Below are positions 1 through 37,460 of a DNA stretch of 37,460 nucleotides, piece after piece. Position numbers and translations under genes: made by a program. The stretch's first letter is position 1; every line of letters begins with the position of its first letter. The notes beneath the pieces were generated by a model. It saw only the letters and a list, made by a program, of their open reading frames with translations. It had not been told where the DNA came from and searched no databases. The stretch spans positions 1 to 37,460 of the forward strand of contig JAENZX010000035.1 in NCBI GenBank assembly GCA_016841045.1, given 5' to 3'. Source of the stretch: Thermincola carboxydiphila (lineage in GTDB: Bacteria > Bacillota > Thermincolia > Thermincolales > UBA2595).

Positions 1-253
1 CCATTTCACCAAGCATGGTTACCTTCTCACCAGTCATACAGCGAATGATGGGTACGAAGTAAGCTGTATCAGGATAAGCAACTTTCTTTTCCTTACCATA
101 GTTCTGGATAGCACGGTTTAAAAGGATTTCAGCATAGCTGACAGCGGTAATGGCGCCTTTGTAAGCCCTTCTATACATTTTGATAGGCTCTTTGCCTTCC
201 ATTGCCTTTTCTGCATCAGCATATATTAAATCAAAATTGAGTTCTTCTGACAT
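1..253 (-). CDS. acsB: Acetyl-CoA synthase (CODH/ACS alpha subunit), N-terminal fragment
   Basis: The first 84 codons of a minus-strand gene run off the left edge of the window. The peptide starts MSEELNFDLIYADAEKAM and continues through IKMYRRAYKGAITAVSYAEI, which matches the N-terminus of the acetyl-CoA synthase subunit. That enzyme joins CO, a corrinoid-bound methyl group and CoA at the Ni-Fe-S A-cluster. The ATG at 253 is preceded by a strong AAAGGAGG. It starts 30 bases after the cooS stop, so the two subunits of the bifunctional complex are almost certainly co-transcribed and translated together. The A-cluster cysteines lie outside the window. The call rests on the N-terminal sequence and the operon position. 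Confidence 0.88.
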   Translation of the reverse strand, partial: MSEELNFDLIYADAEKAMEGKEPIKMYRRAYKGAITAVSYAEILLNRAIQNYGKEKKVAYPDTAYFVPIIRCMTGEKVTMLGEM

Positions 254-283
254 TCTTGTTCCTCCTTTCGAATTTCGGGATAA

Positions 284-2302
284 TTAGTAGTTCTGGCAGA
301 GACTGGTTTCGTTTCTCTCAGCGGTCTTCTTGTGAATACCAAGTTTCCATGTTCTGTACTCTAATGCACTCAGCATTTTCTCAGCAGCAACTTTGTGGTC
401 AACTTCGAAGATGAAGTATCCGCCGTAAACGTCACTTGCAATCTGGGTTGCAATGCTAAAGAACAGGTCACTGCCCTCAACAGGAGGCAGAACACCAACG
501 TGTGTAGGTAAGCCTAATGAAACTAACCAGCAACCGATAGCAACTGCCTTACCACTCATAGCTTCAGGAGCAGAAACAACAAATGGTACCTTAGGAGTAT
601 CCACTCCCATCTCATCGGCCATATCTTTCAATAAATCCATAGCCCTTGAGTAGTCCACGCATGAACCCATATGGAGTACTGCAGGCAGATTACCTTTGAG
701 TCCTGCTTTATTATCGAACTGGCTCAAGAATGCCTTCAGGCCGTCGCCAACAAATTCATCTCTTCTATCGGGATCCATAAGGCCAAATCTTGCTGCAGCC
801 TGTGCGGCGCAACCTCCCGATATAACAAATACATCATTTTTAAGCATTTCCTTAAAGATACCAATGTGGTTTTCATCCTGAACACCTTTGAGGTTGCTAC
901 AACCAATGAGGAAGGCAACACCCTTAATTTGTCCTGACTCAATAGCATCAGTCAGAACTTTAACCGGGCTATCAGGATTTACAGTGGAGAACAACTCATA
1001 AATTGCTTCCTGGCTGAATCCAGCAGCAGCCTTATATTTAACGTCAGGAATATATACCTGGCTTGCATCACGTTCTTTATAAGAAGCAATAGCCATGCGT
1101 ACAATTTCTTTTGCATCTTCCATAGCGCTTTCAACATTGAACTGAACATGAGCAGTTCCCGGGAGTTTTGCAATCGGCTGGGTAGTGATGATTTTGGTAT
1201 GGAAGCACTTAGCAACACTAGTCAGACCGGGCATGATGCACTGTACATCAACTACCATGGCATCAACTGCACCGGTAGCGATAGCAAGTTCCTGAGAACT
1301 AAAGCCTGTTGCAACAGGAACACCCTGACGCATCAATACTTCGTTACCTGTACAGCATACACCTGCCAACTGAATGCCGGCTGCGCCAGCTTCTTGTGCT
1401 TCAGCTTCCAACTCACGGGAAGCTGCAACAATCATTTCGCTAAGCAGCGGGTTGTGTCCGTGCAGAATAATATTAACTTTATCTTTATTAATTACACCCA
1501 GGTTAGCTTCTGAAAGAACCGGAACCGGGGTACCAAACAGAATATCAGAGAAATCTGTACCGATATGGCAGCCTGTGAAGTCAGCTAAGGCAGCTCTTAA
1601 AGCACTAAAGGTAATGTTAACAGGGTCATTGTCCTGACCTACATGTGCCTGAGCCAGCAGGTCAGCTAAGGCTGATTGAATACCATTGGGTGTAATGTTG
1701 CAGGAATCAAATTTCTCCTTACGTCCCTCGGTAATGTTATTTACCAGGAAGTTACACTCGTCTTCGCCTGTAAGCATACGGAAATCATTAAGTGCCTGCT
1801 CTGCCAATTCCTTGGCAACCTGAGCATCAGTCTTACCTTCTGTAGCAAGACCTTGACGCTTGGCAACTTTAGCAAGTTTCTTAGGATCAGTAATCTTATA
1901 ATCAGCGGCTTTACCTTCAGCAGCCTCAAGTACTGTATGGGCAATGTGACGTGCGTGCTCGCAGTGTGCAGCAGCACCGGTTAACAACATTGTACCTGTG
2001 CTACGTGCAGCTATAGTCCAGGCATCGGCACCACAGATACCTTTGCTCTTAGGTCCTACATCAGCAGTTACACGACAGGGTCCCATCATACAGAAACGGC
2101 AGCAGGTACCCTTGTAACCGAATTGGCATTGAGGCTGTTGGGCCACAGCCCTGTCAAAAGCGGTAACGATTCCTTTTTCCTGAGTCTTCTCAATCATTTC
2201 CAATACTGCAGGGTCACTGGCACGTTTAACGTTTTTTGTGTCAAATACCCTGGGAGCATCTGACGGATGATGAGTATGGCTTGGATCTTTAAATCTTGGC
2301 AT
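284..2302 (-). CDS. cooS: Ni-Fe carbon monoxide dehydrogenase catalytic subunit
   Basis: This 672-residue protein is a normal-length anaerobic CO dehydrogenase (AcsA/CooS). It interconverts CO and CO2 and, next to acsB, feeds CO to acetyl-CoA synthase in the Wood-Ljungdahl pathway. The N-terminal cysteines for the B and D clusters are visible: C59, C67, C68, C71, C76 and C90, the last in KGICGADAWT. H113-C114 lies in AAHCEHARHIAH. Likely C-cluster ligand segments follow in order: GVCCTGNEVLMRQG, IGCSNLKGVQDENH, VISGGCAAQAAARFG and LHMGSCVDYSRAMD. The ATG has AAGGAGG about ten bases upstream. cooC lies 116 bases upstream and acsB 30 bases downstream, in the same direction. The context favours the CODH/ACS role over a free-standing CO oxidiser, because no electron-transfer or hydrogenase genes are seen. 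Confidence 0.95.
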   Translation of the reverse strand: MPRFKDPSHTHHPSDAPRVFDTKNVKRASDPAVLEMIEKTQEKGIVTAFDRAVAQQPQCQFGYKGTCCRFCMMGPCRVTADVGPKSKGICGADAWTIAARSTGTMLLTGAAAHCEHARHIAHTVLEAAEGKAADYKITDPKKLAKVAKRQGLATEGKTDAQVAKELAEQALNDFRMLTGEDECNFLVNNITEGRKEKFDSCNITPNGIQSALADLLAQAHVGQDNDPVNITFSALRAALADFTGCHIGTDFSDILFGTPVPVLSEANLGVINKDKVNIILHGHNPLLSEMIVAASRELEAEAQEAGAAGIQLAGVCCTGNEVLMRQGVPVATGFSSQELAIATGAVDAMVVDVQCIMPGLTSVAKCFHTKIITTQPIAKLPGTAHVQFNVESAMEDAKEIVRMAIASYKERDASQVYIPDVKYKAAAGFSQEAIYELFSTVNPDSPVKVLTDAIESGQIKGVAFLIGCSNLKGVQDENHIGIFKEMLKNDVFVISGGCAAQAAARFGLMDPDRRDEFVGDGLKAFLSQFDNKAGLKGNLPAVLHMGSCVDYSRAMDLLKDMADEMGVDTPKVPFVVSAPEAMSGKAVAIGCWLVSLGLPTHVGVLPPVEGSDLFFSIATQIASDVYGGYFIFEVDHKVAAEKMLSALEYRTWKLGIHKKTAERNETSLCQNY

Positions 2303-2418
2303 TAACGTTAACCTCCTTAATAATAATTTCCTGTCTCCATTTCTCCCAAAACCTGTCTTTCTTTATTTATCGGTGCTAAGAGAAACGCAACAAAAACAAT
2401 GCAATACTTATTAGGTTC

Positions 2419-3186
2419 CTAACCATCCACCTCCTGTAGTAATTTTTGGTGAATTTCTTTCATGCTCCCTAAAAGCGCTCCTCCCAAATTAGCGGCTGGT
2501 CCGTTTTCCATGGAGCTTTCCCAAATTTCATCATCGAACGGAATAAACCCGAGAATTTCATCTTTGGCAAAATGTTTTTCGATAAACTGGCGTTCTTTTT
2601 CGTTCCTAATCTTGTTACCGATAAATTTGACCTTCTGAATGCCCAGTTCATCTGCCAGTTCTTTAACCAGCGTAGCTGTGTTTACACTGTTCCTGCTTGG
2701 TTCAATTACAACCAGCATTACATCTACACTTCTGGCGGTACCTCTGGTCAGGTGTTCAATACCTGCACCCATATCAAGAATGACTGCACTCTCTTTATCC
2801 CATAGGAGACCGCTCATCAATGCATTCAAAAATGAGTTTTCACGACAATAACAAGCTGAGCCGCCCTGTTTGATGCCGCCCATCCTTAGGAACCATATAT
2901 TATCAAGTTTAAGACTGTACTCGTTAAGGATATCATCAACATCTGGATTTAACGAGAAAAAGGAACCTCCCCCGCCGCTCTTTTTGTCAACTAATTCTTT
3001 TAAATCAACCAGGGGCTTCAACCCTTTAATCTGTTCTTCAGGAATTCCAACTGCTGCAGCCAAACAAGCATCAGGATCAGCATCAACTGCAAACACTTTT
3101 TTGTGAGAATCTGCAAACAGTTTCGCCAGCGTGGCCGAAACAGTGGTTTTACCTACGCCACCCTTACCTGAAATAGCAATCTTCAT
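2419..3186 (-). CDS. cooC: CODH nickel-insertion ATPase
   Basis: A MinD/ParA-type P-loop ATPase of 255 residues. The deviant Walker A motif GKGGVGKTT is at residues 7-15, and VDADPDACLAAAVG follows the first strand. VILDMGAGIEHLTRGTARSVD and VVIEPSRNS match the later switch regions of CooC proteins. The family loads or activates nickel at the CODH C-cluster. I start the gene at the ATG at 3186 because a GAGGTG Shine-Dalgarno sits six bases upstream. The in-frame GTG at 3195 lies inside that site and would add only three residues. As the first gene of cooC-cooS-acsB, it sits directly downstream of the 400-base control region. Confidence 0.92.
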   Translation of the reverse strand: MKIAISGKGGVGKTTVSATLAKLFADSHKKVFAVDADPDACLAAAVGIPEEQIKGLKPLVDLKELVDKKSGGGGSFFSLNPDVDDILNEYSLKLDNIWFLRMGGIKQGGSACYCRENSFLNALMSGLLWDKESAVILDMGAGIEHLTRGTARSVDVMLVVIEPSRNSVNTATLVKELADELGIQKVKFIGNKIRNEKERQFIEKHFAKDEILGFIPFDDEIWESSMENGPAANLGGALLGSMKEIHQKLLQEVDG

Positions 3187-3586
3187 ACATTTCACCTCAT
3201 CTGTTAAATTTGTTGCTGCGTCTTTTTTTAGTTTTTTTGCTGCGATGTTAGTAATTTGAATCGATGGTAAGTGTCAGAATATTTTGTCATGGTTTTTCAA
3301 AACATTCGCACAATTTAAATGTTTCTACACAACATTCTAAATTCCTGCTGGAAATTTTTCAGATAGCTAACTAAAACAAGTATTTTTTTGAGACACTTTT
3401 TCATTAATTTGCAATTATTCAGCTTCGACAGAAAATTCTAAATTCCTTCTCAAATTCGAAAAATAATTGGGTGAATATTATCACAATTGCAACTCTTTTC
3501 TGTATATTCCAACAGGCAAAAAGAATACCCCATAGGGGTTTTGTGTTCAAACTATGTCTCAGGAGTAAACGTTTATTTATTAATAT
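3187..3586. other. AT-rich leader and control region upstream of the CODH/ACS operon
   Basis: No credible gene is present in these 400 bases. The region holds a near-consensus CRP/FNR-type palindrome (3470-3485) and two identical 13-base direct repeats, ATTCTAAATTCCT, at 3334-3346 and 3435-3447. It also holds two TTGCTGCG octamers flanking a T-rich tract (about 3211-3244). The preceding gene on the right (ending at 3587) shows no clear T-tailed terminator; CCCCATAGGGG at 3529-3539 is only a four-pair stem. I could not choose a convincing sigma-A promoter. The region must contain the promoter for cooC-cooS-acsB unless transcription reads through from the gene to the right. Confidence 0.5.
3470..3485. 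promoter_or_regulatory. Candidate CRP/FNR-family operator upstream of cooC
   Basis: GGTGAATATTATCACA matches the TGTGA-N6-TCACA consensus of CRP/FNR-type regulators at nine of ten defined positions. The single difference is the first base. It lies 284 bases upstream of the cooC start, which is far for direct activation unless the transcript has a long leader. A perfect version of the same palindrome occurs at 35169-35184 upstream of the cytochrome gene group. CooA, the CO-sensing member of the family, is reported to prefer a TGTC-type half-site, so an FNR- or CRP-like factor fits better. Confidence 0.4.
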
Positions 3587-4795
3587 TTAGAACATTAGAA
3601 ACTTCTTTCTTAGGTAGAAATATTCAACTACATACCCAAGCCCGGAAACACCAAATGCTATAAAACCCGCCAGCTTAAGCAGTGATATCCTTAAGTTAAG
3701 GCTCTTAATGTGCAGGTCCTTGCTTTCAATGGTCTTTTGTATGGTCTGCTTTTCTAACTCAACGTTTTCCCGTTCCGCCTTAGCAAGTCGTTTTTCTTCC
3801 ATCAGTCGATAGTTTTCGACAGTTGATCTGGTGTTTTCTTTACTTAAATCTTTTACACGTTTTATCAAGAGATTTTGCTCCACAAACCCGTTACCCGGTT
3901 TTAGTGCATTCCATAATACAAATCCGTTACTTTCCGGCGGCATCTGCATTCCTGAAAGCAGCGCAGCGGTAGGAATGATATCTATTATTCTTGCAGATGG
4001 TATACTGACAGATGCTTTAAGTCCCGGTCCGGCCATTATTACGGGAACCATTAATTGTTTATCATCTTTAGAGAGGGCATTCAGAGAGTTTGAAGCACCA
4101 CAATTTCCAACAAGTATAATTAGAGTGTCATTAAAAACATTACTTGAACTCAAGACACCGAGAAGTTTACCAATTTCCACATCAAGGGCACTCATAGCCT
4201 TAACAGTTTTCGCCTTCTGGTTTCCTTGGAAGTTGTCTTCGTTTAGTGACATCTTAAGCCCCAGGAAGTAAGGCCGTTCCCGTTCAAAGACTTTAATCGC
4301 CTCGGCCATCAAACGGTGGTTTTCACCTGAGGCAACTTCGTAACTTTTTACTTCGGTCTTACTCTTCTGATTAAACATTCCTTTGGGAATACTGCCGGTC
4401 TGGGAAACGTATGCAGCAGTCCTCCCGTACTTAAGAGCGATATCTGGCAGTGCTGAAGTCTTTATCTGATCCTTTGGCCCAAGCAAACCATGTATACCAG
4501 GATCAGCTCCTGTTAACAAAGATGCCGCAAAAGAGGGAAAATTGGCCGGCAGAACACCTACCGCCGATGTTCTGACACCTTGGGCGGCAAGGCCGCTTAA
4601 GTTTGGGGTTGAAACCGACTCCATTTTCCTGTCACTTAGTTCATCAACAGTTATAAGAATTATATGTCTTATAACACGTTGTTCCGGTTTAGCTTCCTCT
4701 TTTTTATCGGCCCCTTCTGGCTGAGCACTGGCAGTACCGGATAACATGGCCAAACAAAAAATGCAAATCGTTGTTATTAGTTTAAATCTATTCAT
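3587..4795 (-). CDS. Membrane-anchored alkaline-phosphatase-fold protein, probable pseudoenzyme
   Basis: This 402-residue protein has a signal peptide (about 1-24) and an alkaline phosphatase/type I phosphodiesterase fold. The clues are ILITVDELSDRKM with D51, FPSFAASLLTGADPGIHG near residue 100, and MVPVIMAGPGLK near 255. Key catalytic positions look altered. The nucleophile Thr that normally precedes Phe-Pro is N85. The metal-binding Ser-Asp-His-Gly is replaced by GNCG at 230-233. The usual Gly-His after the mid-domain Asp (D187) is absent. Residues about 325-372 are highly charged and likely form a coiled coil, followed by a transmembrane helix (about 375-392) and a short basic tail. AAAGGGG precedes the ATG. 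The real function is unknown; a surface structural or binding role is inferred. It stands alone, after the ubiB terminator. Confidence 0.75.
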   Translation of the reverse strand: MNRFKLITTICIFCLAMLSGTASAQPEGADKKEEAKPEQRVIRHIILITVDELSDRKMESVSTPNLSGLAAQGVRTSAVGVLPANFPSFAASLLTGADPGIHGLLGPKDQIKTSALPDIALKYGRTAAYVSQTGSIPKGMFNQKSKTEVKSYEVASGENHRLMAEAIKVFERERPYFLGLKMSLNEDNFQGNQKAKTVKAMSALDVEIGKLLGVLSSSNVFNDTLIILVGNCGASNSLNALSKDDKQLMVPVIMAGPGLKASVSIPSARIIDIIPTAALLSGMQMPPESNGFVLWNALKPGNGFVEQNLLIKRVKDLSKENTRSTVENYRLMEEKRLAKAERENVELEKQTIQKTIESKDLHIKSLNLRISLLKLAGFIAFGVSGLGYVVEYFYLRKKFLMF

Positions 4796-4881
4796 CAGAA
4801 TTTACCCCTTTCCGGACTTGGTCAGTATAAATATATTTTGGACAACAACCTTTTAGACCACCTGTCCTAAAAATAGGTAAT

Positions 4882-4908
4882 AAAAAAGATAACTCCATAG
4901 AAGTTATC
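4882..4908 (-). terminator. Rho-independent terminator after ubiB
   Basis: Read on the minus strand, a seven-pair stem (GATAACT at 4888-4894 pairing with AGTTATC at 4902-4908, seven-base loop) is followed by six T residues. It starts two bases beyond the stop codon of the UbiB-like gene, so it separates that gene from the phosphatase-like gene downstream. Confidence 0.85.
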
Positions 4909-4909
4909 C

Positions 4910-6577
4910 TCAAATCCTGCCCGACTTTATGATTGATATTAAAAGCCATATTCCCAGAAACGTTGCCATCAGGAACCCTACCTCAGCAACGGGGAAATGC
5001 CACAACAGGAGTTTTGTGCCTTTTTGCGCAATAATGGATGAACCTATAATTATAGAAGCAACTACCAGGCTAAATGATATTCTGTTACCCACCAGATTGA
5101 AATTTGCAATAAATTTACTTAAATTTTTGTGCTCCAGTTTAACATTTAGCTCCCCATCTTCTATAATACTAAACAGATTATTTATTCGGCCAGGAAGCTC
5201 TTTTGCTGATGCCGACATTTCAAAAAAATAATCTGAAGCAGTTTTCACCAACTGGTCAGGCATAAGCTTATCCTGCAAAAGTTTTTTACCGAAAGGTTCA
5301 GCCAAATCCACAATGCTTACTGTTTTGTCAAGCTGTTCCACCACACTCTCCAGCAGCACCAGGCACCTTATCATTAACACCAGCTCAACAGGCACCCGAA
5401 TCTTATAGACAAATGATAATTGCAAGAGTTCTCTAAGGGCATTTCCGATCTTAATTTCACTAAGCGGCCGATTATAGTATTTGTCAAAAAGATAGTCTAC
5501 ATCACGCCTTAATTTTGCCCTATCAATTTTTCTATGGGCATCCCCAATGTCTATTAGTACCTGTACTATTCCCGCACTGTCACGGCGTACTATGTTCAAC
5601 ATCATCAGGCCTAGTTTTTCCTTCATAGATTCGTCAATCCGTCCTACCATACCAAAATCCATGAATAAAACAGTATTACCCTCTCCAGCAGCCACATTGC
5701 CAGGATGAGGGTCTGCATGAAAAAAACCATCTATTAAAAGCTGTTTAAATACTGCATTGGATATACGCCGGGCTAGTTCCGATCTGTCCAGGCCGACTTG
5801 TTCAATTTTCTCAAGAGAATTAATTTTTATCCCTGACATATACTCAAGTATAAGTACACGTTGAGTTGAATAGGTCCAATAAACAGCCGGTATACTGACG
5901 GTACTGTCACCTCTGAAGTTGTTTCGCATCTTCTCAGCGTTTAGACCTTCAATAGTGTAATCCAACTCTTCACTAATTGACCTGGAAAACTCTTCAACCA
6001 TCTCAATTATTTTGTAATACTTCCCCCAAATCGTCCTGGCTTCCAAAATCTTTGCCATATCGTACATTATCTCCAGATCGGTTTGGATAACCCGTTCCAC
6101 ACCGGCCCGCTGGACTTTAACCACCACATGTTCCCCTGACAATAGGTAAGCCTCATGGACCTGACCAATAGAGGCCGAAGCTATAGGGGCAGCATCAAGA
6201 TGAGCAAAGATTCTTTCAACCCTCAGACCTGTTTCTAGTTCCAGTGTGTTTTTTATTTCAACGAAGTCTACTGATGGTACTTTATCCTGGAGTTTTTCTA
6301 ATTCATTTATAAAAACCGGCGGCAGCAGGTCTGGCCTTGTGCTTAATATCTGGCCAAGCTTGATAAAAGTTGGGCCAAGTTCCTGCAGGACAACCCTAAG
6401 CCTCTCAGCAGTGTTAGTAAATTGTTGTTTTTCATCCCTTTGCCGCCATAGAATCCCAATACCTGAGTTGAGCCCAAGGGAGTCAAACAGAGACTTAAGC
6501 CCGTGCTTACTTATTATGTTAACTATTTCCCTGTATCGGCCAATATGCCGGTACCGATTGGTAAAAAAGGTTTTCAA
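4910..6577 (-). CDS. UbiB/ABC1/AarF family atypical kinase-like protein
   Basis: A 555-residue protein with all the hallmarks of the UbiB family. KLGQ at 73-76 (in FIKLGQILSTRPDLLP) is the family N-terminal motif. PIASASIGQVH at 131-141 is the alanine-rich loop that replaces the glycine-rich loop. K154 is the VAIK-type lysine. HADPHPGN at 287-294 and DFG at 307-309 carry the catalytic and metal residues. Two predicted C-terminal transmembrane helices (about 500-518 and 530-550) place it at the membrane. Family members support quinone or other isoprenoid-lipid metabolism; the exact substrate is not established. The start is a TTG with GGTGGTGA just upstream. It follows the phasin-like gene by 33 bases, a pairing I believe is common in Firmicutes. 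Confidence 0.9.
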   Translation of the reverse strand: MKTFFTNRYRHIGRYREIVNIISKHGLKSLFDSLGLNSGIGILWRQRDEKQQFTNTAERLRVVLQELGPTFIKLGQILSTRPDLLPPVFINELEKLQDKVPSVDFVEIKNTLELETGLRVERIFAHLDAAPIASASIGQVHEAYLLSGEHVVVKVQRAGVERVIQTDLEIMYDMAKILEARTIWGKYYKIIEMVEEFSRSISEELDYTIEGLNAEKMRNNFRGDSTVSIPAVYWTYSTQRVLILEYMSGIKINSLEKIEQVGLDRSELARRISNAVFKQLLIDGFFHADPHPGNVAAGEGNTVLFMDFGMVGRIDESMKEKLGLMMLNIVRRDSAGIVQVLIDIGDAHRKIDRAKLRRDVDYLFDKYYNRPLSEIKIGNALRELLQLSFVYKIRVPVELVLMIRCLVLLESVVEQLDKTVSIVDLAEPFGKKLLQDKLMPDQLVKTASDYFFEMSASAKELPGRINNLFSIIEDGELNVKLEHKNLSKFIANFNLVGNRISFSLVVASIIIGSSIIAQKGTKLLLWHFPVAEVGFLMATFLGIWLLISIIKSGRI

Positions 6578-6610
6578 GCTTCACCACCACCTGTAATCTG
6601 CTAAAACCTT

Positions 6611-6949
6611 TTACTCACCCGACGGGAACTGAGCCGGTTGAAATGATTCTCCTCCGGTTTCAGGTGCAATTCCTATATGTTCCTCAACCCTTTTCAGGCG
6701 TAACGCGAGAGCTTCTATATCGGACTTAGTCGCTAAACCCATGTCCTGCAGTTCTTTCCTCACGACTTCACTAAAATTAGCCCTTTCCTGTTCTCCTTTT
6801 TTGACAAGCTCATCTACGAATTCCTTGGTCTCATGAGATTTTATCTCACCTCTGTCCTCCATTTCCCTAACCAAATTCTCAGCTTTTTCCTTAGTCATAG
6901 AAATGGCGCCTATACCCAACATAATTGATTTCTTTAACAAATCCTTCAC
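6611..6949 (-). CDS. Phasin-like coiled-coil protein
   Basis: A 112-residue acidic/basic helical protein. An N-terminal hydrophobic patch (LLKKSIMLGIGAISMT) is followed by a long charged helix, then LATKSDIEALALRLKRVEEHIG, a C-terminal coiled coil typical of phasin or PhaF-like proteins annotated as polyhydroxyalkanoate synthesis regulators. The ORF extends 16 codons further upstream. A strong AAGGAGG at about 6960-6966 instead selects the GTG at 6949, so I use that start. It is the first gene of a two-gene operon with the UbiB-like gene. No polyhydroxyalkanoate synthase is in the window, so a storage-granule role is only a family-level guess. A scaffold for the UbiB-like protein at the membrane is an alternative. 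Confidence 0.7.
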   Translation of the reverse strand: MKDLLKKSIMLGIGAISMTKEKAENLVREMEDRGEIKSHETKEFVDELVKKGEQERANFSEVVRKELQDMGLATKSDIEALALRLKRVEEHIGIAPETGGESFQPAQFPSGE

Positions 6950-7130
6950 TGTAATATCTCCTCCTTCTTGTTTAAGATGTAACATTATTATTAACAAATA
7001 AGTCTAACCATATGTTCAGGCGGTAAAAATCCATGTAAATTATTCCTGATTTTTTGATAAAACGTGTATATTTTTTACAAGAGCCGCCGATACTATCAAT
7101 ACTCCGCTTTGGTGAGTTCTATCTCTCCCC

Positions 7131-7159
7131 GTCCAGTGGAAACACTGGACCTTTTTTTT
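7131..7159 (+). terminator. Orphan plus-strand rho-independent terminator
   Basis: GTCCAGTG (7131-7138) pairs perfectly with CACTGGAC (7143-7150) around a GAAA tetraloop and is followed by C and eight T residues. It has the T tail only on the plus strand. No plus-strand gene precedes it: the region 6998-7130 lies upstream of the phasin-like gene and has no credible ORF. It therefore ends either an unannotated small RNA or a transcript coming from the left, and it insulates the tRNA operon that starts 25 bases later. The 6998-7130 stretch otherwise shows only AT-rich sequence. Confidence 0.75.
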
Positions 7160-7172
7160 AAAAAATCAGCTC

Positions 7173-7201
7173 TTGACGTAACCTGAAATATTATTTATAA
7201 T
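7173..7201 (+). promoter_or_regulatory. Sigma-A promoter of the tRNA-Asp/Tyr/Gln cluster
   Basis: TTGACG (7173-7178), a 17-base spacer and TATAAT (7196-7201) form a near-perfect vegetative promoter. Transcription would begin near 7208, about 27 bases before the tRNA-Asp gene. The strength fits a stable-RNA operon. Confidence 0.85.
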
Positions 7202-7234
7202 ATGATTTGTGACTTTGACTAAAGGTTACGTCAA

Positions 7235-7311
7235 GGAGCTGTGGTGTAGAGGCCTAACATGCCTGCCTGTCACGCAGGAGACCGCGGGTTCGAATCCCGT
7301 CAGCTCCGCCA
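7235..7311 (+). tRNA. tRNA-Asp (GTC)
   Basis: The cloverleaf is complete. Acceptor GGAGCTG pairs with CAGCTCC. The anticodon stem CCTGC/GCAGG encloses the loop CTGTCAC, giving anticodon GTC. The T arm is GCGGGTTCGAATCCCGT. The discriminator is G, and the CCA end is encoded. It is the first tRNA after the promoter at 7173-7201. Confidence 0.97.
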
Positions 7312-7318
7312 TATTTCA

Positions 7319-7390
7319 ATTGACAATTGACAGTTGACAATTATTTAAAGGTATAAATTGTCAATTATCCATTGTCAATTTTCAATTAGT
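7319..7390. repeat. ATTGACA heptanucleotide repeats with inverted copy
   Basis: Three in-phase heptads (ATTGACA, ATTGACA, GTTGACA) occupy 7319-7339. After a short AT spacer, the same heptads return in inverted orientation (TGTCAAT-type units) to about 7390. The spacer between tRNA-Asp and tRNA-Tyr could thus fold into a long AT-rich hairpin. Related units recur at 7491-7560, 7636-7660 and 17364-17398. Each unit contains TTGACA, a perfect -35 hexamer, so copies could also act as promoter elements. Confidence 0.8.
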
Positions 7391-7396
7391 TTTCAT

Positions 7397-7481
<85 letters not shown>

Positions 7482-7490
7482 ACAAACCAA

Positions 7491-7660
7491 TTGAGAATTG
7501 AGAATTGACAATGTTGGAAAAGATAAATTAACAATTGACAGTTGATAGTTGACAATAAAAAACCAAAAAACAAAGACTGTTAAAACTAACGATTTTCTTT
7601 TTTATTCGGTTTGTGACGTAAGGAGCAAACCTTCCATAATTGTTAATTGTCTGTCAATTG
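7491..7660. repeat. Degenerate ATTGACA-type repeats between tRNA-Tyr and tRNA-Gln
   Basis: The spacer between the two tRNAs holds imperfect runs of the same heptad family. At 7491-7515 the units read TTGAGAA, TTGAGAA and TTGACAA. At about 7530-7556 they read TTAACAA, TTGACAG, TTGATAG and TTGACAA. At 7636-7660 inverted units of the TTGT(T/C)AAT type appear. The middle (7560-7635) is plain AT-rich sequence. No gene or clear terminator is seen, so the tRNAs may be read as one transcript. Confidence 0.65.
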
Positions 7661-7666
7661 TACTAT

Positions 7667-7742
7667 TGGGGCGTCGCCAAGTTGGTAAGGCACGGGACTT
7701 TGACTCCCGCATGCGTAGGTTCGAGTCCTGCCGCCCCAGCCA
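7667..7742 (+). tRNA. tRNA-Gln (TTG)
   Basis: The full cloverleaf includes encoded CCA. Acceptor TGGGGCG pairs with CGCCCCA. The anticodon stem CGGGA/TCCCG encloses CTTTGAC, giving anticodon TTG. The T arm is TAGGTTCGAGTCCTG, and the discriminator is G. Confidence 0.97.
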
Positions 7743-7830
7743 TATAGAAAAATGACACAGCTGCGATTTATTGGCTGTTTTTTTATTGCTTTCTTTAAGC
7801 AGTTGAATCGTGTGGGAGTAGACAAGTATA

Positions 7831-7872
7831 AAAATAGGAGACGTTTACGCCAGAGCAAACGTCTCCTATTTT
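7831..7872. terminator. Bidirectional terminator between tRNA-Gln and the 52-codon gene
   Basis: AAAATAGGAGACGTTT (7831-7846) pairs over 16 bases with 7857-7872 around a ten-base loop. The outer A/T pairs supply T-rich tails on both strands. It can therefore end the plus-strand tRNA transcript and the convergent minus-strand small gene that stops at 7888. Confidence 0.85.
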
Positions 7873-7887
7873 ACTTTTTACTTTAAA

Positions 7888-8046
7888 TTAGAAATCTTCA
7901 TCATCCCGCCAATACCGTCCCTGCCGAGCAGGTGAGATTGTCCGCATACCCCTTAAGCTTGCCCCTGTTTTGGTCTTGGGGCCCTTGGTTGCTAAGTGCT
8001 CTCTGTTCATTTCAGTTCTTATTTTACCCGCTATTCTTTTAACCAT
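7888..8046 (-). CDS. Small basic hypothetical protein (52 residues)
   Basis: An open frame of 53 codons encodes MVKRIAGKIRTEMNREHLAT and ends with RQGRYWRDDEDF. The ATG at 8046 is preceded by GGATGGTGAT, a good ribosome binding site. A strong hairpin terminator lies just beyond its stop, so it has the layout of a real monocistronic gene. The protein is rich in Lys and Arg through residue 45 and has an acidic, aromatic C-terminus. There is no membrane segment or recognisable domain. It may be nucleic-acid binding, judging only from charge. It lies between tRNA-Gln and tRNA-Leu on the opposite strand. Confidence 0.6.
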   Translation of the reverse strand: MVKRIAGKIRTEMNREHLATKGPKTKTGASLRGMRTISPARQGRYWRDDEDF

Positions 8047-8179
8047 ATAATCACCATCCTTTTACCGCTTACCGGTGAATTTGTAATTAGTCGGGATATA
8101 TTGTTCCACCACAGGAAGAAAAAATGCACTCTGGTACAAATTACAGGTACTAAGTAAATCTCTGATAACGCATATTCGG

Positions 8180-8208
8180 TTGACAGTGATTTGTATTTAT
8201 GATATTAT
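8180..8208 (+). promoter_or_regulatory. Sigma-A promoter of tRNA-Leu
   Basis: A perfect TTGACA (8180-8185), a 17-base spacer and TATTAT (8203-8208) lie 20 bases before the tRNA-Leu gene. The tRNA-Leu gene is thus its own transcription unit, separate from the Asp-Tyr-Gln cluster. Confidence 0.88.
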
Positions 8209-8228
8209 CGTATATGTAGCTCAAACAT

Positions 8229-8315
8229 GCGGTCGTGGCGGAATTGGCAGACGCGCTAGATTCAGGTTCTAGTGCCCGTAGGGGTGTGGGTGTTCAAGTC
8301 ACCTCGACCGCACCA
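8229..8315 (+). tRNA. tRNA-Leu (CAG)
   Basis: A class II tRNA of 87 nucleotides including CCA. Acceptor GCGGTCG pairs with CGACCGC. The anticodon stem CTAGA/TCTAG encloses TTCAGGT, giving anticodon CAG. The long variable arm is TGCCCGTAGGGGTG, and the T arm contains GTTCAAGTC. The discriminator is A. Confidence 0.97.
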
Positions 8316-8332
8316 AAATTCTTGATATACTT

Positions 8333-8362
8333 AAGTCCGTGGATATAATCCACGGACTTTTT
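8333..8362 (+). terminator. Terminator after tRNA-Leu
   Basis: A 12-pair stem (AAGTCCGTGGAT at 8333-8344 with ATCCACGGACTT at 8348-8359, three-base loop) runs into TTTTT. It ends the tRNA-Leu transcript. It could also serve, more weakly, the convergent histidine kinase gene, whose stop lies 26 bases to the right. Confidence 0.9.
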
Positions 8363-8388
8363 GTTGCTTTACGGCAGATATGGAACTC

Positions 8389-11199
8389 TCAGCCGCCAAT
8401 CTCTATGACCTTCCTTAAAGTTTCTGCAAGCTCTTCCACGCTATAGGGCTTTGATACAACATCTCTGAATCCATACTTTTCGTATTCTGACATAATCGGG
8501 TCATTAGAGTATCCACTTGAGACAATGGCAGCCGCTTCCGGGTCTATCTCGATTAATTTCTGAATCGCCTCTTTTCCGCCCATACCTCCCGGTATAGTCA
8601 AATCCATGATAATCGCATCATATGGCTTCTTAGCCTTTTTGGCGCTGGAATACATATCAATTGCTTCGACACCATCCTTTGCGCAGGCAGCTTCATATCC
8701 CAAATACTCGAGCATTTCGCTGAGCATAAAACGCAGCATTTTGTCGTCATCCATAACGAGCACCTTACCTTTACCGGTAGTCGACGCATCCTTCCGTATC
8801 TCTTCTCTAATAACTAATGCTTCAGTTGCTGGTAGATACATTTCAAACCTCGTGCCAATGCCCAATTCAGATTGAACCTCTAATATTCCGCCATGCTTCC
8901 TGACAATTGAGTACGATGAGGTTAATCCAAGCCCACTTCCTTTTTGTTTAGTTGTAAAGTATGGGTCGAAAATATTGTTAAGGAACTCTGGTGGAATACC
9001 AACACCGTGGTCAGCAACAGAAATCTTGACGTAACGTCCCCCTTCTAAAGGCAGTCCGCTTTTTCCATTAACAACAATATTCTCCGCCTTTATTTCTACC
9101 TTGCCGCCACCAGGCATTGCCTGGTCCGCGTTTATAACAAGGTTGTGAATAACCTGACTAATCTGCCCTTCGTCTACCTCTACCGCCCAGATGTCACCGG
9201 GTATTTCGAAGATGCATTTCACATTGGACCCTCTAAGTGCAAATTCGGTTATTCCCTTTAGGAGTTCCGTGGTTGAAGTAGTCTTAATAATCGGAGCACC
9301 GCCTTTTGCAAATGTAAGCAACTGTTGTGTGAGGTTTTTTGCCTCCAACGATGCTTTTTCAGCCTCATCTAATAAGTTCAAAAGAGCTCCAGCACCTTCT
9401 GACTTCATATTGTTTAGTTTCAGCTTAGCCAAAGATACATTACCCGTAATTGCTGTTAATATATTGTTAAAATCATGAGCAATTCCACCTGCAAGAATAC
9501 CAACCGATTCCAGCTTTTGTAGTTTCAACAGATGGTCTTCAGCCTGTCTTTTCTCAGAAATGTTCTGTGCAACCACAACTAAGTGACTGCTTTCTCCTTT
9601 ATCGTTAATTACGGGAATACACCTGGCTTCATACATGCCATGATTCGGAACGGATACGTCGAATACAACCGGTTCTTTTGACCGAACCGCTCTCGTATAC
9701 TGTTCAGTTAAGATATTTGCTCTTCCTTTGGGGACAACATCCTTAATAGATTTACCCTTAACCTCGTCCAGAGGTAGTCCAAGTATTTTTGATAGAGTAT
9801 TGTTTCCTTTGAGAATTCGGAAATCTTTATTGTTAACCACCTCATAAAGTATGACTGCATCATTAGTTCCGTTAATGATTAAATTATATTGTTGTTCGCT
9901 TTCCAGGACTTTTTGTTCTGCGTGCTTTCTTTGTAGGGCTATAGCGTAAATGTCCGTAAGACGCTGCAGTATCTTTAAATCCCGTTCAGTGTAGTCTCGC
10001 ACAGAATTGGCAACTGAAATCTGACCAATTAGAACTCCTTCAACCAGTGCGGGAACTGATAGAAACCGGTGTATTGGCATATGTCCGGCAGGGATTCCGG
10101 CAGCTCTTTCGTCGCCAGCAGCTGAATTGGTTAATAATGGCTCTTTATGTTTAAGAGCCCAACCCCAAAGCCCCCGAAATTCAGTATTAATAACTTTACC
10201 TTTGTTTGGTTGACAAATTTCCTTTACATTTCCTGCAAGATTAGATATACTAAACTGTCCCGTTGCGGAATCGACATATCCATTGTATCCGCACTGACTT
10301 TCAGTTAAAGCAACGGACTTTTCTAATAAAACAGATGCTATTTGCTCAACTTCCGTTGTTGAAAGAAACATATGAGCTAGCTCTGCAACAACTGTATTAA
10401 GTTCTACTTCAGATATTAGTGCCCTTTCTGCTTCCCTTCGTTCGGTGGAATCGCGTAACAAAGCGATATTGTATCCATCTTCTAGAGCAACCGCATGAAT
10501 GTCAACAAAAACTGTGCTGGCATCTTTCCTAAATAGTTCAACCTCTCCCTTACTAGTGCCTGTTTCAATCAATTTATGAAAGTGATCACTTGAATCGACG
10601 TTTTTAACCCTTAGTTGCAACAATTCTGACTCACTATACCCTAATAAATCACATAAAGCAGGATTTACCATGTGATACTTTCCACTTTTATCAGTAATAG
10701 CAACACCGTCAGGCGAACTTTGGATATATAACCTAAAGCGATTCTCGCTCCTTCTTAAAGCCTCTAAAGCATATTTGTGATTGGTAATATCCCTAAACAT
10801 CTCAATCACACCGGTTATTTTCCCCTCAAAATCCAAAATCGGTTGTCCAGTAACATGGAAGTGGATTACTTTACCTTCAGAAAACTCTTTTTCACACTCA
10901 TGTTCAACATACTTATCACCTTCGATAATTCTAATAAGGGGACAAAAGTTGGTCCCGCACCGGCCACAGTTTAAATGTTTGAAACATTTTTGTCCCTCGG
11001 CATAATCCGCATTAATTAAGTCGGCCATTTGAGCATACGTATCGTTAACCCTGATAATATTGAAATTTGTATCAATTAACCGTATCCCTATCCCGGTATT
11101 TTGAAACACCTGTTCCAATAAGTTGTTAGCCTTTTTCAACCTGGCATTTTCATTAAGTAAATCTTTCACCAAACTTTGATCCACTAGCGAGTTTTCCAT
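8389..11199 (-). CDS. Multi-PAS/GAF hybrid sensor histidine kinase with receiver domain
   Basis: A 936-residue soluble protein without membrane helices, so it should sense a cytoplasmic signal. In order: PAS (about 25-140) with a cysteine cluster C72, C78, C81, C86; PAS (about 145-260); GAF (about 275-425); PAS (about 435-560); a HisKA-like phosphoacceptor domain with H575 in GGIAHDFNNIL; and an HATPase domain with NADQAMP, DHGVGIPP and GSGLGLT. The C-terminal receiver domain has acidic residues near 817-819, phosphoacceptor D866 in IIMDLTIPGG, and K917. The ORF opens at 11220, but GGGGTGGG just before the ATG at 11199 supports the shorter start. The receiver probably takes part in an intramolecular or branched phosphorelay. 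No output regulator is adjacent. Confidence 0.9.
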   Translation of the reverse strand: MENSLVDQSLVKDLLNENARLKKANNLLEQVFQNTGIGIRLIDTNFNIIRVNDTYAQMADLINADYAEGQKCFKHLNCGRCGTNFCPLIRIIEGDKYVEHECEKEFSEGKVIHFHVTGQPILDFEGKITGVIEMFRDITNHKYALEALRRSENRFRLYIQSSPDGVAITDKSGKYHMVNPALCDLLGYSESELLQLRVKNVDSSDHFHKLIETGTSKGEVELFRKDASTVFVDIHAVALEDGYNIALLRDSTERREAERALISEVELNTVVAELAHMFLSTTEVEQIASVLLEKSVALTESQCGYNGYVDSATGQFSISNLAGNVKEICQPNKGKVINTEFRGLWGWALKHKEPLLTNSAAGDERAAGIPAGHMPIHRFLSVPALVEGVLIGQISVANSVRDYTERDLKILQRLTDIYAIALQRKHAEQKVLESEQQYNLIINGTNDAVILYEVVNNKDFRILKGNNTLSKILGLPLDEVKGKSIKDVVPKGRANILTEQYTRAVRSKEPVVFDVSVPNHGMYEARCIPVINDKGESSHLVVVAQNISEKRQAEDHLLKLQKLESVGILAGGIAHDFNNILTAITGNVSLAKLKLNNMKSEGAGALLNLLDEAEKASLEAKNLTQQLLTFAKGGAPIIKTTSTTELLKGITEFALRGSNVKCIFEIPGDIWAVEVDEGQISQVIHNLVINADQAMPGGGKVEIKAENIVVNGKSGLPLEGGRYVKISVADHGVGIPPEFLNNIFDPYFTTKQKGSGLGLTSSYSIVRKHGGILEVQSELGIGTRFEMYLPATEALVIREEIRKDASTTGKGKVLVMDDDKMLRFMLSEMLEYLGYEAACAKDGVEAIDMYSSAKKAKKPYDAIIMDLTIPGGMGGKEAIQKLIEIDPEAAAIVSSGYSNDPIMSEYEKYGFRDVVSKPYSVEELAETLRKVIEIGG

Positions 11200-11229
11200 A
11201 TACCCACCCCAAAAATACATTGTTATATA

Positions 11230-11286
11230 ATTATAGGGAAAACATCTTATTAAGACAACTAATTCGACAAAACATTCATGTTTTGT
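11230..11286 (-). promoter_or_regulatory. Promoter with upstream palindromic operator for the hybrid kinase gene
   Basis: On the minus strand, TTGTCT (11253-11258), a 17-base spacer and TATAAT (11230-11235) make a plausible vegetative promoter, ending 31 bases before the kinase ATG. A perfect 9+9 palindrome, ACAAAACAT-TC-ATGTTTTGT (11267-11286), sits eight bases upstream of the -35 box. That position suits an activator or a two-component response regulator. I do not recognise the motif as a known operator. Confidence 0.55.
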
Positions 11287-11364
11287 ACATATAATTACAC
11301 TATTCTTACAAGCTTTCTCCTGATTTTAATGCTTTTATCTTTTAACCCTCAGTTTCGGGAGACT

Positions 11365-11393
11365 AAAAAATAAAAGCGTCCCGTGGGACACTT
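11365..11393 (-). terminator. Terminator after the GGDEF gene
   Basis: On the minus strand, GGGACACTT (11385-11393) and AAGCGTCCC (11374-11382) form an eight- to nine-pair hairpin with one G-T pair, followed by TTTTATTTTTT. It lies 16 bases beyond the diguanylate cyclase stop. Confidence 0.85.
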
Positions 11394-11408
11394 CCTAAAG
11401 CGTTTTTG

Positions 11409-12311
11409 TCACGCCTGAAAAACTGCATTTTTTGTTAACTTGGCCCTATACAATACTTTATCTACCCTTAAAATCATGCTATCAATATCTTTATCGAATG
11501 TAGGATTGAATCCGGCAACTCCAAAGCTGCAAGTAATCATTACTTCTTTGGAAGAATCCAGAATAAAACCCATACCTTCTATTAGACATCTCATGCGTTC
11601 TGCTATATGATACGCCTCACGAACATAGGCCCCGGGGAGGCACATGATAAACTCTTCTCCCCCATAACGTCCCACAAAATCATAGGGCCGACTGCTTTTT
11701 AAAAAAATTCGACTAACTTTTTGTAATACCTGATCTCCGGTAATATGTCCGTATGTATCATTAATACTCTTGAAGTTGTCCATATCTGCCAGAATCACCG
11801 ATAGAGTGGTATTTTCTCTTTTTGCCCTTTCCATTTCTACACTCAGCCGCTGAATAAAAGCTCTCCTGTTCAAACATCCCGTTAGGTAGTCAATGTTGGC
11901 AATTCTCTGAAGTTCCATCTCTGAATTAATTAGAGAAGTAATATCCTGTATCTGAGTGATAAAGAACAGTGGTTTTCCCATCTTGTCCCTGAAAAGACGA
12001 ACTGTAGCCTTACCCCAGACAATGTGCCCTTTCTTGTGAATATACCTTTTTGTATTGTTAAAATGGTCTATTTTGCCCTCCATAAGCTGCCTGATAAATG
12101 GTTCATCAACTTCGCGGTCATCTGGATGAGTGAACTTCTTAAAATTAATATTAAATAACTCTTCTTTGGTGTACCCTATTATATCGCAATAGGCTTTATT
12201 CACATCTATATATTGTAATTGCAAGTTTACAACAGCCATACCCAGAGCCGTATAGTCAAAAGCTAATTTATATATATCGTATTCTCTAAACTCATCATCT
12301 CCATGAATCAT
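11409..12311 (-). CDS. PAS-GGDEF diguanylate cyclase
   Basis: A 300-residue cytoplasmic protein. A PAS domain (about 10-128) is linked to a GGDEF domain (about 135-300) that makes cyclic di-GMP from GTP. The catalytic motif is GGEEF at 217-221. An inhibitory-site RxxD (R208-P-Y-D211) lies exactly five residues before it, so product inhibition is expected. DYLTGCLNRRAF and DMDNFKSINDTYGHITGD are the other conserved blocks. The ORF opens with a TTG at 12341. The ATG at 12311 is preceded by GGAGGG at the right spacing and is the better start. It lies near the HD-GYP gene at 13109-14170, so synthesis and probable breakdown of the same messenger are encoded close together. Confidence 0.92.
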   Translation of the reverse strand: MIHGDDEFREYDIYKLAFDYTALGMAVVNLQLQYIDVNKAYCDIIGYTKEELFNINFKKFTHPDDREVDEPFIRQLMEGKIDHFNNTKRYIHKKGHIVWGKATVRLFRDKMGKPLFFITQIQDITSLINSEMELQRIANIDYLTGCLNRRAFIQRLSVEMERAKRENTTLSVILADMDNFKSINDTYGHITGDQVLQKVSRIFLKSSRPYDFVGRYGGEEFIMCLPGAYVREAYHIAERMRCLIEGMGFILDSSKEVMITCSFGVAGFNPTFDKDIDSMILRVDKVLYRAKLTKNAVFQA

Positions 12312-12450
12312 GTCGCATCCCTCCGATGGCAGCGGCAACAATATACATATTATGTAATTCGGTATTTTTTTACCAGTTCCTGCATTTTAAGCCAAGAAAT
12401 TATTCCGACCTGGCGTAGAACACTCGTTTGCACAACAACCTGTAAATATT

Positions 12451-12459
12451 CATAAAATA
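12451..12459 (+). promoter_or_regulatory. Possible mother-cell sigma (SigK-like) -10 element for the LysM gene
   Basis: CATAAAATA fits the CATA-N3-TA pattern of SigK-type -10 elements, with a CAC-containing segment about 15 bases upstream. It lies 62 bases before the LysM gene. The alternative vegetative reading, TTGCAC with a suboptimal spacer, is also possible. The case is weak and rests on a short match. Confidence 0.25.
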
Positions 12460-12520
12460 TATAAATAGCCTCACCCACCTTGTTTAATTTTTTAATACTA
12501 AAAGAAAGAAGGTTTAGTAC

Positions 12521-13078
12521 ATGCCACGAGTTCCTGTTTCCTGTCCTCCCGGATTTCGCGGGCGTTATACCGTTAGACCGGGTGATACCATGTTTAAAAT
12601 AGCACAGTTTTTTCGAACCAGACTGGAAGCACTTACTGTTAATAACCCCCATATACCTGATCCAAATTTTATCGTTCCCGGTGACGTACTGTGTGTACCC
12701 GGCTTCGTCTCCTTCCCCTGCTGTGTAGTCCTTAGGCCACGTGTCACAGTGCCTGTAGGGACCGAAGCTGTTGCCCTCGTCCATACACCGGCAACCGGAG
12801 GAGAGGCCGTCATAGTTGCCGGCACCCTCCCTCCTCCATCAACCTTCGGAGACTATAATGTCTACCTCGCAACAGTAATTATTCCTGAGATAGACGGCGG
12901 CCCCGGGGATGTGCTGCGCCCGACAGCCGAAGACCCCCCCACCTATGCTGTAACTATAAATATCCCCCTTGCCGCCAGATTAACACCAAACTCTAGGGTT
13001 GTAATTGAACCTTTTAAAGAGGGTTCGAATCTATCCGGCCCCATAATCCTTGAAAACAACTTCCTAAGCTGCAGATAA
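12521..13078 (+). CDS. LysM domain protein, possibly spore- or wall-associated
   Basis: A 185-residue protein with a short proline/cysteine-rich N-terminus and then one LysM domain at about 15-62 (GRYTVRPGDTMFKIAQFF through VPGDVLCVPG). LysM domains bind the GlcNAc backbone of peptidoglycan. The remaining 120 residues form an unrecognised beta-rich domain that starts near VVLRPRVTVPVGTEAVAL and ends in a Cys-Arg. There is no signal peptide, which fits a spore-envelope protein laid down from the mother cell better than a secreted hydrolase. A GAAGG motif precedes the ATG. It is the only plus-strand protein gene in the window and is divergent from the GGDEF gene. Confidence 0.82.
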   Translation: MPRVPVSCPPGFRGRYTVRPGDTMFKIAQFFRTRLEALTVNNPHIPDPNFIVPGDVLCVPGFVSFPCCVVLRPRVTVPVGTEAVALVHTPATGGEAVIVAGTLPPPSTFGDYNVYLATVIIPEIDGGPGDVLRPTAEDPPTYAVTINIPLAARLTPNSRVVIEPFKEGSNLSGPIILENNFLSCR

Positions 13079-13079
13079 A

Positions 13080-13108
13080 CAAAAATTCCCGTGGAAAATT
13101 CCACGGGA
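13080..13108 (-). terminator. Terminator between the LysM and HD-GYP genes
   Basis: TCCCGTGG (13087-13094) pairs with CCACGGGA (13101-13108) around AAAATT. The T-rich tail is on the minus strand, directly after the HD-GYP stop. The same stem follows the convergent LysM gene on the plus strand but lacks a T run there, so it is mainly the HD-GYP terminator. Confidence 0.8.
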
Positions 13109-14170
13109 TTAGTCTTCTATAACATCAGTAATGCTTAAGTTTTCATCTTGTAACAGGTCCACTTCAACAGGCTTCGGCAGGTCTTTGCCATTATTCCAGA
13201 AAAGTCTTACTATCGGGTTGAATGGAGACCTAAAATTCTGTTTTATAACAAAACCCGATCTTCCATCATTAAGAAGTATTTTTGTTCCTTTCGGGAACAG
13301 GGCAATTTTTTGCACAAAATTATCAACAATTATAGGATCAAACCCTGTTGCCGAATTATCTACCAGATACTCATAGACTTTATGAATCGGGAATTTGCTG
13401 CGGTAGCACCTATCATTTGTCATAGCGTCAAATACGTCTGCAACGGCACTAATACGAGCAAATTCCAATATATGTTTTCCCCTGAGACCTCTTGGATAAC
13501 CTGAACCATTATATCGTTCGTGATGCTGCAGAGCTACATGTGCCGAGGTCACTTTTATCTGCGGGTTACTCCTTAATATTTCATAACCGTGCCAGGTATG
13601 CATTTTTACTATTTCATATTCCTCATTAGTCAATTTACCTGGTTTATTAATAACCTCCCCAGGTATAAGCGTTTTCCCCAGATCATGCAGGATAACACCC
13701 ATACCCAGATCCAACAGCTTGTCCCTGTTATAATACATTGCAACACCAATCATAACGGATATTATTGTTACATTTACCGAGTGTTGAAAGGTATATTCGT
13801 CAAAAGTTAAAATATTGGAGATGTTAAACATAATATCTCGGCTGCCGATAAGTTCATCAACAATATTTTCAACTGACTCTTTTACACCTCCAAGATGAAC
13901 AATCCTGCCTTTACGAACATTATTAGTTAAATCATGGAGACATGCAATAGCTTGGACCCGGGTTTTATCAGAAACAATATCATCAAAGTTGATGTCGCTC
14001 AGCAGTTCATTATAGACATATACATATGTAAACCCAAAATCTTTAAGACGTTGGATATATCTGGAACTTAAAAGTGTTCCTGACTTTAATAATAATTCTC
14101 CGTTGCCACGATATATTGACCTGCCAAGAACCATATCCTCCCTGACTTTATCGAGAGAAATCAGCCTCAC
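13109..14170 (-). CDS. HD-GYP domain protein, probable cyclic di-GMP phosphodiesterase
   Basis: A 353-residue protein. The N-terminal 100 residues are not recognised. The HD-GYP domain occupies about 115-300: H130, the HD pair H162-D163 in VILHDLGKTLIP, H191 and H194 in HTWHGYEIL, HHERYNGSGYP with GYP at 224-226, and ISAVADVFDAMTNDRCYR. These are the metal and signature residues of an active phosphodiesterase. The start is a GTG without a strong ribosome binding site, so the exact N-terminus is less sure. It has its own promoter and terminator. Its substrate is probably the cyclic di-GMP made by enzymes such as the nearby GGDEF protein. Confidence 0.9.
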   Translation of the reverse strand: MRLISLDKVREDMVLGRSIYRGNGELLLKSGTLLSSRYIQRLKDFGFTYVYVYNELLSDINFDDIVSDKTRVQAIACLHDLTNNVRKGRIVHLGGVKESVENIVDELIGSRDIMFNISNILTFDEYTFQHSVNVTIISVMIGVAMYYNRDKLLDLGMGVILHDLGKTLIPGEVINKPGKLTNEEYEIVKMHTWHGYEILRSNPQIKVTSAHVALQHHERYNGSGYPRGLRGKHILEFARISAVADVFDAMTNDRCYRSKFPIHKVYEYLVDNSATGFDPIIVDNFVQKIALFPKGTKILLNDGRSGFVIKQNFRSPFNPIVRLFWNNGKDLPKPVEVDLLQDENLSITDVIED

Positions 14171-14231
14171 TTAAATCACTCATTCCATTTAAATATGCCA
14201 AATCTTAAACCGAATTAATTTATTATACACT

Positions 14232-14261
14232 ATTATAAGATATACTACGTTTCCCCTACAA
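14232..14261 (-). promoter_or_regulatory. Promoter of the HD-GYP gene
   Basis: On the minus strand, TTGTAG (14256-14261), an 18-base spacer and TATAAT (14232-14237). A second TATAAT is at 14222-14227. The elements lie about 60 bases upstream of the GTG start. The rest of the 14171-14347 spacer is AT-rich with no gene. Confidence 0.6.
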
Positions 14262-14347
14262 AAACCTTCAATATTCGACAATCTTTGCATATAGTAATAT
14301 TTTATTATACGTAAATCTTTGCATTTTTTGGGGGGTGATATGTCAAT

Positions 14348-14378
14348 AAAAAAGCCGCCCATTCCGGTGCGGTTTTTT
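14348..14378. terminator. Bidirectional terminator after the Nudix gene
   Basis: AAAAAAGCCGC (14348-14358) pairs with GCGGTTTTTT (14369-14378). T runs occur on either strand, with the usual direction being minus, just past the Nudix stop at 14382. Confidence 0.8.
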
Positions 14379-14381
14379 ATC

Positions 14382-14786
14382 CTAAGAATAAGCAATCTGA
14401 CTCTGCATCTGAATTTTATTAACAACTGGAACATCAGCCGGGGCAAACTCAAACTGGCTCATTTCCTCCGGAGTTACCCAACGGTAATCGGAACAATCTA
14501 GACATTGTGGTTCGCCACCGATAATCTGGCACAAGTAAAATAGGAGTATTATATGTTTTTCCCCGTAATTATGTGATACCACCTGGTATATATCTTTTAC
14601 TTCAATCAACAAATTAAGCTCTTCTATAATCTCTCTCTTAAGACATACCTCGGGGCTTTCTCCCTTTTCCACCTTACCTCCGGGAAACTCCCATTTTAGC
14701 CCGAGATGTGAATCTTTTTTTCTCTGAGCTATAAAATAACGCCCATCCTCTTCGATAATCGCTGCTGTAACAACCAGAGTTCCCAT
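14382..14786 (-). CDS. MutT-like Nudix hydrolase
   Basis: A 134-residue protein of typical MutT length. The Nudix box starts at G37 (GGKVEKGESPEVCLKREIIE). It has E43, R51, E52, E55 and E56 in the canonical spacing, but the final Gly is N58. WEFPGGK precedes it, as in enzymes that hydrolyse oxidised or non-canonical nucleoside triphosphates. The ORF is open for 16 more codons upstream. AAAGGAG immediately before the ATG at 14786 identifies the start and makes the gene begin 28 bases after the Spo0E-like gene. The two are probably co-transcribed. Confidence 0.87.
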   Translation of the reverse strand: MGTLVVTAAIIEEDGRYFIAQRKKDSHLGLKWEFPGGKVEKGESPEVCLKREIIEELNLLIEVKDIYQVVSHNYGEKHIILLFYLCQIIGGEPQCLDCSDYRWVTPEEMSQFEFAPADVPVVNKIQMQSQIAYS

Positions 14787-14814
14787 AACCACTCCTTTTG
14801 GCAGGACCTGATTA

Positions 14815-15000
14815 TTAACTGAAAAGCCTGCCATATATAACGTTATTATACCTCTTCATGTACTCTACTATAAGGCCATCAATTTCACAACTGAAATTAT
14901 AAACAGAAGGATCATTGATTCCCTTTTGTTTTACCATAGAATACATTTCTTTCTGTTTTTCTTTGATTTTCTTTTGAAAATCACGACGAGAAACCCACAT
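14815..15000 (-). CDS. Spo0E-like aspartyl-phosphate phosphatase
   Basis: A 61-residue protein of the Spo0E family size. The segment KEKQKEMYSMVKQKGINDP is followed by SCEIDGLIVEYMKRY, which fits the family's S-x-E-x-D signature inside a helical hairpin. Spo0E proteins dephosphorylate Spo0A-P and so hold back sporulation. AGAGGG precedes the ATG. The small size and motif make it easy to miss, but the operon position before the Nudix gene and the ribosome binding site support it. It is evidence that the organism can form endospores. Confidence 0.78.
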   Translation of the reverse strand: MWVSRRDFQKKIKEKQKEMYSMVKQKGINDPSVYNFSCEIDGLIVEYMKRYNNVIYGRLFS

Positions 15001-15137
15001 TTTTCATCCCTCTTTACTCTTTTTACAATTACATTTGCAATGTTCCCTGTTATATCCCTTTTTTCTGTGGTCATTTCGGCAAAAAGAGTCTGATTTCCTT
15101 CGGAGAAAATGTCGTTTCTTGTCAGGTCAAAAAAATT

Positions 15138-17243
15138 TTACTTTATCCAGTCAAGGGTGATTTTGTCTCCATGATTTAAAGGAGTGGTAAATTCAGCTCC
15201 CGCTCCATTCACTTTCATTTCCAACCTCATGCTTGATTCAGGCGGCTTTAGGGAAAAACTTGTCCTTGTAAGGATGTCAGCTAATATAATGTCTCTTCTG
15301 TCAATGATTATTGTCTCATCATTAACGTAAACCGTGGTATAGTCTTTTGGAACCAGTTCTTCTTTAGATTTAACTGCCTCTGAAGCAAATCCAAAGGTAC
15401 CGGTTATAGCTTCAGACTCAGTTTGCACCTCCATTGCCTCCATATCTGCGTTCTGGACTTCCAAATCAATATCCGGACCTTCTAAGCTAACGTCAGCTAG
15501 CTCAACAATAATGTCGTCTCCTTCTTCAAGAGCCGTATCAAAGGCTGCAATCCGTTCATTGACATAAACAACATATTCTGTTTCAGGAAGATCGAAGCCG
15601 GAAATTTTCATTATTTCACCCACAGTTTTAGGTACTTGATATGTAATCTTTGCGTTATTAGTTATCTCGTCGTAATAGTTCACGGATCTATCATTCATAG
15701 TAATAACCGGGTTCAGCATTGTCGTTTTTCCGTTTATGTTAACATTAACAGGAAGAAGGTCAGGTACAACATCATAAATAAACCCTCTTGCGTTTTCTCC
15801 ATCTACTGCCTCAGTGAATTCTATATAGTCATTATGTTGAACCGGTGTATCCAGACTTGTGGAGTTCCCATTCAACATAATAACAGAAGGTTGGCCTTTT
15901 CCCCCTTTGACTATTTTCAGATCACCATTAACTGTTACAGTAAGGGCCAATCCAAGCCTCGGCTGTGTCCTTCTCATGCTAATGCCGGCCGCTACAAGGG
16001 CATCGGCAACAGTGCTTCTGTTAGCCTCAAATAGCTTGACCTGAGTTCCGTTAACCTCTATACGAGCAAATCCAAGACCTTTCCGTTCATATGAAGTCAC
16101 AGCAATCCCTATTGGCGTAACCGCCTCGGGACCAACCAGTTCCTGAGCTCCAAAAACTTCTGCTATAGCCTCTCGTCCCCTGACAGCAACTCTTTGTTTT
16201 GAAAGCCCAAGGCTTTCTGCAAGCATATCCTTCAGTAGGGGAGTTAGGCTTCCCCCACCTATACAAATTACAGCTTGCGGAGTTTTGCCATTAAGCTCAA
16301 GAATTTTTTCACTTATCATTTTAGTAAGCGATTGTACCGCCTCAGAAATTACATCTAGAATTTCCTGCTTTGCTACAGTATGCTCGACTCCCAGCACATC
16401 TGTAAACCTTATTTCATCGATATTATAGACTGTTTTTTTTATCTTTTCTGCTTCGTTAAAATCAACCAGAAAATGGCTCGAAATTTTTTCCGTAACTTCG
16501 TCGCCTGCCACAGGAGCCATTCCGTAGCCAATAACAGAACCATCTGAAGTAACGGCTATATCTGAAGTACCTGCGCCAATATCTACCAAGGCTATATTTA
16601 ACTGTCTCATTGAAGGAGGAACTACGACTGTACTTGCGGCAATGGGCTCAAGCGTTAAGCTTGCCATCTCCAATCCTGCCTTGGTCAGAGCCGCAGACAT
16701 AGAATCTACTACAACCCTGGGTAAAAAAGTAGCTATAACCTCCGCACTCATTGATTTACCTCTTTGAGAGTAAAGATTCCCTATTTTGTGGGAATCCAGT
16801 TCATATTGTACGATACTGTATCCAACACAGTGGTAATCCATAAGCCCCTGTTCATCTTCTTCCTCCTTGGAATCCGCGAGGATCTTTTGAGCCTTCTGCA
16901 CCGCCTGCATCTCCAGTCTTAGCACATCTTCTTTTTGAACTTCACGGTTGTGCGTAACATCTGAATTGACCTTGACTCTGACAGTCTTTAGGGCACGGCC
17001 CGCAGCAGCCACCGAAACCTGATACAATGGATGTCCTACTTTAGCTTCCAGTTTGTCTTTTACATGCATCAGCACTTTTGAAACCTGTTCTATGTCATGA
17101 ATCTGCCCATCAATCATTGCACGAGTCTGATGCTCCAATTGTTCACATGCTGTTATCTCCAAGCCTCTCGGCCCTTCAGTTAGAACAACACCAACTACCG
17201 ACCTTGTTCCAATGTCAAGAGAAAAAATATAGTTAGATGACAT
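15138..17243 (-). CDS. FtsA-like actin-fold ATPase with a long C-terminal extension
   Basis: A 701-residue protein. The first ~390 residues follow FtsA/PilM. LDIGTRSVVGVV (9-20) is the phosphate-1 loop, the inserted 1C-like domain covers roughly 80-170, LVDIGAGTSDIAVTSDGS is phosphate-2, and ICIGGGSLTPLLKDML is the adenosine loop. FtsA is usually about 410-450 residues. Here about 300 extra residues of mostly beta-strand sequence follow, including elements resembling repeated ubiquitin-like (beta-grasp) folds such as TVNGDLKIVKGG and YVNERIAAFDTALEEGDDI. No ftsZ or pilus genes are adjacent, so a role in division, sporulation or envelope assembly is open. GGGAGG precedes the ATG. Confidence 0.82.
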   Translation of the reverse strand: MSSNYIFSLDIGTRSVVGVVLTEGPRGLEITACEQLEHQTRAMIDGQIHDIEQVSKVLMHVKDKLEAKVGHPLYQVSVAAAGRALKTVRVKVNSDVTHNREVQKEDVLRLEMQAVQKAQKILADSKEEEDEQGLMDYHCVGYSIVQYELDSHKIGNLYSQRGKSMSAEVIATFLPRVVVDSMSAALTKAGLEMASLTLEPIAASTVVVPPSMRQLNIALVDIGAGTSDIAVTSDGSVIGYGMAPVAGDEVTEKISSHFLVDFNEAEKIKKTVYNIDEIRFTDVLGVEHTVAKQEILDVISEAVQSLTKMISEKILELNGKTPQAVICIGGGSLTPLLKDMLAESLGLSKQRVAVRGREAIAEVFGAQELVGPEAVTPIGIAVTSYERKGLGFARIEVNGTQVKLFEANRSTVADALVAAGISMRRTQPRLGLALTVTVNGDLKIVKGGKGQPSVIMLNGNSTSLDTPVQHNDYIEFTEAVDGENARGFIYDVVPDLLPVNVNINGKTTMLNPVITMNDRSVNYYDEITNNAKITYQVPKTVGEIMKISGFDLPETEYVVYVNERIAAFDTALEEGDDIIVELADVSLEGPDIDLEVQNADMEAMEVQTESEAITGTFGFASEAVKSKEELVPKDYTTVYVNDETIIIDRRDIILADILTRTSFSLKPPESSMRLEMKVNGAGAEFTTPLNHGDKITLDWIK

Positions 17244-17363
17244 CTAATACCTCCCTTTACAGGGTTAATTTATAATACAGGCTAATTTTTTACATTTCGA
17301 CTGAATTCAGCAAAATTCCTGCAAAAAAATAATGGATAGTGATGAGTGGGGAGATAATGGACA

Positions 17364-17398
17364 ATTGAAAATTGATAATTGACAATTGACAATGGAAA
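17364..17398. repeat. Five-copy ATTGACA heptanucleotide array
   Basis: Five in-phase seven-base units read ATTGAAA, ATTGATA, ATTGACA, ATTGACA and ATGGAAA. They belong to the same family as the arrays between the tRNA genes around 7319-7660. The flank to the right (17399-17477) carries no gene or clear structure that I can see. Confidence 0.85.
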
Positions 17399-17477
17399 AT
17401 CATTAAGGGCGGGGATATAAGCATACCCCACTCGCCCTGCGGGCTCGGAGGTTTATAAGCTCGATTTATAATATTAA

Positions 17478-17512
17478 AATAAAACTGGTATGACGATAAT
17501 TCATCATACCAG
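17478..17512 (-). terminator. Terminator after cheR
   Basis: CTGGTATGA (17485-17493) pairs with TCATACCAG (17504-17512). On the minus strand the stem is followed by TTTTATTTT. It lies about 50 bases past the cheR stop and is the likely end of the long haem-cytochrome-cheR transcription unit. Confidence 0.8.
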
Positions 17513-17545
17513 CTTGTATTTCTTCGTATTCTAGTCAATTGTAAT

Positions 17546-17573
17546 ACTACCCACTACTCACTACTCACTACCC
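17546..17573. repeat. Four-copy ACTACYC heptanucleotide array overlapping the end of cheR
   Basis: Units ACTACCC, ACTACTC, ACTACTC and ACTACCC run in phase. The array crosses the cheR stop codon, so the last codons of CheR (Val-Gly-Ser-Glu-stop) are made of repeat sequence. A degenerate inverted counterpart (TAGTGATGAGTGGGG) is at 17337-17351. Confidence 0.8.
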
Positions 17574-18340
17574 ACTTTTTTATAAAAGAAGGAGGAAACA
17601 AGAGAATAACCTATCTCCCTTGACTGGAATATCTGCTCGGTACTTCCTGTAAATAATACACCACCGGGTTTCAAAGCCGCGTGAAAGTTACGGTATAAAT
17701 AATTCTTACTTTCCTCAGTAAAGTATATTACCACGTTTCGGCACAATATCATATCATAGTTCTTGTCAAATCTTTCTTTGAGCAGATTGTGCCTGTGGAA
17801 TTTTACTTTTCTTTTTATTTCGTCAGATATGGTGAAGTTAGCTTCCTGACGGGTAAAATATTTTAGGTAGCTTTTCGGCAGATTCACCACTGCTTTTTCA
17901 TTATACATTCCACTGGCTGCTTTTTTTAATACTTCTTCATCTATATCTGTAGCTGTTATGGAAAAGGATATCTTAGGAAAATTCATCATTAAAACCATTG
18001 CCAGCGTATAAGGTTCTTCCCCGGTGGAACAACCGGCACACCAAAGCTTCAAAGATCTAGTCTGTTTAAGCAGATCCGGTATTATTTTTGTCTGCAGGAT
18101 TTCCCACTGAGGCGGGTTCCTATAGAACTCAGATACATTTATAGTCAGAGTGTCTACAAACTTACGCCAATGCTGTTGTTCCTTATCCATCAAGTCAAGG
18201 TAAGCATTGTAATCACATATCTGCAAACTCCGCATTAAACTGTTAATCCGTCTCTCCATTTGAGGCCTTTTATAACCTGTCAGGTCTAGACCTTTTCTCC
18301 GCTGCAAATTCTGAAGGAAAAACTCATATGCATCCGGCAT
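17561..18340 (-). CDS. cheR: CheR-type chemoreceptor methyltransferase
   Basis: A 259-residue protein. A helical N-terminal domain (about 1-75) ends in TINVSEFYRNP. It is followed by a SAM-dependent methyltransferase domain with LWCAGCSTGEEPYTLAMVL (about 99-117) and ILCRNVVIYF near 200. The family methylates glutamates on chemoreceptors or related signalling proteins. The ORF extends up to a TTG at 18415, overlapping the cytochrome gene, but AGAGGAG nine bases before the ATG at 18340 marks the real start and removes the overlap. No other chemotaxis gene is in the window. Its place at the end of a haem/cytochrome unit is unusual. The C-terminal four residues come from a repeat array. Confidence 0.9.
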   Translation of the reverse strand: MPDAYEFFLQNLQRRKGLDLTGYKRPQMERRINSLMRSLQICDYNAYLDLMDKEQQHWRKFVDTLTINVSEFYRNPPQWEILQTKIIPDLLKQTRSLKLWCAGCSTGEEPYTLAMVLMMNFPKISFSITATDIDEEVLKKAASGMYNEKAVVNLPKSYLKYFTRQEANFTISDEIKRKVKFHRHNLLKERFDKNYDMILCRNVVIYFTEESKNYLYRNFHAALKPGGVLFTGSTEQIFQSREIGYSLVSSFFYKKVGSE

Positions 18341-18378
18341 TCTTTCTATCTCCTCTATTAAAAATGAAAATGAACTTT

Positions 18379-18786
18379 TTAATTTATCTGATTTATGTTC
18401 CGCTGTTTGTGGCAATCATTACAAAAGCCAGTCTTAACAGACTCTCTGGTTTGTCCATGGCAATCTAAACAGAATTTGCCCAGTTCATTTTCTTTGATAA
18501 TACCTTCAGCTACCTCCCCGTGCTCACCCATCCACTTTTCTTTTGACTTATGCTGTGAGTTGATGTTATGACACTTTTGGCAGAAGTTTTCGTTTGTTTC
18601 TCCCCGCTTATCTTTATGGCACTCAATACAGAACCGATCCGGATTTCCCCTGCGGTTAACTATATCAGCGTGCTTTGCCATCCACTCAGTCTTATCTCCA
18701 TGCTGCGTCCTGTTCATGGAAAAATATATTACCAGCACAAGAGCCACTAATAAAAGTACGGTGATGATGTTCTTCCTGTTTAACAC
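18379..18786 (-). CDS. Membrane-anchored tetrahaem c-type cytochrome
   Basis: A small protein of about 135 residues. An N-terminal transmembrane helix (about 6-24) is followed by four CxxCH haem sites: CIECH, CQKCH, CLDCH and CNDCH. The exported part consists of two similar halves of about 50 residues. Each half has a W-M-x-x-H segment, then two haem motifs spaced 16 residues apart, so it looks like a duplicated dihaem module. The histidine in W-M-x-x-H could be a distal haem ligand. The start is ambiguous between TTG at 18795, GTG at 18792 and GTG at 18786. AAGGGG at 18796-18801 best fits 18786. It probably passes electrons between the quinone pool and outer cytochromes, by analogy with NapC/NirT-like proteins, though sequence kinship is not shown. 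Confidence 0.85.
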   Translation of the reverse strand: MLNRKNIITVLLLVALVLVIYFSMNRTQHGDKTEWMAKHADIVNRRGNPDRFCIECHKDKRGETNENFCQKCHNINSQHKSKEKWMGEHGEVAEGIIKENELGKFCLDCHGQTRESVKTGFCNDCHKQRNINQIN

Positions 18787-18824
18787 ATCCACCAACCCCT
18801 TGGTAATTTTTGGGTATCATTAAT

Positions 18825-20117
18825 TTATTTTGACTCCTTAAATGCATTATAAGCGGCTTCAACCGTTCGGTCAATATCTTCTTCAGAATGAGATAGTGAA
18901 ACAAAAGCTGCCTCAAACTGTGAAGGAGCAAGATATATTCCCTGATCCAGCATTGACCTGAAAAACTTTCCAAATCTCTCCGTATCTGAAGTTAAAGCAC
19001 TGGCATAATCAACTACCGGTTTTGCTGTGAAGAACGTACATACCATAGAACCAACCCTATTTGATGACACTTCAACTCCTGCACGTTCAGCTGCTTCAGC
19101 CATGCCTTGCGCCAACCTGGCTGACTTTTTATCAAGTTCTTCATATACACCAGGCTTCTGCAGTTCCTTTAGAGTTGCAATACCCGCAGTCATAGCCAGT
19201 GGATTCCCTGATAAAGTTCCTGCCTGATAAATTGGTCCCGCAGGAGCTATTTTCTCCATTATTTCTTTTTTTCCACCGTAGGCTCCTACCGGAAGACCTC
19301 CACCGATAATCTTTCCCAGGCAGGTAATATCAGGTTCTATATTAAAGCGAACCTGCGCTCCACCGTAAGCCACCCGAAAACCTGTCATTACTTCATCACA
19401 TATAAACAGAGTTCCATATTTACGGGTTAATTCGCGCAGTCCTTCCAAAAATCCTGGTGCCGGTGGCACTACTCCCATATTACCTGCAACTGGCTCTATA
19501 ATAACTGCAGCTATATCGTTTCCTTCAAGCTCAAAAATTTTATTTAGGGTGTCAAGATCATTGTAAGGCGCTGTTATGGTGCTACCGGCTATATTCTCCG
19601 GAACGCCTGGACTTGTAGGTACTCCTAAAGTTAAAGCACCTGAACCTGCCTTAATCAATAGTGCATCTGCATGACCGTGATAATTACCCTCAAATTTAAC
19701 AATCTTGTTCCGGCCCGTATATCCCCGTGCAAGCCTCAAAGCACTCATGGTAGCTTCAGTGCCGGAGTTAACAAAACGTACCATCTCCATTGCAGTAAAC
19801 GCATCTATTATCATTTTTGCCATTACAGTTTCAAGCTCAGTAGGCGCTCCATAACTTGTCCCCTTATCCAGATAAGCCTTCAAGGCTCCAACAACTGTTG
19901 GGTATTGGTGTCCAAGTATCATAGGTCCCCAGGAACCCACATAATCTATGTACTCATTACCATCAACATCATAAATTTTAGAACCGCTGGCTCTATCTAT
20001 AAATACAGGGGTATGTCCAACAGACCTGAAAGCTCTTACGGGGCTGTTTACCCCACCGGGAATATTTTGTTTTGCTTCTTCAAATAGTTCTACTGACTTT
20101 TGATAACCTTTATGCAT
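18825..20117 (-). CDS. hemL: Glutamate-1-semialdehyde 2,1-aminomutase
   Basis: A 430-residue class III PLP aminotransferase-fold enzyme that converts glutamate-1-semialdehyde to 5-aminolevulinate. The PLP lysine is K269 in [33 protein letters not shown] (118-133) binds the cofactor phosphate, and [10 protein letters not shown] (240-249) supplies the pyridine-binding Asp. [10 protein letters not shown] at 21-30 is a HemL signature. The length is normal. The ATG at 20117 has AGGGATGGTG upstream; the TTG at 20138 is rejected. It follows the nirJ2-like gene after a hairpin and about 170 bases, so it may be transcribed partly on its own. Confidence 0.95.
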
Positions 20118-20216
20118 TATTACACCATCCCTCTTCAATTAATTTGGTTCCACAGCAACAAACATCATTAGTGTTTCCGACACCTGACAAAATTACAACA
20201 GGGGCACGTTTTGCTA

Positions 20217-20262
20217 AAACACACGCCAGGCCCATTGACAAGGACTCTGGCGTGTGTGTTTA
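20217..20262 (-). terminator. Hairpin between nirJ2-like gene and hemL
   Basis: CTGGCGTGTGT (20248-20258) pairs perfectly with ACACACGCCAG (20220-20230) around a 17-base loop, and the flanking A/T bases extend the stem. On the minus strand it is followed by TTTTAGC, a short T tail. It lies 26 bases after the nirJ2-like stop and could be an attenuating or partial terminator before hemL. The rest of 20139-20287 holds no gene. Confidence 0.6.
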
Positions 20263-20287
20263 AGTGCTGTAATTCACTGGAGTCTGT

Positions 20288-21283
20288 CTAAAAACCTTTC
20301 CTACCTTGATACAGGCACCATGGTTCTTCGGCCATATAATCACCTTCGTTATAAAACGCTGCCCTGGCTCTACAGCCGCCGCATAGTTTCTTGAAACCGC
20401 ATGAACCGCATCCACCTTTATATTCCATGGTTCTAAGGTTTTTAAATACTTCACTGTCAGCCCATATTTCGCTAAACGGTGTTTCCCTTACGTTTCCTAC
20501 TTCCATATCCATATAGGCACAGGGCTGAACTTTTCCTTTAGGACCAATGATACAGTATGAAGTCCCTGCCAGGCATCCTCGTCCAAATCTTAAGTTCATA
20601 CCCATCTGCTTGGCTATCCTCATAAACTGGGGTGCACAAGTGGGTTTAAGCTCAATATCAACTTCCTGCTGCTTTTTCATAATCCTTGTCAAGATATCCT
20701 CATATTGTTCAGCTCTAAGAGATTCTTCCTCGATGTTTTTAGCTCTTCCGGTAGGAACAAGGAAGAAGAAATGGTGAGCTTTGGCCCCAAGTTCAATGGC
20801 AAAGTCGGTGATAGCTTCAGCCTCGTTCCAGTTCCAGTCCATCAGAGTGGTGTGAATCTGGAAGGGGACTCCGGCCTCACGGCAATTTTTCATACCCTGA
20901 ACAGCACCTTCCCAAGCTCCTTCCAACTGCCTTAGCTTATCGTGCTTTTCTTTATCCAGACTGTCTAAACTAATTCCTACACCGTCCACCCCCAGGGCCT
21001 TAAGCCTTTGAGCAACCTCAGGGGTAATAAAGGTACCATTGGTGCCGAAAACAGTAATCAGTCCCAGCTTCTTTGAATGCTCCACAAGCTCAAAAATATC
21101 CGGCCTCATAAACGGTTCCCCGCCGCTGAAAATCATAATCTTAAAACCGGCTTTTTTAATTTCGTCCAAAAGTGCTTTACCTTCTTCAGTATTTAATTCC
21201 TCATTGGCTTTTGCCCCAGCATCCCGATAGCAGTGGTCACAATACATGTTGCATTGGTTTGTTGTGTTCCAAGATACAATCAT
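20288..21283 (-). CDS. nirJ2: Radical SAM/SPASM protein, NirJ2-like, of haem biosynthesis
   Basis: A 331-residue enzyme. The radical SAM cluster motif is C11-x3-C15-x2-C18 (TTNQCNMYCDHCYR). FSGGEP and GISLDSLD are the SAM-binding blocks. The C-terminal SPASM domain has about seven more cysteines, among them GRGCLAGTSYC, QPCAYMD and GGCGSCGFKKLCGGC. The sequence and its place between hemB and hemL match the proteins named NirJ2 in heliobacteria and Desulfotomaculum-type bacteria. There it is thought to act in a sirohaem-based route to haem, or on a related tetrapyrrole. The exact reaction is not settled. The ATG at 21283 overlaps the hemB stop as TAATG, with GGGAGGG upstream, so translation is coupled; the ATG at 21304 is rejected. 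Confidence 0.85.
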   Translation of the reverse strand: MIVSWNTTNQCNMYCDHCYRDAGAKANEELNTEEGKALLDEIKKAGFKIMIFSGGEPFMRPDIFELVEHSKKLGLITVFGTNGTFITPEVAQRLKALGVDGVGISLDSLDKEKHDKLRQLEGAWEGAVQGMKNCREAGVPFQIHTTLMDWNWNEAEAITDFAIELGAKAHHFFFLVPTGRAKNIEEESLRAEQYEDILTRIMKKQQEVDIELKPTCAPQFMRIAKQMGMNLRFGRGCLAGTSYCIIGPKGKVQPCAYMDMEVGNVRETPFSEIWADSEVFKNLRTMEYKGGCGSCGFKKLCGGCRARAAFYNEGDYMAEEPWCLYQGRKGF

Positions 21284-22266
21284 TACTGTCCCTCCCTTAA
21301 CCATTTGGCCATATCTTTGGCATGGTAAGTTATTATAATATCTGCACCGGCACGTTTGATACCGGTCAGGGCTTCCATTACAACTCTCTTTTCATCCAGC
21401 CATCCGTTAATTGCCGCAGCCTTAAGCATGGAATATTCCCCACTAACATTGTAAGCTGCAACCGGCATCTGGAATTCATCTTTAATTCGTCTGATTATAT
21501 CAAGGTAAGGAAGTGCCGGCTTGACCATTACTATATCTGCCCCTTCCTCAACATCCAGCCATACTTCCTTTAAAGCCTCATCACTATTTGCCGGATCCAT
21601 CTGATAACCCCGGCGGTCACCAAACTGGGGAGTTGATTCAGCAACATCCCGGAAGGGGCCATAAAAGCCTGATGCATATTTGGCTGAATATGCCATAATG
21701 GGGATATTGCTGTAACCGTTAGCGTCAAGAGCTTCCCTGATGGCACCCACTCTACCGTCCATCATATCTGAAGGTGCAACCATGTCTGCTCCTGCTTTAG
21801 CATAGGATAAGCCAATTTTCGCCAGAACACTTAATGTTTCATCATTAAGGACATTTCCTTTTTCATCAAGGATACCGCAATGCCCATGACTGGTGTACTC
21901 ACACATACAGAGATCAGGAATAACCAGCAAGTCAGGATACTTTTCTTTTATAGCCTTAATAGCCCTTTGAACTGCTTCATTCTCATCAAAGGCAGAAGAA
22001 CCTTTTTCATCTTTGTAAGCAGGTATCCCAAAGAGCAGTACCGCCGGAATTCCTAAGTTTACAATTTCATCACATTCCCTTAGGATGACATCTACGGACA
22101 TCTGAGAAACCCCTGGCATGGAAGCAATCGGATTGTTAACTCCCTCCCCGTTTGTAACAAATAATGGGTACACCAGGTCGTCAACTGTTACTTGGTTTTC
22201 CCTAACTAACCGGCGCATCGTTTCAGAGCTTCTTAGCCGTCTCGCCCTAACAATCGGAAAACCCAT
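21283..22266 (-). CDS. hemB: Delta-aminolevulinic acid dehydratase (porphobilinogen synthase)
   Basis: A 327-residue enzyme that condenses two 5-aminolevulinates into porphobilinogen. The active-site lysines are K196 ([17 protein letters not shown]) and K249 ([11 protein letters not shown]). The cysteines C120, C122 and C130 in [14 protein letters not shown] mark the zinc-dependent type. GGAGGTG precedes the ATG. The gene is transcribed after cobA-hemD, and its stop overlaps the start of nirJ2 by one base. Confidence 0.97.
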
Positions 22267-22299
22267 TTTCTACACCTCCACCAAAAAATTAAAACTCTT

Positions 22300-23817
22300 T
22301 TATTTTCCGTAATACCTAAGAATAGCCTCAACAAGCCCGTCTATAGTGTATTGTGAAGCCTCAATATCAACTTTGAGACCTAATTCCCTGGCTGTCGCAG
22401 AAGTTATCGGACCTATACAGGCAACAACAGCGTTATTTAACAATTCCTCTGATTTGCTGTCACCAAGTTTGCGGATAAAGTTTTTGACGGTTGAGGAACT
22501 GGTAAATGTAAGGACGTGAATTTTTTTCTCTTCAAGCATTCTAACAAGTTCTTCAGTATTACCGGATCCTTCGATAGTGCGGTAGGCAGTCACTTCGTTA
22601 ACAATTGCACCCATTGCCTTTAGAGTATCAGGAAGTATTTTTCTTGCTATATCTGCTCTGGGCAGTAATACCTTCTTACCTTTAATCTCCTGGGTCTTGA
22701 AGATTTCAATTATTGCCTCGGCCACAAATTCATCTGGCATAAACTCACAGAAGATACCAAATTTTTCAATTTCATCTCTAGTTTTAGGTCCTATGGCGAC
22801 AATTTTTATATTACTTAACTTCCGGATATCTTTCTTAAGGTATCTCAGCCGGTTCATGAAAGACTGAACCCCGTTCACACTGGTCAATACCAACCAGTCA
22901 TAATCTTCAATTTCATCTAAAGCTCTATCTAAAAGATCAAAATCCTCCGGGTCGGCAATTTCTATAGTCGGGAACTCCCATGGTTCAGCGCCAAGTCCTT
23001 CAATCTTTTCCGCAAATACACTGGCTTGGCTTCTGGCCCTGGTAATTAAGATACGCTTACCAAACAGGGGTTTTTGTTCAAACCACTTTAACCTGTCCCT
23101 AAGAGTAACTACATCACCCACCACAATTATTGCCGGATGACCCATCTTGGCTTCTCTGGCTTTATCTGCAATATCGGCCAGAGTTCCTGTAACTGTCTGC
23201 TGTTCCGGTCTGGTCCCCCATCTAATGACCGCGACAGGAGTGTCGGCGGAACGCCCCTGGGCAATCAACTGCTCTGCGATATGAGGTAGATTGCTCATAC
23301 CCATGTAAAATACCATGGTTCCAATACCTGAAATCTTTTCCCACTCAATTGATGTATTTCCTTTTGCAGGGTCTTCATTTCCTGTAATAAAGGCTAAGGT
23401 AGAAGTGAAGTCTCGGTGGGTTACTGGAATACCGGCATAGGCGGGTACGGCAATACCGGAGGTGACTCCTGGAATTACTTCAAATGAAATCCCATGAGTT
23501 AAAAGATAGTCAGCCTCTTCTCCCCCTCTGCCAAAAACAAAAGGGTCGCCACCCTTCAGCCTGATAACACTTTTACCCTCACGGGCTTTTAAAACCAACA
23601 CTTCGTTGATTTCTTCCTGCTTTAGAGTATGCCTGACCGGAGACTTACCGGCAAAAATAAGTTCTGCCCCCGGTTTGGCATGAGATAATAACCTTGGGCT
23701 GGCTAATCTGTCATAGACAAGCACATCAGCCTTTTTAATATATTCTAAGGCTTTTACAGTAATTAGCCCGGGATCCCCCGGACCTGCCCCAACTAAATAT
23801 ACCTTTCCATTCTGCAT
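22300..23817 (-). CDS. cobA-hemD: Fused uroporphyrinogen-III methyltransferase and uroporphyrinogen-III synthase
   Basis: A 505-residue bifunctional protein. Residues about 1-245 are the SAM-dependent methyltransferase that makes precorrin-2: VYLVGAGPGDPGLITVKAL, VIRLKGGDPFVFGRGGEE, GVTSGIAVPAYAGIPVTHR. Residues about 250-505 are the synthase that closes hydroxymethylbilane: KRILITRARSQASVF, WLVLTSVNGVQSF, LTFTSSSTVKNF. The fusion channels the linear tetrapyrrole into uroporphyrinogen III and on to precorrin-2, the entry point for sirohaem and cobalamin. The start codon lies two bases after the hemC stop. AGGAG within the hemC 3' end is its likely ribosome binding site. Confidence 0.96.
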   Translation of the reverse strand: MQNGKVYLVGAGPGDPGLITVKALEYIKKADVLVYDRLASPRLLSHAKPGAELIFAGKSPVRHTLKQEEINEVLVLKAREGKSVIRLKGGDPFVFGRGGEEADYLLTHGISFEVIPGVTSGIAVPAYAGIPVTHRDFTSTLAFITGNEDPAKGNTSIEWEKISGIGTMVFYMGMSNLPHIAEQLIAQGRSADTPVAVIRWGTRPEQQTVTGTLADIADKAREAKMGHPAIIVVGDVVTLRDRLKWFEQKPLFGKRILITRARSQASVFAEKIEGLGAEPWEFPTIEIADPEDFDLLDRALDEIEDYDWLVLTSVNGVQSFMNRLRYLKKDIRKLSNIKIVAIGPKTRDEIEKFGIFCEFMPDEFVAEAIIEIFKTQEIKGKKVLLPRADIARKILPDTLKAMGAIVNEVTAYRTIEGSGNTEELVRMLEEKKIHVLTFTSSSTVKNFIRKLGDSKSEELLNNAVVACIGPITSATARELGLKVDIEASQYTIDGLVEAILRYYGK

Positions 23818-23819
23818 TT

Positions 23820-24752
23820 CTATATTGACTCCTGTCTGACTGATTCAAGAATACGGTCTGCTCCCATTTCTACCAGCTGCCCGGCCAATTTCTCTCCCAA
23901 GGTGGCAGCATCATTGACAGATCCGGTAATTTCGCTGCGTAAGAGTTCTTTTCCATCGAGACTTGCCACCACACCCTTTAAAGTGAGCTTGTCTCCTTCT
24001 ACATTCCCAAGAGCCCCAATTGGAATCTGGCATCCACCCTCCAGTCTCCTTAAAAGAGCTCTTTCTGCAAGAATAGCTTTTTCTGATGGAAAATGGTTAA
24101 GTTTTTGGATTACCTCGTAAACCTCAGTATCGCCTTCCCTTATTTCTATGCCTATTGAACCCTGTCCAACTGCCGGTAAGCTAACATCGGTGGAAAGCCG
24201 CTCTGTAATCCTGTCGGCCCAGCCAAGGCGTTCAACACCGGCTGCTGCAAGAATAATTGCATCCATATTCTCTCTTTCCAGTTTGGCCATCCTGGTATTA
24301 AGATTGCCCCTCAAGGGCTCCAACTGCAGGTCGGGTCTATAACTTAGCAATTGAGCACACCTTCTGAGACTGCTGGTTCCAATTCTGGCCCCCTGAGGCA
24401 TATCTGCAAGGTTAACCCCGTTCCTAGAAATTACCACATCTCTGGGGTCAACACGTTCACAAATACAACCAATGGTCAGGCCTTCCGGAAGAACAGTAGG
24501 CAGGTCCTTCATACTGTGAACTGCCAGATCGATCTCACCGGCCTGCATAGCCACTTCAAGTTCTTTGGTGAACAACCCTTTGTCGCCTATTTTGGCCAAA
24601 GCAACATCAAGAATTTTATCTCCCTGGGTTTTCATACTTACAATCCTGAAAGAGTAATCAGGATTCAGCTTTTTCAAATTTTCCATTACCCATTCTGTCT
24701 GCCACATCGCCAGGGCACTGTCCCTGCTCCCAATTACGATTTCCCTTGCCAT
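23820..24752 (-). CDS. hemC: Porphobilinogen deaminase (hydroxymethylbilane synthase)
   Basis: A 310-residue enzyme of normal length that links four porphobilinogens. C241 in RRLEGGCQIPIGALG carries the dipyrromethane cofactor, and D83 in HSMKDLPT is the catalytic aspartate. GTSSLRRCAQL and LRGNLNTRMAKL are the conserved arginine blocks for substrate carboxylates. GGAGG precedes the ATG. It lies 34 bases after hemA. Confidence 0.97.
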   Translation of the reverse strand: MAREIVIGSRDSALAMWQTEWVMENLKKLNPDYSFRIVSMKTQGDKILDVALAKIGDKGLFTKELEVAMQAGEIDLAVHSMKDLPTVLPEGLTIGCICERVDPRDVVISRNGVNLADMPQGARIGTSSLRRCAQLLSYRPDLQLEPLRGNLNTRMAKLERENMDAIILAAAGVERLGWADRITERLSTDVSLPAVGQGSIGIEIREGDTEVYEVIQKLNHFPSEKAILAERALLRRLEGGCQIPIGALGNVEGDKLTLKGVVASLDGKELLRSEITGSVNDAATLGEKLAGQLVEMGADRILESVRQESI

Positions 24753-24786
24753 AACAATACCTCCAACTCAAGACGTCAGCCTTGTT

Positions 24787-26163
24787 TTATTCGTTACCTA
24801 CAACCTGATGACGGTGCGGCATCTCACCAGGATGGCCTTGTTCATCGGAACCGGCGTGGCCTGCACCATGCCCTGCACCCATAGCAGGGTGCTCTCCGGA
24901 AATCTCCAGGTTAAAAAGGTTTTGCAGAATTTCAGTGTATAAATGTCCCTGTTTGGTAAGGGCATATGCTTTTAACTGCATGACCGGGTCATGTAGCAGT
25001 TGGTTAACAATTGAATTAGTCATGGAACTGATAATTTTTTTCTCGCGCTCCGTAATATTACCTAACCTGTTATAAGCCCTGTTCATTTCCTTCTGCCTTA
25101 TTTCCTCACCGCGCTTTTTCAGGGCAGCCACAGTCGGGGTTACAAACTGTGTACTTAACCATTTCCAAAACTCAGAGATTTCTTTTTCAATAATCTTTTC
25201 AGCCTTAACGGCCTCCTTCTTCCGGTGAGCAAGGTTTTGGTCTACGACATTATTCAGATCATCAATATCATACAACTCTACGCCTTCGACTTCCCTGACA
25301 GATGGTTCCACATCTCTGGGAACTGCAATATCTATAACAAAGATTTTTTTGCCGCCTCTGCGTTCCATAACTCTTTGCATATCGGCTTTACCTATTACAT
25401 AGTGGGTTGCCGAGGTTGCGCTTATAACTATATCTGTATCTGTCATATGGTCAAATAACTCATTAAAATAAACTGCCTCACCGCCAAACTGCGCAGCCAA
25501 ATCAGAAGCCTTTTCGTAGGATCGGTTCGAAACCAAAACATTTATAACTCCGTTGGATATAAGATGTTTAGCCGTTAGCTGGCTCATCTTTCCTGCACCG
25601 ACAACCAGTATGGAACGGCCCTCCAGACCATTAAAAACCTGCTTGGCAAGTTCAACAGCAGCATAACTTATAGATACGGCGTTCCTGTCAATATGGGTTT
25701 CGGTACGCACCTTTTTACCTACTGCAATAGCCTGCTGGAAAAGTGTATTCAAAACTCTGTTGGTAGAGTTGTTTTCACATGCATGCTGATAAGCTGTTTT
25801 AACCTGGCCCAGAATCTGGGTTTCTCCCAGTACCATTGAGTCGAGGCCTGAAGCCACTCTGAAAAGATGTGTTATAACATCGTATAGTGTATAAGTGTAT
25901 AAGTAGTTCATTATTTCACTTAGCTCAGCACGACAACACTTAGCAAGATGTTCGCGGATTTTGGACAGCCCTTTATCAACATCCAAAACAGCGGCATATA
26001 TTTCTGTCCTGTTACATGTAGACAGAACTACACATCCGCGTAATATTTTGTTGGAAGTAAGCTTTTCCAGGTGCTTCGGCAGGTCTGTTTCAGAAAAACT
26101 TAATTTTTCCCTGACCTCTACCGGAGCTGTCTTATGATTGAGTCCAACCACTACCAAGTACAT
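24787..26163 (-). CDS. hemA: Glutamyl-tRNA reductase with a His/Gly-rich C-terminal tail
   Basis: A 458-residue NADPH-dependent enzyme that reduces glutamyl-tRNA to glutamate-1-semialdehyde. [15 protein letters not shown] (7-21) and the catalytic C50 in [11 protein letters not shown] are diagnostic. [14 protein letters not shown] and [15 protein letters not shown] (NADPH domain) follow, with the dimerisation helices near 320-420. The body ends around LEISGE. An unusual tail of about 35 residues follows, rich in Gly with six His ([22 protein letters not shown]). This tail is not part of the family fold and could bind metal or haem. AAAGGAG lies ten bases before the ATG. The gene overlaps sirC by 32 bases. 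Confidence 0.95.
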
Positions 26164-26779
26164 GGTTTATCCGCTCCTTTACTTTTTCGTGTTGTCCTTC
26201 TCTCAATAAATCAATAATATCAGAGTAAACTAAACAATGAAATATCTCTCTGCGTTTTCCCTGTTCAGGAATGTTACTTATAATATGTTGTCTTATATCT
26301 CCCATAAGTTCTAAAAACTCACGGTATTCCTCCCCAAAGAAGGACTCTAAATCTTCTCTTATCCGGCGTGCCAGCATCGGACTTCTTCCATCGGTAGAAA
26401 TACTGATAGACAACGGCCCTTGTCTTACGACCGCTGGTACAATAAAATTGCATCTATTCGGCTCATCAACGATATTTACAAGAATATTTCTTGTACTGCA
26501 TTCCTCAGCAACCAAACCGTTGACTTCGCAGCTATCGGTTGCTCCTATAACCAAAAATGCATTTTCCAAATCTGATATCTTAAAGTTTCTCCTGACAGCG
26601 GTAATCTCTCCACGGGCAGAGGCTTCCTCAAGCCCTGGGGTGAGTTCGGGGCTTATAACGAAAACTGAGGCACCGCAGTCAAGTAAGCTTTTGACTTTTC
26701 TTTCAGCTACTTTCCCGCCGCCAACTACAACACACTTCCTACCCGGTAACTTCAGATACACCGGATAATATTCACTCAT
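26132..26779 (-). CDS. sirC: Precorrin-2 dehydrogenase, possibly also sirohydrochlorin ferrochelatase
   Basis: A 215-residue protein like the N-terminal half of CysG. The NAD-binding motif is [18 protein letters not shown] (about 15-32), with [10 protein letters not shown] and [17 protein letters not shown] further on. [20 protein letters not shown] is typical of the Met8/SirC dimer domain. It oxidises precorrin-2, the product of the neighbouring CobA domain, to sirohydrochlorin. Whether it also inserts iron cannot be read from the sequence. The ATG at 26779 is used; the ORF's TTG at 26782 is one codon earlier. It is the first gene after the promoter at 26823-26851, so the tetrapyrrole genes form their own unit. 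Confidence 0.9.
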
Positions 26780-26822
26780 CAACTTTCACTTCCCCAAAAG
26801 GGCTTCATGGACCCGTATTCTA

Positions 26823-26851
26823 ATTATAACTTATCCATTTAAACTAACCAA
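26823..26851 (-). promoter_or_regulatory. Sigma-A promoter of the sirC-hemA-hemC-cobA/hemD-hemB-nirJ2 operon
   Basis: On the minus strand, TTGGTT (26846-26851), an exact 17-base spacer and TATAAT (26823-26828). The -10 element lies 43 bases before the sirC ATG. Together with the hairpin at 26941-26970, this separates the tetrapyrrole operon from ccsA-resB. Confidence 0.7.
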
Positions 26852-26940
26852 GGATAAATGTTTTCCAAGTGATTTTTTGCACAACCCCACTATAAATTTA
26901 ATTTAATAACATTTCTACAGTATATCTGAGGAATCAGGAA

Positions 26941-26970
26941 GCAGTTTCCGGCCATTACGCCGGAAACTGC
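26941..26970 (-). terminator. Hairpin after ccsA
   Basis: GCAGTTTCCGGC (26941-26952) pairs perfectly over 12 bases with GCCGGAAACTGC (26959-26970) around a six-base loop, six bases after the ccsA stop. On the minus strand it is followed by TTCCTGATTCC, which is only partly T-rich, so termination may be incomplete. Confidence 0.7.
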
Positions 26971-26976
26971 CTAACT

Positions 26977-27822
26977 CTAGCTTCCGTAGGCATGAATACC
27001 TGACAGGAGATAATTAACTCCAAAGAATGTAAAGAGGACGAAAACAAACCCAAGAATTGACATCCACGCAGCTTTAGTTCCTCTCCATCCATAGGTAAAT
27101 CTGGCGTGAAGATAAGCGGCATAAACAAGCCAGGTGATTAAGGACCATGTTTCTTTGGGGTCCCAGCTCCAATAACGGCCCCAGGCATATTCTGCCCAGA
27201 TAGCACCAGTAACAATGACTGCTGAGAGCAGAGGGAACCCAACAGCTATAAATTTATAACTGATATCATCAAGCACGTCGAGTGAAGGCAATCTTCTGTT
27301 AAGTTCACTTCTGGAATTATTGTTCTCCATGTTCTTTTTGATAAGATACATTATACTGGTTCCCAGGGCGAGAGCAAAGGCTGCATAAGAAATTATAGCC
27401 GTAGCCACATGTATGTGAAGCCAGTTACTTTGCAGAGCAGGCATCAGGTTCTCAGCATTTCTTCTCTCCGGCGGCATGGCAACAACGATGTACGACAATA
27501 CCAGCCAGGCTACAGGCATTACAAAACCACCTATAATCCTCATTTTATAAATACGTTCTGCCAGTAGATAGATTAAAGCTATACCCCAGGCAAAACTGAC
27601 CAGGTATTCGTAACCGTTTACAAAAGGAGGATGTCCGGATTGAACCCATCTAGCACCAAGTGTAACCGTATTTACAATAAAACCTATTAGTGTTGCAAGT
27701 GTCCCTAGCTTGGCTAAATTTTCATTCTTATAGCCGAGATAAATTATATATACAGCTGATGCAATGAAATAAGCGAAATATGTTGCCTGAAACGTAAAAT
27801 TCTCCAAAGCCAATAAATCCAT
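26977..27822 (-). CDS. ccsA: Cytochrome c biogenesis protein CcsA/ResC (haem handling)
   Basis: A 281-residue integral membrane protein with about eight hydrophobic helices. The haem-handling tryptophan-rich segment is WAEYAWGRYWSWDPKETW (about 216-233). The conserved histidines lie in SNWLHIHVATAI and in YAAYLHARFTYGWRG. With ResB it makes the System II cytochrome c synthase, which moves haem across the membrane and attaches it to CxxCH motifs of exported apocytochromes. It starts 12 bases after resB, with GGGGGG upstream. Its clients are probably the 4-haem and 11-haem cytochromes in this window. Confidence 0.93.
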   Translation of the reverse strand: MDLLALENFTFQATYFAYFIASAVYIIYLGYKNENLAKLGTLATLIGFIVNTVTLGARWVQSGHPPFVNGYEYLVSFAWGIALIYLLAERIYKMRIIGGFVMPVAWLVLSYIVVAMPPERRNAENLMPALQSNWLHIHVATAIISYAAFALALGTSIMYLIKKNMENNNSRSELNRRLPSLDVLDDISYKFIAVGFPLLSAVIVTGAIWAEYAWGRYWSWDPKETWSLITWLVYAAYLHARFTYGWRGTKAAWMSILGFVFVLFTFFGVNYLLSGIHAYGS

Positions 27823-27834
27823 TGATTGTCCCCC

Positions 27835-29166
27835 CTATCCCTTTAGTTCGGCGCTTAGTACTTCTATATCACTGTCCAGACCGCGTTTATCCTTAGTGCT
27901 TTGACCACCAATCAAGACCAGAGATCCGTCTTTTTCCGGAGTAATAACAGCCCATATTCTTCGCTGTCTTAAAATGAATGAAATTACCATAGCTACCATA
28001 AGAAGAATTGAAGCAAAACCTACAATCGGTACTCCAGGATCCTTTTTAACCGAAAGTACTGTATATGCATCCACCCTGTCAAAGATTATCTCAGCCTGTT
28101 CGTATTTATATGGGGTCTTCACATCAACTTCTTCCTGATTTACCCCCTGCTGTCCTTTGTAAGTAATCACAGTGATTTTATTGGTGGCTTCATTAAATTG
28201 TACAGGCATAAATGATATATCTCCACTGGTTACATATTCCTCAGGCGCCATGGTAAACTGCTGATTGGTATTACCCTCTGTTCCATACCTCCCTGCAAAC
28301 TGGTAGCCGTAAGAAGACTGATAAAATTTGATCCCCTTGTGAACCAACGGATTATTTACGTATATGCTGTAATTGTAGTTCTGGTTGCCATCTATAACTG
28401 TAACATCACTATACCACTGTTTAACACTTCTACCGTCAGGCCTAAACTCAGTCCTAAAATCGTTTATTCTCAATTCAAAGTTGTCTTCGGGAGCAATCTT
28501 TCCTTCTACACCACTAAGCTGGTTTAGATTATAGGTCCCGCCTTCCAACCCTGCTAAAGTACCTTCAAAACCTACGAGACCGCTAAATTTAATCATAATG
28601 GCAATAAGCATAATTAAAAAGCCCAGGTGTGTAAGATATGGTCCGAGTATTCCCAGGTGTCCTTTGTCAGAAGCTATCCTGACACTATCACCTTCTGAAT
28701 TCTCAAATACCCTGTAGCCTCTTTTTTTAAGCATTAATTTAACTGATTCAGCCGCTTGTGCCGGACTGGATTTCAGCTTGATGCTGGCAGAAGATTTGAG
28801 GCTCTTGACGAAATTCTGTGAAACATCAGATTTCGGACCTCTCAGCGTACTAGTAATAGATTTCCACCGGTTAAGGCTGCATACTAAAAGGTTTAAGCTC
28901 AAAAGACCCATCAACAATTTAAAAGGTAGAGAATTGTAAAAACTCACAAAGTCTTCCCGTCCAAACTGATCCTTGGGTATAAATATTGTACCCCAAATAG
29001 ATGCGATGGCCATTATCAAAAGTAAAACTATCCCCAATTTCATGGAACTAAGGAAGTTCCATACCACATCAATGATGTTACTTTCACCGGAAGAATTCTG
29101 AGGTTCATCGGGTGACGTTTGGAGATCTTTCGAGTTAATGTCATTCCTTTTATTGTCTTTCGCCAT
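27835..29166 (-). CDS. resB: Cytochrome c biogenesis protein ResB
   Basis: A 443-residue System II partner of CcsA. A hydrophilic N-terminal tail of about 40 residues precedes two helices (about 44-62 and 82-98). A third helix lies near 175-195, then a large exported beta-rich domain, with a last helix near 375-395. SMKLGIVLLLIMAIASIWGT and the pattern of four helices with a long outer loop are typical of ResB. The ATG is preceded by AAAGGAGG. The 3' end lies 12 bases before ccsA. The region upstream contains paired tandem repeats. Confidence 0.92.
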   Translation of the reverse strand: MAKDNKRNDINSKDLQTSPDEPQNSSGESNIIDVVWNFLSSMKLGIVLLLIMAIASIWGTIFIPKDQFGREDFVSFYNSLPFKLLMGLLSLNLLVCSLNRWKSITSTLRGPKSDVSQNFVKSLKSSASIKLKSSPAQAAESVKLMLKKRGYRVFENSEGDSVRIASDKGHLGILGPYLTHLGFLIMLIAIMIKFSGLVGFEGTLAGLEGGTYNLNQLSGVEGKIAPEDNFELRINDFRTEFRPDGRSVKQWYSDVTVIDGNQNYNYSIYVNNPLVHKGIKFYQSSYGYQFAGRYGTEGNTNQQFTMAPEEYVTSGDISFMPVQFNEATNKITVITYKGQQGVNQEEVDVKTPYKYEQAEIIFDRVDAYTVLSVKKDPGVPIVGFASILLMVAMVISFILRQRRIWAVITPEKDGSLVLIGGQSTKDKRGLDSDIEVLSAELKG

Positions 29167-29251
29167 CTAATCCTGTTCCTCCTTTAAATTTAATTTATGT
29201 AATTTAAGTATTACTTCCTAACTCCCATAGTCTTTGTTTTTCTACTACAAG

Positions 29252-29319
29252 TATTTGATTTCCTTTATTTGATTTCCTTCTAGGAACATTAATTTTTCTT
29301 ATTAGCATTAATTTTTCTT
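29252..29319. repeat. Two pairs of tandem repeats upstream of resB
   Basis: TATTTGATTTCCTT occurs twice back to back (29252-29265 and 29266-29279). CATTAATTTTTCTT occurs twice, 19 bases apart (29287-29300 and 29306-29319). Both pairs lie in the 346-base gap between the 11-haem cytochrome and resB, about 90-150 bases before the resB start. The rest of this gap is AT-rich and shows no gene. Confidence 0.8.
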
Positions 29320-29465
29320 GATACCTTTCTCCAAAATGATAATATCACCAATCTGTGTCAAAACTGTGGCAATTTAATCATTTTCAACAGGGTTATTGTA
29401 CCCTAAGTCACCCTAAATAATTAATCATCGTTAGATGGTGGTTCTTACTTACCCCGGAATGCATA

Positions 29466-29494
29466 AAGGAAGGAACAGGCTTTCACCTGTTCCT
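29466..29494 (-). terminator. Terminator after the 11-haem cytochrome gene
   Basis: AGGAACAGG (29471-29479) pairs with CCTGTTCCT (29486-29494) around six bases. On the minus strand the stem is followed by TCCTTTAT. It lies 19 bases beyond the stop, making resB a separate or read-through unit. Confidence 0.7.
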
Positions 29495-29512
29495 CTAATA
29501 GACAACCCTTTT

Positions 29513-32500
29513 TCACTTCACAGGAGCATGAGCGGATCCGTGGCAGCTTAGACAAGCGGCTGTACCAGTGTGTTCGGGGACAACTGCCGGAGGAGGTGCC
29601 ATGGTAATACCTTCTACTACCTTGCCTGTCTGATGACAAGCCAGACACTCATTCCTGCCATCACCAAGGTTGGAGCCCAGGGAATCCTTAAGCATATATT
29701 TGTTATTGTTAGCTGATCCATGAAGACTGTGGCATGCTTCACAAGGCATTTTTGACCCCGGTATTAGATTCCCTCCGGAAGACTTTATATAGTGACCTCC
29801 CTGTGAACTGTTATACGGTGTCTGGATATCATATTTTGCATTAGCGCTGGTATTGTTATGGCACCCGAAACACAAAGCAAAATCAGAAGCAATATACTGA
29901 GTTTTACCATCGTTATATGACCCTCTGAGAGTTTTCATAGATACTTTGGAAGTCCCGTAAGCTGAACCATGAGGATCATGACAGTTTGCGCACTGCCCCT
30001 CCTGCCCGGTGCTGCCGGGATATGTTACATTGGTATTAGGGCTTGATACCAGCGCATGAGAATTGTACACCGACTCAGCAACTGTCTTCCCCGGGAACCT
30101 GTTATCAGGGCTAGCATTGGTATGACATTTGAGGCACAGTGTTTCGTTATTACCGGTAATTGGCGTATCTCCCCCAGTAATTGTATCTCTCAGTAGTTTT
30201 GGCTGAGATGACCCGTGCTCCTGATGGCATCCCATACAGCTTATATCAGTACCCGAATCAGGACTAAACGGAGTAGTCCCGTTTATTATATAGGAAGAAT
30301 CGTTATGACCAGTTCCATTTAAAGGGTATACGTTTGGATCCAGGGCTTTAAGATTACCCTGTATATCCTTGTGACAGCTGAAGCAGAACTCATTGCCGCC
30401 ATGTATATTCCGGTCGGCGCTGCTCTGCAGCAGCCGTGCCCAGTGAATGTCATTGCCGTTAATATCCTTTCCACCGTCGTGAGGATTATGACAGTCACTG
30501 CACTGCATGGTGCCTTCAGGGACTTTATGATGGGATACCGCATAAGGTGCCTCCAAACCAAACTGACCGGCAATGTCGTACTGGCTCTGTCCACCCGCAT
30601 CATGACATAAATAGCACATTTGGGTCTGGTCCTGTTGGTTAATCAGTCGTTCACCCGCCGCAGTATGAGTGGCATGGCACTGAGAGCACTTGTTAGTATC
30701 ACTCAGATACCTGCCGTGGGGATTTACACTCACAACTGAACTCCCGGTAAAGGATGCTGAATTATTAACAGTACCTATAATATTCCCGTACTGATCTTTT
30801 ACATTTGTTACTGTAACAATATAAACTTCTCCTCCTGTTTGTGTAGCTGTTGAGAGCTTAACCGTTACTCCGTCCTTCTGAAGTGTTGCCCCTGTAATAG
30901 GGAGTGCCGGTGAAACAGTATAATTTGTTGGATCTTGAGCTGTCACCGGGTCCATTGTTACACTAAATACAACATTCAACGAAATGTTATCAGTTGGAGC
31001 TGCGGATAAAACCTCAGGCGGAGATGTTACCGGAGGTGAAACTCCTGCGAAACCGGCCGTATTATTAACTCCTACAAGATTTCCCGCCCCATCTTTGACT
31101 CCGGTTACCGTTATGGTGTAAGCAGTTCCTCCTGTCTGGGGATCTGTAGTGATTCTCACTGTTGCAGCGTCAGGCTGAAGTACGACCTCCTTGATACCAA
31201 GGGCCGGACTTATACTGTAGTTTGCTGCTGTTTGGGCAGAAACAGAATCCACCCGCTCATTGAACAAGAGGTCAACTGTATTATAGTTTATTGCAACTGC
31301 CGAAACTACAGACGGAGCAGTCATGTCAATTCCCTCAAAGGTAACTGTATTATTTCCATTGATAGTATTTCCGGCCAGATCTTTGACACCGGTTACTTCC
31401 AAATAGTAGATGGAACCATGAGTTTGAACGGCAGTAGTCAGTCTTACCGTTTTACCGTCGCTTTGAAGCACAGCGTTTTGTACTGTTAAACCCGGGGTGA
31501 TGTTGTAACCGGTCAACGACTGGGATGTGACTGCGTCAACGGCTTCACTAAACAAAATATCAACAGTGCTGTCATTGACCGGTGTTGCTGACAACACTTT
31601 AGGAGCAGTATCGTCTGATCCCGAGAAATTTGCTGTATTGCTATCAGATATTATATTACCCGAAATATCCTTTACGTTATTTACAGTGGCTGTATAAGTG
31701 GTCTGCCATGTCTGAACTGTAGTGGTAAGACGTATCGTCTTGCCATCTGCCTGAAGGATAGCGCTGCTGATGCTCAATTCCGGGGAAACAGAGTAGTTGT
31801 TGAATGTTTCTGCCGAAGCCTGATCAACCTTTTCATTAAATACCAGGTCAACGGTAGTTTCATCTACCGAAACTGCAGAAACAACCCTTGGCGGCGTAGT
31901 ATCAACTCCGGTAAATTCTGCAGAACTTCCATCATTAATTATATTGCCGGATAAATCCTTAACATTTGATGCTGTCAAGGTATATACCGTTCCGAGTGTT
32001 TGAGTGGATGTGGTTACCTCTACCGTCTGACCGTCTGCTAAAAGCGTGGCTCCTACTACTGTAAGGGAAGGACTTATTGTGTAATTTGCATATGCTGCAG
32101 CAGTCACAGTATCAACCTGCTCGTTAAACTTTACACTGACCATATTATCCTTCATGGCAGTAGCAGAAGCTACAGCAGGAGGAGTAGTGTCAACTCCGGT
32201 AAAAGCCGCTGTACCGGCTGCCGTCATGGTATTTAAAGATACATCCTGGATATTGTTGACAGTAACAGTATAACTAGTCCCTTTCACCTGAGCATCAGTT
32301 ACCAGTTTTACAGTTTTGCCGTCAGCCTGTAGAACAGCATCTGTTATATTCAGTACAGGTGTGATTAAATAGTTGGCTGTGTTCTCAGCAGACAGCGGCT
32401 CTAACTGTTCGTCAAAAATTACATCAACAGACCTGTCCGTGGGCGCAATGGCCGATACTACCTGAGGAGGAGTGGAGTCATAAGTTATATTAACCCTAAC

Positions 32501-33115
32501 TTCATCAAACCAGGTAATTAGCTGTGCTGTGGGGTCGGCTCCGGTCTGGCCCTTCTGTACAAGCCTCAATTCATACTGAGTATTGTATTTAGTAATAGAA
32601 CTTAATGTTTTGGTAACAGGCGTAAAATCTATATTGGTTATTCCTGCATCCAGTGGGACTGACTCCAGAGGAGAATTCCCACCTACCTCCCATATTTGGG
32701 CTTCCACATTCCAGCTGCCCTCAGATGGTTGGGCATTAATGTACTGTTTTTTGTATGCCAGGTCCAGAGAAGCCGAAATGGGAACCTTAGTTGTTGCAAA
32801 ACGGTAATAAACGTAACTGTCTACTGAAACAGCAGAGCCTACGGCTGATGAAAGTTTCCCCGAACCGGTCCCCATGTAGTTAACAGTATTGTCAAGCTCC
32901 CATGTTCCGTTTCCTGAATTATTGTTTAAAGTCCAAGCCCCGATCTGAAGGGAAGTATCCATACTTCCATCACCGTTTAAAACATCTTCAGGCGCGCCAA
33001 AGGCAGTTCCAAGGAAGTGCCCGGCAACAAAAAGAGCCATAAGAACAGCGGAAATAACCACCAAAATCTTTTTCTTACGCCAGGACGTGTCTACTTTCCA
33101 ATTAAGGTTTATCAT
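29513..33115 (-). CDS. Exported 11-haem c-type cytochrome with six Ig-like repeats
   Basis: A 1,200-residue protein. An N-terminal hydrophobic signal/anchor (about 17-40) is followed by a beta-sandwich-like domain of about 170 residues. Next come six tandem repeats of about 96 residues (roughly 214-795). Each repeat begins with a Pro-Pro or Ala-Pro pair before VVSA and ends in a YT-x-TV-x-x-VKD-x-x-GN pattern, like bacterial Ig or SbsA-type domains. The last 400 residues carry 11 CxxCH motifs: CSQCH, CYLCH, CSDCH, CFSCH, CMGCH, CLKCH, CANCH, CFGCH, CEACH, CLACH and CLSCH. Several are followed by NPH, DPH, QEH or SLH, which can supply distal histidines. GGGAG upstream selects the ATG at 33115 over 33139. 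The Ig repeats likely form a stalk that lifts the haem domain through the wall; the electron partner is unknown. Confidence 0.9.
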   Translation of the reverse strand: MINLNWKVDTSWRKKKILVVISAVLMALFVAGHFLGTAFGAPEDVLNGDGSMDTSLQIGAWTLNNNSGNGTWELDNTVNYMGTGSGKLSSAVGSAVSVDSYVYYRFATTKVPISASLDLAYKKQYINAQPSEGSWNVEAQIWEVGGNSPLESVPLDAGITNIDFTPVTKTLSSITKYNTQYELRLVQKGQTGADPTAQLITWFDEVRVNITYDSTPPQVVSAIAPTDRSVDVIFDEQLEPLSAENTANYLITPVLNITDAVLQADGKTVKLVTDAQVKGTSYTVTVNNIQDVSLNTMTAAGTAAFTGVDTTPPAVASATAMKDNMVSVKFNEQVDTVTAAAYANYTISPSLTVVGATLLADGQTVEVTTSTQTLGTVYTLTASNVKDLSGNIINDGSSAEFTGVDTTPPRVVSAVSVDETTVDLVFNEKVDQASAETFNNYSVSPELSISSAILQADGKTIRLTTTVQTWQTTYTATVNNVKDISGNIISDSNTANFSGSDDTAPKVLSATPVNDSTVDILFSEAVDAVTSQSLTGYNITPGLTVQNAVLQSDGKTVRLTTAVQTHGSIYYLEVTGVKDLAGNTINGNNTVTFEGIDMTAPSVVSAVAINYNTVDLLFNERVDSVSAQTAANYSISPALGIKEVVLQPDAATVRITTDPQTGGTAYTITVTGVKDGAGNLVGVNNTAGFAGVSPPVTSPPEVLSAAPTDNISLNVVFSVTMDPVTAQDPTNYTVSPALPITGATLQKDGVTVKLSTATQTGGEVYIVTVTNVKDQYGNIIGTVNNSASFTGSSVVSVNPHGRYLSDTNKCSQCHATHTAAGERLINQQDQTQMCYLCHDAGGQSQYDIAGQFGLEAPYAVSHHKVPEGTMQCSDCHNPHDGGKDINGNDIHWARLLQSSADRNIHGGNEFCFSCHKDIQGNLKALDPNVYPLNGTGHNDSSYIINGTTPFSPDSGTDISCMGCHQEHGSSQPKLLRDTITGGDTPITGNNETLCLKCHTNASPDNRFPGKTVAESVYNSHALVSSPNTNVTYPGSTGQEGQCANCHDPHGSAYGTSKVSMKTLRGSYNDGKTQYIASDFALCFGCHNNTSANAKYDIQTPYNSSQGGHYIKSSGGNLIPGSKMPCEACHSLHGSANNNKYMLKDSLGSNLGDGRNECLACHQTGKVVEGITMAPPPAVVPEHTGTAACLSCHGSAHAPVK

Positions 33116-33146
33116 TTTATCATCTCCCGCACCAAACATGATGAGG

Positions 33147-34106
33147 CTACTTTGTAACGAAAAAGACCTTTACATTTCCCGCTCCCCGGTCAACTACAAA
33201 CAATTTACCTGTTTTATCAATAAACTGATTAGTAGGAAACACTAGCTGAATTTCCGGTCGTACAGCCTGAGGTGAAACCATCAACTGTTTCCCTTCCTGG
33301 TCAAATATCCTTACCTGATGAGCAATGGTATCTGTAATAAAGGCGCGTCCCCACTTGTCAAAGGTAATCCCCCGCACCATGGAAAAAGAGGTTTCCGGCT
33401 GTCCGCCACCCGTTATTGTTTTTATAACACGGCCTTTTTTATCGAATACCTTGAGTGAGTAGTTACCACTGTCTGCAACCCATAACCTCCCTTTCTTATC
33501 AAAGGCAGTGGCCTGGGGGTAACTTAAAGGGTGCTGTGGGTCAGATATTGTTCTGATTCGTTTCCCTTGTTCATTAAAGACTACAATTCTATGGTTTAAT
33601 AAGTCTGAAACGTATAATAGACCGTCCGGACCCATGGTCAAAAAACCTGGTTTAAGGTCACTGGAAGGCTCAACAACAGTACGAAGATATTTCCCTGTAG
33701 GATTGAAAACTTTGATATCATTGTTAATTGAATCCGAAACCACTAAATTCCCCTCGCTGGAAATTACTATCCCATTAGGGAAACCAAAGGAATCTTTACC
33801 TTTACCGGGCTTGCCAAAAGAAAACAGTTTTTTACCTGTATTTGAATAAACAAGTATCCTGGCTGTCCCTCCGTCAGTCACGTAAACCCGGCCACGGGCA
33901 TCTACTGTTACAGTGTTAGGTCTCACCGGTCCGGTGGCATCCCCCAACGAGTATAGATAAGAAGGAAATTGCTTCTCCGTTATCAGGTTGTAATCTGTAG
34001 GAGTTGATCCCGCCAAACCCGGCCAGAGAAAAATACTCCCGTAAATAATTAAACCGGTTAGCACACATAGCGACCCAATAGTTGCTATTAATCTTGTCAA
34101 CCGCAT
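33147..34106 (-). CDS. Membrane-anchored NHL-repeat beta-propeller protein
   Basis: A 319-residue protein. An N-terminal transmembrane segment (about 5-24) is followed by about six NHL repeats. The units resemble VDARGRVYVTDGGTARILVY, SEGNLVVSDSINNDIKVF, PDGLLYVSDLLNHRIVVF, KKGRLWVADSGNYSLKVF and KWGRAFITDTIAHQVRIF. Such propellers bind partners or ligands outside the cell and often accompany multihaem cytochromes. GGAG lies upstream of the ATG at 34106; the earlier ATG at 34142 lacks a ribosome binding site. It ends 31 bases before the 11-haem cytochrome, so the two are co-transcribed. Confidence 0.88.
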   Translation of the reverse strand: MRLTRLIATIGSLCVLTGLIIYGSIFLWPGLAGSTPTDYNLITEKQFPSYLYSLGDATGPVRPNTVTVDARGRVYVTDGGTARILVYSNTGKKLFSFGKPGKGKDSFGFPNGIVISSEGNLVVSDSINNDIKVFNPTGKYLRTVVEPSSDLKPGFLTMGPDGLLYVSDLLNHRIVVFNEQGKRIRTISDPQHPLSYPQATAFDKKGRLWVADSGNYSLKVFDKKGRVIKTITGGGQPETSFSMVRGITFDKWGRAFITDTIAHQVRIFDQEGKQLMVSPQAVRPEIQLVFPTNQFIDKTGKLFVVDRGAGNVKVFFVTK

Positions 34107-34448
34107 TTTTATCAACTCCAATCCAATTAGAGCACTAAACAATGTAGTAGTTTAATTCATCTATTCTGATTTCTAGAAACTATTATTATTGTCCTTCTGA
34201 TTTAACCAAACTTATATCCGGTAATTTAGGGCACCAAAGCAAGAACTTTCCGTATTACATCCTCCCCAGGGGTAACCCCCCAGCCCTGTTCCGGTGCGTA
34301 CCTTTGAACCATCCAGGTAATATTAATTCTGTCTTTAAAAGATTAAACCGCAGGTGAATTGATTCATTTACGGCAAAAGAGAGAGGACGCAAAGTACGCA
34401 GAGAGTCAGAGGTATCCCAACATATGGTCTCTTCTTCTTTTTTCTTCT
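34107..34448. other. Intergenic region between the TPR and NHL genes with possible structured RNA
   Basis: No gene is seen in these 342 bases. The GC-rich stretch 34225-34320 contains GGGGTAACCCC (34269-34279) and distant complementary segments GCACC (about 34231) and GGTGC (about 34293). It could therefore fold into a multi-stem RNA on either strand. At 34373-34413 there is a purine-rich run with repeated ACGCA units. On the minus strand, TTGGTT with an 18-base spacer and TAATAG (near 34177-34206) is a possible promoter for the NHL gene. I do not recognise a known riboswitch class. Confidence 0.45.
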
Positions 34449-35087
34449 TTAACTGTTGCCGGTAAGGCGGATTACTGCTTCTCTGGCCTGTTTGAAATCT
34501 GGTACATAGAGCAGAGCTGTTCTATATTGTTTTAGAGCCTCCTCCTTTTTACCCTGGGCTTCGTAAACCATGCCCAGCTCTATCATAATGTCAGCTGAAC
34601 CTGGTGAAACTTCCAGGGCAAGATCATACTGCTCTTTGGCTTTGGCAAACTGCTTTGATTCGCGATAAACTTGTGCCAGCAAGTAGGCTGCACCCTCATA
34701 ACGGGGGTTTTGCCCTAATACAATTTTCATCTGTCTTTCAGCTTTTTTATAATCACCCGATTCTTTAGCCATCAGACCGATTTGAAACATGGCATCCAGA
34801 TTGCCTTTGTCCAACTTTAAAACCTTACTGTATTCTGATAGAGCTTTATCTGTCTTACCCCGCAGGTGATATATCTTCCCAAGGTTTAGATGAGCTTTAA
34901 CATCCCTGGGATTTACCCGCAGAAGGTGCTCGTAGGCCTCCTGGTCCTTTACAATTTGCGGCTTTTTTGCCTGCGATACTAAATAATATTTATAACCCGC
35001 TGCAACACAGGATGTAATCAAAACGACCGTAAAGACGGCAATTAGCGTCAAAGCCGTGCTGCGGCTAACAATCCGACCGTTCTCCAT
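34449..35087 (-). CDS. Membrane-anchored tetratricopeptide repeat protein
   Basis: A 212-residue protein. A transmembrane helix at about 8-30 is followed by four or five TPR units of 34 residues, starting near AYEHLLRVNPRDVKAHLNLG and including AMFQIGLMAKESGDYKKAER and IMIELGMVYEAQGKKEEALK. TPR arrays scaffold protein assembly. The orientation places the repeats outside the membrane, next to the exported NHL and cytochrome proteins. GGGTGAAGG lies just before the ATG. It is the first gene after the CRP/FNR-type palindrome at 35169-35184. Confidence 0.9.
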   Translation of the reverse strand: MENGRIVSRSTALTLIAVFTVVLITSCVAAGYKYYLVSQAKKPQIVKDQEAYEHLLRVNPRDVKAHLNLGKIYHLRGKTDKALSEYSKVLKLDKGNLDAMFQIGLMAKESGDYKKAERQMKIVLGQNPRYEGAAYLLAQVYRESKQFAKAKEQYDLALEVSPGSADIMIELGMVYEAQGKKEEALKQYRTALLYVPDFKQAREAVIRLTGNS

Positions 35088-35168
35088 CCACCTTCACCCT
35101 TTCATTCATTAAGTAAACATATATAATTAACTACTGTTTCTATGTTCTAGAAAGTATAATTATCCTAC

Positions 35169-35184
35169 TGTGAATTCTATCACA
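35169..35184. promoter_or_regulatory. Perfect CRP/FNR-family operator upstream of the TPR-NHL-cytochrome genes
   Basis: TGTGAATTCTATCACA is an exact TGTGA-N6-TCACA palindrome, the consensus of CRP and of Bacillus-type FNR. It lies 82-97 bases before the TPR gene. On the minus strand it overlaps TTGTGA (35180-35185), which with a 17-base spacer and TAATTA (35157-35162) could be a promoter. In that arrangement the site would repress. If the start point lies farther downstream, it would activate. The regulator is not encoded in the window. Confidence 0.65.
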
Positions 35185-35225
35185 AACTTATTCAATGATG
35201 TGCTGAAAATTAATGGAAGTAAGTT

Positions 35226-35260
35226 AAAAAAAAACCGCGGTGGGAGTATCACCGCAGTTT
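35226..35260 (-). terminator. Terminator after the leucine-rich-repeat gene
   Basis: CTGCGGTG and CACCGCGG (35250-35257 and 35235-35242) form a stem with one mismatch, extended by A/T pairs, followed on the minus strand by nine T residues. It ends the LRR transcript about 110 bases after its stop. Confidence 0.85.
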
Positions 35261-35370
35261 CGTGCAATCGTAATTATCCAAATTTAAATATATTATAACC
35301 CAGGCATTGATCCCAATAATAAGACGGAAAGTCTGGCTGCGTCCACCGTCAGCATCACCATAGTTGACCG

Positions 35371-37460
35371 TTATGCCGTCGGTACCAGTGGCTCTTTTGT
35401 CCATGGTCCATCCCATGTACCATCATAAATTCCCTCCCCACCGGTTTCCTGATTAAAATAGGCATCACGGAAATAGTCAGTGAAAAGATCTAACAAGTGA
35501 ATACCTATATACGTAACCTTGGAGCCTATCATTATTGTCTGTAAATTATAATCTCTAAGGAATGCATTAGCTCCAATGCTCGTCACGCTGCCTGGAATAG
35601 CTATACTTGTCAGCGCGGGGTTATCTGCAAAGGCAAGGCCGCCAATAAAAGTCAGGCCGTTGCCCAGCGTTATGTTGTCCAGCTTAGTATTTCGGAAGGC
35701 CGCCTCACCGATGGTAATAACACTATCCGGTATTACCACATTGTCCAGGTCGGTCGTAGTAGTCCCCCGAAACGCCCGTGCGCCAATGGTCGTTACTTTA
35801 TCGCCAATTGTCAGGTCTGTAAGCGGGTTGAATTCAAAAGCGCCATCACCAATGGTAATTACATTAGCAGGAATTACTAAACTTGATAGTCTGTTATGGT
35901 AAAATGCATTCTCTTCAATGTTGGTTACACCAATGCCAATTGTCAAATCAGAAATTAAGCCATCTGCAAAAGCTCCCCAACCGATAGTGATTACATTGTC
36001 AGGAATAACTAAGCTGGTAAGTTTATTGACAGCAAATGCGTCACGGCCAATAGTTGTAACACCCTTGCCAATAATTAATTCGTTAAGATTGTAATCATAA
36101 TAGAATGCACCTTCGCCGATACTTGTTACACTGTCGGGAATTACCAGGCTGGTTAGCTGACTACAATCCGCAAATGCATAATCACCAATGCTTTGCACTC
36201 CGCTGCCAAGCGTCAAACTATTTACATCCCTATTTTGCGCAAAAGCATAATTACCAATTGTAGTTACACTGTCAGGAATAGTAACAGCGGTTAAGCTATT
36301 ATAGTAGAAAGCATAATCTTTAATTGTAATTACACTTTCAGGGATAGTAACAGCGGTTAGACTATCTCCGCTGAAGGCACTATCACCAATGGTTTGTACA
36401 CCGCTGCCAAGCGTAAGGCTGGAAAGATTATAATTATTTTCAAAGGCACTATCACCTATGGTGTATACACTGTCAGTGACAGTAACCGCGGTTAAGTTAT
36501 TCGAGTAAAAAGCTCTGATGCCTATGACAGTTAGGCTGTTCGGTAAAATGACACTGGTAAGTCCTTTAGTTTCAAATGCATTATCCCCTATTCTGCTTAC
36601 TGTTTGCCCGCCAATTTGAGATGGAATGATGACATTGGCTCCGCCAGCTGTATCATAGTCCGTGATAGTGCCTGTGGCGCTGTCAAAATTAAAATATTGA
36701 GCTTTGGTACTTACTTCTACCGGTATACAAACTGTAAGACCGGCATAAGAAGCGACAATGTTTGTTATTCCATAATCAACTGAAGATACCACTCCTGTTC
36801 CGTTAACAGTCGCAACTCCTGCATTTTCTGTTGACCATTGTGCTTTCGTCGTTATATCCATTTCTGTGGAATCACTGGAAATGGCAGTCAATACTATCTG
36901 CTGCATATTCCCTGGACCGTCTAAAGTAATGATTGAAGGGCTATAAGCCAATTGAGTCCACGGTGATACCGGACCTGCCGCGCCGCTGGTTACGCTGCCT
37001 GAGTAACTACCGCTGCCGGTGGCCACCACCCGCAAATATTTGTTGGCGTCATCCAACCGCGGAGTGTAGCTGCTCCCGGTAGCACCGGCGATAGCACCAT
37101 AAGGTCCATCAGCCGCGGCCGCTTCCTCCCACTGGTAGCTCACTGTGGCCCCAGCCGGGGTAAGCACCGTGGTCAGGGTTAGGTCCACCTGCGGCGTACC
37201 GCTGACCATCACAGCCGTAAGCGGCTGAGCCGCCATCGGTCCCACAGCCGCACTGGTGATGCTGCCGCTGTAGCCGTTGGTCCCTGTGGCCACTAACCTC
37301 AGATACCTGCCATAGTCGGCTGCCACTGGTGCGTAAGTGCTCCCGGTAGCACCGGCGATATCGCTATAAGGGCCATCAGCCGCGGCCGCGGCCTCCCACT
37401 GGTAGCTAGCAGTAGCACCCGCCGGGGCAAGCGCCCCCGCCGTAAGCATAGAACCCACCT
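35371..37460 (-). CDS. BspA-like leucine-rich-repeat surface protein, 5' end missing
   Basis: The C-terminal ~696 residues of a larger gene that continues past the right edge. The apparent GTG at 37458 is an internal valine of a repeat, not a start. First come two 89-residue repeats (AGATASYQWEAAAAADGPYS and its copy) of an Ig-like type, then a Big_2-like domain (about 165-252, with STENAGVATVNGTGVVSSVD). About 16 BspA-type LRR_5 units follow (LTSVIIPDSVTTIGDYAF and variants) to about residue 665. A short tail GGEGIYDGTWDGPWTKE resembles the usual end of such proteins. The repeats suggest an adhesin or surface-binding protein; no wall anchor is visible in this part. The first 500 bases are clearly richer in GC than the LRR part. 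Confidence 0.88.
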   Translation of the reverse strand, partial: VGSMLTAGALAPAGATASYQWEAAAAADGPYSDIAGATGSTYAPVAADYGRYLRLVATGTNGYSGSITSAAVGPMAAQPLTAVMVSGTPQVDLTLTTVLTPAGATVSYQWEEAAAADGPYGAIAGATGSSYTPRLDDANKYLRVVATGSGSYSGSVTSGAAGPVSPWTQLAYSPSIITLDGPGNMQQIVLTAISSDSTEMDITTKAQWSTENAGVATVNGTGVVSSVDYGITNIVASYAGLTVCIPVEVSTKAQYFNFDSATGTITDYDTAGGANVIIPSQIGGQTVSRIGDNAFETKGLTSVILPNSLTVIGIRAFYSNNLTAVTVTDSVYTIGDSAFENNYNLSSLTLGSGVQTIGDSAFSGDSLTAVTIPESVITIKDYAFYYNSLTAVTIPDSVTTIGNYAFAQNRDVNSLTLGSGVQSIGDYAFADCSQLTSLVIPDSVTSIGEGAFYYDYNLNELIIGKGVTTIGRDAFAVNKLTSLVIPDNVITIGWGAFADGLISDLTIGIGVTNIEENAFYHNRLSSLVIPANVITIGDGAFEFNPLTDLTIGDKVTTIGARAFRGTTTTDLDNVVIPDSVITIGEAAFRNTKLDNITLGNGLTFIGGLAFADNPALTSIAIPGSVTSIGANAFLRDYNLQTIMIGSKVTYIGIHLLDLFTDYFRDAYFNQETGGEGIYDGTWDGPWTKEPLVPTA

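Follow-up and report, generated by a model that had tools for sequence, protein, structure and literature searches.

A TPR, NHL and 11-haem cytochrome locus of Thermincola carboxydiphila and its relation to a recurrent Bacillota cassette

On balance, we lean towards the view that a minus-strand locus of Thermincola carboxydiphila is a derived copy of a Bacillota cassette that places OmcS/CwcA-like multihaem cytochromes outside the membrane, its TPR and NHL proteins serving as cognate assembly or docking factors. The cytochrome would be exported via Sec and receive its haems outside the membrane from the neighbouring ResB-CcsB synthase. Its Ig-like stalk would hold or space the 11-haem head inside the wall or past it, the head would pass electrons along bis-histidine haems, and the TPR and NHL proteins would stay tethered at the outer membrane face. 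The recurrence of the TPR-NHL-cytochrome cassette points to dedicated helpers for electron conduits through the wall.

Layout of the locus and its cytochrome

The locus lies in a 37,460-nucleotide stretch of DNA, here called the window, and runs on the minus strand throughout, from TPR, NHL propeller and 11-haem cytochrome to resB-ccsB and the haem-synthesis genes:

35231..35261, minus strand: terminator-like hairpin (12-bp stem) with T tract, between an LRR gene and the TPR gene
34449..35087, minus strand: TPR protein of 212 aa with a TPR array and an N-terminal hydrophobic anchor; the module's first gene (Pfam TPR_2, E=2e-24)
33147..34106, minus strand: NHL beta-propeller protein, 319 aa, N-terminal hydrophobic anchor (Pfam NHL, E=3.3e-29)
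29513..33139, minus strand: 11-haem cytochrome, 1208 aa, apparently secreted (paired_CXXCH, E=7.5e-26)
32498..32995, minus strand: cytochrome N-terminal domain, residues about 49-214, following the signal peptide
30725..32497, minus strand: cytochrome Ig-like stalk (residues about 215-805), six Big_5 stretches (PF13205, E=9.8e-33)
29516..30757, minus strand: cytochrome 11-haem head; haems 1-6 align to OmcS-like hexahaem cytochromes and are extended by haems 7-11
27835..29166, minus strand: ResB, System II cytochrome c synthase (PF05140, E=4.6e-65)
26977..27822, minus strand: CcsB/CcsA, System II cytochrome c synthase (TIGR03144, 302.7 bits, over the cut-off)
18825..26782, minus strand: tetrapyrrole genes SirC, HemA, HemC, CobA-HemD, HemB, NirJ2-type radical SAM and HemL (NCBIfam)
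18379..18795, minus strand: small membrane-tethered 4-CxxCH protein (PF14522, E=8.7e-7)

Every gene of the original prediction lies at its stated position, and the matches to PF05140 and TIGR03144 identify ResB and CcsA/CcsB as a System II (Ccs) synthase pair. The hairpin at 35231-35261 is likely the upstream border of the module, although the total of such matches in the hairpin scan is at chance level. About 300 bp separate TPR from NHL, 7 bp the NHL stop from the cytochrome gene, and 346 bp the cytochrome from ResB. The TTG start at 34142 in the ORF list of the NHL gene is probably wrong, since the ATG at 34106, preceded by GGAG, agrees with the N-termini of the orthologs.

The trio had been described as exported or anchored. 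As judged by inspection, the TPR and NHL proteins carry N-terminal anchors, whereas the cytochrome has a signal-peptide-like N-terminus with no C-terminal wall anchor seen, and thus looks secreted. It contains exactly 11 CxxCH motifs, which account for all of its cysteines (22/22). The Ig repeats are genuine: the six Big_5 stretches emerged when the stalk was scanned alone, having been missed by the whole-protein domain scan. The N-terminal domain gave no NCBIfam match. Orthologs are present in five genomes (G001, G004, G005, G007 and G008) with 57-66% identity in the head; haem numbers in relatives differ widely (11, 25 and 26), and one relative is without the stalk. In the alignment, the conserved non-motif histidines of the head are numerous enough, and so ordered, that all 11 haems could have bis-His ligation. 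AlphaFold models of the head built from 6 and 51 sequences reached pLDDT values of 31 and 45, which made a PDB fold search meaningless. We also considered whether haems 7-10 duplicate haems 3-6. The motif spacing fits, but with the haem motifs masked the similarity (30) equals that of shuffles (mean 31.3), and so no duplication is claimed.

With regard to the small 4-CxxCH protein, it had been proposed to feed the cytochrome from quinones, a role that its domain content does not bear out. The domain scan returned Cytochrome_C7, paired_CXXCH and weaker families only, with no match to NapC_NirT; shorter orthologs occur in relatives, five of them sharing a contig with the orthologous locus, and their open frames span only some 85-104 aa. 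By these sequence features the protein is not NapC/NrfH-like.

Recurrence and pairing of the cassette genes

Dozens of loci show the order TPR-NHL-multihaem cytochrome, within the family, within the order and in other Bacillota families. Across 12 genomes, TPR precedes a same-strand NHL gene in 52 of 68 TPR matches, and 49 of the 50 TPR homologues matched across the anchor precede an NHL gene; of 72 NHL homologues whose following gene could be read, 71 have a multihaem cytochrome gene after them on the same strand, at a median distance of 30 bp. All these counts are inflated by near-copies among genomes. The genome of the window itself holds nine NHL-cytochrome units. Moreover, NHL subtype follows cytochrome class, with 8 changes compared to a shuffled mean of 26.8 (0/200 shuffles as low). 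The idea that TPR and NHL are cytochrome partners is thus strengthened, as is the Gram-positive extracellular electron-transfer setting in which it was framed. The genome-wide amplification of the cassette had escaped the original prediction.

A weakly matching NHL of Magnetococcales also precedes a cytochrome gene, in that case with 5 haems.

The same pairing bears on what the partners do. Both NHL and TPR are generic domains, and sequence alone does not fix their role. It is conceivable, though rather unlikely, that NHL (and TPR) remain in the finished conduit as structural parts, the propeller capping the cytochrome or bolting it to the membrane side, close to the membrane cytochromes that supply its electrons, and not leaving after assembly. 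Each cytochrome class is tightly paired with its NHL and two-step cassettes hold one NHL per cytochrome, both in keeping with a stoichiometric docking part, and TPR-NHL often has a 12- to 17-haem gene on its upstream side and the cytochrome gene on its downstream side. However, CxxCH is absent from both proteins, and the NHL-cytochrome pairing would fit a chaperone equally well.

The window keeps TPR, NHL and multihaem cytochrome in cassette order on one strand, but it departs from the usual cassette in that the first cytochrome after TPR-NHL is an 11-haem giant and not a six- or seven-haem protein. The orthologous loci of G001, G004, G007 and G008 read NHL-cytochrome-ResB-CcsB-haem genes, with no TPR adjoining NHL, and that of G005 reads TPR-NHL-6haem-NHL-25haem. 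NHL orthologs share 51-56% identity. The order SirC-HemA-HemC-CobA/HemD-HemB is common to G001, G007 and G008; G004 has it likewise, except that HemA was not called by the ORF picker. NHL-11-haem-ResB-CcsB also occurs in another family (G009; CcsB 60% identity). The original prediction had staked itself on conservation of the trio in relatives. Since the four closest orthologous loci lack a TPR gene next to NHL, the exact TPR-NHL-11-haem order is unsupported, whereas the TPR-NHL-cytochrome cassette is recurrent; as a fixed trio, the locus is half-refuted on that criterion.

It is possible, without being the likelier case, that the working unit here is only NHL-cytochrome-ResB-CcsB, and that TPR is either a remnant of a larger ancestral cassette or part of another unit. 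Besides the four loci just mentioned, the TPR-NHL gap of about 300 bp speaks for this, as does the rarity of giant-class NHLs directly behind TPR (1/12). Given the gene order of G005, a first NHL (NHL-a) and a 6-haem gene may have been lost in the window. On the other hand, the TPR gene has an intact frame and shares 55% identity with the cassette TPR of G005 (L037_5), a search of the TPR-NHL gap revealed no remnants of lost NHL or 6-haem genes, and the hairpin scan gave no clear terminator there.

Relation to OmcS and to described systems

The usual cytochrome behind TPR-NHL is a six-haem protein related to OmcS of Geobacter sulfurreducens, a relation that the original prediction had missed. 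The profile of these six-haem partners has OmcS (6ef8) as its top PDB match at E=1.8e-20, followed by a next match at 5.8e-6; it should be underlined that this value concerns the hexahaem paralogs and not the window cytochrome. The hexahaem family was carried by 27 of 398 sampled genomes. In the window head, haems 1-5 and the distal histidines 808, 825, 871, 887, 945 and 975 are in register with 38 hexahaem proteins, and in a profile-profile comparison the first six haems of the giants matched the hexahaem profile at E=1.2e-31. Against the PDB, the profile of the 11-haem head orthologs (A2) gave no match, and another head-only profile (A5) placed 6r2q (3.4e-10) ahead of OmcS (1e-5). Because the head-only profiles do not single out OmcS, the six-haem core is less certain in the head than in the hexahaem partners. 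By the alignment and the profile-profile comparison, the window head resembles an OmcS-like six-haem unit that has been extended to 11 haems and set on an Ig stalk, its 11 CxxCH motifs and large Big_5 stalk setting it apart from the hexahaem filament type.

OscD, a product of the osc (OmcS companion) operon of Geobacter sulfurreducens, is reportedly beta-propeller-like. That operon encodes OscH for folding, OscE/F/G for secretion and OscD as a morphology factor (PMC13194489), but it serves an outer-membrane bacterium. In Thermincola, CwcA (Tfer_0075 / TherJR_1122) is an OmcS-like hexahaem wall cytochrome for which a model based on OmcS proposes a polymer embedded in the wall (PMC7911101). Proteins of this kind are the commonest cytochromes behind TPR-NHL, whereas the window cytochrome combines 11 haems with an Ig stalk of six domains. 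OmhA of Carboxydothermus ferrireducens, most abundant in ferrihydrite-grown cells, is by description likewise a Gram-positive surface cytochrome with 11 haems, but the text of that paper makes no mention of NHL, TPR or Ig-like parts (PMC7829351).

A close precedent is Dethiobacter alkaliphilus, in which multihaem cytochrome clusters with NHL- and TPR-repeat proteins have been described, with proposed roles for these proteins in complex assembly, secretion and orientation; cytochromes from such clusters were raised in ferrihydrite or thiosulfate reduction (PMC10376724). Together with CwcA (PMC7911101), these clusters run counter to the earlier impression that the combination was not a described one. 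The relevant passages present the clusters one by one and not as a repeated gene-order unit, and they mention neither a relation to OmcS nor cognate pairing nor an Ig stalk (PMC10376724). The response to thiosulfate (PMC10376724) would also suit a secreted protein that serves a soluble or metal acceptor as terminal reductase or electron store, in place of a wire across the wall. We consider this quite unlikely for the window cytochrome: its apparent secretion with no anchor seen, and the variable haem number and occasional loss of the stalk among relatives, agree with such a role, but the head appears related to filament-forming OmcS-like proteins and the stalk suggests reach.

Meaning for wall-crossing electron transfer

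Returning to the reading as a derived cassette copy, a broader form of it, which we put forward tentatively and regard as somewhat unlikely, is that TPR-NHL pairs constitute a general cytochrome-specific assembly apparatus for Gram-positive wall-spanning OmcS/CwcA-like wires, with one matched NHL per wire type; the window would then hold a unit recast for a single-chain, Ig-stalked and lengthened version. The findings bear on how electrons cross a thick wall and on how wire-forming cytochromes are built where there is no outer membrane. A small conserved cassette, with nine NHL-cytochrome units in a single genome and with matched propeller-cytochrome pairs, opens this question to tests by gene removal, and the cassette offers a simple genomic marker for electron conduits in Bacillota.

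Gene content of the locus

The original prediction placed TPR, NHL, cytochrome, resB-ccs and tetrapyrrole genes in this order, and they are present as stated, all on the minus strand:

34449-35087 (-), TPR protein, N-terminal hydrophobic anchor by inspection
33147-34106 (-), NHL protein, N-terminal hydrophobic anchor by inspection
29513-33139 (-), multihaem cytochrome, 1208 aa
27835-29166 (-), ResB
26977-27822 (-), CcsB
downstream of CcsB, in order (-), SirC, HemA, HemC, CobA-HemD, HemB, NirJ2-type radical SAM protein, HemL
18379-18795 (-), small 4-CxxCH protein, after HemL

For NHL the ATG start was preferred over the listed TTG because of an upstream GGAG and agreement with ortholog N-termini. 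The cytochrome carries the predicted 11 CxxCH motifs, which take up all 22 of its cysteines, and its Ig-repeat stalk is confirmed as six Big_5 stretches (E=9.8e-33). The three proteins had been regarded as exported or anchored, which fits the anchors of TPR and NHL; in the cytochrome, inspection by eye points to a signal peptide that can be cleaved off and reveals no anchor to the wall.

The cytochrome gene adjoins genes for haem synthesis and for attaching haem by System II, which is consistent with a haem-hungry exported protein. The NirJ2-type protein (20288-21304, minus strand; TIGR04055 above cut-off) lies amid SirC, HemA, HemC, HemD, HemB and HemL, suggesting a siroheme-dependent haem route. 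A NapC-like identity of the 4-CxxCH protein was rejected on domain search, and its proposed role as quinone-side feeder is therefore unsupported here. Shorter orthologs occur in seven relatives (open frames of approximately 85-104 aa), five of them on the same contig as the orthologous haem/cytochrome locus.

The window is the entire contig C41 of the 4.16-Mb assembly. It also encodes a BspA-type leucine-rich repeat protein that includes an Ig-like domain and extends to the end of the contig (35371-37458, minus), CooS-like carbon monoxide dehydrogenase and CooC-like ATPase genes recognised from translations (284-3195, minus), and an ORF with a LysM-like start (12521-13078, plus) overlapped by a probably spurious minus-strand ORF (12350-12784).

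A recurring TPR-NHL-cytochrome cassette

TPR and NHL homologues were searched for separately. In 12 genomes, 52 of 68 TPR matches lay within 2 kb upstream of a same-strand NHL match, as did 49 of the 50 whose alignment takes in the anchor (beginning no later than query residue 22, as tallied from the match table). Of 72 NHL homologues whose following gene could be seen, 71 preceded a same-strand multihaem cytochrome, at a median distance of 30 bp. Selection of loci L055-L094 relied mostly on TPR-NHL co-occurrence, so TPR presence is selected there and cytochrome presence is not. The gene after NHL mostly encodes a six-haem protein, at times a seven-haem or giant one, and a 12- to 17-haem gene is frequently found upstream of the cassette. 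The genome of the window itself has nine NHL-cytochrome units, eight with TPR in front (for unit L040_8, the TPR falls across two of the retrieved loci).

Other arrangements were also observed. In a Gram-negative Magnetococcales locus (L052:9779-11888, plus), an NHL gene that lacks an accompanying TPR is followed immediately by a 5-haem cytochrome gene. An FtsA/PilM-like 701-aa protein is encoded in the window (15138-17243, minus), and its 42% homologue in the distant relative G047 (L050:6014-8194) directly precedes an NHL-4-haem pair. Giant multihaem proteins include those of L042 (G059; 42 haems, 2792 aa), L051 (G013; 49 haems, 1780 aa) and L044 (own genome, contig C36; 16 haems, 2331 aa).

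When downstream cytochrome class is mapped onto a tree built from 67 NHL proteins, it switches 8 times, compared with a shuffled mean of 26.8 (none of 200 shufflings as low). NHLs of the seven-haem class form a single clade, and the window NHL clusters with giant-associated NHLs. Near-copies favour such clustering; several deep clades are nonetheless concordant. That NHL class tracks cytochrome class is the pattern expected of cognate helpers or docking parts.

Six-haem partners and the relation to OmcS

A profile of ten six-haem partners matched Geobacter OmcS (6ef8) at E=1.8e-20, the next PDB match being 5.8e-6. By description these partners resemble Thermincola CwcA, a hexahaem protein whose model is based on OmcS and for which polymerisation within the wall has been proposed (PMC7911101). 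The hexahaem family is present in 27 of 398 Bacillota genomes sampled irrespective of NHL. Twenty loci were read outside the family of the window, and in 14 of them a TPR-NHL pair immediately precedes either the matching cytochrome or the cytochrome before that. Of the remaining six, three are 10- to 12-haem loci from a single genus, one has NHL on the opposite strand, another lies on a short contig, and in L142 the cytochromes come before TPR-NHL.

In an alignment with 38 hexahaem proteins, the window head is in register at haems 1-5 and six distal His (808, 825, 871, 887, 945 and 975), and at none of these positions does more than one of the 38 deviate. For eleven giants, the segment with the first six haems matched the hexahaem profile at E=1.2e-31. 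The window head has enough conserved non-motif His residues to give each of its 11 haems bis-His ligation. Head-only profiles against PDB did not single out OmcS, and structure models of the head failed, which was counted against the relation. The first half of the head is likely, though not certainly, OmcS-related.

Proposed origin of the locus and proposed roles

Within the window's family, four relatives keep the order NHL-cytochrome-ResB-CcsB-SirC-...-HemB (G001, G004, G007 and G008), with cytochromes approximately 50-60% identical over aligned parts. TPR is absent beside NHL in all four of these orthologous loci. G009, of another family in the same order, has NHL-11-haem-ResB-CcsB (CcsB 60%), also without TPR. 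G005 has TPR (55% identical)-NHL-6-haem-NHL-25-haem cytochrome, the last matching the window protein across stalk and head with its first 1308 residues, and the 26-haem protein of G001 matches the head at 60% and is without a stalk. A G005-like cassette may have given rise to the window locus and to the others through loss of genes and haem domains; no remnants of lost genes were found in the TPR-NHL gap of the window.

The components of the cassette are already known. As far as we searched, there is no published description of the repeated cassette, the NHL-cytochrome pairing or the Ig-stalked lengthened version. In Geobacter, the osc operon provides folding, secretion and morphology factors serving OmcS (PMC13194489). 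In a Dethiobacter study, the only one among the papers searched to bring NHL, TPR and multihaem proteins together, cytochromes from clusters also bearing NHL/TPR genes go up during ferrihydrite or thiosulfate reduction, and an assembly or docking role is proposed for the NHL/TPR proteins (PMC10376724). TPR and NHL of the window would likewise act as assembly or docking factors for the cytochrome.
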